A stretch of 64,000 bases of DNA. Origin: Ideonella livida (lineage in GTDB: Bacteria; Pseudomonadota; Gammaproteobacteria; Burkholderiales; Burkholderiaceae_C). Each line of letters starts with the position of its first letter. Position 1 is the stretch's first letter. The notes under the pieces were generated by a model. That model was given only the letters and a program-made list of their open reading frames with translations. It was not told the origin of the DNA and ran no database searches. The translations under genes were made by a program, and so were the position numbers. Location of the stretch: assembly GCF_010499455.1 (NCBI RefSeq), contig NZ_JAAGOH010000004.1, positions 1 to 64,000 on the forward strand. Reading direction: 5' to 3'. Shown piece by piece: positions 1 to 64,000 of this stretch.

Positions 1-1
1 G

Positions 2-247
2 CCACAGACCAATGGCATGGTCGAGCGGTTCAATGGCCGCTTGGAGCAGGTGCTGCGCACGCACCACTTCAACAGCGCGGAGGATCTGGAGAAGACCCTG
101 CACCGCTATGTGTGGCTCTACAACCAGTACCTGCCACAGAAGGCGCTTGGGCATGAGACGCCCGTGCAGGCGCTCAAACGATGGCGGATCTCACACCCGC
201 ACTTGTTCCTCAAAATGATCAGGAATCATCCGGGACCTGACAAGTAG
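2..247 (+). CDS. IS481-like transposase, C-terminal part only
   Basis: The window opens inside a DDE transposase. The reading frame starting at base 2 gives the block TNGMVERFNGRL, in which the Glu of ERFN is the third catalytic acid of the DDE triad. It is followed by the usual tail with WLYNQYLPQKALGHETP. About 81 residues remain, and the catalytic Asp residues and HTH lie upstream of the window. The stop codon is within a few bases of a possible element end (the sequence CGGGACCTGACA at 231-242 would read TGTCAGGTCCCG on the other strand, and TGT...ACA ends are usual in IS481), so the element probably ends here. Family assignment rests on sequence style only; IS3-type integrase-core elements are the alternative. 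Confidence 0.75.
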   Translation, partial: PQTNGMVERFNGRLEQVLRTHHFNSAEDLEKTLHRYVWLYNQYLPQKALGHETPVQALKRWRISHPHLFLKMIRNHPGPDK

Positions 248-354
248 ACATAAATTCCACTTATGGGGGGCGGATGAAGGCAGTATTTGCACCGCCGAAA
301 TTGCACCTTGTAGACATTCTCAGCTGCCCCCGCCCGCTGTCAACCTACTCCCCC

Positions 355-1239
355 TCACAACTCCGTCCTCAACCTCCACAGCTCCGGGAACAGCACGGTG
401 TCGAGCATCTTGCGCAGGTAGCTGATGCCGCCGGTGCCGCCGGTGCCGCGTTTGAAGCCGATGACGCGCTCGACGGTGGTGAGGTGGCGGAAGCGCCAGA
501 GGCGGAAGGCGTCTTCCAGGTCGGTGAGTTCTTCGCCGAGTTGGTAGAGGTCCCAGTGGGCTTGGGGGGCGCGGTAGACGGTGAGCCAGGCTTGCTGCAC
601 GGCGTCGTCGGCGGCGTAGGGTTGTGTCCAGTCGCGTTGGGTGTGGGTGGCGGGCACGGGGATGCCACGGCGGGCCAGCAGGCGCAGGGCTTCGTCGTAC
701 AGGCTGGGGGCGCGCCACGCGGCCTCTACCGGGGCCAGCAGGTCGGGGCGGTGGGCGTGGGGTTGCAGCATGGCGGCGTTTTTGTTGCCCAGGCTGAACT
801 CAATGCAGCGGTATTGCCAGCTTTGAAAACCGCTGGAGTGGCCCAGGTAGGGGCGGATGGCGGAGTACTCGGGCGGGGTCATGGTGGCCAGCACGTCCCA
901 GGCGTGCACCAGCTGTTCCATGATTTTGGACACCCGGGCCAGCATCTTGAAGGCGGGTTGCAGCTCGTCGCGCCCGATGGCGCCCACGGCGGCGGTCAGC
1001 TCGTGCAGCATGAGCTTCATCCACAGCTCCGAGGTTTGGTGCTGCACGATGAAGAGCATCTCGTTGTGGTCGGGCGAGAGCGGCTTTTGCGCGGTGAGGA
1101 TCTGGTCGAGCTGCAGGTAGTCGCCGTAGCTCATGTCGCGTGAGAAGTCGAGCTGCGCGCCTTCGGTGCGGACGATGGATTCGCCACGGGCGGCGGTGGG
1201 GGTGCCGGCTTCTTCGGCTGGGTGGTAGGGGCAGGACAT
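355..1239 (-). CDS. kynA: tryptophan 2,3-dioxygenase
   Basis: This cytosolic haem enzyme opens the indole ring of L-tryptophan with O2 to give N-formylkynurenine, the first step of the kynurenine pathway. The 294-residue product has the family length. It contains the substrate-pocket motif [13 protein letters not shown], the [13 protein letters not shown] block, and near the C-terminus [22 protein letters not shown], whose His is the expected proximal haem ligand. The ATG at 1239 is preceded by AGGAGA on the minus strand. It is the last gene of the kynB-kynU-kynA order, 91 bp behind kynU, with a strong hairpin in the gap. Identification is very secure. Confidence 0.97.
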
Positions 1240-1288
1240 GGCGCGTCTCCTGTTTCGGGCTCAGGGTTGTGTTGTTGTGTGGGGGCGA

Positions 1289-1311
1289 GGCGCCGCAGGG
1301 GTTGCGGCGCC
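1289..1311 (-). other. hairpin between kynU and kynA
   Basis: A perfect 9-bp inverted repeat, GGCGCCGCA and TGCGGCGCC, with a 5-base loop lies in the 91-bp gap between kynU and kynA. No T-run follows it on the minus strand, so it is not a standard intrinsic terminator. An mRNA-processing or 3'-end-protecting role that makes kynA expression differ from kynU is my inference. Confidence 0.4.
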
Positions 1312-1330
1312 GGACATGGGCTCAGTCTCT

Positions 1331-2641
1331 TTAGGTCACAGCGGCTTTGGCCATGAAGCGGGCCTCGCGCCATTCGCCACTGGCCAGCACGTCGGCCAGG
1401 GTTTGGATGGCGTCGAACACGTCCACAAAGCGGGTGTAGAGCGGGGTGAAGCCAAAGCGCAGCAGGTGGGGCTCGGCGGCGGTGCCGTCGCCGGCGCGGT
1501 AGTCGCCAATCACGCCGCGGGCGATCAGGGCCTGCATCACCGCGTAGCCGTCGACCGAGCCATCGGCCGGCACACCCAGCGACACCTGGCTGCCACGCTG
1601 CGCGGGGTCCAGCGGGGTGTGGATGCTCAGGCCGCTGTGGGCCAGTTCTTGGCGCACCAGGGCGATGAACAGCTCAGACAGGGCCACCGACTTGGCGCGC
1701 AGCGCGGCCATGCCGCCCAGGGGTTCGGCGGCCAACACGGTGTTCACCCCGCATTCCAGCGCGGACATGCCGATGACCTGCGGCGTGCCACACAGGTAGC
1801 GCTGCATGCCAGGGGCCGGGCGGTAGCCGGGCTCGAAGACGAAGGGCGCGGCGTGGCCCATCCAGCCTGAGAGGGGCTGCCAGAAGCGGTCCGCATGGCG
1901 CGGGTGGGCCCAGCAGAAGGCCGGGGCGCCGGGGCCGCCGTTCAGGTACTTGTAGCCGCAGCCCACGGCAAAGTCAGCGTTGGCGCCGTTCAGGTCCACC
2001 GGCACGGCGCCGGCGGAGTGGGCCAGGTCCCACAGCATCAGCGCGCCGGCGGCGTGGGCCTGGGCGGTCACGGTGGCCATGTCGGCCATGCGGCCGCTGC
2101 GGTAGTTCACCTGGGTGAGCATCAGCACGGCCACGTCAGCGGCCTGGGCCAGGCGGGCCGGGATGGCGTCGATCTCGTGCAGCTCCAGCACCATGCCGTG
2201 CTGGGCGGCCACCGATTCAGCGATGTAGAGGTCGGTGGGGAAGTTGCTGCGCTCAGACACGATGACCCGGCGCGCCGGGTCGTTGGCCTGGGCGATGCGG
2301 GCGGCGGCACTCAGCACCTTGAACAGGTTGACCGAGGTGGAGTCGGCCACCACCAGCTCGCCCGGGGCGGCGCCCACCAGGCGGCCGATCTTGTCGCCCA
2401 CGCGGCGCGGCAGGTCGATCCAGCCGGCGCTGTTCCAGCTGCGGATCAGGCCTTGGCCCCATTCCTGTGTCACCACGTCTTGCACGCGGGCGGCGGTGGC
2501 GCGGGGCAGCACGCCCAGCGAGTTGCCGTCGAGGTAGTTCACGCCGGCGGGCAGGTCGAACTGCTCGCGCAGCGGGGCCAGGGGGTCGGCGGCGTCACGG
2601 GCGGCGCAGGCGGCGCGGGTCAGGTTTTGGGGGGCGGTCAT
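1331..2641 (-). CDS. kynU: kynureninase
   Basis: This PLP enzyme splits kynurenine into anthranilate and alanine. The 436-residue product carries the N-terminal block YLDGNSLG, the aspartate-containing [17 protein letters not shown], and the Schiff-base lysine region [19 protein letters not shown]. The C-terminus has [15 protein letters not shown], typical of the family. The frame also opens at a GTG at 2683 inside kynB, but the ATG at 2641 leaves a 19-bp gap to the kynB stop and starts just before the conserved region, so I prefer it. With kynB upstream and kynA downstream it delivers anthranilate to the divergent CoA pathway. Confidence 0.96.
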
Positions 2642-2660
2642 GGATGGGGGCTCCACGGGG

Positions 2661-3293
2661 TCAAAGGGAACGGAGGACGGCACGCACCGGCGAGGCGCAG
2701 GCGCCGGCCAGCTTCAGGGGCAGGGCAATCAGCTCGTAGTCGCCGGCGGGCACGGCGTCGAGCACCAGGTTTTCCAGCACACGCAGGTCGCGCTGGCGCA
2801 GCACCTGGTGGGCGTCCAGGGTTTTGCTGTCGCCGGGGTCCACGCTGGGGGTGTCAATGCCCACCAGGCGCACGCCTTGGTCGGCCAGCCAGGTCAGGGT
2901 CTCAGGCGCGTAGGCGCTGAAGGCGGGGTTCCACACCGTGTCGGCCTGCGCGCAGGTGCGCACCAGCACGCGGGGCGGCAGGCCGGCGGCGGCGTGGCGC
3001 AGGTGCTCGATGGTGATGAGCGGGCCGCAGCCGATGGCGTGGATCACGCGGCAAGGGCCCAGGTAGGCGTGCAGGTCGACCGCGTCAATGGCGGGGGCGT
3101 CGTTGGCGTAGTGCAGGGGGGCGTCGGCGTGGGCGCCCACGTGGGGCGACATCGTCATGGCGCTGAGGTTGACCGGGCAGCCGGGCGCGAGCCGGGCCGT
3201 CCAGCGCAGGGCGTAGGGCTCGTCGCCGGGAAAGATCGGCGCGTCGGCACTCACCAGGGGTGAGATGTCGTACAGGGTGGGCGGCTGTTTCAT
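2661..3293 (-). CDS. kynB: kynurenine formamidase
   Basis: This metal-dependent hydrolase removes the formyl group from N-formylkynurenine. The 210 residues match the usual KynB length. The metal-site motif [14 protein letters not shown] is intact (HxGxHxD type), as are the N-terminal [18 protein letters not shown] and the later [12 protein letters not shown]. It is the first kyn gene on this strand, 77 bp downstream of the MarR gene, and a 22-bp palindrome lies in that gap. No clear ribosome binding site is visible ahead of the ATG. Confidence 0.96.
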
Positions 3294-3337
3294 GGGGGCG
3301 GCAAGGTAAGGGCGTTGGGCGAGGCGTGGTGTCGGTT

Positions 3338-3359
3338 ATTTCCAACGGGGGGTGGAAAT
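3338..3359. promoter_or_regulatory. palindromic operator candidate ahead of kynB
   Basis: Perfect inverted arms ATTTCCA (3338-3344) and TGGAAAT (3353-3359) flank an 8-bp G-rich spacer in the gap between the MarR gene and kynB. The dyad sits 45-66 bp upstream of the kynB start, where an operator controlling kynB-kynU-kynA would be expected. Which protein binds is unknown; the adjacent MarR protein is one candidate, but its presumed own sites at 4003-4038 look different. Confidence 0.4.
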
Positions 3360-3370
3360 CCCGGGCCGTC

Positions 3371-3913
3371 TCAGCGTTCGGGCGGCGCGCTTTGGCCCAG
3401 CCGGGCACGGGCCACGCCCAGCAGGTCATAGAGCTGCTGCTGCTCGGCATGGGGCAGGCCGGCAAACAGGGCTTGCAGCCAGCCTTCGTGCTCTGCTGCC
3501 ATGGTGGCGAAGTGGGCGCGGCCGGCGTCGCTCAGGCGCACGCGCCAAGAGCGGCCGTCGTCGGGGTCGGGCTGGCGCTCCACCAGCCCTTCAGCCTCCA
3601 GCTGGGTGGTCAGGCCGGTGACGTTGCCGCCTGTCACCATCAGGCAGCGGGAGAGGGCGCTCATGCGCAGACCCTCGGGGTGGCGCTCCAGCTGGGCCAG
3701 GTAGTCAAAGCGCGCCAACGAGGTGCCAAAGCGCTCGCGCAGCCGGGTGCGGATCTCCTGCTCAATCTGCGTGGTGAGCGAGAGCAAGCGTAGCCAGGTG
3801 CGCACGGCCAGGTGGTCGTCTTCGGCGGAGCGGGTTTCCAGGCCCAGGTGGTGGGCCGGCGGCACTTGCGGGTCAGACGGGGCGGGTTCAGCGGGAGGGG
3901 CGTTTTCGCTCAT
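3371..3913 (-). CDS. MarR-family transcriptional regulator
   Basis: This is a winged-helix regulator of about 180 residues. After a Pro-rich start it has a MarR core: LARFDYLAQLERHPEGLRMSAL leads into the recognition helix region RCLMVTGGNVTGLTTQLE, and the wing contains RQPDPDDGRSWRVRLSDAGR, the DxRxxxVxLT-type wing motif. The frame reaches a GTG at 3922, but the ATG at 3913 is equally good. It is transcribed away from the 2-aminobenzoyl-CoA operon across a 168-bp region with two operator-like repeats, so it is probably the repressor of that operon, with an aromatic CoA thioester as likely inducer (inference). It could also read through into kynB. Confidence 0.85.
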   Translation of the reverse strand: MSENAPPAEPAPSDPQVPPAHHLGLETRSAEDDHLAVRTWLRLLSLTTQIEQEIRTRLRERFGTSLARFDYLAQLERHPEGLRMSALSRCLMVTGGNVTGLTTQLEAEGLVERQPDPDDGRSWRVRLSDAGRAHFATMAAEHEGWLQALFAGLPHAEQQQLYDLLGVARARLGQSAPPER

Positions 3914-4002
3914 GGCAGACACGGGCCGGGCCCGGCGCAGATGGGGTGAGAGCAGGGGGTGAGAGCCGGCGATGAGAGGCGGGAGCGGGCTCAGGGTTTC
4001 AA

Positions 4003-4038
4003 TTTACTTCAGTTATAAAGCTTTAGTCCTAAACTAAA
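4003..4038. promoter_or_regulatory. two tandem MarR-type operator candidates
   Basis: In the AT-rich part of the divergent region two 17-bp dyads are placed 19 bp apart. Site A (4003-4019) is TTTACT-N5-TATAAA, imperfect; site B (4022-4038) is TTTAGT-N5-ACTAAA, a perfect inverted repeat. Both share TTTA-N9-TAAA. They lie 44-79 bp upstream of the monooxygenase start and 90-125 bp upstream of the MarR start, so occupancy could shut both promoters. The sequence shows the repeats; binding is inferred. Confidence 0.55.
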
Positions 4039-4081
4039 ACCCGAAGGCCCGGCGGTCCCGGGCGAGGAAAGAGCACCCGCG

Positions 4082-6466
4082 ATGAAGATCGTCTGCATCG
4101 GTGGCGGCCCCGCCGGCCTGTACTTCGCGCTGTTGATGAAGCAGCTGGACCCGGCCCACGACATCACCGTGGTCGAGCGCAACCGCCCCTACGACACCTT
4201 CGGCTGGGGCGTGGTGTTCTCGGACGCCACCATGGACCACATGCGCCAGTGGGACGGCGTGACCGCCGACCAGATCCAGCAGGCCTTCAACCACTGGGAC
4301 GACATCGAGCTGCTGTTCAAGGGCCGCACCATCCGCTCGGGCGGCCACGGCTTCGTGGGCATCGGCCGCAAGAAGCTGCTCAACATCCTGCAGGCCCGCT
4401 GCGAGGCCCTGGGCGTGAAGCTGGTCTTCGAGACCGAGGCCGACTCCGATCTGGACTACCCCGACGCCGACCTGGTCATCGCCAGCGACGGGATCAACTC
4501 CCGCGTGCGCAGCCGCTACGCCGAGGTCTTCAAGCCCGACATCGTCACCCGCCCCAACCGCTACATCTGGCTGGGCACCCAGCGCCTGTACGACGCCTTC
4601 ACCTTTGATTTCCAGCGCACCGAGCACGGCTGGTTCCAGGCGCACATCTACAAGTTCGACGAGACCACCAGCACCTTCATCGTCGAGTGCCCCGAGCACG
4701 TCTGGCTGGCGCACGGCCTGGACCGGGCCGATCCGGCCGACTCGATCGCCTTTTGCGAGCGCCTGTTCGCCGACAACCTGCAGGGCCACGCGCTGATGAG
4801 CAACGCGCGCCACCTGCGCGGCTCGGCCTGGCTGAACTTCCAGCGCGTGGTCTGCGGCCAGTGGTGGCTGAAGAACCAGCATGGCAGCCATGTGGTGCTG
4901 ATGGGCGACGCGGTGCACACCGCGCACTTCGCGATCGGCTCGGGCACCAAGCTGGCGCTGGAGGACGCGATCGAGCTGGTGCGCCAGTTCAAGCGCCTGG
5001 GCGACCGGCCCGAGCAGATCGGCGCGGTGCTCTCCAGCTACCAGGCCGAGCGCAGCGTCGAGACCCTGCGCATCCAGAACGCCGCCTGGAACGCGATGGA
5101 GTGGTTCGAGGTCTGCGGCCAGCGCTACTGCGACCAGCTCGAGCCCGAGCAGTTCATGTACTCCATGCTGACCCGCAGCCAGCGCATCAGCCACGAGAAC
5201 CTGCGCCTGCGCGACGCCGGCTGGCTGGAGGGCTACGAGCGCTGGTTCGCGCAGCGCGCCCTGGAGCAGGCCGGCGTGGCGGCGCCCGCCGCCACGGCCA
5301 AGCCCACCCCGCCCATGTTCACCCCCTACCGCCTGCGCGGGCTGACGCTGAAGAACCGCGTGGTGGTCTCGCCCATGGCCCAGTACAGCGCGGTGGACGG
5401 CGTGGTGGGCGACTACCACCTGGTCCATCTGGGTGCCCGCGCCCTGGGCGGCGCCGCCCTGGTGATGGCCGAGATGACCTGCACCAGCCCCGAGGCCCGC
5501 ATCACACCCGGCTGCCCCGGCCTGTGGACCGATGAGCAGGGCGCCGCCTGGGCCCGCATCGTCGACTGGGTGCACGCCCACAGCGACGCCGCCATCGGCG
5601 TGCAGATCGGCCATGCCGGCCCCAAGGGCTCCACCTGCGCGCCCTGGCAGGGCGGCGGCATGGACCAGGCCTTGCCGGAAGGGGAAGGGCAGGGTGACGG
5701 TCTGCGCAACTGGGGCCTGTTGGCCGCCAGCGCCCAGCCCTACCTGCCCGACGGCCAGGTGCCCCGCGCCATGACCCGCGCCGACATGGACCGGGTCAAG
5801 ACCGACTTCGTCGCCGCCGCCGGCCGGGCGGCCCAGGCCGGCTTCGACTGGCTGGAGCTGCACTGCGCCCACGGCTACCTGCTGTCGAGCTTCCTGTCGC
5901 CGCTGACCAACCACCGCCAGGACGAGCACGGCGGCCCGCTGGAGAACCGCCTGCGCTACCCGCTGGAGGTGGCCGCCGCGGTGCGCGCCGCCTGGCCGGC
6001 CGACCGGCCGATGTCGGTGCGCATCTCGGCCCACGACTGGGTGGCCGGCGGCAACACCCCGGCCGAGGCGGTGGCCATGGCGAAGGCCTTCAAGGCGGTG
6101 GGCGTGGACCTGGTGGACGTGTCCTCGGGCCAGGTCTCGCCCGATCAAAAGCCCACCTACGGCCGCATGTACCAGACCCCGTTTGCCGACCGGGTGCGGC
6201 AGGAGGCCGGCATCGCCACCATGGCGGTGGGCGCGATCAGCGAGGCCGACCACGTCAACGCCATCATCGCCGCCGGCCGCGCCGACCTGTGCGCGGTGGG
6301 CCGCCCGCACCTGGCCAACCCGGCCTGGACCCTGGCCGAGGCCGCCCGCATCGGCCACACCCCGATCCGCTGGCCGCGCCAGCTGGTGTCGGGCAAGTCG
6401 CAGATGGAGTCGCTGGCCCAGCGCGCCGCCCAGCAGGCGGCCCAGGCGGCGGGGGGCGCCAAGTGA
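4082..6466 (+). CDS. 2-aminobenzoyl-CoA monooxygenase/reductase (bifunctional)
   Basis: This is a two-domain flavoprotein of 794 residues. Residues 1 to about 395 form an FAD monooxygenase of the salicylyl-CoA/anthraniloyl-CoA 5-hydroxylase type, with the dinucleotide motif [10 protein letters not shown] and the second FAD motif [21 protein letters not shown]. Residues from about 410 form an Old Yellow Enzyme-like FMN oxidoreductase ([44 protein letters not shown]). In Azoarcus evansii the homologous enzyme hydroxylates and then reduces 2-aminobenzoyl-CoA, dearomatizing it. The kyn genes alongside supply anthranilate, which favours this substrate over salicylyl-CoA. GAGGAAAG precedes the ATG. 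Its stop overlaps the next start by 4 bp. Confidence 0.9.
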
Positions 6467-7239
6467 GCGGCCCGCTGAGCGACCGCCACGTGCTGGTCAC
6501 CGGCGCGGCGCGCGGCATCGGGGCCGCCATCGCCCAGCGCCTGGCCGCCGACGGCGCCCGCCTGACCCTGCTGGGCCGCCGCCCCGACGCGCTGGCCGCG
6601 CTGTGCCAGGCCTTGCCCGGCAGCGGCCACCACTGGGTGATGGCCGATGTGGCCGACGAGGCCCAGGTGCAGACCGCCTTCGCCCAGGCCCGCGAGCGCC
6701 AGGGCCTGTTGCACGGCCTGGTCAACAACGCCGGCCAGGCCGAGAGCGCGCCGCTGCACCGCACCTCCAGCGCGCTGTGGCAGCAGATGCTGGCGGTCAA
6801 CCTGACCGGCACCTTCCTGTGCTGCCGCGAGGCGCTGCCCGACCTGCGCGCCGCCGCCGGCCTGGGCCGCATCGTCAACATCGCCAGCACCGCCGGCCAG
6901 CGCGGCTACGCCTACGTGGCGGCCTACAGCGCGGCCAAGCACGGCGTGGTGGGCCTGACCCGCTCGCTGGCGCTGGAGCTGGCCAGCAGCGGCGTCACCG
7001 TCAACGCGGTCTGCCCCGGCTACACCGACACCGACATCCTGCGCGAGAGCGTGGCCAACGTGGTCGCCAAGACCGGCCGCACGCCCGAGCAGGCCCTGGC
7101 CGAGTTCGCGGCCAGCAACCCGCAGCGCCGCATCGTCCAGCCCGCCCAGGTCGCCGACACGGTGGCCTGGCTGATGGGCGAGGGCGCCGCGGCCATCACC
7201 GGCCAGTGCCTGTCCGTCTCCGGCGGCGAAGTCATGTGA
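6463..7239 (+). CDS. short-chain dehydrogenase (3-hydroxyacyl-CoA type)
   Basis: A 258-residue classical SDR with the cofactor motif TGAARGIG, the NNAG motif, and the catalytic Ser-Tyr-Lys set in IVNIASTAG and YSAAKHG. The GTG at 6463 overlaps the preceding TGA (GTGA), which fixes the start by translational coupling; the frame is open further upstream only inside the previous gene. In the operon it most likely oxidizes a hydroxyacyl-CoA intermediate made after dearomatization and hydration of the ring. The exact substrate cannot be read from the sequence. Confidence 0.85.
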
Positions 7240-7259
7240 GCCCCCCCTTGAGGATCCCC

Positions 7260-8126
7260 ATGAGCCACACCCCTTCCTCCCCCGACATCGACCCCGGTCT
7301 GCTGGCCGGCAACCGCCGCCCCCTGGCCGGCTACCAGGCCACCCACTTCCGCTTTGAAGTGGCCGGCGCGGTCGCCACCATCACCCTCAACCGCCCCGAG
7401 CGCAAGAACCCGCTGACCTTCGAGAGCTACGCCGAGCTGCGCGACCTGTTTCGCGCCATGAAGCACGCCCACGATGTCCACGCGGTGGTGCTGGTCGGCG
7501 CGGGCGACAACTTCTGCTCCGGCGGCGACGTGCACGAGATCATCGGCCCGCTGGTGCGCCTGCCCGCGCCCGAGCTGCTGATGTTCACCCGCATGACCGG
7601 CGACCTGGTGGCCGCGATGCGCGCCTGCCCGCAGCCCATCGTGGCCGCGCTGGACGGCGTGTGCGCCGGCGCCGGCGCCATCCTGGCCATGGCCTCGGAC
7701 CTGCGCCTGGGCACCGCGCGCAGCAAGACCGCCTTCCTGTTCAACCGGGTCGGCCTGGCCGGCTGCGACATGGGCGCCTGCGCCATCCTGCCGCGGCTCA
7801 TCGGCCAGGGCCGCGCCAGCGAGCTGCTCTACACCGGCCGCTCTCTGGGCGGCGAAGAGGGCGAGCGCTGGGGCTGGCTCAACCGCCTGGTCGCCCCCGA
7901 AGCCCTGCTGGACGAGGCCCGGGCCCTGGCCGCCAGCCTGTGCGAGGGCCCCACCTTCGCCAACGGCATCACCAAGACCATGCTCCACCAGGAGTGGGCG
8001 ATGACCGTGGACCAGGCCATCGAAGCCGAGGCCCAGGCCCAGGCCCTGTGCATGCTGACCCAGGACTTCCGCCGCGCCTACGAGGCCTTCGCCGCCAAGC
8101 AGAAGCCCGTCTTCGAAGGGAACTGA
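7260..8126 (+). CDS. enoyl-CoA hydratase/isomerase family protein
   Basis: This 288-residue crotonase-fold protein has the oxyanion-hole segments [20 protein letters not shown] and [21 protein letters not shown], the latter in the position of the family GxCxGGG region. [14 protein letters not shown] marks the fold start and is preceded by about 35 extra residues. The ATG at 7260 follows TTGAGG. Its job is probably hydration or hydrolytic ring opening of the alicyclic CoA ester made by the monooxygenase/reductase; which of the two cannot be decided by eye. Confidence 0.88.
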
Positions 8127-8130
8127 CCCG

Positions 8131-9297
8131 ATGAGCGACACCGCCTACCTCGACTGGCCATTCCTGGAAGACCGCCACCGCGCGCTGGCCCGTGAGCTGG
8201 ACGCCTGGGCCACCGCCCACGTGCCCCACGAGCACGGCCCCGATGTGGACGCCGAGTGCCGCGCCCTGGTCAAGTCCCTGGGCGCCGCCGGCTGGCTGCG
8301 GCACGCGGTGGGCGGCACCGCCCACGGCGGCGCGGCCGACGTGATCGACACCCGCAGCATCTGCCTGGTGCGCGAGACCCTGGCCCGCCACAGCGGCCTG
8401 GCCGACTTCGCCTTCGCGATGCAGGGCCTGGGCTCGGGCGCGATCAGCCTGGCCGGCACGCCCGAGCAGCGCGCCGCCTGGCTGCCCAAGGTGGCCGCCG
8501 GCGAGGCGATCAGCGCCTTCGCGCTGTCCGAGCCCGAGGCCGGCTCGGATGTCGCCGCCATGGCCTGTGCCGCGCGCGCCGAGGGCGAGCACTACATCAT
8601 CGACGGCGAGAAGACCTGGATCAGCAACGGCGGCATCGCCGATGTCTACGTCGTCTTTGCCCGCACGGGCGAGGCGCCGGGGTCGCGCGGCATCAGCGCC
8701 TTCATCGTGCCGGCCGGCACGCCCGGCTTCGAGATCGCCGAGCGCATCGACGTGATCGCCCCGCACCCGCTGGCCCGGCTGCGCTTCACCAACTGCCGGG
8801 TGCCGGCCAGCGCCCGCATCGGCGCCCCGGGCGAGGGCTTCAAGGTGGCGATGCGCACGCTGGACGTGTTCCGCACCTCGGTGGCCGCCGCCGCGCTGGG
8901 CTTTGCCCGCCGCGCGCTGGACGAGGGCCTGCACCGCGCCACCACCCGCAAGATGTTCGGCGGCGTGCTGGCCGACTTCCAGCTCACCCAGGCCAAGCTG
9001 GCCCAGATGGCCACCACCATCGACTCGGCCGCGCTGCTGACCTACCGCGCCGCCTGGCAGCGCGACCAGGGCCGCCCCGTCACCCGCGAGGCCGCGATGG
9101 CCAAGATGGTGGCCACCGAGGGCGCCCAGCAGGTGATCGATGCCGCGGTGCAGCTGTGGGGCGGCCTGGGCGTGGTCAGCGAAGTGCCGGTCGAGCGCCT
9201 GTACCGCGAGATCCGCGCGCTGCGCATCTACGAAGGGGCGACCGAGGTGCAGCAACTCATCATCGCCCGCGAACTGCTGAAGGGGGTTGGCACATGA
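8131..9297 (+). CDS. acyl-CoA dehydrogenase
   Basis: This FAD enzyme of 388 residues, usual length, oxidizes an acyl-CoA to the enoyl-CoA. Family blocks are [37 protein letters not shown], and the C-terminal [25 protein letters not shown]. The Glu of YEGATE is the usual catalytic base position in many members. It starts 4 bp after the hydratase gene and ends in an ATGA overlap with the CoA ligase, so it belongs to the same transcript. It would act on a ring-opened dicarboxyl-CoA or on the alicyclic intermediate. Confidence 0.92.
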
Positions 9298-10910
9298 TCC
9301 GCAGTGGCTTGATCGACACCTTTGCCCGCGACCACCTGCCCGCGCCCGAGGCCCAGCCCCAGTTCCTGTTCGAGCGCCCCGAGCTGCAGTTCCCCGAGCG
9401 CCTGAACGCTGCCGCCGAGCTGCTGGACCGCCACGTGGCGGAGGGGAGGGGAGACCGCGTGGTCATCCGCGCCCCCGGCGGTGTGGTCTGGACCTATGCC
9501 GACCTGCAGGACCGCGCCAACCGCGTGGCCGAGGTGCTGGTGCGCGAGATGGGCCTGGTGCCCGGCAACCGCGTGCTGCTGCGCGCGCCCAACAACCCGA
9601 TGATGGCTGCCTGCTGGTTCGGCGTGGTCAAGGCCGGCGGCATCGCCGTGGCCACCATGCCGCTGCTGCGCGCCAAGGAGCTCAAGCCCATCATCGACAA
9701 GGGCCAGGTGACGCACGCCCTGTGCGACGCCCAACTTGCCGAGGAGCTGGCCTTGGCGCGGCCCGAGGTGTCGGTGCTGCGCGAGGTGCGCCACTTCAAC
9801 GGCGCCGAGCCCGACGGCTTGGAGGCCGCCATGGCCCGCCAGAGCGGCCGCTTCGACGCCGTGGACACCGCCGCCGACGATTGCTGCCTGTTCGCCTTCA
9901 CCTCGGGCACCACCGGCGTGCCCAAGGCCACCATGCACTTCCACCGCGACGTGATGGCCGCCTGCGCCGCCTTCCCGCGCCACATCCTGCGCCCGCGCCC
10001 CGACGACGTGTTTATTGGCAGCCCGCCCCTGGCCTTCACCTTCGGCCTGGGCGGCCTGCTGCTGTTCCCGATGAGCGTGGGCGCCAGCACCGTGCTGCTG
10101 GAAAAGGCCGGCCCGCCGCAGTTGCTAGAGGGCATCGAAGCCTTTGGCGCCACCACCCTGTTCACCGCGCCCACCTCGTACCGCGCCCTGGCGGCCCACG
10201 GCGAGCGCCTGCGGGCCACGCCGCTGCGCCAGTGCGTGTCGGCCGGCGAGGCGCTGCCCGCCGCCACCCGCGCGCTGTGGCAGGAGGCCACCGGCGTCAC
10301 CCTGATTGACGGCATCGGCTCGACCGAGCTGCTGCACATCTTCATCTCGGCCGACGAGGCCCACAGCCGCCCCGGCGCCACCGGACGCGCCGTGCCCGGC
10401 TACCGCGCCAAGGTGATCGACGAGCAGGGCCAAGACTGCCCGCCCGGCACCGTGGGCAAGCTGGCGGTGCAGGGCCCCACCGGCTGCCGCTACCTGGACG
10501 ACCCGCGCCAGGCCCAGTACGTGCAGAACGGCTGGAACGTGACCGGCGACGCCTACCGCATGGACGCCGACGGCTACTTCTTCTACCAGGCGCGCACCGA
10601 CGACATGATCATCTCGGCCGGCTACAACATCGCCAGCCCCGAGGTGGAAGACGCGCTGATGTCCCACCCCGCCGTGGCCGAATGCGCGGTGATCGGCGTG
10701 CCCGACGAGGAGCGCGGCCAGATCGTCAAGGCCTTCGTGGTGCTGCGCCCCGGCGTGCCCGAGGACGAGGCCACCGTGCGCACCCTGCAGGACCACGTCA
10801 AGCAGACCGTGGCGCCCTACAAATACCCGCGTGCGGTGGAATTCCGCACCACGCTGCCCCGCACCCAGACCGGCAAGCTGCAACGCTTCAAGCTGAAGGA
10901 ATCCGAATGA
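9294..10910 (+). CDS. 2-aminobenzoate/benzoate-type CoA ligase
   Basis: This ATP-dependent aryl-CoA synthetase has 538 residues. Motifs run in order: [16 protein letters not shown] (AMP-binding loop), [10 protein letters not shown] (A5), [34 protein letters not shown] (A7-A8, quoted here as consecutive motif stretches), and [11 protein letters not shown] with the catalytic lysine at the C-terminus. It is related to benzoate-CoA ligases. With kynU in the neighbourhood, anthranilate is the natural substrate, producing 2-aminobenzoyl-CoA for the gene at 4082. The start is fixed by the ATGA overlap with the dehydrogenase and by the immediate family N-terminus. It ends in another ATGA overlap with the RidA gene. 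Confidence 0.92.
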
Positions 10911-11305
10911 CCAAACAAGTGTTGCAACCGGCGGACTGGGCCGCACCCAAGGGCTATGCCAACGGCGTGGCGGCCACCGGCCGCACCGTCTTCGTGGCCG
11001 GCCAGATCGGCTGGAACGCCGCCAGCCAGTTCGAGAGCGACGACCTGGTGGACCAGGTACGCCAGGCCCTGCTCAACGTGCGCGCCGTGCTGGCCGAGGC
11101 CGGCGCCGCGCCCCAGCACATCTGCCGCATGACCTGGTACTTGATCGACAAGCGCGACTATCTGGCCCGTGCCGCTGACATTGGCCGCGCCTACCGCGAG
11201 GTGCTGGGCCGGGAGTTTGGCGTGGCCATGACCGCAGTGCAGGTGAGCGGCCTGATTGAGGATCGGGCCAAGGTGGAGATTGAGGTCACCGCCGTGCTGC
11301 CTTGA
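10907..11305 (+). CDS. RidA/YjgF-family protein
   Basis: A 132-residue protein with family landmarks ATGRTVFVAGQIGWNA, QVRQALLNVRAVLAEAGA, and a C-terminal VEIEVTAVLP. RidA proteins are trimeric enamine/imine deaminases. The monooxygenase/reductase of this operon is known from Azoarcus to yield an amino-oxocyclohexene-carboxyl-CoA, an enamine, so a pathway-specific deaminase that releases ammonia is an attractive role (inference). The ATG overlaps the ligase stop, placing it firmly in the operon as last gene; a terminator follows. Confidence 0.88.
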   Translation: MTKQVLQPADWAAPKGYANGVAATGRTVFVAGQIGWNAASQFESDDLVDQVRQALLNVRAVLAEAGAAPQHICRMTWYLIDKRDYLARAADIGRAYREVLGREFGVAMTAVQVSGLIEDRAKVEIEVTAVLP

Positions 11306-11326
11306 GGCGTCCTGCGCGACGTGGCC

Positions 11327-11375
11327 GCCGCGGACCAACATCCGCGGCACGGCGAGGCGCGAGCCTCGCTTTTTT
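11327..11375 (+). terminator. tandem hairpins ending in a T-run, end of aminobenzoyl-CoA operon
   Basis: Two hairpins follow the RidA stop. The first has 8-bp arms GCCGCGGA and TCCGCGGC (11327-11348, 6-base loop). The second has 7-bp arms GCGAGGC and GCCTCGC with a GCGA loop (11352-11369) and runs directly into six T residues (11370-11375), a standard intrinsic terminator on the plus strand. The remaining bases up to 11512 hold nothing else I can recognise. Confidence 0.8.
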
Positions 11376-11512
11376 AAGGTCAATAAATGGATATACGCAA
11401 ATAATCAATAAAGACCGCGCCCAGCCACGCATCCGTCCACCAAAGGGCAACAGTGGCGGGCCCTAGGCCCACCAACCAGCCAAGACAAAGGGGGCGGATC
11501 GGCAGCCTCGCG

Positions 11513-13891
<2,379 letters not shown>

Positions 13892-15490
13892 ATGCCTCTT
13901 GCCAACGGCGCTTCGCGTCACGTCTTGCCAGTGCTCGGTTTGAGTTTGATCTTGCTGTCGGGGTGCGGCAGTGAAAGTGAGGGCGACGGCGTGGAGGGCT
14001 CGGGAGTCAGGCAGGCCGCGTTGGCGGGCAGCTCGAATGTCGCCTATCAACTGCTTGTTCGAAACGACGACGGCATCGTCAATGCCTACGCGGTGAGCGA
14101 CACCACGTTGGCCAGTATTCCGGCAGAGCACTATGACGCTTCGGCCAACACGCTCACACGCGGGGCCGATCAATGGGTGTTCTTCATGGGCTCCAGTGGT
14201 GTGCAAGGGCTGGACCTGCGCGGAAAGACACACCAGAGTCCGATGGCGCTGAATGGCCCGGGCGGTGCATGCCGCGTCTTGGCGGCCACCAGTTTGGACA
14301 GCAGCGGCAACAGCGCTTTGTTGACCTTGGCCTCCCTCCAAGACGGCAGCTGCGGCAGCACGCCCAGTCACTTGCTGCAGGTGGGCGCCAATGGTGCCGT
14401 CGTGACGATCGCCCTGGTCAACGAGCGACTGATTCAGCCGGTGAAGAATGCGGACGGCGGGGTCGCCGGCCTGCTGATGGCCGTCAAGGTCAATGGCGGC
14501 GGTGAATGGGTCGCCTGGCGGGCGGTGGGCAGCAGTGCTGCCCCGACCCTCCTGGGTGAGGTGCCCGCCAGCGTCAGCACCTCGGTGGAATGGTTGGGGC
14601 AAGACGCCAGCCAGCCCGGACTGGGCTACTTGAAACTCAATGGCCAGTTGCGCAGCCTGCGTTGGTCTGGCCAACAGCTCAGCCTGGATACCGCAGTGCT
14701 GCACAGTTTTGCTTCTTCTGACGCTTCTGCCTTTGCAGGTGATGCGCAGGGGGTCTACTTCAGCGACGGCCTGTCGCTGCTACGCGCCCGTGCGGGAGTG
14801 GTTGCCGCCTTGGGCACCCTGGGCGACGACACCGCTGACCTGGGCGTGGAGAAGCTGGTCTTGACCACGCAACGGGTGGCCGCCATGCTGACCACGCCCG
14901 CCCGCACCGACCTGCCGCTGGGCTGCGTCAACCACACTCGCCTGCTCCAATCACTGGGCAGGGCCGGCGGCAGTCCGGTCAGCCTGCGCAAAGAGGCCGT
15001 GGACACCTGCGGCGTGGTTGGCGGTGTCCCGACCATGTTCCTGGGCTGGGGCAGCGGCGACCAGATCGTGCTGAAGCAATCGTGGACCAACACGACCAGC
15101 CACAGCAGTGGCCACCTGCTGGCGGTGCAGAGCGACGCCCAAGCCCCGACCAGCCCCGTCACCTTTGACAGCAGCCGCAACCTCTTGCTTCCGGTGCTCC
15201 CGGCCACCATTGCGCACGGCAGCACGGCGGTGCAGCCCTCCGCCCTCATCGCCTTTGACAGCAACGCGCAAGCGCTGGTGCAACTGAGCTTGCCGGGGCT
15301 GGTGTCCCAATCGTTGGGTGCGCTGCCGCGAAGTACCAGTTTCAACAACGAAACCAGTTGCACCCAGGCGATTGCCCAGGTGCCGGTGGCCTGCACTGTC
15401 CCGATGTTCCAACTGGACAGCGATGCGCAAGAGGCCTGGCGATTCACACCGGGCCAGAACAGTTCTCTGCAGCAAATCGTGGCCCGCTGA
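13892..15490 (+). CDS. predicted lipoprotein of unknown function
   Basis: I do not recognise a family. The 532-residue product begins with a lipoprotein signal: residues 11-24 are hydrophobic and end in the lipobox LLSG before Cys25, so it should be lipid-anchored after export. The mature part is rich in Ser, Gly, Thr and Val with repeated short beta-like segments and values such as HLLQVGANGAVVTIALV and QGVYFSDGLSLLRA, suggesting a repetitive beta (propeller-like) fold; this is an impression only. A start at the ATG 13892 is chosen because GGGAG lies just upstream and the signal peptide begins there; the frame is open back to 13820. It stands alone on its transcript. Confidence 0.7.
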   Translation: MPLANGASRHVLPVLGLSLILLSGCGSESEGDGVEGSGVRQAALAGSSNVAYQLLVRNDDGIVNAYAVSDTTLASIPAEHYDASANTLTRGADQWVFFMGSSGVQGLDLRGKTHQSPMALNGPGGACRVLAATSLDSSGNSALLTLASLQDGSCGSTPSHLLQVGANGAVVTIALVNERLIQPVKNADGGVAGLLMAVKVNGGGEWVAWRAVGSSAAPTLLGEVPASVSTSVEWLGQDASQPGLGYLKLNGQLRSLRWSGQQLSLDTAVLHSFASSDASAFAGDAQGVYFSDGLSLLRARAGVVAALGTLGDDTADLGVEKLVLTTQRVAAMLTTPARTDLPLGCVNHTRLLQSLGRAGGSPVSLRKEAVDTCGVVGGVPTMFLGWGSGDQIVLKQSWTNTTSHSSGHLLAVQSDAQAPTSPVTFDSSRNLLLPVLPATIAHGSTAVQPSALIAFDSNAQALVQLSLPGLVSQSLGALPRSTSFNNETSCTQAIAQVPVACTVPMFQLDSDAQEAWRFTPGQNSSLQQIVAR

Positions 15491-15581
15491 CAGCGGCGTG
15501 ACCTAAAGAGCCCCGTTGGCGTTGGCTGACCAAAACCCGGGTCAGTCGGCTCCATCGGGCTGTTTGTCTCAGCCGGCAGCC

Positions 15582-15614
15582 AAAAAAAAGGCCGCTCGGC
15601 TTCTGCCGGCGGCC
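15582..15614 (-). terminator. intrinsic terminator of the gene at 15660-16928
   Basis: On the minus strand a GC-rich hairpin (outer arms GGCCGC/GCGGCC at 15590-15595 and 15609-15614, inner arms CGGC/GCCG, TTCT-side loop) is followed by eight T residues, written as A at 15582-15589 on the plus strand. It sits 45 bp past the nitronate monooxygenase-like gene. Confidence 0.8.
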
Positions 15615-15659
15615 TGTGGGTGGGTGAGGAGGATGGCCGCCCGAAGCGGCGCTGTGTCG

Positions 15660-16928
15660 TCAGGCCGGCTCGGCAGCCAGGCTCAGTTCAGGCAGGGCAA
15701 TTTGGTGGCCGGTGCTGAACTGGTAGTCCTTGAACACGTGCTCGGCGGTCAGCAGCTGGTACTGGCCGTTGGCGTCGCGGTGCGTGGTGTCCTTGAGCTT
15801 GTAGGTCAGGTGGCCACAGGTCCAGATCTCGAAGTTGCGCATGTGGGTGCACAGGCAAGTCTTGTCCCAGATCTGCACGCGCTTTTCACCCGGGTGGGCC
15901 GCCACTTCGCGGTTCCAGGAGGTGACATACGAGCACTTGCAGTTGGCGTCCAGCAGATAGCCGTAGGCCTCGCAATTGGGCTTGATGCCGTCGCCAATGC
16001 CGGGCGAGGACTTGATCATGCGCATCGGGTAGCCGGTGGGCGAGATCTGGTTGACTTCAATGTCGTCTTCGCCGGCCTTGAAGTACTCCTGCTTGATCTC
16101 GTCAGGCAGGCCGCACTCTTTGGTCACGGTGAAGCGGGTGGCCACCTGCACGCCGGAGGCGCCTGCCTCCAGGAAGGCGGTGGCCTGGCCCCCGGTGAAG
16201 ATGCCGCCGGCCGGCAGCACCGGAATGTCCAGCTGCTCGTCGCGCAGGTATTGCAGCACTTCGTTGGTGATGGTGGCCAGGTCGTACTGGGCCCAATCCA
16301 TGCCAAAGCCGAGGTGGCCACCAGCCAGCGGGCCTTCGACCACCACGTAGTCGGGCAGCCGGCCTGAGCGGGCGTTCTTCTTGATGAACAACTGCAGCGC
16401 GCGCACCGACGAGACGATGATGCCCAGCTTGGCGTCGCGGAAACGGGGGTGGTCCTCGATCAGGCCGAAGGAGCCCAGGTGCAGGCCGGCGGCCAGGGTG
16501 ATGCCGTCGATGCCGGCGTCCAGCGCGGCCGTCAGGCGGACCTTGAGGGTCTCCTTGGGCGCGTTCATGGTGAGCTTTTCCATGCAGTTGATGAACACCA
16601 TGCCGGGGCCCTTCTTGCGGGCCATGGTGTTTTCCACATGCAGGCGGGTGGCCTCTTCCAAGCGGCCCAGGTCGAACTTGACGCTGGACTTGTCCTCGGA
16701 ATCGGTGTTGTGCTTGTAGAGCGCCAGCTTTTCCTTGACGTGCTTGGTCTTGTAGCGGCGGTCGGTGACCGTGTTGATCATCGCGTCGGAGATGTGACCC
16801 ACGCCGCCCAGTCGCGCCGCTTCCAGAGCCAGGTCGGCGGTGGAGATGTCCACGCCCATGCCACCGATCATGATCGGCACCAGCTCATGCTTGCCCAGGC
16901 GCAAGCGGAAGTCATCGACACGTTTCAT
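15660..16928 (-). CDS. nitronate monooxygenase-family flavoprotein with Cys-rich C-terminus
   Basis: The 422-residue product has the FMN-dependent TIM-barrel features of the nitronate monooxygenase (2-nitropropane dioxygenase) family: IMIGGMGVDISTADLALEAA at the start, VEGPLAGGHLGFG, and the phosphate-binding PVLPAGGIFTGGQATAFLEAGASGVQVATRF. About 130 residues follow the usual core. They include CEAY, NCKCSY, TCLCTHM and WTCGH, a set of six to seven cysteines that could bind metal or an Fe-S cluster. The true substrate is unknown. It is monocistronic, with a terminator at 15582-15614, and diverges from slyX. Confidence 0.8.
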   Translation of the reverse strand: MKRVDDFRLRLGKHELVPIMIGGMGVDISTADLALEAARLGGVGHISDAMINTVTDRRYKTKHVKEKLALYKHNTDSEDKSSVKFDLGRLEEATRLHVENTMARKKGPGMVFINCMEKLTMNAPKETLKVRLTAALDAGIDGITLAAGLHLGSFGLIEDHPRFRDAKLGIIVSSVRALQLFIKKNARSGRLPDYVVVEGPLAGGHLGFGMDWAQYDLATITNEVLQYLRDEQLDIPVLPAGGIFTGGQATAFLEAGASGVQVATRFTVTKECGLPDEIKQEYFKAGEDDIEVNQISPTGYPMRMIKSSPGIGDGIKPNCEAYGYLLDANCKCSYVTSWNREVAAHPGEKRVQIWDKTCLCTHMRNFEIWTCGHLTYKLKDTTHRDANGQYQLLTAEHVFKDYQFSTGHQIALPELSLAAEPA

Positions 16929-17143
16929 CAGGCACTTTCTCAGGAGTTCCCTGGCGGCGGACCGTCGGGCGCCCAGGCTCCGGGCGATCTCGGCCGACGG
17001 AGGCCCGGCAAGGCGCAGGTGCGCCAGGGCAAAACCTCGATTTTACGTGACTGGCCTGCGTCAAAGGGGTCAAACCCTGGCTCTGGCATGATCGAGATCA
17101 GGTTTGCCGGTGTTCCGACCGGTTTGGCGCGCCTGCATTCTTC

Positions 17144-17389
17144 ATGTCCCCACACCACCATCCCCACGCCCTTGACGCCACGCAGGATCCCGCTGACGAG
17201 CGGCTGACCAGCCTGGAGATCAAGATCAGCTACCTGGAAGATCAGGTGGACGCGCTCAACCAGACCGTCTACCGCCAGGCCAACCAGATTGATGTGCTGA
17301 TCCACGAGCTGCGGGCGCTCAAGGCCCAACAAGCCGCGGGTGGCACTGTGGTGCGCAGCCTGCGCGACGAACTGCCGCCCCACTACTGA
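17144..17389 (+). CDS. slyX: SlyX-family protein
   Basis: A small 81-residue protein of the SlyX family. The central segment RLTSLEIKISYLEDQVDALNQ followed by VYRQANQIDVLIHELRAL is an amphipathic coiled coil, and the end PPHY is the family's conserved C-terminus. The function of SlyX is not known. It precedes hrpA by 67 bp and may be cotranscribed with it. Confidence 0.9.
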   Translation: MSPHHHPHALDATQDPADERLTSLEIKISYLEDQVDALNQTVYRQANQIDVLIHELRALKAQQAAGGTVVRSLRDELPPHY

Positions 17390-17456
17390 GCGGCGCAAGG
17401 GGCCCGGGCACCGGCCGCTGGGCGGGCGCCGATAATCGCGATCCCGGCTGCCTTTC

Positions 17457-20400
17457 TTGTTGCAACGCCGCGCCTGGTGCGCGGTGCGGCGGGCGCCCGT
17501 TTTCCCACCCCAAGACCTGCCCGCCTTGTCCGAGTCCACTTCCGCGCCCCTGCCGGCGCCTGCCCCACGCGCGACCCGGGGCTCCGGCGCCCGTGCGCCG
17601 CGTCCCGCCAATCCGGTTCCGCCCATCACCTTTCCTGAAGGCCTGCCCGTCTCGGCCCGGCGTGAAGAGATCGAGCAGGCGCTGCGGGAGCACCAGGTGG
17701 TCATCGTCTGCGGTGAGACCGGCTCGGGCAAGACCACCCAGCTGCCCAAGATCGCGCTGGCCCTGGGCCGCGGTTGGGGCGCGGGCGGCACGGGCCTGAT
17801 TGGCCACACCCAGCCACGGCGTATTGCGGCCAGCTCGGTGGCCAAGCGCATTGCCGAGGAGCTGAAGTCGCCCCTGGGCGAGGTGGTGGGCTACAAGGTG
17901 CGCTTCCAAGACCGGCTGCAGCCCGGCGCCTCGGTCAAGCTGATGACCGACGGCATCTTGCTGGCCGAAACCCAGACCGACCCGCTGCTCAAGGCCTATG
18001 ACACCCTCATCATCGACGAGGCCCATGAGCGCAGCCTGAACATCGACTTCCTGCTGGGCTACCTGCGTCAGATCCTGCCGCGCCGGCCGGATCTGAAGAT
18101 CATCGTCACCTCGGCCACCATCGACGCCGACCGCTTTGCCAAGCACTTCGAGTCCCGCCGGGGGCCGGCCCCGGTGCTCATGGTCAGCGGCCGCACCTTC
18201 CCGGTGGAGCAGCGCTACAAGGCGTTCGAGGAGAGCAAGGACTACGACCTGTTGGATGCCATCGCCGAGGGCGTGGACGAGCTCTGGCGCAGCGGCCCGG
18301 GTGACATCTTGGTGTTCTTGCCCGGCGAGCGGGAGATCCGCGAGGCGGCCGACCACCTGCGCAAACACCTGGCGCACGACCCACGCCACCGCCACGCCGA
18401 GATCCTGCCGCTGTTCGCCCGCCTGTCGCAGGCCGAGCAGGACCGGGTGTTTGAGCCCGGCAACGGCCGGCGCATCGTGCTGGCCACCAACGTGGCCGAG
18501 ACCTCACTCACCGTGCCGGGCATCCGCTATGTGATCGATTCGGGCCAGGCCCGGGTCAAGCGCTACAGCTACCGCAACAAGGTGGAGCAGCTGCAGGTGG
18601 AGGCCATCAGCCAGGCGGCGGCCAACCAGCGCGCGGGCCGCTGCGGGCGCGTGGCCAACGGTATCTGCATCCGGCTCTATGACGAGAAGGACTTTCTGGG
18701 CCGGCCGCGCTTCACCGACCCCGAGATCCTGCGCTCCTCGCTGGCCGGGGTGATCCTGCGCATGAAGGCCCTGGGCCTGGGCCTGGTGGAGGACTTCCCC
18801 TTCCTGGAGGCGCCGCCGAAGAAGGCGATCGCCGACGGCTATGCCCTGCTGGCCGAGCTGGGCGCGGTGGACGAGGCCAACGAGCTGACGCCCATTGGCA
18901 AGGAGCTGTCGCGCCTGCCGCTGGACCCGCGCGTGGGCCGCATGATCCTGGAGGCGCGCAACCGCGAGAGCCTGACCGAGGTGCTCATCATCGCCTCGGC
19001 CCTGACCGGGCAGGACGTGCGCGATCGCCCGCTGGACCAGCAGCAGGCTGCCGACGAGAAGCACAAGAAGTTCGACGACGAGCGCTCGGAGTTCATGGGC
19101 TATCTCAAGCTCTGGCACTGGATCGAGGAAGGCCGCGGGCAGCACGGCCATGCGCCCAAACCCGGTGTTGCGGCGGGCAGCGCGGCGCCGGTGGACAGCC
19201 ACAAGCTCAGCAACCGCCAGCAGGAGCAGCGCCTGCGCGACAGCTTCGTCAGCCCGCGGCGGGTGCGCGAATGGCGCGACATCCACAGCCAGCTGCACAC
19301 CGTGGTGGCCGAGCACGGCTGGCGCCTGAACACCAGCCCCGCCACCTACGAGCAGGTGCACCTGGCGCTGCTGGCCGGTCTGCTGGGCAACATCGGCTGC
19401 AAGAGCGACGACGAGGAGTGGTACCTGGGCGCGCGGGGCATCAAGTTCTGGCGCCACCCGGGGGCACACCTGTCCAAAAAGCCCGGCCGCTGGCTGGTGG
19501 CCGCCGAGCTGGTGGAGACCACGCGCCTGTACGGCCGGGGTCTGGCCGCCATCGAGCCGCAGTGGTTGCCAGGCATCGCGGGCCACCTCATCAAGACCCA
19601 GCTGCTGGAGCCGCACTGGGAGAAGAAGGCCGCCGAGGTGATCGCCTTCGAGCGTGCCACGCTCTACGGCATCGTCATCTACAACCAGCGCAAGGTGAAC
19701 TTTGGCAAGGTCGATGCCAAGGCCGCGCGCGAGATCTTCATCCGCCAGGCGCTGGTGGCCGGCGATTGGGAGAGCAAGCTGCCCTTCCTGGCACACAACC
19801 GCCGCATGATCGCCCAGGTGGAGGAGCTGGAGCACAAGTCGCGCCGGCAGGATGTGCTGGTGGACGAGGAGCTGATTTACGCCTACTACGACCAGCACCT
19901 GCCCGCCGACGTGGTGAGTGGCGCCACGCTGGAGCGCTGGTATCGCCACGCCAGCCAGGCCCGCACAGCCGACGCGCCTAAGCTGCTGCACCTGAGCCGC
20001 GAGGAGCTGATGCGCCATGAGGCCGCCGGCGTGACCACCAACACCTTCCCGCGGACCCTGCGCCTGGGCGGGGTGGACTGCGCCACCAGCTACCTGCATC
20101 AGCCGGGTGACGCCAAGGACGGCGTCACCGTCACCGTGCCCATCTACGCCCTGAACCAGGTCAGCGAGGAGCGCTGCGACTGGCTGGTGCCCGGCATGCT
20201 GGAGGCCAAGGTGCTGGCCCTGGTGAAAAGCTTGCACCAGAAGCCCCGCGCCCGCCTGGTGCCCCTGCCGGAGTACGTGGCCGAGTTTTGCGAGCTGGCG
20301 CCCTTTGCCCAGGGCAACCTGGTGGACGTGCTGCTGAAGTCGGTGCGCGAGCGCACCCAGGTGGCCGTGCAGCGCAACGACTTCAAGCTCGAGCAGCTCA

Positions 20401-21515
20401 GCCCCCACCTGTTCATGAACTTCAAGGTGGTGGACGAGCATGGCCGCCAGCTGGGCATGGGCCGGCAGCTGGCCACGCTCAAGGCCGAGCTGGGGGCGCA
20501 GGCGCGCAGCGCCTTCCAGGCCCTGGCCGCGCTGAAGGTGCAGGCCGCGCCGGCGCCGGCGCCCACCGCGCCGCAGGTCATCACCACCCCCAGTGGCGGG
20601 CGGGCGGTGGTGGCCGGTCTCAAGGCCCCGTCGGCGCCGGCCCCCAAGGTCGCAGCCGACACGCCGGCGGCCAGCTATACCGCCTGGACCTTTGGTGAGT
20701 TGCCGGAGCTGATGGAGATCCGCAAGGCTGGGCAGACCTTGATTGGATTTCCGGCCCTGATCGACAAAGGCGACCGGGTGGAGATCGAGGTTTTTGACGA
20801 GCCCGAGGTGGCCGCCAGCCGGCACCGCGCGGGCCTGCGCCGCCTGGTGGCGCTGCAGATCAAGGAGCCCTTGAAGTACCTGGAGAAGAACATCCCGGGC
20901 CTGACCCAGATGGGCGTGCTCTTCATGCCCCTGGGCACGGCCGAGGAGCTGAAGGTGCAGATCATCGACGTGGCGCTGGAGCGTGCCTTTCTTCAAGAGC
21001 CCTTGCCGCAGGACGCGGCCAGCTTCACCCGCCGGGTGGAGGAGGGCCGTGGCCGCCTGAACCTGATCGCCCAGGAGGTGGCCAAGCTGGCCGGTGTGGT
21101 GCTGGTGGAGTACGCCGCGGCCAGCCGCAAGCTCAAGGACGCCCGGCCACCCAAGGAGGTGGCCGAGGACATCACCGCCCAGCTGCAGCGCCTGTGCCCC
21201 AAGCGCTTCGTGGTGCAGATCCCGTGGGTCCAGTTGCAGCACTACGCCCGCTACCTCAAGGCCATCGTGATGCGCCTGGACAAGCTGCGCGCCGATCCCG
21301 AACGTGACGCCCAGCGCCTGGCGGAGTTGCGCCCGCTGGAGCAGCGCCTGCTGCGCCGCCAGGCCGACCTGAAGGGTCAGGCCGATGCCCGCTTGGAGGA
21401 CTTCCGCTGGCAGTTGGAGGAGCTGCGGGTGAGCCTGTTCGCGCAGGAGCTGCGCACGCCGCAGCCGGTGTCGGTCAAGCGCCTGGAGAAGACCTGGGCG
21501 CAGATCAGCAGCTGA
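17457..21515 (+). CDS. hrpA: ATP-dependent RNA helicase HrpA
   Basis: A DEAH-box helicase of about 1,350 residues, the normal size for bacterial HrpA. The Walker A motif is GETGSGKTTQ, the DEAH box is IIDEAHERSLN, motif III is TSATID, and motif VI appears as QRAGRCGR. HA2 and OB-like regions and the long DUF3418-type C-terminal half follow, ending in VKRLEKTWAQI. The start is uncertain: the frame opens at a TTG (17457), with another TTG at 17526, and the conserved region begins near residue 60 of the longer form. The gene end overlaps the convergent GGDEF/EAL gene by 11 bp. Confidence 0.93.
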   Translation: MLQRRAWCAVRRAPVFPPQDLPALSESTSAPLPAPAPRATRGSGARAPRPANPVPPITFPEGLPVSARREEIEQALREHQVVIVCGETGSGKTTQLPKIALALGRGWGAGGTGLIGHTQPRRIAASSVAKRIAEELKSPLGEVVGYKVRFQDRLQPGASVKLMTDGILLAETQTDPLLKAYDTLIIDEAHERSLNIDFLLGYLRQILPRRPDLKIIVTSATIDADRFAKHFESRRGPAPVLMVSGRTFPVEQRYKAFEESKDYDLLDAIAEGVDELWRSGPGDILVFLPGEREIREAADHLRKHLAHDPRHRHAEILPLFARLSQAEQDRVFEPGNGRRIVLATNVAETSLTVPGIRYVIDSGQARVKRYSYRNKVEQLQVEAISQAAANQRAGRCGRVANGICIRLYDEKDFLGRPRFTDPEILRSSLAGVILRMKALGLGLVEDFPFLEAPPKKAIADGYALLAELGAVDEANELTPIGKELSRLPLDPRVGRMILEARNRESLTEVLIIASALTGQDVRDRPLDQQQAADEKHKKFDDERSEFMGYLKLWHWIEEGRGQHGHAPKPGVAAGSAAPVDSHKLSNRQQEQRLRDSFVSPRRVREWRDIHSQLHTVVAEHGWRLNTSPATYEQVHLALLAGLLGNIGCKSDDEEWYLGARGIKFWRHPGAHLSKKPGRWLVAAELVETTRLYGRGLAAIEPQWLPGIAGHLIKTQLLEPHWEKKAAEVIAFERATLYGIVIYNQRKVNFGKVDAKAAREIFIRQALVAGDWESKLPFLAHNRRMIAQVEELEHKSRRQDVLVDEELIYAYYDQHLPADVVSGATLERWYRHASQARTADAPKLLHLSREELMRHEAAGVTTNTFPRTLRLGGVDCATSYLHQPGDAKDGVTVTVPIYALNQVSEERCDWLVPGMLEAKVLALVKSLHQKPRARLVPLPEYVAEFCELAPFAQGNLVDVLLKSVRERTQVAVQRNDFKLEQLSPHLFMNFKVVDEHGRQLGMGRQLATLKAELGAQARSAFQALAALKVQAAPAPAPTAPQVITTPSGGRAVVAGLKAPSAPAPKVAADTPAASYTAWTFGELPELMEIRKAGQTLIGFPALIDKGDRVEIEVFDEPEVAASRHRAGLRRLVALQIKEPLKYLEKNIPGLTQMGVLFMPLGTAEELKVQIIDVALERAFLQEPLPQDAASFTRRVEEGRGRLNLIAQEVAKLAGVVLVEYAAASRKLKDARPPKEVAEDITAQLQRLCPKRFVVQIPWVQLQHYARYLKAIVMRLDKLRADPERDAQRLAELRPLEQRLLRRQADLKGQADARLEDFRWQLEELRVSLFAQELRTPQPVSVKRLEKTWAQISS

Positions 21516-24267
21516 GGCCCGGGGCTGGCGGGGCCGCCAGCGCCCCCGCGGCGCCCACATCGGGCAGCCCGGTGAGGGGCTGGGGATGGCCGAACAGGTA
21601 GCCCTGGAAGTGGTCGCAGCCAGCTTCCTGCAGCAGCGCCAGTTGGGCCGGTTGCTCCACCCCTTCGGCCAGGGCCTTCAGGCCCAGGCTGTGGGCCAAC
21701 CCGATGACCGTGCGGGCAATGACCGCATCGGCACTGGCGCCGGGCAGTTCGCGCACAAAGCGTTGGTCCAGCTTGAGCTTGTGCAGCGGCAGCGCCTGCA
21801 GGTAGGCCAGCGAGGAGTAGCCGGTCCCGAAGTCGTCCAGCGACAGCAGCACGCCCAGGTCCCGCAGCTCCCGCATGCGGGCACTGGCCAATTCCACATC
21901 GTCCACCAGGGTGGACTCGGTGAGCTCCAACTCCAGCCGGCCCGGGGCCACCTCATGCTGAAGCAGGCAGGCCTGTACCCAGGCGCCCAGGCCGGTATCG
22001 TGAAACTGGCGCGCGCTCAGGTTGACCGCCAGGGTCCAGTGCCGGCGTGCGGGCATCCGGCGCCATTGCGCCAGGGTGGCGCAGGCCTGCTCGATGACCC
22101 AGCGGCCCATGGCCGGCAGGCAACCGCTCTGCTCGGCCACCGGGATGAAGTCCGCCGGCATCACCAGGCCCCGCTGCGGATGGCGCCAACGCAGCAGCCC
22201 TTCGCAGCCGGTGATGCGTCCCGCCCGGTCCACCTGCGGTTGGTAGACCAGTTCCAGCTCGCCCAGCGCCAGGGCCTCGTGCAGATCGGCCTCCAGCCGG
22301 GCGCGCGCCTCGGCCTCGGCCTGCATGGCCGGGCTGAAGAAGCGCAATTGGCCGGGGCCGGCCCGCTTGGCCCGGTACATGGCCAGGTCGGCCTGCTTGA
22401 GCACGTCCTCCACCGTCAGCGAAGGCTCGTTCAGCAAGGTGATGCCGATGCTGGGGGTGACGGTCACCCGCTGCTCGCGCAGCCACACCGGCTGACCCAC
22501 CGCGCGCATGAGCTTCTGGGCGATGTGCTCGGCGGCCAGGGGCAGTCGCGCCGGCTCCTGGGCGGGCAGCTCCGTGAGCACTACAAACTCGTCCCCGCCC
22601 AGTCGCGCCACCGTGTCGTTGGTCCGCAGGCAGCTCTTGATCTGCAGGGCCACGTGCAGCAGCAGGGCATCGCCCTGGTCGTGGCCCAGCACGTCGTTGA
22701 CACGTTTGAAGTCGTCCAGGTCGATGAAGAACACCACCGCCTGCACGCCGTGCCGGCGTTGCCGGGCCAGGGCCCGGCGCAGGCGGTCTTGCAGCAGGCG
22801 GCGGTTGGGCAGCCCGGTCAGCGGATCGTAGAAGGCCAGTTGATGGATGCGATCGGCATCGGCCTTGCGCTGGCGCAGGTCCTGCACCGTGCCCAGCACG
22901 TCGGCGCCCAGGCCGTCACCTGGCGGTCCGGCCGACAGCAGCAGCCACACCGGGATGGCGGGGCCGCTGGCGGGTTGCAGCCAGACTTCGCCGGACCACT
23001 GGCCCTCACCGGCGCGCAGCGCCTGCACCTCCAGGCCGAGGTGGGGCAGTTGCTCGCCGTGCAGGCCCAAGGCCTGCCAGGGCGCGCCCAGCAAGACGCT
23101 GGCCGGTCGCCCGGCCATGGCCTCCAGGCCAGGGTTCACGTAGGCCAGGCGCCCTTGGGCGTCGGCGATGAAGATGCCTTCGTGCGTTTGGCCGATGGCC
23201 TGTGAGAGCCGGCGCAAGGCACGCAGGCGCTGGCCGCGTTCCAGCAGGGTGCTCAGCTCGGCGGCCAGACGTTGTGCGGCCTCGACCTCGGTGGGGCGGA
23301 ACGGCGCGTCCTCGCGCAGCAGCGCCAGCTGCAGCGGGGGATGGCCCTGCTCCTGTCCGTGGAGGTGAAGCAGCAGCAGGCAGGCGTCGTGCCGCGACGT
23401 TCCCGCGGCACGCGGGGCGGGTCGGGGCGGGCGCCGCAGGTCCTGCCGCACCGTCAGCGGTCCGCCGGATGGCGCTGAGGCCGCCAGGCTGCCCAGCCAG
23501 GCCTCCAGGTCCACCCAGCTCAAGCTGGCGGGCAGCCGGCTGCCGCGAGAGGGCCACCCCGGCACCTCCGGTAGGGGGCGGATCTGCCACACCGGCGCTT
23601 CACACAGGGCGGCCAGCGCGGCGCCCGCCTGTTCGAGCAGCGGGCCCGGGCCGGCGGCTTCGACCTGGCGAAGCGCCAGCAGCGCGGCATTCACCCGTGC
23701 CTGCCACGTTTGAAGCAGCTCTGCGCTGCGGTCAATGAAGAGCAGCATGCGCCGCGGCGCCACCTCAAACGCCGAGCCCAGCGGCAGGCTCATCAAGGTA
23801 TGGGGCAGGCCGGCCCCGGTGGGGCCCAGGCGCACAGGCAGTCCGGTGGGCGGGCCACCTGGCTCGCTGGACCATTCGCCGTGCGCGGCCTGCCACAAGG
23901 CAGCGGGCGTGTCGGCATGCACGCGCTGCAGCAACTGGACCAGCGGGACGGGCCCCTCAGTCTGAGTCCAACCCAGCCACCGCTGCGCCGCCGCGTTGAG
24001 TTGGCACACCCGGTCCTGCGTGTCCACCACCAGGGCCGGGGCGGGCAGCGCGTCAAACAGTTGCTGCTGCTGTGCGCTGGTCTCGGCCAGCTGCTGCTGG
24101 GTGACTCGGAGCTCCTCGTTCTGGGCTTCCAGTTCGGCTTGGTAGAGCTGCAGCCGTTCTAGCAGGGCCCGGGTCACGGCGGGATCGACGGGCCTCGCCT
24201 GCAGGTGCGCCGCCAGGGCCTCGATCATGGCCCGGCGCGGCATGGGGGTGTTTTCAGCGCGGGTCAT
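21505..24267 (-). CDS. PAS-GGDEF-EAL cyclic-di-GMP enzyme
   Basis: A 920-residue cytosolic protein. Order: a short coiled coil (YQAELEAQNEELRVTQQQ), a PAS domain around 75-190, a GAF-like stretch, a second PAS around 330-440, GGDEF with intact GGDEF at 557-561 (diguanylate cyclase), and EAL with an EGLLRW variant at 689. Other EAL blocks (DDFGTGYSSLAYLQ, LKLDQRFVREL, AEGVEQPAQLALL) are present, so phosphodiesterase activity is plausible. I chose the ATG at 24267, which overlaps the upstream CheB-CheR gene by 14 bp; an ATG at 24243 would leave a short gap. Linkage suggests it takes its cue from the same input as the chemoreceptor arm. Confidence 0.9.
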   Translation of the reverse strand: MTRAENTPMPRRAMIEALAAHLQARPVDPAVTRALLERLQLYQAELEAQNEELRVTQQQLAETSAQQQQLFDALPAPALVVDTQDRVCQLNAAAQRWLGWTQTEGPVPLVQLLQRVHADTPAALWQAAHGEWSSEPGGPPTGLPVRLGPTGAGLPHTLMSLPLGSAFEVAPRRMLLFIDRSAELLQTWQARVNAALLALRQVEAAGPGPLLEQAGAALAALCEAPVWQIRPLPEVPGWPSRGSRLPASLSWVDLEAWLGSLAASAPSGGPLTVRQDLRRPPRPAPRAAGTSRHDACLLLLHLHGQEQGHPPLQLALLREDAPFRPTEVEAAQRLAAELSTLLERGQRLRALRRLSQAIGQTHEGIFIADAQGRLAYVNPGLEAMAGRPASVLLGAPWQALGLHGEQLPHLGLEVQALRAGEGQWSGEVWLQPASGPAIPVWLLLSAGPPGDGLGADVLGTVQDLRQRKADADRIHQLAFYDPLTGLPNRRLLQDRLRRALARQRRHGVQAVVFFIDLDDFKRVNDVLGHDQGDALLLHVALQIKSCLRTNDTVARLGGDEFVVLTELPAQEPARLPLAAEHIAQKLMRAVGQPVWLREQRVTVTPSIGITLLNEPSLTVEDVLKQADLAMYRAKRAGPGQLRFFSPAMQAEAEARARLEADLHEALALGELELVYQPQVDRAGRITGCEGLLRWRHPQRGLVMPADFIPVAEQSGCLPAMGRWVIEQACATLAQWRRMPARRHWTLAVNLSARQFHDTGLGAWVQACLLQHEVAPGRLELELTESTLVDDVELASARMRELRDLGVLLSLDDFGTGYSSLAYLQALPLHKLKLDQRFVRELPGASADAVIARTVIGLAHSLGLKALAEGVEQPAQLALLQEAGCDHFQGYLFGHPQPLTGLPDVGAAGALAAPPAPGLSC

Positions 24268-27200
24268 GGGGCTTGGCGGGCGACGGCTGCTGGTACCAGC
24301 TTGTGATGTTGGTGTGGCTGACCACGGCGCCAAACCCATGGCCCTGCAGGGGCGCGACGTTCATGACAAACCAGCGCCGCTCGGTGTCGGTATGGCAGGG
24401 GTAGCGCAGGCTGAAGCTGTCTCGGGTGCCGCCCAGCACCTCGCGCAGGCCGAAGGCGGCGTGGCGGGCGTCGCCCCCTTCTTCGGCGGCGTTGCAGATC
24501 TGCAGGTAGTTGATGCCCGGACCGCTGTGACGCAAGCCCGGGTCGCCGTTGGCAGCGGCAAAGCGGCGCCAGGCCTGGTTGACCAGCCGGATAGTGCCGG
24601 CCTCGTCCAGCACGGCAATATGCTCGGGCAGGGCGTCCAAGATGCTCTGCAGCCGACGGGCGTCTTGCAGGGCGGTGACGTCGGTGAAGCTCAGCACCGC
24701 GCCGGCCAGGGCCCGGGAGGGGATGCGGTAGCTCTGGATGCGGGCCAGGTAGCCGCGTTGGCCGTCTCGGTGGCTGATTGGCCGCTCCACCGGCTGCTGG
24801 TGCTCCAGCGTGTGCTGCAGGTCCTCCACCAGGGTCGGATAGAGCAGGTCGTGGCTGAAATCGTCCAGTCGCCGACCCAGATCGCCGGCCTGCAGCCGGA
24901 ACAGCCGGGCGGCCTCGGGACTGAAGCGGGTCAAGCGCAGGTGGTCGTCCACAAACAGCGTGGCCACGCCTACTGCACGCTCCATGCTCTCCAGGTCGGC
25001 ATGGGCGCGGTGCAGCTGGGCCAGCTTGCTCTCGTACTCGGCATTGACCGTGTGCAGCTCCTCGTTGAGGGCCTGCAGTTCCTCGTTGCTGCTTTGCAGC
25101 TCCTCGTTGGCGGAGATCAGCTCCTCGTTGGTGGCCTGGATTTCCTCGTGCGAAGTCTCCATCTCCTCCAGCACGGCCTGCAGGTCGGCCCGGGCATGGT
25201 CCAGCTCCTGTTGCAGGTCGGCCAGGCGCTCTGCGGCCAGCAGGTCGGGGCTGACGGTGGCGGGTGCTTCCTGCAGGGCGCACTGGGCGTCAAAACTCAG
25301 CGTGACCAGGTCGGTGGACACCGGCAAGGCCTGCAGGCGCAGCAGTGGGGCGTGGGCGTCGGCCTTGCCGCTGGCAGGAGAGGCGGGGGCCGCGGCGTTA
25401 GGGGGCCAGGCCAGCACGGTGCTGGCGGGCAGCCGGTGCTGGCGCACCTGATGCACCAGCGCCAGGGCCGGACCTGCCAAGCCTGTAGGCAGCAGGCGCA
25501 GCAGCTGCAGGGTGGCCTGGCCTTCGCGCGGAACCATCCACGGCGAGAGGTCGCCAAAGAAGTGCAGCACTTGGCCCTGGCCGTCCACCAGCACCGCCGG
25601 AGGCAGGTGCTGGGCGCACAGCGCCGCCTGCGCCAGCTGCACCGGGTCGGCGTCCAGGCCGTCGCTGGGGGCCTCGCCTGGCCCACGGCCGCGCCGGGTG
25701 CCCGCTGACAGGCCCAGACCGCCCTTGTGCAGCATGGCGGGCAGGGCCGCGCCGGCCAGGCGTCGGTACAGCTTGGCCCGGCCATCCACGGTCCGGAAGG
25801 CCGACTCCAGCGGGCCCAGGGACTCGCTGGGGCCCAGCAGCAGGTGGCCGCCGGGGCTCAGCGCAAAGTGCAGCCTGGCCAGCGCCCGCTCCTGCGCCGC
25901 GGCGTTGAAATAGATGAGGGTGTTGCGGCAGACCACCAGGTCCATGCGGGTGAAGGGGGGGTCGCCCAGCAGGTTGTGCTGGGCGAACACCACCTGCGCC
26001 CGCAGCTCGGGCCGCACCTGCCACAGGCCCTTGCCGTGGGGCTGGAAATGCCGCGCCCGGCGGGCAAGATCGAGCTCGGCCAGTGCGGCATCACCGTACA
26101 GGCCCAGGCTGGCGGCCTCGACATGGTGGGGCGAGACGTCGGTGGCGAAGATCTTGAGCTGGCAGCCGCGCTGCTGGCGCTCGAACTCCTCGGTGATCAG
26201 CATGGCCACGGAGTAGGCCTCCTCACCGGTGGCCACACCGGCCAGCCACACCCGCAGGGTCTGGTGGCGCCGGCGGGCGGCCACCAGTGGCGCGATGACC
26301 TGCACGCGCCATTGCTCCCAAACCTCGGGATCGCGGAAGAAGTGCGTCACGCCAATGAGCAGGTCGCGGTGGAGCTGGCGCAGCTCCTCCGGGTCGTCCT
26401 GCAGGCGCTGCAGGTAGTCGTCCAGCACCGGCAACTGCAGCAGCATCTGGCGGCGCTGCAGGCGGCGCTGCAGGGTGGCGGGCTTGTAGTCGCCGAAATC
26501 CAGTCCGCAGTGTTCGAGCAGCAGTGCGACCACCCCAGCCAGGCCGGTGGGCAGGCAGACCGCCGGCCCTGCGGCCAGCACAGCCTCTGCATCCTGGCGC
26601 CAGGGGGCCAAAAAACGCAAGGCGGCGGCCGGCAGCTCTGCGGCCGGCAGCACGGCGTCCACCACGCCGGTGTCCATGGCTGCCCGCGGCATGCCATCGA
26701 AGCGCGCGTCCTGGGGCGCCTGGGCCAGCACCAGGCCGCAGGCTTCGTTGAGGGCGACCACGCCCCGGCTGCCGTCGGAGCCCGTGCCTGACAGCACCAC
26801 GGCCACGCAGCGTGGCCCCAAGGCAGCGGCTGCGCTGTGAAGGAACAGGTCGATGGGCAGCGAGAACGCGCCGGCGGGCCGGTCCTGCAGGCGCAGGCAA
26901 CCGTTTTGCAGTTCCATGAGCTTGCCCGGTGGAATCAGGGCCACCCGATCGGGCTGCAGGACCTGCCCGTCCTCCGCCAGGGCCACGGGCAGGGTGGTAT
27001 GCCGCGCCAGCAGGCTGTCCATCATGGAGCGGTGGTCGGGCAGCAGGTGCTGGATGACCACCCAGGCCACGCCGGTGCGGGTTGGGCAGGCGCTGAAGAA
27101 CTGCACCAGTGCATCCAGTCCGCCTGCGGAGGCGCCCAACACCACCAGCGGAACGGTGTCGGAAGGGGGCGTTGGCAAGGCAACTGGTGCGGCCGGTGCC

Positions 27201-27286
27201 TGGGATAACGCGTCGCGGGTGCCTTGGGCAGGCGTCGACGCCAACGCCATGGCGGTGTCATCGCCGGGTGGCAGGGGGTGGGTCAT
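24254..27286 (-). CDS. CheB-CheR-PAS fusion protein
   Basis: A 1,010-residue fusion. Residues about 45-230 are a CheB methylesterase with no receiver; the catalytic triad is seen as Ser53 in GASAGG, His80 in VIQHLLPDH and Asp171 in SGTGSDG. Residues about 245-500 are a CheR methyltransferase (ATGEEAYSVAML SAM site, VVCRNTLIYF, LLLGPSESLG). A long coiled coil with repeated Glu-Glu-Leu units (EEIQATNEELISANEELQSS) leads to two PAS domains. ATG 27286 follows AGGGAG. Such fusions set the methylation state of receptors or feed histidine kinases without a phosphorylated receiver. It overlaps the GGDEF/EAL gene. Confidence 0.92.
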   Translation of the reverse strand: MTHPLPPGDDTAMALASTPAQGTRDALSQAPAAPVALPTPPSDTVPLVVLGASAGGLDALVQFFSACPTRTGVAWVVIQHLLPDHRSMMDSLLARHTTLPVALAEDGQVLQPDRVALIPPGKLMELQNGCLRLQDRPAGAFSLPIDLFLHSAAAALGPRCVAVVLSGTGSDGSRGVVALNEACGLVLAQAPQDARFDGMPRAAMDTGVVDAVLPAAELPAAALRFLAPWRQDAEAVLAAGPAVCLPTGLAGVVALLLEHCGLDFGDYKPATLQRRLQRRQMLLQLPVLDDYLQRLQDDPEELRQLHRDLLIGVTHFFRDPEVWEQWRVQVIAPLVAARRRHQTLRVWLAGVATGEEAYSVAMLITEEFERQQRGCQLKIFATDVSPHHVEAASLGLYGDAALAELDLARRARHFQPHGKGLWQVRPELRAQVVFAQHNLLGDPPFTRMDLVVCRNTLIYFNAAAQERALARLHFALSPGGHLLLGPSESLGPLESAFRTVDGRAKLYRRLAGAALPAMLHKGGLGLSAGTRRGRGPGEAPSDGLDADPVQLAQAALCAQHLPPAVLVDGQGQVLHFFGDLSPWMVPREGQATLQLLRLLPTGLAGPALALVHQVRQHRLPASTVLAWPPNAAAPASPASGKADAHAPLLRLQALPVSTDLVTLSFDAQCALQEAPATVSPDLLAAERLADLQQELDHARADLQAVLEEMETSHEEIQATNEELISANEELQSSNEELQALNEELHTVNAEYESKLAQLHRAHADLESMERAVGVATLFVDDHLRLTRFSPEAARLFRLQAGDLGRRLDDFSHDLLYPTLVEDLQHTLEHQQPVERPISHRDGQRGYLARIQSYRIPSRALAGAVLSFTDVTALQDARRLQSILDALPEHIAVLDEAGTIRLVNQAWRRFAAANGDPGLRHSGPGINYLQICNAAEEGGDARHAAFGLREVLGGTRDSFSLRYPCHTDTERRWFVMNVAPLQGHGFGAVVSHTNITSWYQQPSPAKPHDPR

Positions 27287-27473
27287 GGGCTCCCTGTGGC
27301 CGGCTAGGGGGGGCTGCGCCGGTGTGACGCGGGTAGTGCCGACTCTTGGAGCCGACTCTAGCCGTACGCACGCCAGATCATTCCACCTTTTGTCCTGATT
27401 CGGGACAGGATCCACCCGGGGGGCACAGGGCCGAGGGGACAGGTCGCCTGCCTGTCCCACGGTCTGGTGACGC

Positions 27474-27884
27474 TCAGCCCCCTTCCGGGGAGGCGCCCGT
27501 TGCGGACGTGGCCGGTGCGGCGCCCACCGGCAGGTAGTTGCGCAGCAGCTGCGCCAGCTCGGTGCCCCCCACGGGCTTGACCAGCCAGGCGGTGGCGCCG
27601 GCTTGGCGGGCCTGCTCGCGTTGGGCGCGCTGGCCTTGGGTGGTCAGCGCGATGATGGGCGTGAAGCGCAGAATCTGTCGGGCCTGGGGGATGAGCTTGA
27701 GACCGTCCAACCGGGGCATGACGATGTCGGTCAGCATCAGGTCCGGGCGCAGTCCCTGCTGCAGCAGTTCCAGGGCGGCCTGGCCGTCCGGGGCGGTGAC
27801 CACGCGGTAGCCGGAGAGCTCCAGCGACATCTGCAGGCTGCGCCGCATGGTGGAGGAATCGTCCACGACAAGGATCAGGGCCAT
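27474..27884 (-). CDS. single-domain response regulator (CheY-like)
   Basis: A receiver of 136 residues with no output domain. The acid pair in VVDDSS, phospho-acceptor Asp53 in LTDIVMPRLDG, the Thr of IALTTQ and the Lys of LVKPVGG are all present. The C-terminal 20 residues are Ala/Gly/Ser-rich extra. It is closely similar to the receivers at 29185 and 42890 (shared RFTPI-ALTT and GATxWLVKP blocks), pointing to duplication. It lies 14 bp downstream of the small membrane receptor gene. Confidence 0.92.
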   Translation of the reverse strand: MALILVVDDSSTMRRSLQMSLELSGYRVVTAPDGQAALELLQQGLRPDLMLTDIVMPRLDGLKLIPQARQILRFTPIIALTTQGQRAQREQARQAGATAWLVKPVGGTELAQLLRNYLPVGAAPATSATGASPEGG

Positions 27885-27898
27885 GGGGTGCTCCGGCG

Positions 27899-29173
27899 TC
27901 AGAACAGCTCGATGCGGGGGCCGTGTTGGGTGGCCAGGGTGAGGTTGCGGTCCTGCTGCCCGTCGGGCAGCTCATCAGGAACGCGGCGGACCTCTTCCTT
28001 GGGAATCTGGTGGCCCAGCGCCTGGGCATGGGCCACCCGCTGGGAGTGCATCACGTAGTTCTGCGTCCACAGGCTCAGCAGTTCCTCCAGCAGCACCGGC
28101 GGCGGCGGGGCCTCGCCATCGATGAGCTGGTAGAGCTGCGAGAAGTGGTCCGACAGGCTGCTGAGCGCGGTGTTGATCTGTTCGAGCAGCTGGCGGTTGA
28201 TGTCCTGGAACTGCATGTCCCCCAGGGTGTCGATGATGTCGGTGGTCACCACCTGCATGCCGGCCTCCATGTTGGTGGACAGCTCGCTGAGGTAGGGCAC
28301 CACGTCGCCCAGGGTCTCGCTCATGGTCTGGATGTGGCGGGCGATCTCGCCCAGTTGTTGTGCCGCGCCCTCGGCCTGCAGGTGGTCGGCGCTGTTGACC
28401 TCTTCGTCGATGGTCTGCGCAGCGGCGGTGATGCCCTCGGTGATCTGACGGGCGGCCTCGGCCGTTTGGGTGGACAGGCGGCGCACCTCGGCGGCCACCA
28501 CCTTGAAGCCGGCCCCTTCATGGCCGGCCCGTGCCGCCTCGATGCTGGCGTTGATGGCCAGCAGGTTGGTCTGGCGGGAGATGTCGGCAATCAGGGCGGC
28601 CAGCGGGGTGAGCTGGCGCACCTGCTCAGCCACCGCGCGCACCCGGTCTTGGTTGCGCTGGCGGGCCTCTTCAAACTGGCGCTGGTGTTCGGCCAGGCTG
28701 GCCACCGCCTGCCCGTGTTCGCCGGCGCGGGTCAGGGAGTCGGCCGACAGGCTGTGCGAGCGCTCCACTGCATGCATCACCCGGCCGCGCAGGTCCACGG
28801 CGTTGGCATGCACCCGGTTCATGCGCTCCATCATCGACATGACGGCGGTCTCGGAGGTCTGGATGGTGGCGCTGACCTGCTGCTTGAGCACCCCGAAGGC
28901 CTGGCGCAGGGTGCTGATGTCCTGGATGACGACCTCCGTGGCCCGCAGGTTGCGCCCCAGCTTGACCTTGCGGGGCCGCAACTGCATGGCGCTGCCACCG
29001 AGCAGGCCGGCCAGCAGCGCCACGGCATGGCCCGGATCCACCATCTCCGGCCAGAACCAGGAGGCCGCCACCAGGCCCGCCACGCCTGTCACCGCCAGGG
29101 CCATATGCCAGGCCCGTGCCGGGCTCTGACGCTCCGACCCTTGCGGGCCGCTTTGCTGCTCGTCGTTGTTCAT
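27899..29173 (-). CDS. small membrane methyl-accepting chemotaxis protein, no ligand domain
   Basis: The 424-residue receptor has two closely spaced membrane helices (about 23-42 and 49-65) with no sensory domain between them, so any input must come from within the membrane, the cytoplasm or partner proteins. The signalling hairpin tip reads [21 protein letters not shown]. After the hairpin, a [13 protein letters not shown] segment and a tail ending in IELF follow. The same architecture and the same C-terminal four residues occur in the receptor at 43282. The gene is flanked by two CheY-like genes at 11-14 bp. Confidence 0.9.
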
Positions 29174-29184
29174 CCCCAGCCCCT

Positions 29185-29550
29185 TCAGGCGCCCGGCAGG
29201 ACCTGCTTGATCACCTTGACCAGTTCCGCACCACCCACCGGCTTGACCAGCCAGCCGGTGGCGCCGTTCTTCTTGGCCTCGTCGCGCTTGACCTGCTGGC
29301 TCTCGGTGGTGAGCGCCAGGATCGGCGTGAAGCGCAGCATCTTGCGGGCCTCGCGGATGAGCGTGATGCCGTCCATGCGTGGCATGTTGATGTCGGTGAT
29401 GATGAGGTCAGGCTTGAGCCCGCCCTTGAGCTTGGTGAGCGCCACATCCCCGTCGTTGGCGGTCTCCACCTTGAAGCCGCTGATCTCCAGGGTGCCCTTC
29501 AGGCTCATCAGCATGGTGGCCGAGTCGTCCACCAGAAACACGCTCTTCAT
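29185..29550 (-). CDS. CheY-type response regulator
   Basis: A 121-residue single receiver. FLVDDSATM carries the acid pair; the phospho-acceptor is Asp53 in [18 protein letters not shown] and WLVKPVGG supply the Thr and Lys. It is strikingly like the receiver at 42890: both share [16 protein letters not shown] and end in IKQVLPGA. In both arms this CheY directly precedes a small membrane receptor, suggesting duplication of a cheY-receptor pair. A possible 21-codon leader ORF ends one base before its ATG. Confidence 0.92.
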
Positions 29551-29551
29551 G

Positions 29552-29617
29552 CTAGTCCTTCATGTCCAAGGGAGAACCGGCTGTGCAGCCCTCCGTGCCG
29601 CGTGTGCCCGCATCCAT
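29552..29617 (-). CDS. possible leader mini-ORF ahead of cheY
   Basis: On the minus strand AAGGAG lies about 7 bases before an ATG opening 21 codons (beginning MDAGTRG) whose TAG is one base before the cheY ATG at 29550. The good ribosome binding site and the near-touching stop and start suggest translational coupling, but so short a frame can be chance and no homologue is known to me. Confidence 0.2.
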   Translation of the reverse strand: MDAGTRGTEGCTAGSPLDMKD

Positions 29618-29701
29618 GCCTCACTCCTTCGCGTTTACGGCCGTGGCGCGGGGGACTTGAGCGGGGACTTACACCAAGTCCCAGTCGCCGTGTCCAAGGT
29701 C

Positions 29702-30736
29702 TCAGGGGGGCGGTGCAGCCGTCGGCGGGGCCAGGGGCCGCTGGTAGACCACACCCTGAGGGAAGCGCCGTGTCACGAAGGGCGGTCCGTGGCGCGGCAA
29801 GATCTCGGCATGGCCCAGGCAGAGAAAGCCCCCCGGGGTCAGGGCGTCAAACAAGGTGGACAGCACCCTGAGCTGCGTGCTGTCGTCGAAGTAAATCAGC
29901 AGGTTGCGGCAGAAGATGAGGTCCAGCGCCTGGGGCAGGTCCTGGGGGTCACACAGGTTGTGGCGGCTGAACTGGACCGAGGCCACCAGCTCGCGGTCGA
30001 TGCGCCAGCTGCCTTCATCCAGGGGGGCGAAATGCCGGTCCAGCACCGGGCGGGGCAGCCGGGCCACCGAGCGGGCGCTGAATTCGCCGCGCTCGGCCGC
30101 CTCCAGCACCCGGGTGTCGATGTCCGAGGCCAGGATCTCCACGTCATGCTCGGCCAGGCCGGGCCAGTGCTCCAGCAGCCAGATGGCAATGGAGTAGGGC
30201 TCCTCGCCGGTGGAGGAGGGCATGGACCACACCCGCAGCGGGCCGGGGGGGGCGTCCACCTGCCGATCCCGGAGCCGCTCGTCGAGCAGGTGGCGGCTCA
30301 TGCATTCGAACTGGTGCGGCTCCCGGTAGAAGTAGGTCTCGTTGACCGTCATCGTGTTGATGACGTCCTGCCAGGCCGCACCCTCCGGGTCGGCATGCAG
30401 GGTGGCGAACCAGGCGTCAAAGTCCAGTTCGGGCCGGTCGCCCATGCGCGCGTGCAGGCGCTTCTCCACGTAGTAGCGCTTGCTCAGGCCAAAGCTCAGG
30501 CCGGTGCGGTGCTGCAGGTACTCGACAAAGCGCAGGTACTCGGCCTCGTTGAAGGACGTCTGTGCCGCGTCGAATGCCGTGGGGCTAGGGGCTTCGCTGG
30601 CGGGTGGGGCCGTGTCGCCTGGGGCTGGCGTCGACACCGGGTCGGTTGCCACCGTCTCGGGCCCCGGGGTCTCGCGGGCCTGCGGCGGCTCTTGCGCGGA
30701 CGAGGCAACCGGTTCTGGCGGTACGGCGGGGTTCAT
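29702..30736 (-). CDS. cheR: CheR chemotaxis protein methyltransferase with extended N-terminus
   Basis: This SAM-dependent enzyme methylates receptor glutamates. The 344 residues start with about 65 Pro/Ala-rich residues, then the CheR core: FVEYLQHRTGLSFGLSKRYYVEKRL (alpha domain), TVNETYFYRE, the SAM site SMPSSTGEEPYSIAI, ASDIDTRVLE and IFCRNLLIYFDD. The ATG at 30736 is chosen for the AAGGAG just upstream; the frame extends to 30835. It heads the minus-strand chemosensory arm, 102 bp after serB on the same strand, and is paralogous to the CheR at 38512. Confidence 0.93.
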   Translation of the reverse strand: MNPAVPPEPVASSAQEPPQARETPGPETVATDPVSTPAPGDTAPPASEAPSPTAFDAAQTSFNEAEYLRFVEYLQHRTGLSFGLSKRYYVEKRLHARMGDRPELDFDAWFATLHADPEGAAWQDVINTMTVNETYFYREPHQFECMSRHLLDERLRDRQVDAPPGPLRVWSMPSSTGEEPYSIAIWLLEHWPGLAEHDVEILASDIDTRVLEAAERGEFSARSVARLPRPVLDRHFAPLDEGSWRIDRELVASVQFSRHNLCDPQDLPQALDLIFCRNLLIYFDDSTQLRVLSTLFDALTPGGFLCLGHAEILPRHGPPFVTRRFPQGVVYQRPLAPPTAAPPP

Positions 30737-30838
30737 CGGGGCTCCTTGCTGCCCCTGATTGGAAGACAGCACCGGCCCGCCTAAACGCCGAACAGGACCG
30801 TCTTCACCCCCCAGGCTGGCCCCCGGGCTTGCCAATGA

Positions 30839-31549
30839 TCAGGTCAGCAGTTGCAGCAGCCGGTCCATGCCGCCGGACTCGATGGACACCATGGCCTGCT
30901 CACGCACCGCGGGCTTGGCATGGAAGGCCACCGACAGGCCGGCCACCTGCATCATGGGCAGGTCGTTGGCCCCGTCGCCCACCGCGATGGCCTGGGCGGG
31001 CTCCACGCCCATCAGCTCACAGACCTCCAGCACCACGCGGCGCTTCTCGGCGCCGTCGACGATGTCGCCCCACGGCCGGTCCACCAGCCGGCCGGTCAGC
31101 CGGCCATCCTCGATCTCCAGCACATTGGCGCGGGCGAAATCCAGGCCCAAGCGCTGGCGCACGCGGTCGCTGAAGAAGGTGAAGCCGCCCGAGACCAGCA
31201 GGGTCTTGAGGCCTGCGGCCTGGCAGGCCTGGACAAAGGCCTCAACGCCGGGGTTGAGCTGCAGGTGCCGGGCATAGACCTCCTCCATGGCGGTCACGGG
31301 CACGCCGGCCAGCAGGGCCACGCGGCGGCGCAGGCTGTCCTTGAAGTCGGTGATCTCGCCGCGCATGGCGGCCTCGGTGATGGCGGCCACCTCGGCCTTG
31401 CGCCCGGCGGCCTCGGCGATCTCGTCCACGCACTCGATGTTGATGAGCGTGGAGTCCATGTCAAAGGCGACCAGCCGGAAGTCGGCCAGGCGCAGCGGTG
31501 GGGTGAGGCCACGGACGTAGAGACCAGGGGCAAGGGCTTGAGAGTTCAT
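30839..31549 (-). CDS. serB: phosphoserine phosphatase
   Basis: A HAD-family hydrolase of 236 residues that makes L-serine from phosphoserine. Motif I is FDMDSTLIN, motif II is LLVSGGFTFF, motif III is GDGANDLPMM, and ECVDEIAEAAG near motif I is typical of SerB. There is no ACT regulatory domain. It sits between the two oppositely oriented chemosensory arms and looks unrelated to them, although it is on the same strand as the CheR arm. Confidence 0.95.
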   Translation of the reverse strand: MNSQALAPGLYVRGLTPPLRLADFRLVAFDMDSTLINIECVDEIAEAAGRKAEVAAITEAAMRGEITDFKDSLRRRVALLAGVPVTAMEEVYARHLQLNPGVEAFVQACQAAGLKTLLVSGGFTFFSDRVRQRLGLDFARANVLEIEDGRLTGRLVDRPWGDIVDGAEKRRVVLEVCELMGVEPAQAIAVGDGANDLPMMQVAGLSVAFHAKPAVREQAMVSIESGGMDRLLQLLT

Positions 31550-31664
31550 GCGCAGGACGAGGGCGAAACCGGGGCGCGATTGTCGCGCAGGTCACGCCGG
31601 CCGGCGGTGTGGGCCGCGGGCCGCGCAGAAATTCACGACAAACGATTTAAATGCTGAAAATGAT

Positions 31665-31691
31665 TAAAACGCCGGCGTGAGCGGGCGATAT
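31665..31691 (+). promoter_or_regulatory. sigma28 (FliA)-type promoter candidate for the chemosensory operon
   Basis: TAAA (31665-31668), a 15-bp spacer and GGCGATAT (31684-31691) match the flagellar sigma28 consensus TAAA-N15-GCCGATAA at 10 of 12 fixed positions with the exact spacing. It ends 37 bp before the first ATG of the plus-strand operon, and TAGGAG at 31717-31722 serves as ribosome binding site. This would tie the operon to late flagellar gene expression. Assignment is by eye against the enterobacterial consensus. Confidence 0.55.
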
Positions 31692-31728
31692 CACCCACCA
31701 GAATCATCAAAACGCTTAGGAGCTGCAC

Positions 31729-32111
<383 letters not shown>

Positions 32112-32115
<4 letters not shown>

Positions 32116-32855
32116 ACGCCCTGACGGGCGCAGGGCTGCCGGGCCGCGATGGGGGTTACGGCGACGCCGCCACCCAGGCCATGGGCCGGCTGCTGGTGGA
32201 CTTCCAGCGCATGCAAAAAGAGCGGGACCAGGCCCTGGTGGCGCTGCAGGAGGCCTACCAGGAGAAGCTGCAGCTGGCCATGGCCACTGAGGTGGCCAGC
32301 GAGGACCGGGTGGCGCATCTGGTCCGGGTGGGCTGCGTGGCCGAACGGCTGGCCCTGCTGGCGGGGGTCGCCGCGGAGCCCGCCCGCTGCCTGCGCAATG
32401 CGGCGCTGTTTTTTGGCATTGGCGTGCAGGATGTGCCACTGCCCGATGAGGGGATGGCCGGTTCCCAGGCCTTGGAGGCCGCTGCGGTGCCCACCGGGCC
32501 GCGTTCCCTGGGCCTGGCCGCGCGCCACCCGCTGGAGCTGGGCACCGAGGTGGCCTATGCCTGGCGCGAGCGCTGGGACGGCGCCGGCCTGCCCGAAGGC
32601 TTGGGGGGTGGGGCCATCCCGCTGTCGGCCCGCCTGGCGGCCGTGGCCAACGTGCTGGACGGCTGGACCCAGCCCAGCCGCGGCGGGCCCATGCCCGGAC
32701 GCCTGCTCTGGCGCGACATCGACCGGCTGGCCGGTCGTCAACTCGACCCCTCGCTGGTGGCGCTGACCCTGGCGCAGGGGTCGGCCCTGCTGGACTGGAT
32801 GGCACAGCTCAGCCACCAGCGCCCGTCGCTGGCCGAACTGGCCCGGAATTTCTGA
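32112..32855 (+). CDS. degenerate HD-GYP-domain protein
   Basis: A 247-residue protein. A helix at about 24-60 is followed by an HD-GYP-like fold: RVAHLVRVG keeps a His (69), but the HD of the usual LLHDIGK is replaced (ALFFGIG at 98-104), the HHE metal ligands are lost (VAYAWRERWDG), and GYP reads GLP at 159-161. The surrounding RWDGAGLPEGLGGGAIPLSARLAAVANVLDG is clearly HD-GYP-like. With most metal ligands gone, c-di-GMP hydrolysis is unlikely; a binding or scaffold role with the coupled receiver is inferred. Confidence 0.7.
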
Positions 32856-33131
32856 TCTTCAGGGGCGATTGCCCGGGTTTGCCACGACTCAAAGTCGGGG
32901 CTGGCGGGTCGATATCCGACGGATGACTGGCCGGGGTGAACCGGTCAGGGATGCGGAGCCGGCAGGGGCCGGCACGCAGGCCAGAGGAAAGCGGACCAGG
33001 CCAGGGCTGGTGCCGAAGGGGGGCGAGCCCGCGGGGGGCCGGCCCGAACGAGATGCGGCGACCCTGGCCGCCGGCTTAGCAACGTTTCTGGGCCTGTCGG
33101 AGGGCCCGTACACCTGACCCAGGAGATTTTC

Positions 33132-35066
33132 ATGGCGCTTGTGAAGAAAACCGCTGCGGCCTCCGCCGCCCCCGTGCCGGCCGCAGTGGTCAACGGCGCG
33201 GCCCGCATGAACCAGTCTGCGGCACGCGACGCCGAGCAGCAGCGCAAGCGCGCCCGCACCCTGGCCAAGCAGCAGCAGGCTGCCGAGCGCATTGCCGCGG
33301 CCTCGGCCCAGATGTCCTCGGGCATCACCGAGGCGGCATCGGCCGCCGAGGAGCTCAAGCGCGCCGCTGACCAGATCGCCACCGGGGCCGAAGAGGCCTC
33401 GGGCGCGGCGCAGGAGTCGCTGGCCGCCTTCAAGCAGGTGGAGGGCGCCATCGTGCGCCAGCTGCAAAACGCTGAGGCCAGCCGCGCACGTGCCGAGACC
33501 GCCCAGAACCTGGTGGCCAAGACCAGCACCGAGGTGGCCAACCTGATCACCAACGTGGGCGTGTCGGCGCAGCGCCAGAGCGCCTCGGTGGAGATGGTGG
33601 CCGAGCTGGAACGTCAGGCCGCCAACATCGGCGACATCGTCAAGGCGGTGGCCCGCATTGCCGACCAGACCAACCTGCTGGCCCTGAACGCTGCCATCGA
33701 GGCCGCCCGCGCCGGGCAGCACGGCAAGGGCTTTGCCGTGGTGGCCGATGAGGTGCGCACCCTGGCCGAGACGAGCGAGAAGAGCGCCAAGCAGATCCAG
33801 GACCTGGTGGGCCAGATCCAGGGCGAGGTCAAGGTCATCGCCAACGGCATCAGCAGCTCCGCCAAGGCGGTGGAGGTGGAGGTGGAGAACGGCAAGGTCA
33901 TCACCCAGCAGCTCGACCAGATTCGGCTGGACGTGGTGGAGATCGTCAAGGGGGTCTCCGAGATCGCCACCGGCGCCAGCCAGTCGGCCACCGCCTCGGC
34001 CCAGGCGCTCAAGGGCAGCGAGAGCATTGCCGCCGCTGCCGAGGAGCAGTCGGCCGCCGCCGAGGAGGCGGCCTCGACCGTCTCCGAGCAGTCGCAGGCC
34101 CTGGCCGCCAGCGAGCAGACCGCCCAGGCCCTGGCCGAGCTGGCCGAGGACCTCAAGAACTCGACCGATGTGGCCAAGAGCGCCGAGGAGGTGGCCTCTT
34201 CGGCCGAGGAGCTCTCCAGCGCGGTGCAGGAGATCAGCCGTTCGGGCGCGCAGATCATGGCCGCCATCGAGCAGATCCGAAAGGGCGCCGAAGTCCAGTC
34301 GGCGGCCACCGAGGAGTCCTCCGCCGCCATCACCCAGATCGAGAAGGGCGCACAGCTGGCCATGGAGCGCGGTCGCACGAGCGCGGAGAAGGTGGGGGCG
34401 ATCCGCCAGCTGCTGGGCACCAACAAGACGGCGGTGGACAGCCTGATCCGCAACATCGTGCTCTCGGCCGACGCCAGCAAGGTCAGCATCAAGCAGATCA
34501 AGGAGCTGGCCCTGGTGAGCCGGCGCATCGACAAGATCGTCGACGCCATCACCACAGTCTCCATCCAGACCAATATGCTCGCCGTCAACGGCAGCATCGA
34601 AGCAGCGCGGGCGGGCGAGTTCGGCAAGGGCTTTGTGGTGGTCGCCACCGACATCCGCAACCTGGCACAGGACTCGGCCGAGAACGCCGACCGCATCAAG
34701 GACCTGGTCAAGGCGGTGCAGGACCAGATTGGCGTGGTGGGCCGCGACTTGGACGAGATCCTGGCCACCTCCCTGGTGGAGGTGGAGAAGGCCAAGGCCA
34801 CCACCGCCAGCCTGCAGACCATTGAGGTCGATGTGCAGGAGGTGGAGCGTGCCTCCAACGAGATCCTGGGCGCCGCCGGCGAGATCGGGGCCGCCGTGGC
34901 CCAGGTCAAGAAGGGGGTGGAGCAGATCTCTGCGGCCGCGCAGGAGGCCGCCAAGGCGGCCGAGGAGGCCGCTGCCGCCGCCAAGCAGCAGTCTCAGGGT
35001 GCTGACGAATTGGCCGCCGCCATCGAGGAGATCTCCTCCCTGGCCGACGAGCTGCAGAGCGCCTGA
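33132..35066 (+). CDS. soluble chemoreceptor with two signalling hairpin tips
   Basis: The 644-residue protein has no membrane helix and no recognisable ligand domain; it is almost entirely Ala/Glu/Gln-rich coiled coil. Two receptor tips are present: [20 protein letters not shown] near residues 178-197 and [20 protein letters not shown] near 477-497, each followed by the glycine-containing return strand (GKGFAVVADEVR, GKGFVVVATDIR). Thus one chain has two kinase-control hairpins, probably one long antiparallel bundle after another. The N-terminus is short and basic (MALVKKTA, then QRKRARTLAKQQ). It lies in the same operon as CheA, triple CheW and a ParA-like ATPase. Confidence 0.88.
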   Translation: MALVKKTAAASAAPVPAAVVNGAARMNQSAARDAEQQRKRARTLAKQQQAAERIAAASAQMSSGITEAASAAEELKRAADQIATGAEEASGAAQESLAAFKQVEGAIVRQLQNAEASRARAETAQNLVAKTSTEVANLITNVGVSAQRQSASVEMVAELERQAANIGDIVKAVARIADQTNLLALNAAIEAARAGQHGKGFAVVADEVRTLAETSEKSAKQIQDLVGQIQGEVKVIANGISSSAKAVEVEVENGKVITQQLDQIRLDVVEIVKGVSEIATGASQSATASAQALKGSESIAAAAEEQSAAAEEAASTVSEQSQALAASEQTAQALAELAEDLKNSTDVAKSAEEVASSAEELSSAVQEISRSGAQIMAAIEQIRKGAEVQSAATEESSAAITQIEKGAQLAMERGRTSAEKVGAIRQLLGTNKTAVDSLIRNIVLSADASKVSIKQIKELALVSRRIDKIVDAITTVSIQTNMLAVNGSIEAARAGEFGKGFVVVATDIRNLAQDSAENADRIKDLVKAVQDQIGVVGRDLDEILATSLVEVEKAKATTASLQTIEVDVQEVERASNEILGAAGEIGAAVAQVKKGVEQISAAAQEAAKAAEEAAAAAKQQSQGADELAAAIEEISSLADELQSA

Positions 35067-35083
35067 AGCCAGGGGAGTGCGTC

Positions 35084-36655
35084 ATGCGACGAGACAACCC
35101 TGACGACCTGGCGCCTGTGGAGCCGGCCAGCGCCGGCGCCTCCACCGGGCAGTCCAGTGCCAGTGACACCCGGCAGTTCGTGACCTTCATGGCCGGCGAC
35201 GAGGTGTTCGCGGTCGAGATGGCCCCTGTGCAGGAAATCATCCGCGTGCCCGAGGTGGTGCGCGTGCCCCTCTCGCCCCCCACCCTGGAGGGCCTGTCCA
35301 ACCTGCGCGGCAAGGTACTGCCCATCGTCTCGCTGCGGCGGGTGCTGGGCTTGGGCGACCGGGCCCATGACGACACCTCCCGCGCGGTGGTGATCGACAT
35401 CGGCCAGCCCATGGGCTTTGTGGTGGACCGGGTGGCCAGCGTGGTGGGTGTGGACGTGGGCCAGATCGAGGGCACCGCTGGCATTGGCTCCACGGTCAAC
35501 ACCGACCTGCTGTCGGGCCTGATCAAGAACGTCGGCGGCCACGCCATGGTGATGGTGCTCAACTTCGAGGCCCTGCTGGCCCGCGAGTTCGCACAGATCG
35601 CCCAAATGGCCAACCACCGCGCCGCGGGCATGTCGGGCGGGGTCTCCGGCGGCGGCGGGGCCGAGGAGGTCACCGACGACGAGCTCCACCTGGTCAGCTT
35701 TGACGTGGCCGAGCAGGAATACGCCATCGACATCGCCGATGTGCAGGAGATCGTGCAGATCCCCGAGCAGATCGTGCAGGTGCCGCATGCCCAGTCGCAT
35801 GTGCTGGGCCTGATGACCCTGCGCAACCGCCTGCTGCCGTTGGTGGCTTTGCGGCGCATGTTCGGCCTGCCCGAACGTGACACCGGTGAGCAGGGCCGCA
35901 TCGTGGTGGTGGCCATCGGTGGCGCCTCGGTGGGCATCGTGGTCGACAGCGTCAAGGAGGTGCTGCGGGTGGCCCGGCAGGACGCCGAGACCATGCCGGC
36001 CCTGCTGGCGCGCCAAGGTGACCTGGCCGACATCACCGACATCTGCCGGCTCGATGGCGGCAAGCGCCTGGTCTCCATCCTCTCCACCGGCAACCTGTTC
36101 CGCCATTCCGCCATCCAGGAGGCTTTGGACACCGTGAGCGACCAGGACCCCAACGCCGCCGTGGCGGCCAGCAGCAGCCGCACCCAGGGCAGCGGTGACG
36201 ACGAGCAGGTGGTCGTCTTCCGGCTCGGATCCGAGGAGTTCGGCGTGCCCATCGACAGCGTGCAGGAAATCGTGCGCGTGCCCGATGTGCTGACGCATGT
36301 GCCCAAGGCCCCGTCCTCGGTGGAGGGGGTGATCAACCTGCGGGGCTCGGTGCTGCCGGTGGTGGACCTGCGCCGGCGGCTGGGGCTGCCCACCGTGGCC
36401 CGCAACGACGGGCAGCGCATCGTGGTCTTCCTCATCCAGGGCGTGCGCACCGGCTTCATCGTCGACGCGGTGGCCGAGGTGCTCAAGGTGCCCCGCCAAG
36501 CCATCGAGCCCGCGCCCCAGCTGTCCAGCGAGCAGGCCACCCTGCTGGCACGCATGGCCAACCTGGAGAAGCAAAAGCGCATGCTGCAGCTGATCGACCC
36601 GGCCTACCTGCTGGGCGATGGCGAGCTCAACGGCATGGCGGCCATGGCCGCCTGA
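35084..36655 (+). CDS. triple CheW-domain scaffold protein
   Basis: A 523-residue protein with three CheW domains in series, at about 28-175, 190-345 and 363-510. Each shows the strand VxFxxGxxxFxVxxxxVQEIIRVP and the NLRGxVLPxVxLRRxLGL hairpin; in domain 2 the latter is TLRNRLLPLVALRRMFGL. Linkers are short, Gly/Ser-rich between 1 and 2 (GGVSGGGGAEE). A normal adaptor has one domain; three could cross-link receptors and CheA into an array on one chain. It starts 17 bp after the double-tip receptor gene. Confidence 0.93.
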   Translation: MRRDNPDDLAPVEPASAGASTGQSSASDTRQFVTFMAGDEVFAVEMAPVQEIIRVPEVVRVPLSPPTLEGLSNLRGKVLPIVSLRRVLGLGDRAHDDTSRAVVIDIGQPMGFVVDRVASVVGVDVGQIEGTAGIGSTVNTDLLSGLIKNVGGHAMVMVLNFEALLAREFAQIAQMANHRAAGMSGGVSGGGGAEEVTDDELHLVSFDVAEQEYAIDIADVQEIVQIPEQIVQVPHAQSHVLGLMTLRNRLLPLVALRRMFGLPERDTGEQGRIVVVAIGGASVGIVVDSVKEVLRVARQDAETMPALLARQGDLADITDICRLDGGKRLVSILSTGNLFRHSAIQEALDTVSDQDPNAAVAASSSRTQGSGDDEQVVVFRLGSEEFGVPIDSVQEIVRVPDVLTHVPKAPSSVEGVINLRGSVLPVVDLRRRLGLPTVARNDGQRIVVFLIQGVRTGFIVDAVAEVLKVPRQAIEPAPQLSSEQATLLARMANLEKQKRMLQLIDPAYLLGDGELNGMAAMAA

Positions 36656-36690
36656 TCCCGGCCCTTGGCGGTGAGAGGGAGACGCGGCCC

Positions 36691-37821
36691 ATGATCAAGC
36701 TGCTCATCGTGGACGACTCGGCGCTGATGCGGCGCCAGCTCAGCCTGCTGTTCCAGTCGGTGGGCGGGTTCGAGATCCGCCAAGCCCGCAACGGGCAGGA
36801 AGCCGTGGCCGAGAACCGCGACTTCCAGCCCGATGTGGTGACGCTGGACATCAACATGCCCGAGATGGACGGGCTGACCGCGCTCTCGCACATCATGGCC
36901 GAGCGGCCGGTGGCGGTGATCATGGTCAGCTCGCTGACCGAGAAGGGTGCCCTGGCCACCTTTGAGGCCCTCAACCTGGGGGCGGTGGACTATGTGGCCA
37001 AGCCCGGCGGCACCATCTCGCTGTCGCTGGACCAGGTCAAGGACGAGCTGGTGGGCAAGGTGCGGGCAGCGTCCCGCATGCGCATGGGTCGCGTAGGCCC
37101 GTCGGGTGGGGCCCGCGCCACCACGGTCTCTGCGCCCCGGGTGCCGGCGGCCCCCGCGCCACGCGGGACGGGCAGCGCGGCGGGACTGGCCCAGCGCTTG
37201 CGTGCCGAGCGCGAGGCCGCTGCCAGCGCCCGGGCGGTCGCCGGTCGGCCCGGGTTGCTGCTGATCGGTGTGTCCACCGGCGGCCCGCGGGCGCTGGAGA
37301 CCCTGCTGCCGGAGCTGCCCGCCACCTTTCCCTGGCCGGTGTTGGTGGCCCAGCACATGCCGGCCACCTTTACCGGCCCCTTTGCCGCCCGGCTGGATGG
37401 CCTGTGTCCGCTGACCGTGGTGGAGGCCCACAAGCCCATGGCGGTGGAGCCGGGACACATCTACATCGGCAAGGGCGGCGCCGACATGGTGCTGAGCCGC
37501 CGTGTGGGCGCGCTCACCGTGCTGCCCCGTCCGGAGAACCCGCAGCACCTCTGGCACCCGTCGGTGGAGCTGCTGGCCCGCAGCGCCCTGGAGGTCTGCA
37601 CCCCCGGCGAGCTGCACGCGGTCATGCTGACGGGCATGGGCAACGACGGGGCCGACGGCTTTACCGAGATCAAGCGCCGGGGCGGCAAGACCATCGCTGA
37701 ATCCGAGGAGTCGGCCGTGGTCTGGGGCATGCCCGGGGAGCTGGTGGAACGTGGTGGCGCCTCCCTGGTGCTGCCCCTGGACAAAGTGGCGGCCCAGGTC
37801 AAGGCCTGGGCCGGCCGCTGA
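36691..37821 (+). CDS. cheB: CheB protein-glutamate methylesterase
   Basis: A 376-residue enzyme with receiver and methylesterase domains that demethylates and deamidates receptors. The receiver has IVDDSALMR and Asp53 in TLDINMPEMDG. A 70-residue Ala/Arg-rich linker leads to the catalytic domain with GVSTGG (Ser), VAQHMPATFT (His) and LTGMGNDGADG (Asp). Unlike the CheB-CheR fusion at 24254 this version is phospho-regulated, presumably by the CheA at 39723. Confidence 0.95.
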   Translation: MIKLLIVDDSALMRRQLSLLFQSVGGFEIRQARNGQEAVAENRDFQPDVVTLDINMPEMDGLTALSHIMAERPVAVIMVSSLTEKGALATFEALNLGAVDYVAKPGGTISLSLDQVKDELVGKVRAASRMRMGRVGPSGGARATTVSAPRVPAAPAPRGTGSAAGLAQRLRAEREAAASARAVAGRPGLLLIGVSTGGPRALETLLPELPATFPWPVLVAQHMPATFTGPFAARLDGLCPLTVVEAHKPMAVEPGHIYIGKGGADMVLSRRVGALTVLPRPENPQHLWHPSVELLARSALEVCTPGELHAVMLTGMGNDGADGFTEIKRRGGKTIAESEESAVVWGMPGELVERGGASLVLPLDKVAAQVKAWAGR

Positions 37822-37873
37822 GGCTGGCCCGTGGGGCCGGCGGCATCAACCTGACAACCCAAGCTGGAACGAC

Positions 37874-38503
37874 ATGGCGCTCATCAAAGGACAACCCCAG
37901 GCCGGCGCCGCGCGCGAGGCCGACACCCGCCAACATGGGCGCGACCCGGCGGACCTGGCCCAGCGCCTGGCCGACCCGCAGGCTGAGGTGCGCCGCTGGG
38001 CCGCCCGCGACCTGGCCGACTGCCCGGGCAGCGCCCAGGCCCTGGTGGACCGGCTGGCCGAGGAGCCCGACGAATCGGTGCGTGAGGTCATCCTCACCAG
38101 CCTGATCGAGTTGGGCGACCCGGTGGCGGTGCACGGCCTGGTGGCCTGCATGCGCAGCGACGACGCCGCGCTGCGCAACGAAGCCATCGAGGCCATGAAA
38201 CAGCTGCCCGATGCGGTCTCGCCCATCATGCGCGGCCTGCTGCTGGACGAGGACAGCGACATGCGCATCTTTGCGGTCAACATCCTGGAGTCGCTGCGGC
38301 ACCCCAGTGTGGAGACCTGGCTGCTGGAGGTGATCGAGCACGACGACCACGTCAACGTCTGCGCCACCGCGGTGGACCTGCTGGGCGAGGTGGGTTCCGA
38401 GCGGGCGCTGGACGCGCTGCAGGCTCTGCGAACCCGTTTCGTGGGCGAACCCTACATCCAGTTTGCGGCCGACCTGGCCATCAAGCGCATCCAGGAAGGC
38501 TGA
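37874..38503 (+). CDS. HEAT-repeat protein of the chemosensory operon
   Basis: A 209-residue, all-helical protein. After about 25 residues come roughly five HEAT-like repeats, such as LADPQAEVRRWAARDLADC, LAEEPDESVREVILTSLIEL, MRSDDAALRNEAIEAMKQL and LLDEDSDMRIFAVNILESL. No catalytic residues are evident. HEAT proteins are docking surfaces; in this position between cheB and cheR it may bind a receptor tail or one of the receivers (inference). The frame is open back to 37751 but ATG 37874 is the sensible start after the cheB stop. Confidence 0.85.
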   Translation: MALIKGQPQAGAAREADTRQHGRDPADLAQRLADPQAEVRRWAARDLADCPGSAQALVDRLAEEPDESVREVILTSLIELGDPVAVHGLVACMRSDDAALRNEAIEAMKQLPDAVSPIMRGLLLDEDSDMRIFAVNILESLRHPSVETWLLEVIEHDDHVNVCATAVDLLGEVGSERALDALQALRTRFVGEPYIQFAADLAIKRIQEG

Positions 38504-38511
38504 ACGCCACC

Positions 38512-39348
38512 ATGGTTGAACCCACCATCACCGACGAAGACTTCCAGAAGTTCCGGGAGTTCTTCTACCGCAAGACGGGGATCCAGTTCGACCCGTCCAA
38601 ACGCTACTTCGTGGACAAGCGGCTGCTCGAGCGCATGGCCGCCACCGGCAACACGCTGTTCCGCACCTACTTCACCATGCTGCGCTTTCAGGCGTCGGGG
38701 CAGGAGCTGCAGATCCTGACCAACCTGATGACGGTCAACGAGACCTACTTCTTCCGCGAGGACTACCAGTTCAAGTGCCTGGTGAACTCGATCATGCCGG
38801 AGGTGGTGGCGCGCAAGAAGCCGGGCACCCCGATCCGCATCTGGATCCTGCCCTCGTCCTCGGGCGAGGAGCCGTACTCCATTGCCATGACGCTGCTGGA
38901 GCAGTGGGCCGGCATCCATGAGCACGATGTGGAGCTGATCGCCTCGGACATCGACACCGACATCCTCAACCAGGCCCGCGCGGGGCTGTTTTCCGACCGC
39001 TCGGTGGCCCAGGTGCCCAAGCCCTACATGAGCCGCTACTTCCGGCGCACCGGCCAGGGCTGGCAGATCTGCGACGACCTGCGCAGCGCGGTGGAGTTCA
39101 CCCGCGTCAACCTCTCGGACCGGGCCGACACCCGGCCCTACCGGGGTTTTGACGTGGTGTTCTGCCGCAACCTGCTCATCTACTTTGACGATGTCTCGCG
39201 CAAGGCCGCGGCGGAGACCTTCTATGACGCGCTCAAGCCCGGCGGCTTCATCCTGCTGGGCCACTCGGAGTCGATGAGCCGCATCTCATCGCTCTACAAG
39301 GTGCGCAAGTTCCCCGAAGCCATCGTCTACCAGAAGCCCACCGAGTAA
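38512..39348 (+). CDS. cheR: CheR chemotaxis protein methyltransferase
   Basis: A 278-residue classical CheR. Motifs: FYRKTGIQFDPSKRYFVDKRL, LMTVNETYFFRED, the SAM site ILPSSSGEEPYSIAMTLL, ASDIDTDILNQARAG, VVFCRNLLIYFDD and GFILLGHSES. It adds methyl groups to receptor glutamates opposite CheB. Only 8 bp separate it from the HEAT gene and 3 bp from cheY. It lacks the long N-terminal extension of the paralogue at 29702. Confidence 0.95.
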   Translation: MVEPTITDEDFQKFREFFYRKTGIQFDPSKRYFVDKRLLERMAATGNTLFRTYFTMLRFQASGQELQILTNLMTVNETYFFREDYQFKCLVNSIMPEVVARKKPGTPIRIWILPSSSGEEPYSIAMTLLEQWAGIHEHDVELIASDIDTDILNQARAGLFSDRSVAQVPKPYMSRYFRRTGQGWQICDDLRSAVEFTRVNLSDRADTRPYRGFDVVFCRNLLIYFDDVSRKAAAETFYDALKPGGFILLGHSESMSRISSLYKVRKFPEAIVYQKPTE

Positions 39349-39351
39349 GCC

Positions 39352-39726
39352 ATGAAACGCATTCTCATCATTGACGATGCCGCCACGGTGCGCCTGTACC
39401 ACCGCACCATCCTGCAGGACGCAGGCTATGAGGTGGTCGAGGCCATCAACGGCGTGGAGGCCCTGGAAAAGGCATTGGCCCAGGACTTCGACCTCTACAT
39501 CGTGGACGTCAACATGCCCAAGCTGGACGGCTACGGTTTCCTGCGGGAGCTGCGCCACAGCAACCGTCCGCAGGTCCCGGCCATCATGGTCTCCACCGAG
39601 GCCACCGCCAGCGACCGCAAGCGCGCCTATGCCGCCGGTGCCAACCTCTACCTCATCAAGCCCACCCGGCCCGAGCAACTGGTGGCGCCCATCGCCCTGC
39701 TGCTGGGCGGCGAGGAAGAAGCATGA
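39352..39726 (+). CDS. cheY: CheY-type response regulator
   Basis: A 124-residue receiver: ILIIDDAATVR, phospho-acceptor Asp52 in IVDVNMPKLDGYGF, MVSTEATASDRKRAYAAGA and YLIKPTRPEQL. A Ser-Thr pair replaces the common single Thr region. Its ATGA overlap with cheA and upstream cheR make it the likely direct phosphorylation partner of the operon's CheA. It differs in sequence from the closely related trio at 27474, 29185 and 42890. Confidence 0.92.
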   Translation: MKRILIIDDAATVRLYHRTILQDAGYEVVEAINGVEALEKALAQDFDLYIVDVNMPKLDGYGFLRELRHSNRPQVPAIMVSTEATASDRKRAYAAGANLYLIKPTRPEQLVAPIALLLGGEEEA

Positions 39727-42590
39727 ACGAGCTGCTCGAACAGTTCCTGTCCGAGGCGCGCGAGGCGCTGGAGGGCATCGGTGACAAGCTCATGGCGCTG
39801 GAGCAGGCGCCGGACGACACCGAGCTGATGACCCAGCTGTTCCGGCTGGTGCATACCCTCAAGGGCAACAGCGGCCTGTTCGAGTTCCCGGAGATGACCC
39901 GGGTGCTGCACGCCGGTGAAGACCTGATGGACGCGGTGCGCCACGGGCGCCTGTCCTACTCCCGCGAGCTGGCCGACCGGCTGCTGGACGCGATGGACTT
40001 CGTGGGCATGCTCTGCGACGCCATCGAGGCCGGCCGGCAGGACGCCCATGCCCACGCCGACGAGGCGGTGCGCCTGGCCCAGGCGCTGCGGGCCCTCAAG
40101 GGGGAGGACGCCGAAGCCGGCCAGCCGGCGGAGGAAGCCGCAGCCCCTGCGCTGCCCGCGCTTTCCGTGGCACAACTGTGGGCGCTGCCCGAGGCGGTGC
40201 GCCAGGACCTGGTGCGCCAATCCGGTGGCCGCTTGCTGCACTGGCTGCTCTACCGGCCGGACCCGCAGTGCTTCTTCCAGGGCGATGACCCGCTGTACCG
40301 GGCCCTGCAGACGCCGGGCCTGCTCTGGCGCCAGATCCGGCCCCGTGGCCCCTGGGCCCCGCTGGCGACGCTGGACCCTTTCGACTGCCAGCTCGACCTA
40401 GAGGCCATCACCGCCGCCGATCCCCAGGCCCTGTCCGAACATTACCGCTATGTGCCCGACCAGCGGCGGCTGGAGGCCTTCTCGCCCTGGTGCCTGGTGC
40501 GGCCGGAAGGCGACCCCAACGGCGGCCCGGTCTACGAAGACTTCATGCAGGACGCGCAGGGCTGGCTGGAGGCGGACGACCTGTCCGCCCTGGGCCGGGC
40601 GGTGGACGCCCTGCTGGACCTCAGCAGCCCGGCCCTGTGGTTCGCCTCGGCCCTGCGCTGGATGCGCACGCTGCTGCAGATGGAGGCCGTGCCCCGGCCG
40701 GCGCTGCGGGCCCTGGTGGCGTCTCTGGCCGACCTGCAGCCGCCGGACATCCTGGGGGCCATGGACCGCGCCGAACGGGCAGATGGCGATGCGCCCGGTC
40801 CGCGCGAGGTGCCGCTGGAGAACCCCGAATCGCCTGCGATGCAGGCCCTGGTCAATCTGGTGGAAACCCAGCGTGAGGTGCTGGCCCTGCCGGACGACGC
40901 GCAGTGGCTCTCCGGCCGCCTGGCTGCTGCCGCGCGGGTGCTGGCCGGTTGCCTGCGCCAGACCGGCCGCGAGGCCCAGGTGCCGGCCATGCAGGCTGTG
41001 GCCGAGCAGGCGCGGGGGCAGGGCAGCGCGCAGCCCCTGGCGGCCTGGCTGGAGGCGGTGTTTCCCGAAGGCCGGCCCCTGACCCGGCTGCTGCAGGTGG
41101 CGGACCCGGCGCCGGTGCTGGCCGAGGCCACTGTCGCCCCAGTGTCCCCGGTCACCGAGGTGATCGCCCCGGCCCCGGTGGCCGCGGTGCGACCGGCCCC
41201 AACGCCGGCCCCGAGCCCGGTCGGGGGCCTGTCAGGCCCGAGCGACGACTACCTGGAAGACGACGAGGACGTGGTGGTGCTGGAGGCGCCACCGCGGCCG
41301 GCTCCGCCCCCACCGCCGCAGCCCCCCAGCCCGCCGGCGGCCTCTGCCGACGCCCAGGCTGAGGCCACGGAGGCTGAAGGCCGCAGCCCGCGCCGCGGCG
41401 AGGACGCCGGGGCCACCCGCAGCAGCCTCAAGGTTGACCAGGCCAAGATCGACCGGCTGATGAACCTCATCGGCGAGATGGTGGTGGCCAAGAACGCCAT
41501 TCCCTACCTGGCCAGCCGGGCGGAGCAGCAGTTCGGCGTGCGCGAGCTGGCCCGTGAGATCAAGGCCCAGTACGCCGTCATCAACCGCATCTCCGAGGAG
41601 ATGCAGGACGCCATCATGCAGGTGCGCATGATGCCGGTGTCCTTCATCTTCCAGCGCTTTCCGCGCCTGGTGCGCGATACCTCGCGCCGCCTGGGCAAGG
41701 AGGTCAACCTGGTGCTCGACGGCCAGGAGACGGCGGCCGACAAGAACATCATCGAGAGCCTGGGCGACCCGCTGGTGCACATCGTGCGCAACAGCCTGGA
41801 CCACGGCATCGAGACCCCCGAGGTGCGCCAGGCCGCCGGCAAGCCGGCGGTGGGCACGCTGCGCATCAGTGCCCGCCAGGAGAGCGATCGCGTCGTCATC
41901 GAAATTCACGACGACGGCAAGGGCATGGACCCGGTGGTCATCAAGCGCAAGGCCTGGGAGAAGGGGTTGATCGACGAGGCCGCCATGGAGCGCATGAGCG
42001 ACCAGGAGGCCATCCACCTGATCTTTGCGCCGGGTTTCTCCACGGCCGATGTGGTGTCGGACCTGTCGGGGCGGGGCGTGGGCATGGACGTGGTGCGCAC
42101 CGCCGTGGAGCGGGTGCATGGCAACGTCAGCCTGGAGAGCGTCAAGGGGCAGGGCACTCGCATTCGGCTGTCGCTGCCGCTGTCCATGGCCGTGACCAAC
42201 GTCATGACCATCGAAGCCGACGGTCAGGTCTTTGGCGTGCCCATGGACACGGTGGTTGAGACCGTGCGCGTGCCCGCCGCCGCGGTGCGGCGGATCAAAC
42301 AGAGCCTGGTGGCCACGCTGCGGGGGCGCATCGTGCCGCTCAAGCCGCTCAACCAGCTGCTGGGCCTGGCCGCGCCGCCCCTGACCAACGACAGCGAGGA
42401 GTACGCGGTGCTGGTGGTGCGCGTAGGCGACGAGACCGTCGGCCTGCTGGTGGACAACTTCCGCGAGACCGCCGACATCATCCTCAAGCCACTGGCCGGG
42501 GTGCTGGGTGGCCTGAGCGCGTATGCCGGCTCGGCCCTCATGGGGGATGGCTCGGTGCTCATGGTGCTCAACGTCAAGGAGATGGTGTGA
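39723..42590 (+). CDS. cheA: CheA histidine kinase with an enlarged middle region
   Basis: The 955-residue kinase starts with an HPt domain (1 to about 105) with phospho-His44 in VHTLKGNSGLFEF. The kinase core begins near residue 565 (KIDRLMNLIGEMVVAKNAI dimerization helix), with N-box HIVRNSLDHGIE, DDGKGMDP, FAPGFSTAD and the GRGVGMDVV lid. A CheW-like domain ends the protein. Between HPt and core lie about 460 residues instead of the usual 150: a folded-looking part (for example FFQGDDPLYRALQ and DPFDCQLDLEAI) followed by a Pro/Ala-rich linker. No classical CheY-binding P2 is obvious to me. Confidence 0.95.
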   Translation: MNELLEQFLSEAREALEGIGDKLMALEQAPDDTELMTQLFRLVHTLKGNSGLFEFPEMTRVLHAGEDLMDAVRHGRLSYSRELADRLLDAMDFVGMLCDAIEAGRQDAHAHADEAVRLAQALRALKGEDAEAGQPAEEAAAPALPALSVAQLWALPEAVRQDLVRQSGGRLLHWLLYRPDPQCFFQGDDPLYRALQTPGLLWRQIRPRGPWAPLATLDPFDCQLDLEAITAADPQALSEHYRYVPDQRRLEAFSPWCLVRPEGDPNGGPVYEDFMQDAQGWLEADDLSALGRAVDALLDLSSPALWFASALRWMRTLLQMEAVPRPALRALVASLADLQPPDILGAMDRAERADGDAPGPREVPLENPESPAMQALVNLVETQREVLALPDDAQWLSGRLAAAARVLAGCLRQTGREAQVPAMQAVAEQARGQGSAQPLAAWLEAVFPEGRPLTRLLQVADPAPVLAEATVAPVSPVTEVIAPAPVAAVRPAPTPAPSPVGGLSGPSDDYLEDDEDVVVLEAPPRPAPPPPPQPPSPPAASADAQAEATEAEGRSPRRGEDAGATRSSLKVDQAKIDRLMNLIGEMVVAKNAIPYLASRAEQQFGVRELAREIKAQYAVINRISEEMQDAIMQVRMMPVSFIFQRFPRLVRDTSRRLGKEVNLVLDGQETAADKNIIESLGDPLVHIVRNSLDHGIETPEVRQAAGKPAVGTLRISARQESDRVVIEIHDDGKGMDPVVIKRKAWEKGLIDEAAMERMSDQEAIHLIFAPGFSTADVVSDLSGRGVGMDVVRTAVERVHGNVSLESVKGQGTRIRLSLPLSMAVTNVMTIEADGQVFGVPMDTVVETVRVPAAAVRRIKQSLVATLRGRIVPLKPLNQLLGLAAPPLTNDSEEYAVLVVRVGDETVGLLVDNFRETADIILKPLAGVLGGLSAYAGSALMGDGSVLMVLNVKEMV

Positions 42591-42838
42591 TGCCCATCGA
42601 ATACCGCAAGAACCTGGCCGTGCTGACCGACAACGTCACCGTCGAGGAGGCCGAGGGCCTGCTGGGCTGGGTGCAGGAGCGGCCCGAGGCCCGGGTGGAC
42701 CTGGCGGGCTGCCAGCACCTGCACACCGCCGTGCTGCAGGTCCTGATGGCCGCCGACCTGCGCGTGACCGCCTGGCCGGCCGACGCCGAGCTGACGGCCT
42801 GGCTGCGCACCGTGCTGCGTGACCGGCAGGCGGCTTGA
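42590..42838 (+). CDS. small STAS-like protein
   Basis: An 82-residue protein with the strand-helix pattern of STAS domains: VTVEEAEGLLGWVQ, then VDLAGCQHLHTAVLQVLMAADL, where anti-sigma-antagonist proteins have D-S-x-G-L. The phosphorylatable Ser is not in its normal place. Its start overlaps the cheA stop (TGATG), or a GTG three bases earlier could be used. A role as a CheA-linked partner is inferred from position only. Confidence 0.65.
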   Translation: MPIEYRKNLAVLTDNVTVEEAEGLLGWVQERPEARVDLAGCQHLHTAVLQVLMAADLRVTAWPADAELTAWLRTVLRDRQAA

Positions 42839-42889
42839 GCCCGTGACTGATTTCGCCAACTGAACGCCCACAACGCAAGGGAAGCCAAA

Positions 42890-43264
42890 GTGCCCAAGAC
42901 CATTCTGGTGGTGGATGACTCTCTGACCATGACCAAGAGCCTGAAGTCCAACCTGGAGATGAGCGGCTTTGCGGTGCTCACCGCCGGTGACGGCGAGGAG
43001 GCCATCGGGACCCTGCGCGGCGGTGCCAAACCGGACCTGATCATCACCGACATCAACATGCCGCGCATGGACGGTCTGGCCCTCATCAAGGCGGTCAAGT
43101 TGCTGCCGGGCTTCCGGTTCACCCCCATCCTGACGCTGACCACCGAGGGCGACGGCGCCAAGCGCGACGAAGGCAAGCGCCTGGGGGCCACCGGCTGGCT
43201 GGTCAAGCCCATCAAGGGCACCGACCTGATCCGCGTCATCAAGCAGGTCCTGCCGGGCGCCTGA
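42890..43264 (+). CDS. CheY-type response regulator
   Basis: A 124-residue receiver starting at a GTG with AAGGGA just upstream. Motifs: [10 protein letters not shown], Asp54 in [26 protein letters not shown] and [11 protein letters not shown]. Very close to the receiver at 29185 (same [12 protein letters not shown] core and IKQVLPGA end). As there, it sits directly before a small two-helix membrane receptor gene. Confidence 0.92.
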
Positions 43265-43281
43265 CGGTCATAGGAAGGCCC

Positions 43282-44556
43282 ATGAACCCCGCGCACCGCC
43301 CTGAAGTGGAACGCTCCTTCTCTCCGGACCGCCCGCGCCGGCCCCGTGCCCTGCGTCGCTGGGGCGTGCCCGCCTTGTCCGTCACGGTCATGGCCACCGG
43401 GGTCGCTTTCTGGCCGGCCCTGTGGCCCGCGGCCGAGGCCGGCAGCCTGTGGCGCTGGCTGTGGCTGATGACGGTGGGCGGGGCCGGCCTGGGGCTCACC
43501 GCCTTGATCGTGCGGGCCGCCGGCCCGCGGGGCGGGCAGCGCGCCCACCTGCAGACCCTGGCCGAACGGCTGGGCGAGGCCAGCCCCTACGTCACCGTCA
43601 TGACCCGGCAGCTCGACGGCGCGGTGGCGCAATGCGAGAAGGACGTGCTGGCCGTGGTGGACTGCCTGGACCAGGTGCACGCCGCGGCCGAACAGCAGGT
43701 CGAGCGCATTGACGCTGCCACCCGCAACGCGCACGACCTCTCGGAGGTCATCCGCGAGAAGCTGCTGGTGGACCGCCAGCTCTCGGCCATCCTGGAGATG
43801 TTCGTCCAGCGGCAGGAGGAGGAACTCGCCGGTCATGCCGAGCGTGTGCAGCGCCTGCAGGAGGTGCGCGACCTGGCGCCCATGGTGGACGTGGTGGCCG
43901 AGGTGGCCCGCCACACCAACATCCTGGCCATCAACGCCGCCATCGAGGCCGCGCGCGCCGGCGAGAGCGGCCGCGGCTTTGCGGTGGTGGCCGGCGAGGT
44001 GCGCCGCCTGGCCCAGCAGACCGCCGAGGCGGCCCGCGAGATCACGGCCAAGATCAACGCGGTCACCCAGGGCATCGACGCCGAGGTGGACAAGGTCATG
44101 CGCACCGGGGTGCGCGATGGCAGCTCCCGCAACATGCACGACGTGCTGCGCGACATCGAGGCCATGCGCCACCGCTTTGCCGAGGCCTCGGAGCGTCTGC
44201 AGGGCGACCAGGGCATCGACCGGGGCAACAACACCATCCGCGCCGGCCTGTCCGAGGCCCTGGGGCTGATCCAGTTCCAGGACGTGCTGCGCCAGCGGGT
44301 GCAGCAGGTGCAGGAGGCCATGCAGCACCTGGACCACCATCTGCAAGGGGCGGCGGCTGACCTGCGCGAGCCCGGCGAGCATGGGGCGCTGCCGCGGCTG
44401 GCCATCTCCGAGGTGTTGGCCCAGCAGACCCAGCGTTACGTGATGGACGCGCAGCGCCAGACCCACCACGCGGCGGTCAAGGGCAAGTCCGGCGCGGCCC
44501 TGCCGGCCGCGGCCGCCCCGCAGGCGGCGGAGCGCCCGGCCATTGAGCTGTTCTGA
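43282..44556 (+). CDS. small membrane methyl-accepting chemotaxis protein, no ligand domain
   Basis: A 424-residue receptor, identical in length to its paralogue at 27899. It has two membrane helices at about 28-50 and 57-78 with almost nothing between, then coiled coil. The tip is [20 protein letters not shown] with return strand [33 protein letters not shown] segment and a tail ending in IELF follow. Since both receptors keep exactly this tail, it may be a docking peptide for a methylation enzyme or CheY (inference). Confidence 0.9.
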
Positions 44557-44568
44557 GCACGTCTGTCC

Positions 44569-45351
44569 ATGGGTCGAGTGCTCGCCATCACCAACCGCAA
44601 GGGCGGCAGCGGCAAGACCAGCTGCGCCGTCAACCTGGCCGCCGAATGGGCGGCCGCCCTGCCACCACGGCCCGATGGCCCGCGCGCCCGGGTGCTGTTG
44701 GTGGACCTGGACAGCCAGGGCCACTGCGCGGTGGGCCTGGGGGTGCAGCCGGCGCGGGGCGCGCCCACCGTGCACGGATTCTTGGCCGGCCGGCATGCGC
44801 TGCGCCCGGCCATCGTGCCCACGCCAGTGCCCGGCCTGGACCTGGTGCCCGCCGACCCGCTGTTCGAGCATGGGCAGGCCCGGCCCGATGAGCGCACCCT
44901 GGCCCGTGCCCTGCGTGAGGAGGGCCTGGCCGAGGCCTACGAGGTCATCCTGCTGGACACCCCGCCCTCCTTGGACCTGCTGCTGCTCAACGCCCTGTGC
45001 GCCGCCGAGCGGGTGGTGGTGCCACTCATGCCGCACCACCTCTCGGCCGAGGGGGTCAAGCAGTTGGCGCGGCTGATGTTCCGCGTCTCCAGCCAGGGCC
45101 TGAACCCACAGTTGCGCCTGCTGGGCTTTCTGCCGGTGATGCTGGACGGCCGCATCGGCGTGCACCGCCAGGTGCTGGCCGACCTGGGGCGGCAGTTCGG
45201 TCCCCAGCGTCTGCTGCCGGGCATCCGCAACGACATCCGGGTGGCCGAGGCCTTTGGCGCGGGCAAGCCGGTGCGCCTGCATGCGCCCGGCGCCCGGGCC
45301 ACGGCCGACTTCGGTCAGGCCCTGCAGGCACTGCGCGAGCGCTGGGTATGA
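44569..45351 (+). CDS. ParA/MinD-like ATPase of the chemosensory operon
   Basis: A 260-residue deviant Walker A ATPase: AITNRKGGSGKTSCAVNLAAE, with LLVDLDSQGHCAVGLG (A') and EVILLDTPPSLDLLLLNAL (Walker B). No ParB gene follows. ParA homologues in chemosensory operons (PpfA in Rhodobacter sphaeroides, ParC in Vibrio) position chemoreceptor arrays. Here it begins 12 bp after a receptor gene and shares the operon with a soluble receptor having a basic N-terminus, a potential ParB-like partner (inference). Confidence 0.88.
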   Translation: MGRVLAITNRKGGSGKTSCAVNLAAEWAAALPPRPDGPRARVLLVDLDSQGHCAVGLGVQPARGAPTVHGFLAGRHALRPAIVPTPVPGLDLVPADPLFEHGQARPDERTLARALREEGLAEAYEVILLDTPPSLDLLLLNALCAAERVVVPLMPHHLSAEGVKQLARLMFRVSSQGLNPQLRLLGFLPVMLDGRIGVHRQVLADLGRQFGPQRLLPGIRNDIRVAEAFGAGKPVRLHAPGARATADFGQALQALRERWV

Positions 45352-45435
45352 GCCCCGGCGGGCATGGCCAGGGTGTCGGGGCGCCGCCACGCTTCAAAGT
45401 GTGAAAATCGCGGCAATCCACTTTTCTGTGCGCCC

Positions 45436-46146
45436 ATGACCGACAACGTTCCTGACGTGCTCACCACCCAGCAGGCCGCACGGCGTCTGGGCCTGTCGGT
45501 CAGTTCGGTGCAGAAGCTGGTGGGCCGCGGCGAGCTGACCGCCTGGATCACGCCCGGGGGCCACCGGCGCATCGACCGCGCCGCGGTGGAGCGCTTGGCG
45601 CAGGCGCGGCGCCAGGGCGCGCCGGCACCGCCTGAGGCCGACGCGGCACCGGTCCCGGCCTCGGCCTGGGATACCGTGCCCGCGCCGCCGGCGCCACCGC
45701 TGATGTCCCGTGCGGCGGCGGCCGCCGCCGCCACACCGGGGGCCGCTGTGCAGGGCCTGCGTGTGCTCCTGGCCGAGGACGACCCCGACCAGGTGCTTTG
45801 GTTTCGCCATGCCTTGGCGGCCCACCATGCCGGGCACCGCCTGATCGTCGCGGCAGACGCCTCACAAGCCCTCATCCTGCTGGAGCGCGAGCGGCCCGAC
45901 CTGCTGGTGACCGACCTGGTGATGCAGCCTTTTGACGGCTTCCACCTGCTGCGCACCCTGGTGGCCCAGCCCGAGTGGGTGGGCATCGAGGTGCTGGTGC
46001 TCTCCGGTCTCTCGGGTGACGAGATCGCTGCCCGGGGGGGCTTGCCTGCGGGCGTGAGCCACTTCACCAAGCCGGTGGCGCTGGAGCGCCTGCTGGGCCT
46101 GCTCGATGGCGCCTGGGCCCGCCGACAGCGCGCCGGCGCCAAATAA
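45436..46146 (+). CDS. HTH plus receiver protein in reversed order
   Basis: A 236-residue protein. Residues about 8-55 form an excisionase/MerR-like HTH (LTTQQAARRLGLSVSSVQKLV, with the wing ITPGGHRRIDRAAVERL). An Ala/Pro linker leads to a receiver at about 110-230: VLLAEDDPDQV, phospho-acceptor Asp in LLVTDLVMQPFDG, and HFTKPVALERLL. Most response regulators have the receiver first. It is probably a DNA-binding regulator controlled by a kinase of this region. ATG 45436 is chosen; the gap of 84 bp from the ParA gene may hold a separate promoter. Confidence 0.85.
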   Translation: MTDNVPDVLTTQQAARRLGLSVSSVQKLVGRGELTAWITPGGHRRIDRAAVERLAQARRQGAPAPPEADAAPVPASAWDTVPAPPAPPLMSRAAAAAAATPGAAVQGLRVLLAEDDPDQVLWFRHALAAHHAGHRLIVAADASQALILLERERPDLLVTDLVMQPFDGFHLLRTLVAQPEWVGIEVLVLSGLSGDEIAARGGLPAGVSHFTKPVALERLLGLLDGAWARRQRAGAK

Positions 46147-46323
46147 GTCCGGGCACCATCGCCAGCGGCCTCAACTCCGCGGCCGGCGGGACGAAACATG
46201 CAGGCAGATCGGTGGCGGGGCCGGCACACGGGGTGTGCCCAGGGTCCCGAACCACGTGCCCCACGGGGCTGGGCCAAGCCGCCGCGGGCGGGTCCCAGCT
46301 GGCCGTCAGCCAAGGAGAGGACC

Positions 46324-46722
46324 GTGTCTTCCAGCCCGCACTTTGACAGCGAGCAGCTCTGTCAGTTGCTCAACGACCTGCCCGCCGAAGCCCTGGACGA
46401 ACTGCCGTTCGGCGTCATCGGCTTTGACGCCGAGCAGCTGGTGGTGCGCTACAACCGCCACGAGAGCCAGGCCGCCAAGTTCCCGGTCTCTGAGGTGATG
46501 GGCCAGCAGGTCTTCGTGGAGCTGGCGCCCTGCCTCAACAACTACATCGTCGCCCTGCGCTTTGAGCTGGCGATGGAGCAGTCCCAGCCCCTGGATGCGG
46601 TGGTGCCTTATGTGCTGACCTTTGCCATGCGGCCCACGCGGGTGCGCCTGCGCCTGCTGTCCGATCCCGCCCTGCCGCTGCGCTTTGTCCTGGTGCAGCG
46701 CCAGGTCAGCGGCCTGGTCTGA
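46324..46722 (+). CDS. pyp: photoactive yellow protein homologue
   Basis: A 132-residue PAS-fold protein that aligns along its length with Halorhodospira photoactive yellow protein at a constant offset of one residue. Chromophore-site residues are kept: Tyr43 and Glu47 in RYNRHESQ (Tyr42, Glu46 in PYP), Cys70 in ELAPCLNN (Cys69, the p-coumaroyl thioester site) and the Met of FAMRPTRV (Met100). LPFGVIGFD at 27-35 matches LAFGAIQLD. Thr50 and Arg52 of PYP are replaced by Ala and Phe, so the absorption or kinetics may differ. The GTG at 46324 is preceded by AAGGAG with a 6-bp gap. The PYP-type CoA ligase two genes downstream supports a working, chromophore-loaded sensor. Confidence 0.88.
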   Translation: MSSSPHFDSEQLCQLLNDLPAEALDELPFGVIGFDAEQLVVRYNRHESQAAKFPVSEVMGQQVFVELAPCLNNYIVALRFELAMEQSQPLDAVVPYVLTFAMRPTRVRLRLLSDPALPLRFVLVQRQVSGLV

Positions 46723-46749
46723 GTCCCGACGCTACGGCTGGAGCCCGGC

Positions 46750-47196
46750 ATGACCCTTCCCGCCGATCCGCCTTCATGTGCCGAGGCCGAGGAGTTGCGG
46801 CTGGAGGTGCGCGCGCTTGAGCAGTTCGTGCACCTGGCGCCGGTGGCGCTGCTGCGCACCCGCCTGAGCGGTCAGGTGCTAATGATGAACCCGGTGGCCG
46901 CCCGCTGGCTGGGCCCGTGGTGCGGCACCGAGGGGCACCTCAACCTCTTTGAGATCCTGGCGCCGCTGTGCCCGGACCTGCCCGCGCGTGTGCAGGCCTT
47001 CCGCCGCCCGGTGGGGGTGGTGTGCGACAACCTGCGGGTGGTGCTGCCCCCCACCGGGCAGGACGGCGCCCATCCCCTGGCGCTGGGGCTCACCCTCATG
47101 CGCCTGTCTGCCGACCCCGACGCCCTGATGGCGGTGTTCACCGACCAGAGCGCCCAACTCCGGCTGGAGGGCCGGCCGACCGATGGCGACGCCTGA
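46750..47196 (+). CDS. small PAS-domain protein
   Basis: A 148-residue protein: a short helix (AEAEELRLEVRALEQFVHLAP) runs into a PAS domain with TRLSGQVLMMNPVAARWLG and FEILAPLCPDLPARV. No catalytic domain, no LOV cysteine motif and no clear haem site is visible. Sandwiched between the PYP gene (27 bp) and the ligase (14-bp overlap), it may be a signalling partner of the PYP protein. Function is unknown. Confidence 0.7.
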   Translation: MTLPADPPSCAEAEELRLEVRALEQFVHLAPVALLRTRLSGQVLMMNPVAARWLGPWCGTEGHLNLFEILAPLCPDLPARVQAFRRPVGVVCDNLRVVLPPTGQDGAHPLALGLTLMRLSADPDALMAVFTDQSAQLRLEGRPTDGDA

Positions 47197-48580
47197 CGTC
47201 CATCCCGCCCTGCCACCCTGGTGGGACGAACCGGAGGTGCTGGCGCGTCTGGTCAGCCACCTGCTGCGCGCAGAGATGCAGCAGCTGCGCCCCGGCGGCT
47301 GGTTTGCCACGGGTCAGGACGATCCTGCCGGGGGTTGGCACCCGGCGCTGGATTGGCGCCACGACCTGGGCGCCGACTCCCTGGAGCGCATGCAGCTGTT
47401 GACCGCCCTGGCCGAATGGGCCGAGCTGGAGGATGGGCCGGCGCTGGAGCGCCTGTGGGCCGAGCCCACCCTGGCGGCCGCCTGCCAGGCCCTGGCGCAC
47501 GGCCTGGCCAGCCGGCATGAGGCGGTGGTGTTCCGCACCTCCGGCAGCACCGGCCCGGCGCGGGGCTGCCGGCACCGCCTGGCCGCGTTGTGGCAGGAGG
47601 TGGCCCACTGGGTGCTGTTGTGGCGTGACCAGGGCCTGCCGCGGCCGCAGCGCGTGGTCAGCCTGGTGCCGGCGCACCACATTTATGGCTTCTTGTTCAG
47701 CGTGCTGTGGCCGCTGGCCTGGCAGCGTGCCGACGGCCAGCCCCTGCCGGTGGTGGACGCCTGGCGCCGCCCGCCGGCCAAGGCCGCCCTGGGACTGCGC
47801 CCGGGCGACGTGGTGGTGGCGGTGCCGGCGCTGTGGGGCCTGCTGCTGCGCAGCCCGGGCGACTGGCCGGCGCAGGTGTCCGGCCTATGCAGCACGGCCC
47901 CGTGCCCGCCGGCGCTGGCCGCGGCCCTGGGTGGGGCAGGGGGGCTGCAGGCCTTTCTGGAGATCTATGGCAGCAGCGAGACCGCCGGGCTGGGGGTGCG
48001 CCGCTGGCCCGCTGCCGACTACACCCTGCTGCCCTACTGGGAGCGGGTGCCTGAAGGGAGCCAAGAGGGGCAGGACGATGCCTGTGCAGGGCGGGTGCCG
48101 CGCTTTCTGCGACAGGGCAGCCACCAGGCCGTGGAAGGGCCCGACCGCCTGCAGTGGCAGGGCGAGCGCCGCTTCCAGCCCGTGGGGCGGCGCGACCAGG
48201 TGGTGCAGGTGGGCGGGGTCAATGTGAGCCCGGCCACGGTGGCCGCCGCCCTGGCGGCACGCCCGGGGGTGGCCCAGGCGGTGGTACGGCCCTGGGGCGA
48301 GGGGGCACAGGCCCGGCTCAAGGCCTTTGTGGTGCCCGCCCCCGAAGTTCGGGCGGCTGCGCAGGAGGCCGAACTGGTGGCCGCCCTGCTGGCCTGGGCG
48401 CGCCAGGGCCTGCCGCCCGCTGCGCGGCCGGTGCACATCCAGACCGGACCGGCTTTGCCGGTCAATGCCATGGGCAAGGCCTGCGACTGGCCGCTGCCGC
48501 CCGCAGACGTCACGCCGCAGGCCACGGTGCCGCGCATCTTGGAAGGGGAGGGTGATGAGTCCGCTGACCTTGCTGGATGA
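47183..48580 (+). CDS. 4-coumarate:CoA ligase, PYP-activation type
   Basis: A 465-residue adenylate-forming enzyme with a carrier-like N-terminus (GADSLERM with Ser66 where phosphopantetheine would attach). The AMP loop FRTSGSTGPARG is at 118-129, the A5 motif YGSSETAG starts at 262, VGRRDQVVQVGGVNVSP is A7-A8, and the catalytic Lys432 is in PVNAMGKACDW. It is shorter than plant-type 4CL, like the ligases that activate p-coumarate to charge photoactive yellow protein. Location next to the PYP gene makes this assignment strong. The tyrosine ammonia-lyase supplying p-coumarate is not in the window. Confidence 0.85.
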   Translation: MATPDVHPALPPWWDEPEVLARLVSHLLRAEMQQLRPGGWFATGQDDPAGGWHPALDWRHDLGADSLERMQLLTALAEWAELEDGPALERLWAEPTLAAACQALAHGLASRHEAVVFRTSGSTGPARGCRHRLAALWQEVAHWVLLWRDQGLPRPQRVVSLVPAHHIYGFLFSVLWPLAWQRADGQPLPVVDAWRRPPAKAALGLRPGDVVVAVPALWGLLLRSPGDWPAQVSGLCSTAPCPPALAAALGGAGGLQAFLEIYGSSETAGLGVRRWPAADYTLLPYWERVPEGSQEGQDDACAGRVPRFLRQGSHQAVEGPDRLQWQGERRFQPVGRRDQVVQVGGVNVSPATVAAALAARPGVAQAVVRPWGEGAQARLKAFVVPAPEVRAAAQEAELVAALLAWARQGLPPAARPVHIQTGPALPVNAMGKACDWPLPPADVTPQATVPRILEGEGDESADLAG

Positions 48581-51212
48581 CCGGGTGCTGGAACGCCTGC
48601 GCCAGGAGTCCGAATCGGCCCCGTGGCCCAAGCTGGCCCTGTGCGCGCGCAGCGGCGAGCTGCTGTGGTGCAACGCGGGCAGCCTGCGCTGGCTGGGCCG
48701 CTCTGCCGCGCAGCTGGCCGACCGAGACGGCCTGCGCCAGGCCCTCAAGCGCTGGCAGGGGGCCGCGGGCGAGGGCGCCATGGACCGCTGGCTGGGCATC
48801 ACCGCCCGTCAGCCCCTGGAGCGGTTGCTGCTGCCCGATCCCGGTGGCGCCGGACTGGACACGTGGGTGGAATGGCTCAGCGCATGGGTAGACACGCCGC
48901 TGGGGGAATGGCTGGTGCTGCGGGCCCGGCCGGTGGCCGGGGCGCTGTTGGCGCGCCTGGATCCGCATTCTCAGGCGCCGCGTGAGCTCTCCGATGCCCC
49001 GGGGGCCCAGGCCAGCGGGGTGTTGGCGGTGGACGTCATGCGCGGGCGCTGCCACCTGGAGTTCATGGATGCGCCGCTGCAGCGCTGGCTGGGGGTGCGC
49101 AGCGGCGAACGGCTGGAGGCCTGGAACTGGCTGGAGGCCGGCATGGGGGCGTTTGATACCCTGGCCCTGCTGGCTGGCTGCGCCAGCGCCGAGCCGGTGA
49201 GCCTGCTGCTGGCCGATCGCCCGCTGATGGACCAGTCGGCGCCCTGGGTGCTGTCCATCACCCCGGCCAGTGAGGCCGCAGGCCAGCAGCGCGCCTGCGC
49301 CCTGCTGCGCTGGCAGAGCCTGGCCGGCGCCACGCCGGCACGGGCCCGTGTGTCACGCCCACTGGAGGCCGACCGGGAGGCGGTGCTGGAGCTTGACGCC
49401 GAGGGCCGTCTGCGGCACCTGGGTGGCGCCTGGGAGACCCTGAGCGGCCTGCCGGCGGCCATGGCCATGGGCCGTGCCCTGACCGACTTCTGCCCCGCCA
49501 CCGCCCGCGCCAACTGCGCCGAGCACCTGCTGCCCGTGCTGCAGGGCCAGCAGCGCGCCCTGCGCATGGACTGGCCCTTCGAGCCGGTGGCCGGCTCGCC
49601 CCTGCGCTGGCTGGAGCTGCGGCTCTGGCGCGACGAGACCCTGGGCGACCGCTGCGCTGGCACCCTGGTGGACGCCACCGAGCGGGTATTGGCCCAGCGT
49701 ATCCAGGCCATCCAGACCCGGGCCCTGGACCACATCCGGGCTGGGGTCATCATTGCCGATGCCACGCGGCCGGGCTACCCGACGGTGTATGCCAACGCCG
49801 GCTTCTCCCACCTGACCGGCTACGGCGCCGACGAGGTGCTGGGCCGCAGCTGCAGCTTTCTGCAGGGCGACGAGGCGCAGCAGGCCGGCCGCAGGGACAT
49901 GCGCGAGGCCCTGGACAGCGGCCGTGCGGTGTCGGTGCGCATGGCCAACTACCGCAAGGACGGCAGCCGGTTTTGGAACCAGGTGGAGCTCTCGCCCATT
50001 TGCGATCCGGTCAGCGGCCTGGTGACCCACTTTTTCGGCCTGCAGACCGACGTCTCCGAGCAGGTGCAGTCGCAGGAGGCCGCCGCGCGGCGCGTGGCCG
50101 AGCTGGAGGGCCTGTTTCGCCACAGTCCGCTCGGCATCGTGGCCGCCGACGGGGCCGGGCGCCTGTTGCTGCAGACCCCTGCCGTCGCGCGCCTGACGGG
50201 TTTGGACGGTGAAGCCCTGGCGGGTCAGAGCCTGGCGCAGTTCGAGCAGGCGCTGCGCGAGCGGGTGGGCCCGGGGCAGGCCGTGAGTTGGCCCGAGCCC
50301 GGGCAGTGCCAGGTCTGGCCCCTGGGGGGCGGTCCGGGCCGAGGCAGCGCCCGCATGGTGCAGCTGGCGGCGGCGGACCGGCCCGACGACGAGGGGCTGC
50401 GGCTGATCTTCCTGAGCGACGTCACCGCCGAGACCGACCTGCGGCGCATGAAGACCCAGTTCCTGGCCACCGCCGCCCACGAGCTGCGGGCACCCATGGG
50501 CAGCATCCGTGGCTTCACCGAGTTGCTGCTGATGCGTCAGCACGGGCCCGAGGACACCCGGGAGATGCTGGAGACGGTGCGGCGCCAGGCCCTGCGCCTG
50601 AACGCCCTGCTGACCGACTTGCTGGACCTCAGCAAGCTGGAGGCCCAGGGCCCTACCGCCTTTGAGCTGGGGCCCGTGGCCCTGCATGAGGTGGTGCGCC
50701 GGGCCTTGCGCGTGGTGGTGCTGCCCACCGAGCCGCGTCCGGTGGATTGGCAGCTCGGCGAGGCGCCGGTGATGGTCTGCGGGCACGCGGCCAAGCTGGA
50801 GCAGGTGCTGATCAACCTGCTGTCCAACGCCTGCAAGTACTCGCCGGCCCGCGCCCCGCTGCAGCTGCGCCTGAAGCGCTGCCAGCGCCAGGGGCGCGAC
50901 TGGTGGGCCCTGAGCGTGACCGACCAGGGCGTGGGCCTGTCCAGCGAGCACCTCGGCCAGTTGTTCACCCGCTTCTTCCGCGCCCAGCCCGACGGGCCTG
51001 TGCCCGGCACCGGCCTGGGCCTGGTCATCGTCAAGGAGCTGGTGGAGCGCATGGGGGGCCAGGTGGAGGTGCAGAGCGCGCTGGGCCAAGGCTCCACCTT
51101 CACCCTGCTGTTGCAGGATGCGGGCCCGCCCCCGCTGGCCGAGGTGCCCACCGCGGCCCTCCCGGCGGCACTGCCCGCCGCCCGTCACCGTTCTGCCGGG
51201 GCCGGCCGCTGA
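48555..51212 (+). CDS. LOV/PAS sensor histidine kinase
   Basis: An 885-residue soluble kinase. About three PAS-like regions occupy 1-385. A LOV domain at about 395-510 reads VYANAGFSHLTGYGADEVLGRSCSFLQGDE with the photoadduct Cys433; the flavin contacts NYRKDG, FWNQVELSP and GLQTDVSE (Asn, Asn, Gln) are kept, though the usual NCRFLQ is SCSFLQ. Another PAS follows, then HisKA with His642 in ATAAHELRAPMGSI and the ATPase with NLLSNACKYS, DQGVGL and GTGLGLVIVKEL. ATG 48555 follows AGGGGAGG and overlaps the ligase gene. A blue-light-regulated kinase is expected; its response regulator may be the HTH-receiver protein upstream. Confidence 0.9.
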   Translation: MSPLTLLDDRVLERLRQESESAPWPKLALCARSGELLWCNAGSLRWLGRSAAQLADRDGLRQALKRWQGAAGEGAMDRWLGITARQPLERLLLPDPGGAGLDTWVEWLSAWVDTPLGEWLVLRARPVAGALLARLDPHSQAPRELSDAPGAQASGVLAVDVMRGRCHLEFMDAPLQRWLGVRSGERLEAWNWLEAGMGAFDTLALLAGCASAEPVSLLLADRPLMDQSAPWVLSITPASEAAGQQRACALLRWQSLAGATPARARVSRPLEADREAVLELDAEGRLRHLGGAWETLSGLPAAMAMGRALTDFCPATARANCAEHLLPVLQGQQRALRMDWPFEPVAGSPLRWLELRLWRDETLGDRCAGTLVDATERVLAQRIQAIQTRALDHIRAGVIIADATRPGYPTVYANAGFSHLTGYGADEVLGRSCSFLQGDEAQQAGRRDMREALDSGRAVSVRMANYRKDGSRFWNQVELSPICDPVSGLVTHFFGLQTDVSEQVQSQEAAARRVAELEGLFRHSPLGIVAADGAGRLLLQTPAVARLTGLDGEALAGQSLAQFEQALRERVGPGQAVSWPEPGQCQVWPLGGGPGRGSARMVQLAAADRPDDEGLRLIFLSDVTAETDLRRMKTQFLATAAHELRAPMGSIRGFTELLLMRQHGPEDTREMLETVRRQALRLNALLTDLLDLSKLEAQGPTAFELGPVALHEVVRRALRVVVLPTEPRPVDWQLGEAPVMVCGHAAKLEQVLINLLSNACKYSPARAPLQLRLKRCQRQGRDWWALSVTDQGVGLSSEHLGQLFTRFFRAQPDGPVPGTGLGLVIVKELVERMGGQVEVQSALGQGSTFTLLLQDAGPPPLAEVPTAALPAALPAARHRSAGAGR

Positions 51213-51341
51213 GCCCATGCGCCCGGTGCCGACGCCTTTGCGTTTCCGCCTCGCCTGCAAAGAGGTGTTTCCGTCCATGTGTGCGCCCCATGCCCGCGTT
51301 CCACGCGCCAGCCGCTTGTCATGCCCGGGGAGTGTCCGGTG

Positions 51342-54131
51342 ATGAGCGCCGAGTCCCCCCGCCCCGGCGGCCCGGAGCCCCCGCTGCCACCGAAACAGCT
51401 CGAACCGGCTGAACCGGTTGAACCGGTTGAACCGGCCGTGCCGGTGGCGCTATGGCTGTCCACCCCCGCCGACGGCACCGACACGGCCCACGGGTCGGAT
51501 ACCGACCATCGCCTGGCCGACGGGGCCGAGGCCCCCCCGGCTCCGCCGGCCCGGCTGGCCCACCTGTTGGCCCTGGCCCTGGGCGCCTTGCTGAGCCTGG
51601 CGGGGCTGTGGTGGCCGGCCCTGGTGCCGCATTGGCCGGGTCAGCCGGTCAGCCCGCTGGCCGCCGCCGCACTGTCGGTGGTGGCCCTGGCCCACACCCG
51701 CGGGTGGGCCCTGGCCCGCAGCCACGCCGCCGGCGTGGCCCTGGGGGCCGGTATGGTGGCCTTGGGCTTGGAGGTGGGGGCTTGGCCGGCCCTGGGGGGC
51801 TTACCCCTGGACCTGGCGGTGCTGGCCGCCCTGTGCCAGGCCGGTGTGGTGGCGGCGCTGCTGCGGCGGCGCCCCCCACGCGACTTGACGGCCCCCGGCT
51901 GGCGCACCCTCCTCAGTCTGCTGGGCATGGCCCTGGCCGGCGCGCTGGTGGCGACGCTGCTGCGCACCGTCCTGGGGGCCTGGCGGGCAGAGGGTGCCTG
52001 GGCCATGGGCGCGGGCCTACAGCTTTCCTGGGCCTTGGGCGACCTGGCCGTGGGGGCCCTGCTGCTGCCCCTGCTGCTGCGGGCCACCCGGCCCAAGGCC
52101 TGGAGGGACCGGCGCACGACCATGCTGCTGGCGTGGGCCCTGGCGGGCATGGGCGCAGCGGTGGTTGGGGCGCTGGCCGTGCAACACCTGGAGCGGCAGC
52201 GCCTGGACAACCTCTTTCACCACCAGGCGCTGCAGGCGGCGCAGGCGCTGGATCTGCGCCTGCGCAGCGTGGAGCTGGACCTGGCCCGGCTGAACCCCGA
52301 CAACCTGCAGGCGGGGCTGGCCGCCCTGGCCCTGCAACAGCCAGCCCTGCAGGCGGTGGCCTGGCATGCGGCCACGGCGCCGCCGGGCCTGGCGGGTGTG
52401 GCCACGCCCGCGGCCGACAGCCCCACCACCACCGTGGTGGCGCTGGCCGCCGGGGTCTGGCTGCAGCACCGTGTGGGCTTGTCGGCTCATCTGGAGGGGC
52501 GGCTGGAGTTGGACCGCCTGCTGGACGACGCACGTGCCACCTGGTGGCGCGGCGCTGGACAGGCCGGCCAAGGCGTGCCCCTGCCACTGCAGGGCGTGGG
52601 CCTGCAGCTGCAGGTGGAGGTCCCTGGTGCGGCTGCCCGGGCGGGCGCGGTGGTGCCGCCGGCGTCCTCCGCGTCGGCGCCCGAGCACCTGAGCCGGCAC
52701 CGCCTGGGGGCTTCTGCGCTGGTGCTGCGCATCACGGCCGATCCGGTGAGGTGGCGCGGCAACAGCAGCGGCTGGCCCCTGGCGGCCTGGCTTTTGGGCT
52801 TGGCCTTGGCCCTGGGCATGCAGTGGGGCGCCTTCCGGGTGGGCGGACGGCGCCAGACCCTGGAGGAGGCGGTGGCCCGCACCACCGCCGAACTGGACCA
52901 GAGCCTGCTGCTGCTGGAGGAGGCCGTGGACGGCTACCGCCAACAGTCGGCCCAGCTGCGGCTGCTGCTGCAGAGTACTCCCGTGGGCTACTTGGCGATC
53001 GACACCCAAGGCCGGGTGGCGGTGGTCAATGAGGCGCTGTGCTGCCTGATCGGTCTGGAAGAGCAGGCCCTGGTGGGCATGGACCTGGACGACCTGGCCG
53101 ATTGGTGCGCCCGCCATTGTCCGGACCAGGCCGAGGCGCTGCGGCACTGCATGGCCGCCTCCCTGCAGGACGAGGCGGCCTGCGGCGCCATGCGCCTGAG
53201 CTGGCAGACGCCCCAGGGCGAGCGCCTGCTGAGTTGGCACCGCCATGCGGTGCAGGACGACACGCTGCGCAGCATTCTGCTGGTGGAGGACGTGACCGAG
53301 GCGGTGCGGCTGGACCGCAGCAAGACCCAGTTCATCGCCAACGTGGCGCATGAGGTTCGTACGCCGCTGACCAGCATCCTGGGCTATGCGCAGCTGCTGC
53401 GGGCCAGGCCCAACCTCGAGCCGGTGCAGCGCGAGGAGATGCTCAGGCATGTCCATGCCCAGGCCCAGGCCTTGTCGGTGCTGATGGCCAATATGCTGGA
53501 CTTGGTGGAGCTAGAGACGGTGGGCCGTACCGGGCTGGCCTGCCAGCCCGCCGACCTGGCGGCCGCCGTACGGGCCTTCCTCAAGACCTGGCGGCCGCCG
53601 GCGGGCCGTGCCGCCCCGGTGCTGGAGGCGCCGGCGCAGGGGCCGCTGACCTGCCAGCTGCACGCGCGCAAGTTGGGCCTGATGCTGCGCCACCTGCTGG
53701 CCAATGCCTACGCCTTCTCACCCGCCGCGGGACAGGGCGAGAGCGGCCCGCCGGTACACCTGCGCCTGGTTGCGGCGGACGGGGGCGCTGGGGCCTGGTT
53801 GAGTGTGGAGGACGGCGGCATCGGCATGTCCGAGGCGGAGGTGGCCCAGGCCTTCGACCGCTTCTGGCGTGCCGACACCTCGGGCGCCCATCCGGGCTTC
53901 GGCCTGGGCCTGAGCATCGTGCGCCTGGTGGTGCAAGCCCATGGCGGTCACCTGCTGGTGGACTCCCAGCCCGGGCAGGGCACGCGGGTGCGGGTTTGGC
54001 TGCCGGGGGTGACACCGCCTTCGGCCGGTGGCAGCCGGGACAGCGGTCCGCCCGTGCTGCCCGCCGGTCTGGTCGCGCCTGTGCCCGCGCCGGCGGCCGC
54101 GGCCGCCCGGGAGATGGGGCTGCCGGCCTGA
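51342..54131 (+). CDS. membrane sensor histidine kinase with MASE1-like and PAS domains
   Basis: A 929-residue kinase. A Pro/Glu-rich start is followed by about seven to eight membrane helices at about 70-280 (MASE1-like), a periplasmic CHASE-like part (about 280-470), one further helix (WPLAAWLLGLALALG), a coiled coil and a PAS domain with TPVGYLAIDTQGRVAVVN. HisKA has His670 in NVAHEVRTPLTSILGY; the ATPase has HLLANAYAFS, EDGGIGMSE and GFGLGLSIVRL. ATG 51342 (or GTG 51339) after GGGGAG is preferred. It is last in the plus-strand series, 129 bp after the LOV kinase. Confidence 0.85.
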   Translation: MSAESPRPGGPEPPLPPKQLEPAEPVEPVEPAVPVALWLSTPADGTDTAHGSDTDHRLADGAEAPPAPPARLAHLLALALGALLSLAGLWWPALVPHWPGQPVSPLAAAALSVVALAHTRGWALARSHAAGVALGAGMVALGLEVGAWPALGGLPLDLAVLAALCQAGVVAALLRRRPPRDLTAPGWRTLLSLLGMALAGALVATLLRTVLGAWRAEGAWAMGAGLQLSWALGDLAVGALLLPLLLRATRPKAWRDRRTTMLLAWALAGMGAAVVGALAVQHLERQRLDNLFHHQALQAAQALDLRLRSVELDLARLNPDNLQAGLAALALQQPALQAVAWHAATAPPGLAGVATPAADSPTTTVVALAAGVWLQHRVGLSAHLEGRLELDRLLDDARATWWRGAGQAGQGVPLPLQGVGLQLQVEVPGAAARAGAVVPPASSASAPEHLSRHRLGASALVLRITADPVRWRGNSSGWPLAAWLLGLALALGMQWGAFRVGGRRQTLEEAVARTTAELDQSLLLLEEAVDGYRQQSAQLRLLLQSTPVGYLAIDTQGRVAVVNEALCCLIGLEEQALVGMDLDDLADWCARHCPDQAEALRHCMAASLQDEAACGAMRLSWQTPQGERLLSWHRHAVQDDTLRSILLVEDVTEAVRLDRSKTQFIANVAHEVRTPLTSILGYAQLLRARPNLEPVQREEMLRHVHAQAQALSVLMANMLDLVELETVGRTGLACQPADLAAAVRAFLKTWRPPAGRAAPVLEAPAQGPLTCQLHARKLGLMLRHLLANAYAFSPAAGQGESGPPVHLRLVAADGGAGAWLSVEDGGIGMSEAEVAQAFDRFWRADTSGAHPGFGLGLSIVRLVVQAHGGHLLVDSQPGQGTRVRVWLPGVTPPSAGGSRDSGPPVLPAGLVAPVPAPAAAAAREMGLPA
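51402..51437 (+). repeat. four 9-bp repeats inside a histidine kinase gene
   Basis: GAACCGG followed by CT, TT, TT and CC is repeated four times head to tail and encodes Glu-Pro-(Ala/Val) triplets in the Pro-rich N-terminus before the first membrane helix. Such a unit can expand or contract in whole codons, changing only linker length. Confidence 0.8.
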
Positions 54132-54142
54132 GCGCGGCGCCT

Positions 54143-54161
54143 GCCCGGGCCGGGGCCGGGC
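54143..54161. other. GC hairpin between convergent genes
   Basis: Arms GCCCGG and CCGGGC with a 7-base loop lie between the histidine kinase stop and the convergent exporter stop. There is no T-run on either side, so a terminator function is only possible, not shown. Confidence 0.25.
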
Positions 54162-54179
54162 GCTGCACGGTGCCGGGGG

Positions 54180-55100
54180 TCAGCGGGGGAGGCGCTGGGG
54201 CCAGGTGGCCAGCAGCAGGCCCAGCACCGCCAGGCCCAGTGCCGCAGCCTGTCCGACCCCAAAGGGCTCGCCCAACACCAGCACGCCCACGGCGGTGGCT
54301 GCCAGCGGCAGGAAGACGGTGAACACCCCCGCCTGCGGCGCCGGGACCTGCCGCAATCCCTTCATCCACAGCCACACCGTCACCATGCTGGCGGCCAGGG
54401 CGTAGAACACCAGCAGGCCCCAGGTGGCGGAGGGCACGGCGGCAAAGTCAAAGCGCCAGGCCTGCCACAGGCCCAGCGGCGTGACCAGGGCCAGGCCCCA
54501 CAGGTTGATCAGGGCGCTGATGCGCCGCGGCGAGACCTGGCCGGTGAGCTGCTTGCCGATGACCACATAGCTGGCCTCGCAGAACACCGCCCCAATCAGC
54601 AGCGCCACGCCCCAGGGCGAGAGCGGCGCGGCGCCGCCCGCCGGCGCCGCGCCGCCATGGCGCACCATCGCCAGCAAGGCCACGCCCAGCACGGCGCAGG
54701 CAATGCCGGCGGCCACCGCCGGGCGGATGCGCTCACCCAACCACCAGCGCGAGAGCAGGGCCACCGCCGCCGGGATGCCCGCCATCACCACCCCGGCGGC
54801 CACGGCCGAGGTGAGCTGCACGCCGTAGAGCATGCAGATGGAGAACAGGAAGTTGCCCAGGAAGCTCTCCCAGAACAGCAGCATGCGGTCGCGCCGGCTC
54901 AGTGGCGCTTCACCCGCCGGGCGCCGCAACCAGCCGGCCATCGCCACGGCGGCCAGGCCAAAGCGCAGCCAGGCCAGCAGGAAGACCGGCAGCACCGCCA
55001 GCAACAGCTTGGACAGGCCCACATAGCTGCCCACCAGGGCCATGCTGGCGACGAGAAAACCGTAAGCGCCCCAGGGCACGTTCAGGGAGGGAGCGGACAT
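54180..55100 (-). CDS. DMT-superfamily (EamA) transporter
   Basis: A 306-residue inner-membrane protein with about ten hydrophobic helices in two EamA halves (for example LYGVQLTSAVAAGVVMAGIPAAVALLSRWWLGE in half one and GVFTVFLPLAATAVGVLVLGE in half two). The WxGE-type motif ends of EamA domains are seen. Members export amino acids, metabolites or drugs; the substrate is not readable. It is last on the minus-strand polyamine series, 46 bp beyond the glutamine-synthetase-like gene, so export of a polyamine-derived or amino-acid compound is possible. ATG at 55100 is preferred to a TTG at 55106. Confidence 0.9.
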   Translation of the reverse strand: MSAPSLNVPWGAYGFLVASMALVGSYVGLSKLLLAVLPVFLLAWLRFGLAAVAMAGWLRRPAGEAPLSRRDRMLLFWESFLGNFLFSICMLYGVQLTSAVAAGVVMAGIPAAVALLSRWWLGERIRPAVAAGIACAVLGVALLAMVRHGGAAPAGGAAPLSPWGVALLIGAVFCEASYVVIGKQLTGQVSPRRISALINLWGLALVTPLGLWQAWRFDFAAVPSATWGLLVFYALAASMVTVWLWMKGLRQVPAPQAGVFTVFLPLAATAVGVLVLGEPFGVGQAAALGLAVLGLLLATWPQRLPR

Positions 55101-55146
55101 CAGCAACGGGATCAGGGGGTCAGGGAGCGCGCCCGGGGTCAGGCGG

Positions 55147-56502
55147 TCAGAAGGCGGTGGCGTAGCGCTGCAGCTCCCAGGCGCTCACATGGCGGGCATA
55201 GGCCAGCCACTCGGTGCGCTGGTGGCGCAGCAGTTCGGTGTGCAGCACAGGGCCCAGGGCCTGGGCCAGCACCGTATCGGCTGCCAGCGCGTCGCTGGCC
55301 TCGGCCAGGCTTTGCGGCAGCAGGGGGATGCCGCGCTCGCGTATCCGGGCCAGCGGGCAGGCGAAGAGGTCGTCGTCCACGGCGGTGGGCAACTCAAGCT
55401 GGCGATCGATGCCGTCCAGGCCGGCGGCGATCAGGCCGGCGGTGGCCAGGTAGGGGTTGGCGCTGGCATCGGGCACCCGCCACTCGAAGCGGCCGCTCAG
55501 GCTGCGCAGGGTGCAGGTGCGGTTGTTGGGGCCGTGCGCCACATAGGCCGGCGCCCAGCTGGTGCCTGAGAGCGATTCACCCACCACCAAGCGCTTGTAG
55601 CTGTTGACCGTGGGCGCGGCCAGGGCGCACAGGCCGGCGCTGTGCGCCAGCACCCCGGCCATGAACTGCCGGCCCAAGGGGGACAGCGGCGTGGGGCTGC
55701 CGGCCTCGCCGGGGCCGGGGGCGAACAGGTTGTCCCCGGCGCCATCCCACAGCGACACGTGGAAGTGCATGCCGCTGCCCGGCTGGTTGGCAAAGGGCTT
55801 GGGCATCATCGAGAACCGGCAGCCGTGCGCCTCGGCCAGGGCCTGAGCCGCCAGCTTGAAGCCCATCAGGTGGTCGGCACTGGCCAGGGCCTCGTCAAAG
55901 GAGAAGTTCACCTCGTATTGGCCGTGCGCATCCTCGTGGTCGATCTGCAGCACCTCCAGCCCCCAGCCGGCCAGCACCTGGTGCAGGGCGTGCAGAAAGC
56001 CGGCCTGGCGCGGCAGGGACTGCAGGTCGTAGCTCGGCTTGTCCAGGCGGTCGTGGTCGTCGGCCGGCACCCAGCCGTCTGCCGTCTGGCGCAGCAGGAA
56101 GAACTCCGGCTCGATGCCGGTGCGCAGCGTCCAGCCGCGGGCGGCCAGGCGGGCGGTGGCGCGCTGCAGGGTCTGGCGGGGGCAGGCGTCGAAGGGCTGC
56201 CCGTCCACCCAGCCGCTGCCCACCACCCGGGCGTAGCCGGGTTGCCAGGGCAGAGGCTGCACCCGGCTCAGGTCGGGCCGGGCGTAGAACTCCGAGCGCG
56301 GGCCGCAACGGGGCAGGCCGGTACCCACGATGGAGGGACCGGCAAAGCCTGCCCCGGTGGTGGCCAGCGCGGGCAGCTGGGTGACGGGCACGTACTTGCC
56401 CTTGGCCACGCCGCGCAGGTCGGTGAACTGCACCAGCAGGGTGTGCAGGCCCTGGTCCTGCAGCGTGCGCTGCAGGGCGGCAAGCGTCTCGGCGGTGTGC
56501 AT
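55147..56502 (-). CDS. glutamine synthetase-family protein, likely gamma-glutamylpolyamine synthetase
   Basis: A 451-residue enzyme of the glutamine synthetase fold. Conserved blocks: FTDLRGVAKGKYVPV at the start, GIEPEFFLL (metal Glu), QIDHEDAHGQYEVNF, GSGMHFHVSLW (ammonia-site His region), NSYKRLV and NNRTCTLR. Active-site residues appear intact. Housekeeping GlnA is usually longer; this type is used to glutamylate putrescine or other amines (PuuA/SpuB type). Next to a PuuC-type aldehyde dehydrogenase and a polyamine transporter, gamma-glutamylputrescine or gamma-glutamylspermidine synthesis is the likely reaction. It starts 12 bp after the dehydrogenase gene. Confidence 0.88.
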   Translation of the reverse strand: MHTAETLAALQRTLQDQGLHTLLVQFTDLRGVAKGKYVPVTQLPALATTGAGFAGPSIVGTGLPRCGPRSEFYARPDLSRVQPLPWQPGYARVVGSGWVDGQPFDACPRQTLQRATARLAARGWTLRTGIEPEFFLLRQTADGWVPADDHDRLDKPSYDLQSLPRQAGFLHALHQVLAGWGLEVLQIDHEDAHGQYEVNFSFDEALASADHLMGFKLAAQALAEAHGCRFSMMPKPFANQPGSGMHFHVSLWDGAGDNLFAPGPGEAGSPTPLSPLGRQFMAGVLAHSAGLCALAAPTVNSYKRLVVGESLSGTSWAPAYVAHGPNNRTCTLRSLSGRFEWRVPDASANPYLATAGLIAAGLDGIDRQLELPTAVDDDLFACPLARIRERGIPLLPQSLAEASDALAADTVLAQALGPVLHTELLRHQRTEWLAYARHVSAWELQRYATAF

Positions 56503-56514
56503 GGGCGCGCGCGC

Positions 56515-58008
56515 TCAGTCGAGCCGGATCCAGGTGGTCTTGAGCTCGGTGTACTTGTCAAACGCGTGCAGGGACTTGTCGCGTCCGTTGCCGCTCTGCT
56601 TGTAGCCACCAAAAGGCACGGTGATGTCGTCCTCGTCGTACTGGTTGACGTGCACCGTGCCGGCCCGCAGCGCCCGCGCCACGCGGTGGGCGCGGTTGAG
56701 CTGGTCACTCCAGACGCTGGCCTGCAGGCCGTAGCTGGAGTCGTTGGCCAAGGCGATGGCCTGGGCCTCGGTCTCGAAGGCGATGACGGCGGTGACCGGG
56801 CCGAAGATCTCTTCGCGGGTGATGCGCATCTGCGGCGTGGCGGCTGCGAAGACGGTGGGCTCCACATAGAAGCCACCGGTCTCGGTGCGGGCCTGGCGGC
56901 CGCCGGTCAGGCAGCGCGCGCCTTCGCTCAGGCCCGATTCGATGTAGCCCATGACGGTGCGCAACTGGGTCTCGTCGACCAGGGCCCCCAGCTCGGTGGC
57001 CGGGTGCAGGGGGTCACCCGGCGCGTACTTGGGCGCCTCGGCGGCCAGCAGGGCGGTGAACTCTTCGGCCACGCTGGCCTGCACCAGGACCCGCGAGGGG
57101 GCGTTGCAGCTCTCGCCCTGGTTGAAGAACATGCTGCCGGCCAGGGTGCGGGCGGCGCGCGGCAGGTCGGCGTAGTCCTCGAACACCACGAAGGCGGACT
57201 TGCCGCCCAGCTCGTTGTACACACGCTTTAAGTTGCTGCGGCCGGCGTAGTCCAGCATGCGCCGGCCCACGCGGGTGGAGCCGGTGAAGCCGATGGCATC
57301 GACCTGCAGATGCAGGGCCAGGGCTTCGCCAGCCTCGTGGCCAAAGCCCGGCACCACGTTGAACACGCCCGGCGGAATGCCAGCCTCCACCGCCAGCTCG
57401 GCCAGTCGGCAGGCGGTCAGCGGGCTCTTCTCGCTGGGCTTCAAGACCACCGAGTTGCCGGCGGCCAGGGCCGGCCCCAGCTTCCAGGCGGCCATGATCA
57501 TGGGGTAGTTCCAGGGCACGATGGCACCGATGACGCCCATGGGCTCGCGGGTGATCAGGGCCAGGGCGGTGTCGGGCGTGGGCGCGATCTCGTCATAGAC
57601 CTTGTCCACCGCCTCGGCATACCAGGCGATGCAGCGGGCCGCCGCCGGCACGTCCACCGACAGGCTGTACTGGATGGGCTTGCCCATGTCCAGCGTCTCC
57701 AGCAGCGCCAGCTCCTCCTTGGCGGCCAGGATCTTGTCGGCAAAGCGCTGCAGGATCTTCTTGCGCACGGCCGGGGCCTTGCCGGCCCAGCGGCGGTCGT
57801 CAAAGGCGGCCCGTGCGGCCATCACAGCGGCATCCACATCCGCCGCCTGGCCGCGCGCGACCTGGGTGAGGAAGCGGCTGTCGATGGGCGAGTGCTTGGC
57901 AAAGGTCTGGCCGTCGACGGCGGCCACGCGCTGGCCGTTGATGACGGCGCGGCCGTCCAGCCGCAGGCCAGCGGCACGTTCATGCCAGGCGGTGGAGGGG
58001 GTGCTCAT
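56515..58008 (-). CDS. puuC: aldehyde dehydrogenase, PuuC type
   Basis: A 497-residue NAD(P)-dependent aldehyde dehydrogenase. Motifs: PWNYPMIMAAWKLGPALAAGN, GFTGSTRVGRRML, the catalytic Glu in NELGGKSAFVV, the catalytic Cys in FFNQGESCNAPSR, and EEIFGPVTAVI. Length and the INGQRVAAVDGQTF start fit gamma-glutamyl-gamma-aminobutyraldehyde dehydrogenases. The ATG at 58008 is preceded by GAGGAG; the frame is open to 58245 only by chance. It would oxidize the aldehyde made by the aminotransferase at the right edge. Confidence 0.92.
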   Translation of the reverse strand: MSTPSTAWHERAAGLRLDGRAVINGQRVAAVDGQTFAKHSPIDSRFLTQVARGQAADVDAAVMAARAAFDDRRWAGKAPAVRKKILQRFADKILAAKEELALLETLDMGKPIQYSLSVDVPAAARCIAWYAEAVDKVYDEIAPTPDTALALITREPMGVIGAIVPWNYPMIMAAWKLGPALAAGNSVVLKPSEKSPLTACRLAELAVEAGIPPGVFNVVPGFGHEAGEALALHLQVDAIGFTGSTRVGRRMLDYAGRSNLKRVYNELGGKSAFVVFEDYADLPRAARTLAGSMFFNQGESCNAPSRVLVQASVAEEFTALLAAEAPKYAPGDPLHPATELGALVDETQLRTVMGYIESGLSEGARCLTGGRQARTETGGFYVEPTVFAAATPQMRITREEIFGPVTAVIAFETEAQAIALANDSSYGLQASVWSDQLNRAHRVARALRAGTVHVNQYDEDDITVPFGGYKQSGNGRDKSLHAFDKYTELKTTWIRLD

Positions 58009-58070
58009 GTCGTGTCTCCTCAGGCGGTGGCGCCAGGGCCTTGTGGGCCCGCGGGCGTCGGGTTCAGGCG

Positions 58071-58094
58071 AAAAAAAGCCGCTCCACGAGCGGC
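58071..58094 (-). terminator. intrinsic terminator after the outer-membrane protein gene
   Basis: On the minus strand arms GCCGCTC and GAGCGGC (58078-58084 and 58088-58094) with a 3-base loop are followed by seven T residues (A at 58071-58077 on the plus strand). It lies between the outer-membrane protein gene and the aldehyde dehydrogenase gene, so the latter may need its own promoter or partial read-through. Confidence 0.8.
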
Positions 58095-58150
58095 TCGGGC
58101 GGTGCCGGGGCGCAGGGCGGAGGGGGCGCCGCGGCCGGCCCTCCTCAGGA

Positions 58151-59479
58151 TCAGAAGGCCACCAGCAGCGAGGTGGCGAACTGGGTGTTGGTCTTCTTGA
58201 AGGTGCCGGTCTTGACGTCTTCGAACACCGCCAGGCTGGCGCCATCCATGCGCACCTCGGCCTTGAAGGTGGTGCTGGTGTTGACCAGGTACTTGGTGCC
58301 CAGGGTCACGGCCCAGCGGTTGGCGCCCTTCTGGGCGTCGCCGGCGGCGTCCGGGCCCAGGCCGTTGTAGCCGTCGGCGTAGTTGTAGGTGAACAGGCCG
58401 CCACCGTGCTTGTCGTTGCGGATGTAGTCGGCACGGGCCAGCAACTGCAGGCGCGGGTCCAGGCTGTAGCCCACCATGCCGGAGATGCCGGCCCATTCGG
58501 CGTCCTGGAAGCTGCCGTCGGCGGCCAGACTGATGGCGGCCTCCTTTTGCTTGCCCCAGCTCACCTGGCCGCCCAGGGTCAGGTCGCCGCGGGTGTACCA
58601 GCCGTCCAGCTCCATCATCACCACGTTGCTGGTGGTCTGCAGGCCGGTCTCGCCGGTGGTGGCGTCGTCATAGAAGCGCGGCGCCTTGCCGATCAGGCTG
58701 GCAAAGCCCCAGCCGCTGAACTCGCCCTTGGCGTAGTCGGCGCGGAAGGCCCAGGCCGGTGCCTTCTCGCCATTGGCGCGGATGGTGGCGTTGACGTTGG
58801 CCAGCGCCGTGCGGATCCACCACTTGCCTTCCTTGATGTCCATGCCGGCACCGGTGTAAGTGGTGGGCAGGGTGAAGTCAAACAGCAGGTTGTGGCTGGT
58901 GAAGGGGTTGAGGGTGGGCTGCTGGTACTCGTAGCCCGACCAGTCGGGCAGCTGGCCGGCGATCAGGCGGGTCTGGCTGTCGGACATCGGCACGGAGACA
59001 CTGGCCTCCTGCACGATGTTGCCGCCGTCGACGACAGTGCCCGCGGAGCGGTTGGGCGCCAGGGTCAACTTCCAGATCGTGCCGGACTCGGTTTCCTTGG
59101 TCAGGTCCAGCACGGCGGCGCCCATGTACGAGGTGTCGTAGCTGTAGGCGCCCGCCGGGCCGCTGGCCGGGTTGTTCAGGAACTGGAAGCCGGCACGGTT
59201 CTGGCGCTGATTCCAGACAAACACGGGCTCGATGTAGCCGGAGATCTTCAGGCCGGCAAAACCCTTGTCGGTGAAGGTGTCCTGCATCGCCTCGGTCTTG
59301 GCGGCGATGCGGTTGAACTCGGCCTGCTGCTCGGGCGTCATGCCCACCTTCTTCTCCAGCTCGGCCAGGCGGGTGCGCAGCGCCTTGATCTCAGCGTTGA
59401 CGTCGGGCATGCCTTGGGCGGCCGCGGGGAAGGCGGCCACCAGGGCCAGGGCCAGCACGGTGGGTTGCAGGAGTTTCAT
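58151..59479 (-). CDS. outer-membrane beta-barrel protein, DUF3138-like
   Basis: A 442-residue exported protein. A signal peptide (to about AAAQG at 22) is followed by a coiled-coil segment (NAEIKALRTRLAELEKKVG) and a long run of alternating beta strands ending in a terminal Phe (SLLVAF), the usual end of an outer-membrane barrel. The layout resembles the DUF3138 proteins of Burkholderiales and phosphate-selective porin types. Sitting between the permease genes and the dehydrogenase, it may be the outer-membrane entry route for polyamines (inference). Confidence 0.75.
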   Translation of the reverse strand: MKLLQPTVLALALVAAFPAAAQGMPDVNAEIKALRTRLAELEKKVGMTPEQQAEFNRIAAKTEAMQDTFTDKGFAGLKISGYIEPVFVWNQRQNRAGFQFLNNPASGPAGAYSYDTSYMGAAVLDLTKETESGTIWKLTLAPNRSAGTVVDGGNIVQEASVSVPMSDSQTRLIAGQLPDWSGYEYQQPTLNPFTSHNLLFDFTLPTTYTGAGMDIKEGKWWIRTALANVNATIRANGEKAPAWAFRADYAKGEFSGWGFASLIGKAPRFYDDATTGETGLQTTSNVVMMELDGWYTRGDLTLGGQVSWGKQKEAAISLAADGSFQDAEWAGISGMVGYSLDPRLQLLARADYIRNDKHGGGLFTYNYADGYNGLGPDAAGDAQKGANRWAVTLGTKYLVNTSTTFKAEVRMDGASLAVFEDVKTGTFKKTNTQFATSLLVAF

Positions 59480-59519
59480 GGGGAGGTCCTTCCGGGGTTC
59501 AGAGGAGAGACGGGCGGGG

Positions 59520-60368
59520 TCAGGAGGCGTGCTGGGCGGCGGCCAGCTCCTGCTGGCGGCGGCGCTCGGCGCGGGCGATGAAGTAGCTGGCGGCCACCAC
59601 GCCCAGGGCCACGATCACGACGATCAGGGTGGCCACGGCGTTGACGCTGGGGTTCAGCCCCAGGCGGGCACGGGAGAAGATCACCAGCGGCATGGTGGTG
59701 GAGCCGGGGCCGGACAGGAAGGCCGAGAGCACCACGTCGTCCAGCGACAGGGTGAAGGTGAGCAACCAGGCCGACATGAGCGACTGGGCGATCATGGGCA
59801 GCGTCACCAGGAAGAAGACCTGGTGGGGCTGGGCCCCCAGGTCCATGGCGGCTTCCTCCAGTTGCGGGTTCAGGTCACGCAGCCGGGCCTGCACCACCAC
59901 GGTGGCGTAGGCCATGCCCAGCAGCAGGTGGCCCAGCCAGATGGTGAACATGCCGCGCTCGGGGAATCCCAGCACCCGCTGCACCGACACCAGCATCAGC
60001 AGCAGCGACAGGCCGACCACGACCTCCGGCATCACCAGCGGCGCGTTGACCATGCCCGAGAAGGCGGTGCGACCGAAGAAGCGCCGGTACTTGACCAGGC
60101 TGAAGGCGGCGAAGGTGCCCAGCACCACCGAGCCACAGGCGGTAAAGAAAGCGATCTGCAGCGACAGCCACAGGCCGTTGAGCAGTTCCTGGTCATGGGC
60201 CAGCTGCACGTACCACTTGAGGGTGAAGCCGCGCCAGAGGTTGGCCACCGTGGAGTCGTTGAACGAGAAGACGATCAGCGCCAGGATGGGCAGGTACAGG
60301 AACACGAAGCCGGCGATCAGCCAGCCGCGGCCGAAACCACGGTTGAAGGCGGCAGAGGTGCGCAGCAT
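59520..60368 (-). CDS. potI: putrescine/spermidine ABC transporter permease (PotI/PotC type)
   Basis: A 282-residue inner-membrane permease with about six helices (GWLIAGFVFLYLPILALIVFSFN is the first). The EAA loop reads EEAAMDLGAQPHQVFFLVTLPM, where the ATPase docks. FNDSTVANLWRGFTLKWY is typical of PotI/PotC. The ATG at 60368 overlaps the potH stop (TGATG), so the start is fixed. Together with potF, potG and potH it forms a polyamine importer. Confidence 0.94.
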   Translation of the reverse strand: MLRTSAAFNRGFGRGWLIAGFVFLYLPILALIVFSFNDSTVANLWRGFTLKWYVQLAHDQELLNGLWLSLQIAFFTACGSVVLGTFAAFSLVKYRRFFGRTAFSGMVNAPLVMPEVVVGLSLLLMLVSVQRVLGFPERGMFTIWLGHLLLGMAYATVVVQARLRDLNPQLEEAAMDLGAQPHQVFFLVTLPMIAQSLMSAWLLTFTLSLDDVVLSAFLSGPGSTTMPLVIFSRARLGLNPSVNAVATLIVVIVALGVVAASYFIARAERRRQQELAAAQHAS

Positions 60369-61309
60369 CAGCGGGTCTCCTGCGATTCGGCCTGGTATTT
60401 GCTGAACACGGCCAGCGGCACGATGATCAGCAGCACCATGACCACGGCCAGGCTGGAGGCCATGGGCCAGTCGTTGTTGGAGAAGAACTCGTCCCACACC
60501 ACGCGGCCGATCATCATGGTCTCGGGGCCACCCAGCAGCTCGGGGATGACGAATTCGCCCACGCAGGGGATGAACACCAGCATGGCCCCGGCGATGATGC
60601 CGGCCTTGGACAGGGGCACCGTGATCTTCCAGAAGGCGGTCCAGGGCGTGGCGCCCAGGTCGGCGGCGGCCTCCAGCAGGCGCAGGTCCATCTTGGCCAG
60701 GTTGGAGTACAGCGGCAGCACCATGAAGGGCAGGTAGGTGTAGGTCATGCCCAGCACCAGCGAGAAGGGCGTGTTCATGAACTTGCCCGGCGCCGGAATC
60801 AGCCCACCGGCGGCCAGCAGGCCGTCTAGGCCGGTGCTGATGAGGAAGTCAGCCACCCAGCCGTTCTCGCTGAGCAGGCCCTTCCAGGCGTAGACGCGCA
60901 GAAGGAAGGAAGTCCAGAACGGCAGCATCACGAGCATGAGCAGCAGCGGCTGCACCGTGCTGCGCGCCCGCGCCATGAAATAGGCGAAGGGGTAGCCGAT
61001 GGCCAGGCAGAGCAGGGTGGTGATGCCGGCGTACTTGATGCTGGCGAAGTAGGCCCGGTAATAAATGTCGTCTTCGGTGATGAAGACGTAGTTGCCCAGC
61101 TTGAGGCTGAGCTGCAGCACCCCATCCACATAGGTGATCAGGTCCTTGAAGACCACCGTCTCCATCTCGGAGACGCTGATCTTGGCCAGGATCAAGAAGG
61201 GGAAGAGGAAGAACACCAGCAGCCAGGCATAGGGCACGCTGATGACGAGTGAGCGGCCTCGCAGCCACGCGGGCCGGCGGTCGAGCAGGCGTTGGACGGC
61301 GGTCTTCAT
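60368..61309 (-). CDS. potH: putrescine/spermidine ABC transporter permease (PotH/PotB type)
   Basis: A 313-residue permease with about six membrane helices (VISVPYAWLLVFFLFPFLILAKIS near the start). The coupling loop is LEAAADLGATPWTAFWKITVPLSKAG. The C-terminal FVIPELLGGPETMMIGRVVWDEFF is characteristic of PotH. The ATG at 61309 has GAGGA at good spacing; a GTG at 61315 is the alternative. It starts about 10 bp after potG. Confidence 0.94.
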   Translation of the reverse strand: MKTAVQRLLDRRPAWLRGRSLVISVPYAWLLVFFLFPFLILAKISVSEMETVVFKDLITYVDGVLQLSLKLGNYVFITEDDIYYRAYFASIKYAGITTLLCLAIGYPFAYFMARARSTVQPLLLMLVMLPFWTSFLLRVYAWKGLLSENGWVADFLISTGLDGLLAAGGLIPAPGKFMNTPFSLVLGMTYTYLPFMVLPLYSNLAKMDLRLLEAAADLGATPWTAFWKITVPLSKAGIIAGAMLVFIPCVGEFVIPELLGGPETMMIGRVVWDEFFSNNDWPMASSLAVVMVLLIIVPLAVFSKYQAESQETR

Positions 61310-61319
61310 CGACACGTCC

Positions 61320-62435
61320 TCACTGGGTCAGCACCACGTGCGACGAGCGGGACCAGTGGGCCCAGACCTTGTCGCCCCAGGTGAGCTCGTCGTCGCGGTG
61401 GCGCACGGTGTTGGCCTGGCTGACCTTGAGCATGTGCCCGCTGGCCAGCTGGATGCGATAGACCGTGAAGCTGCCGAAGTAGCTCATCTCCTTGATCTCA
61501 CCCTGCACCGCGTTGAAGGCGTCGGCCGGTGCGTGCCGGGAGACGTGGATCTTCTCGGGACGCAGCGCCACGGTCACGGGCATGCCCAAGGTGCCGGTGA
61601 TGCCGTGGCCGACAAAGTGCTTGCAGTCCGCGCACTCGATGACCACGTGGTCGGCCTCGTCCTCCACCAGGGTGCCCTCCATCAGGTTGACGTTGCCGAT
61701 GAAGTCGGCCACGAAGCGGGTCTGCGGCGTTTCGTAGATCTCGCTGGGCGTGCCCACCTGCAGGAAACGGCCCTCGCTCATGATGGCGATGCGGCTGGCC
61801 ATGGTCATGGCCTCTTCCTGGTCGTGGGTCACCATCACGCAGGTCACGCCGACCTGCTCGATGATGTTGACCAGCTCGATCTGAGTCTGCTCGCGCAGCT
61901 TCTTGTCCAGCGCGCCCAGCGGCTCGTCCAGCAGCAGCAGCTGCGGCTGCTTGGCCAGGCTGCGCGCCAGGGCCACCCGCTGCTGCTGGCCGCCGGAGAG
62001 CTGGTGCGGCTTACGCTTGGCGAACTTGCTCAGCTGCACCAGCTTGAGCATGGCTTCCACGCGCTCGGCCACCTGGTCTTTGGGCAGGCCGTCGCGCCGC
62101 AGCCCGAAGGCGATGTTGTCCCACACCGAGAGGTGGGGAAACAGCGCGTAGGACTGGAACATCATGTTCAGCGGGCGCTCGTAGGGCGCCAGCCCGGCCA
62201 GGTCCTGGCCGTTGAGCACGATGCGGCCCGAGGTGGGCGTCTCGAAGCCGGCCAGCATGCGCAGCAAGGTGGTCTTGCCGCAGCCCGACGAGCCCAGCAG
62301 GGCGAAGATCTCCCCCTTGGCGATGTCGAGGCTGACGTTCTGGACGGCGCGGTAGCCGCCGAAGTCCTTCACCACGTTCTGGATCTGCAGAAAGGTGGCG
62401 TCCTGGCCGGTCGGTTTCGTGGGCGTGGAAGTCAT
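61320..62435 (-). CDS. potG: polyamine ABC transporter ATP-binding protein (PotG/PotA type)
   Basis: A 371-residue ATPase. Walker A is GSSGCGKTT, the signature is LSGGQQQR, Walker B is [12 protein letters not shown] and the switch is [10 protein letters not shown]-terminal TOBE-like regulatory part follows ([13 protein letters not shown]). The [19 protein letters not shown] start is typical of the polyamine importer ATPases. Confidence 0.95.
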
Positions 62436-62456
62436 GATGCTGTCGTCAACCCCGGC

Positions 62457-63569
62457 TCACAGACCCGTCTTGAAGGAGGTGTAGGTGCGGGTCATGAGGC
62501 GGCGCAGGTCGTTGTTGAGCGCGTCCGGCGGGACCATCTTCTTCATGTCGTCCTCGCTCAGGAAGACCGTGGGGTTGGAGGCCACTTCCTTCTTGACGAA
62601 CTTCAGTGAATCCTTGTTGGGGTTGGCGTAGAAGACCTTGTTGGTCAGGCCCGCATGCACCTCCGGGCGCATGATGTAGTTGATGAACTTGTGGGCGTTG
62701 CTGGGGTGGGGGGCATCGGCCGGGATCACCATGACGTCGAAGAACAGCAGGCCGCCGGTCTTGGGGATGAGGGCCTGGATGTTCTGGCCGGTCTTGCCGT
62801 CCAGCGCACGTTGACGGGCGATGTTGATGTCACCCGACCAGCCCAGGGCCACGCAGACCTGGCCGTTGGCCATGTCGTTGATGTAGCCCGAGGAGCTGAA
62901 CAGGGTGATGTGCGGGCGTACCGACTTCAGCAGCTGGCCGGCGGCGGCGTAATCCGAGGCGGTCTTGCTGAAGGAGGGCTTGCCCAGGTAGTGCAGCGCC
63001 GCGGGGATGACTTCAGAGGCGGAGTCCAGGAAGGACACGCCGCAGGACTTCAGCTTGGAGATGTACTCGGGTTTGAAGACCAGGTCCCAGGCGTTCTCCG
63101 GCATGGGGGTGCTGCCCAGGGCGGCCTTGACCTTGTCAACGTTGATGCCCACGGTGGTGTAGCCCCACAGCCAGTCCACCATGTACTCGTTGCCCGGGTC
63201 CAGCTTGGCCAGCTGGGCCTGGATGGCCGGGTCCATGTGGCGCAGGTTGGGCAGCTGGGCCTTGTCCAGCTTGCGCAGCAGGCCGCCTTCGGCCTGCAGC
63301 TTGGCCCAGTGCGAGGACGGGATGACCACGTCGTAGCCGGTCTTGCCGGCCACCAGCTTGGCGTGGACGATCTCGTTGTTGTCAAAGTTGTCGTAGCGCA
63401 CCCGGATGCCGGTCTCGCGCTCGAAGTTGCGCAGGGTGTCCTCGGCGATGTAGTCCGACCAGTTGTAGACGTTGAGGACCTTCTCCTCTTCCTGCGCGTG
63501 CGCCGCGCCGGCGGCCAGCAGGGCCGCGGCGGCGAGGGACAGGACCGAACGCACCAGCTTGAACTTCAT
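62457..63569 (-). CDS. potF: periplasmic putrescine/polyamine-binding protein (PotF/SpuD type)
   Basis: A 370-residue secreted binding protein. A signal peptide ends at AAHAQ (about residue 26). The mature start EKVLNVYNWSDYIAEDTL is the hallmark of PotD/PotF proteins, with the Trp-Ser-Asp binding residues. Other contacts are VDWLWGYTTVGIN and CVALGWSGDIN. Whether putrescine or spermidine is favoured cannot be told by eye. The 200 bp between this gene and the aminotransferase hold no signal I recognise. Confidence 0.94.
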   Translation of the reverse strand: MKFKLVRSVLSLAAAALLAAGAAHAQEEEKVLNVYNWSDYIAEDTLRNFERETGIRVRYDNFDNNEIVHAKLVAGKTGYDVVIPSSHWAKLQAEGGLLRKLDKAQLPNLRHMDPAIQAQLAKLDPGNEYMVDWLWGYTTVGINVDKVKAALGSTPMPENAWDLVFKPEYISKLKSCGVSFLDSASEVIPAALHYLGKPSFSKTASDYAAAGQLLKSVRPHITLFSSSGYINDMANGQVCVALGWSGDINIARQRALDGKTGQNIQALIPKTGGLLFFDVMVIPADAPHPSNAHKFINYIMRPEVHAGLTNKVFYANPNKDSLKFVKKEVASNPTVFLSEDDMKKMVPPDALNNDLRRLMTRTYTSFKTGL

Positions 63570-63769
63570 GATGATCGAACCTCCGGTAGGGGGCTAAGGG
63601 GGGGGCTTGGGTGGGACGACGGAAATGGGGGGACGGCATCAGCGGATGGGCCAGTGCCGGCGACAGGCCGCAAGTCTAGGGCCAGCGAGGACCCTCGGCG
63701 CCACGGCGCGGCCTGCTGACAACGCCCGGCACCCTCCGCCGGCCGGTTGGGGCCGGGCGGTCTGCAGTC

Positions 63770-64000
63770 TCAGAGCCAGCCCTTGCTGCGGGCGTCGGCC
63801 AGGGTGAGGTCGAGGCAGCGGCGGATCAGCGCCATCATCTCGTCCACCTGGGCCCGGGTCATCACCAGCGGCGGGGCGATGATCATGCGGTTGCCCACGG
63901 CGCGCATGATCAGGCCGTTGCCGAAGCAGTGGCCCCGGCACACCATCCCGATCTCCAGCTCGGCCGGGAAGGGGGTCAGGGTGGCCGGATCCTTGACCAG
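63770..64000 (-). CDS. class III aminotransferase, C-terminal end only (SpuC type)
   Basis: The last 76 residues of a PLP aminotransferase run off the window edge. They include EIGMVCRGHCFGNGLIMRAVG and NRMIIAPPLVMTRAQVDEM, the C-terminal pattern of putrescine/omega-amino acid:pyruvate aminotransferases, ending in ARSKGWL. With the potF-I genes downstream on the same strand it should be a polyamine:pyruvate aminotransferase (SpuC-like). The frame is complete up to the edge, with no start inside the window. Confidence 0.88.
   Translation of the reverse strand: MVKDPATLTPFPAELEIGMVCRGHCFGNGLIMRAVGNRMIIAPPLVMTRAQVDEMMALIRRCLDLTLADARSKGWL

Follow-up and report, generated by a model that had tools for sequence, protein, structure and literature searches.

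The window, a stretch of 64,000 nucleotides from Ideonella livida, carries a gene of the photoactive yellow protein (PYP) family within a long run of chemosensory and two-component genes on the forward strand. The features of this run are the following:

33132-35066, forward: MCP1, start of the operon (Pfam)
35084-36655, forward: three CheW domains (Pfam)
36691-37821, forward: CheB (Pfam)
37868-38503, forward: HEAT (Pfam)
38512-39348, forward: CheR (Pfam)
39352-39726, forward: receiver-only gene adjoining cheA
39723-42590, forward: cheA (Pfam)
42587-42838, forward: weak STAS match adjoining cheA
42890-43264, forward: receiver-only gene
43282-44556, forward: receptor MCP2, with the MCP signalling domain alone in Pfam and no sensory domain found
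44569-45351, forward: ParA-type ATPase, part of the chemosensory operon
45364-46146, forward: regulator with HTH_17 and receiver domains
46324-46722, forward: PYP-family photoreceptor gene, 132 aa, GTG start, with Tyr43, Glu47 and Cys70 as chromophore site
46750-47196, forward: PAS domain standing alone, 148 aa; its family follows PYP genes, the fold is predicted to be PAS, and a role as PYP-reading adaptor is proposed
47183-48580, forward: PYP-type p-coumarate:CoA ligase, 465 aa, overlapping the PAS gene
48555-51212, forward: histidine kinase HK1, 885 aa, with about 390 N-terminal residues without a Pfam match, then a LOV-type domain, PAS, HisKA and HATPase
49722-50060, forward: LOV-type domain of HK1, GRSCSFLQG, with the adduct Cys kept and the usual flanking Asn and Arg replaced by Ser
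51279-54131, forward: second PAS histidine kinase HK2, conserved in three operon relatives

The chemosensory operon and the place of the PYP triplet

Some known chemosensory operons include a gene for a ParA-type ATPase, an example being PpfA of Rhodobacter. The window resembles them in that CheA, CheW, CheB, CheR, receiver genes, receptors and ParA stand in one run; it differs from them in running on to an HTH-receiver gene, a LOV-type kinase and a second kinase, with the PYP-PAS-ligase triplet between. Pfam bears out the sequence-only reading on the upstream side: on the strand of the PYP gene stand cheA, a parA-type gene and receptor genes, two in number. However, the conclusion drawn there from this placement, namely that light input is fed into behaviour, is too weakly founded, because the operon continues past the PYP position into the HTH-receiver and both kinases, and the triplet lies inside it. 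The order of chemosensory genes, MCP2, ParA, HTH-receiver, HK1 and HK2 is found without PYP in three relatives, one of the same genus (G004) and two from another genus (G304, G366). At the 5′ end, MCP1 was seen in G004 (L088) only, the stretches L113 and L114 beginning in CheW. In L113 and L114 the HTH-receiver and HK1 genes overlap by four bases if ATG is the start, and in L088 they are 96 to 144 bases apart. In the window, these two genes are separated by 2.4 kb that hold the triplet, and overlaps join the PAS gene to the ligase gene and the ligase gene to HK1. A promoter and terminator scan of 45300-49000 revealed nothing terminator-like, which is a weak test in GC-rich DNA. The chemosensory operon is itself patchy, since ParA relatives above 300 bits were found in one of 15 other genomes of the genus.

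The HTH-receiver protein is likely the cognate regulator of HK1. A link of its gene to PYP was considered and found no support, as its relatives lie away from PYP in the six stretches of the family sample that were checked. As for MCP2, hydrophobic stretches with scarcely any loop between them can be seen by eye at its N-terminus, and a weak CheZ-like match lies close to its C-terminus.

The PYP, its ligase and the supply of p-coumarate

The GTG start of the PYP gene is preceded, six bases upstream, by AAGGAG. Alignment with H. halophila PYP identifies Tyr43, Glu47 and Cys70 as the equivalents of Tyr42, Glu46 and Cys69. These equivalents are kept in the product of the window gene and in all 80 named relatives, which are the best 80 of 266 loci, chosen by PYP similarity alone. 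The one-residue offset reported from the letters alone holds for these three residues and fails for the later Met, as the Met100 equivalent is residue 102, at an offset of two. Thr50 and Arg52 are indeed replaced (Ala51, Phe53). Ala51 is no peculiarity of this PYP because Ala is the published family consensus at the Thr50 position, according to the main text of a survey (PMC12826048).

The NCBIfam model TIGR02373 matches the product with 60.2 bits (E 2.1e-16), below its equivalog cut-off of 143.05. The solved structures matched by the sequence profile (33 sequences at E 1e-6) are all PYP or PYP derivatives, and so are the 32 sequences matched among solved structures at E 0.01. In sequence and in fold the protein stands nearer to PYP than to other PAS proteins, which places it in the broad PYP family of Cys69-bearing homologues. 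The possibility of an ordinary PAS protein was rejected, as PYP structures alone match it by sequence. Judged by these comparisons, it is a divergent member of the PYP family, not a TIGR02373 equivalog, and a PYP of the little-studied Burkholderiales type. Like the Burkholderiales-type PYPs described in the main text of Xing et al. (PMC9664959), it is a single-domain protein with Tyr42, Glu46 and Cys69 equivalents, and its relatives adjoin GGDEF genes. It may correspond to “clade C” of that paper, with whose main-text description the host order and the GGDEF neighbourhood of the relatives, and these only, agree.

The ligase lies two genes beyond the PYP start, as had been noted, and the model search bears out its type. 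TIGR02372 matches it over nearly the whole length with 268.5 bits (E 7e-80), below the cut-off of 334.7, while the runner-up in the whole Ideonella livida genome reaches 52.5 bits. The ligases beside the nearest relatives likewise stay under 334.7 (275 bits in G404, 266 bits in G384). The enzyme is thus classed, from its model scores, as a divergent relative of the PYP-type 4-coumarate:CoA ligase and not as an equivalog. Two other roles were rejected: that of a general acyl-CoA ligase, given 268 bits against 52 for the next ligase of the genome, and that of an enzyme of p-coumarate breakdown, as the genome holds no p-hydroxycinnamoyl-CoA hydratase/lyase over the cut-off (searched with PRK09120.1, which we take to be the family for this enzyme). 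A PYP with a dedicated ligase, as in the sequence-only reading, is well supported. The protein is very probably a functional PYP if p-coumarate is supplied.

The tyrosine ammonia-lyase that might provide this p-coumarate was not found: a PF00221 family search of the genome returned one member, and this is histidine ammonia-lyase, HutH (TIGR01225, 688 bits, over the cut-off), with a urocanate hydratase gene (TIGR01228, 795 bits, over the cut-off) directly before its gene. The assembly consists of 104 contigs, so that a lyase could be absent from it. At E 1e-20, PF00221 has no match in 13 of 38 PYP-positive genomes, and one of these 13, G095, is a single contig whose PYP-type ligase exceeds the cut-off at 355 bits. 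According to the main text of Dohmen et al. (PMC12826048), a lyase is present in 5% of pyp operons, and uptake is named there as one possibility. Since no tyrosine ammonia-lyase is recognised in the genome, p-coumarate is probably scavenged from outside, for instance from plant matter, and the sensor probably works only when it is available there. If this is true, the missing source makes the sensor conditional on the environment. The operon can be compared with the H. halophila pyp operon of PYP, ligase and tyrosine ammonia-lyase, as given in the main text of PMC12826048. Both have a PYP-type ligase downstream of PYP, whereas the window has a PAS gene between the two and its operon has no ammonia-lyase.

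Several observations on ligases were made in passing. A strong PYP-type ligase (177 to 362 bits) is present in 10 of the 38 PYP-positive genomes. Another 15 have no strong one and instead one at 92-123 bits, a kind which at that threshold is missing from 14 control genomes. At L043 and L072 (the latter identical to L188), a second, H. halophila-like PYP and a PYP-type ligase lie a few kb from the Burkholderiales-type PYP-PAS pair, and a single ligase may serve both kinds of PYP. At L053 a ligase accompanies two distant PYPs that follow one another.

A PAS domain family that accompanies PYP

The gene between PYP and ligase, which the sequence-only reading overlooked, encodes a PAS domain of a type common to PYP loci. 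NCBIfam gave no match to its product, Pfam gave only a sub-threshold match to PAS_8 (E 0.035), and no solved structure was matched by the PAS profile at E 0.01. The predicted structure has the PAS fold, with a long N-terminal helix. A decayed PYP was considered and rejected, because comparison of the PAS and PYP profiles gave E 0.45 and a probability of 0.1.

The distribution of this domain was followed with a profile of 25 rows, taken from small PAS domains adjoining PYPs in family genomes. Relatives of PYP were found in 37 of 399 genomes of the family, and the PAS profile matches 35 of the 399, all of them among the 37. These counts are to be read with the reservation that the profile was trained on PYP-neighbouring copies, so that distant unlinked copies could be missed, and that per genome only the best 10 (family) or 16 (order) first-look candidates were scored. 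The two PYP-positive genomes without a PAS match, G074 and G283, have weak PYP matches (37 and 45 bits). G297, with a weak PAS place of 58 bits, was counted by genome, its PYP neighbour status aside. In a second sample, of 245 genomes of the order, four were matched, including that of Ideonella livida, and in all four PYP lies beside at least one PAS copy; at one PAS place, L234, PYP is absent from the surrounding 1.5 kb.

The pairing of the two genes is nearly complete. In 79 of the 80 named loci (the best 80 of 266) the PAS domain starts the next gene, at most 200 bases past the PYP stop, and in the sole exception, L164, the contig ends 155 bases past PYP. The named loci are not independent, many coming from Massilia and relatives, and at least four are identical to family loci (L055/L118, L056/L119, L065/L193, L058/L142). 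Among the family loci 35 of 40 show the pair. The misses are L050, which holds the second PYP of its genome; L053, where the PYPs are distant; L062, at a contig end; L052, whose PAS gene lies on the opposite strand; and L071, where the PAS lies 1.2 kb further on. Pairwise distances of PYP and PAS correlate (r 0.70 over 41 loci, with none of 2000 permutations as high), which can be explained by joint inheritance of the gene pair alone. Because of the near-complete gene pairing and the co-occurrence, the PAS protein is the best-supported partner of PYP, and it probably acts as such.

The remainder of the PAS gene varies. By motif patterns, 67 of the 79 genes carry GGDEF and/or EAL, four a HisKA-type and three another output, and five are stand-alone, one of them (L119) cut by a contig end and assumed to be so. 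Pfam, applied to ten of these genes, finds GGDEF or GGDEF-EAL in four, HisKA with HATPase in four and no output domain in two. It agrees with the motif labels except for L155, which passes from “other” to GGDEF.

Some further arrangements were seen. In L180 and L182 the gene extends 277-282 aa from the PAS start without a Pfam output domain, with a second PAS in L182, and these are perhaps another kind of adaptor. L069 (G382) has two tandem copies of the domain in one EAL-type protein, and at many other loci the first PAS-bearing gene is followed by a second one. In L052 (G009), from the genus of the window, the PYP belongs to the other subtype and has its PAS domain about 1.6 kb upstream on the opposite strand, so that two PYP subtypes are present within one genus.

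The LOV-type kinase and the possible route of the signal

HK1, whose gene directly follows the ligase gene and overlaps it at its start, was likewise missed from the letters alone. Among solved structures its LOV-type domain comes closest, at E 5.8e-32, to a LOV domain from a histidine kinase, with the adduct Cys aligned. The canonical LOV motif is NCRFLQ. HK1 has SCSFLQ instead, and the domain is hence called LOV-type and its flavin binding putative. HK1 is itself likely a blue-light receptor. In its clade the Arg after the adduct Cys is replaced in seven of eight members, NCRFLQ being found in L121 only, and flavin affinity may be altered.

The stand-alone form of the PAS gene occurs at five named loci: Aquabacterium lacunae (L116), Comamonadaceae bacterium OS-4 (L117), a Rubrivivax MAG (L118), an Azohydromonas MAG (L119) and Hydrogenophaga sp. 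IBVHS2 (L121). In the PYP tree these five group with the window on one side of a branch (SH-aLRT 94, from few columns). Just upstream of PYP, four of the five have a LOV-type histidine kinase, scoring 164-196 bits against a LOV profile whose six training kinases included those of L055 and L056; near the PYP of L117 no LOV kinase was matched. In the other 75 named loci, LOV matches within about 6 kb of PYP reach at most 128 bits (L145). Such a neighbour is thus present in four of 80 named loci, all from one PYP branch. Two of the four, L118 and L119, come from G404 and G199, which the genome sample places in one genus. The adjacency may therefore reflect very few events.

In a tree of 27 kinases, HK1 of the window falls in one branch (100/100) with the four PYP-linked kinases and those from the three operon relatives, against 19 others. 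The row of L121 in this tree includes out-of-gene sequence before a short kinase, and it was excluded from a second tree, where the branch, now of seven rows, again reaches 100/100. The window HK1 pairs with the sister operon kinase of G004 (97/91 in the first tree, 91/89 without L121). The test rejects neither a forced grouping with the PYP-linked kinases (p 0.08) nor one with the three operon kinases (p 0.25), and windowed identities of HK1 to the two groups are about equal. A chimeric HK1, in which the PYP cassette brought its own kinase, is neither favoured nor rejected by these comparisons. In the sample, members of the clade stand after the chemosensory operon in three genomes and beside PYP in four, and the window has both. 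Whether HK1 is the output of the PYP pathway is close to evenly balanced, with the balance slightly on the negative side. The best-supported partners of PYP, by gene neighbourhood, are the small PAS protein and, in the stand-alone-PAS branch, the LOV-type kinase, rather than cheA directly.

These data suggest, as slightly more likely than not, a blue-light input cassette inside a chemosensory and two-component operon. This estimate concerns chiefly pigment loading and the PYP-PAS contact, and less the later steps. The ligase would make p-coumaroyl-CoA, from which p-coumarate would be loaded on Cys70, as the families of both proteins imply. Light would alter PYP and with it the contact with the PAS protein, a step suggested by the near-complete pairing and co-occurrence. 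In most relatives a GGDEF/EAL enzyme or a kinase begins with the PAS domain, and PYP would act directly on the enzyme, while in the window and a few sister loci the domain would be a free adaptor. From the conserved neighbourhood, the most likely output would be the adjacent HK1 and then, by phosphorylation, the HTH-receiver; chemosensory proteins might be affected via HK1. Several facts weigh against this scheme. Joint inheritance of a gene pair can produce both the co-occurrence and the co-varying distances, the four LOV-type neighbours among 80 named loci perhaps represent very few events, and L117, one of six stand-alone-PAS loci with the window included, has no LOV kinase match near PYP. 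Moreover, the operon exists without PYP in three relatives, both equivalog cut-offs (TIGR02373, TIGR02372) are missed, the LOV motif of HK1 lacks the usual Asn and Arg beside Cys, and two of ten PAS genes tested (L180, L182) have no output domain.

Instead of passing through HK1, the signal could enter the chemosensory array straight away, with PYP or the PAS adaptor docking on MCP2 and light steering movement through CheA. The genes share a strand and a run, MCP2 consists in Pfam of the signalling domain alone, and this route was proposed for Leptospira PYPs beside receptors without sensory domains (PMC9664959, main text). At L058 (G401) the genes for PYP and PAS-GGDEF are directly preceded by a chemoreceptor gene, at -1547 to -105 counted from PYP. 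However, MCP2 and the chemosensory block are present in the three relatives without PYP, and where the LOV-type kinase of this clade adjoins PYP, at four loci, no match to the chemosensory genes of the window was found within the 5.6 to 16.4 kb examined. This route is rather unlikely. A similarly low probability is given to the triplet being a hitch-hiking cassette, that is, a complete PYP module lodged in the operon and signalling elsewhere, whose neighbours would say nothing of its output. The operon without the triplet in relatives and the patchy occurrence of PYP relatives (37 of 399 genomes) would fit it. The overlap of the ligase and HK1 genes, the same kinase clade beside PYP in four other loci and, as a weak test, the lack of anything terminator-like in 45300-49000 speak against it. 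It is highly improbable that PYP is no photoreceptor here, being apo without its own source of p-coumarate, or binding another acyl group, and sensing something else. HutH as the sole ammonia-lyase and the 13 of 38 genomes without a PF00221 match would agree with this, but the chromophore triad is kept in 80 of 80 relatives and a PYP-type ligase lies within the operon.

Returning to the input cassette, a wider proposal can be made, although tentatively and with less confidence than the cassette itself: in Burkholderiales, light-activated PYP might be read by the PAS family, which would serve as a plug-in domain for c-di-GMP enzymes and kinases and, as a free adaptor, for the LOV-type kinase. 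In the window, p-coumarate and flavin receptors would then be read by one chemosensory-linked kinase pathway, the PYP half being on only with outside p-coumarate.

PYP, PYP ligases, LOV kinases and chemosensory operons are already known, and pyp neighbourhoods were reportedly treated by Meyer et al. in an older review of 2012, which both PYP surveys are said to cite. In the open-licence literature and the main text of PMC12826048 and PMC9664959, nothing was found on the PYP-linked PAS family or its stand-alone form, nor on PYP with the LOV-type kinase clade or inside a chemosensory operon; the neighbourhood and single loci may stand in supplements or the older review. Open-licence literature on LOV kinases with chemosensory or ParA genes and on exogenous p-coumarate likewise yielded nothing on the topic. 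Xing et al. (2022) report in their main text that Burkholderiales PYPs often adjoin GGDEF genes (PMC9664959). Unlike in that description, the downstream PAS is here recognised as a common PYP-linked domain, which in the window is stand-alone, with a LOV-type kinase and a chemosensory operon as neighbours. Both surveys name, in their main text, the onward transmission of the PYP signal as an open gap (PMC12826048; PMC9664959). With a PAS family found only in PYP-positive genomes and fused to several outputs, this gap becomes a question of binding between two proteins. The main text of PMC12826048 also reports BLUF genes in 2 of 113 pyp operons, and LOV is absent from the common pyp partners of its Table 2. 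Like the pyp-BLUF operons, the window would have two blue-light receptors in one operon; unlike them, its second receptor is a LOV-type kinase. If this is true, PYP beside such a kinase would be a natural example of a pathway that joins two blue-light receptors.
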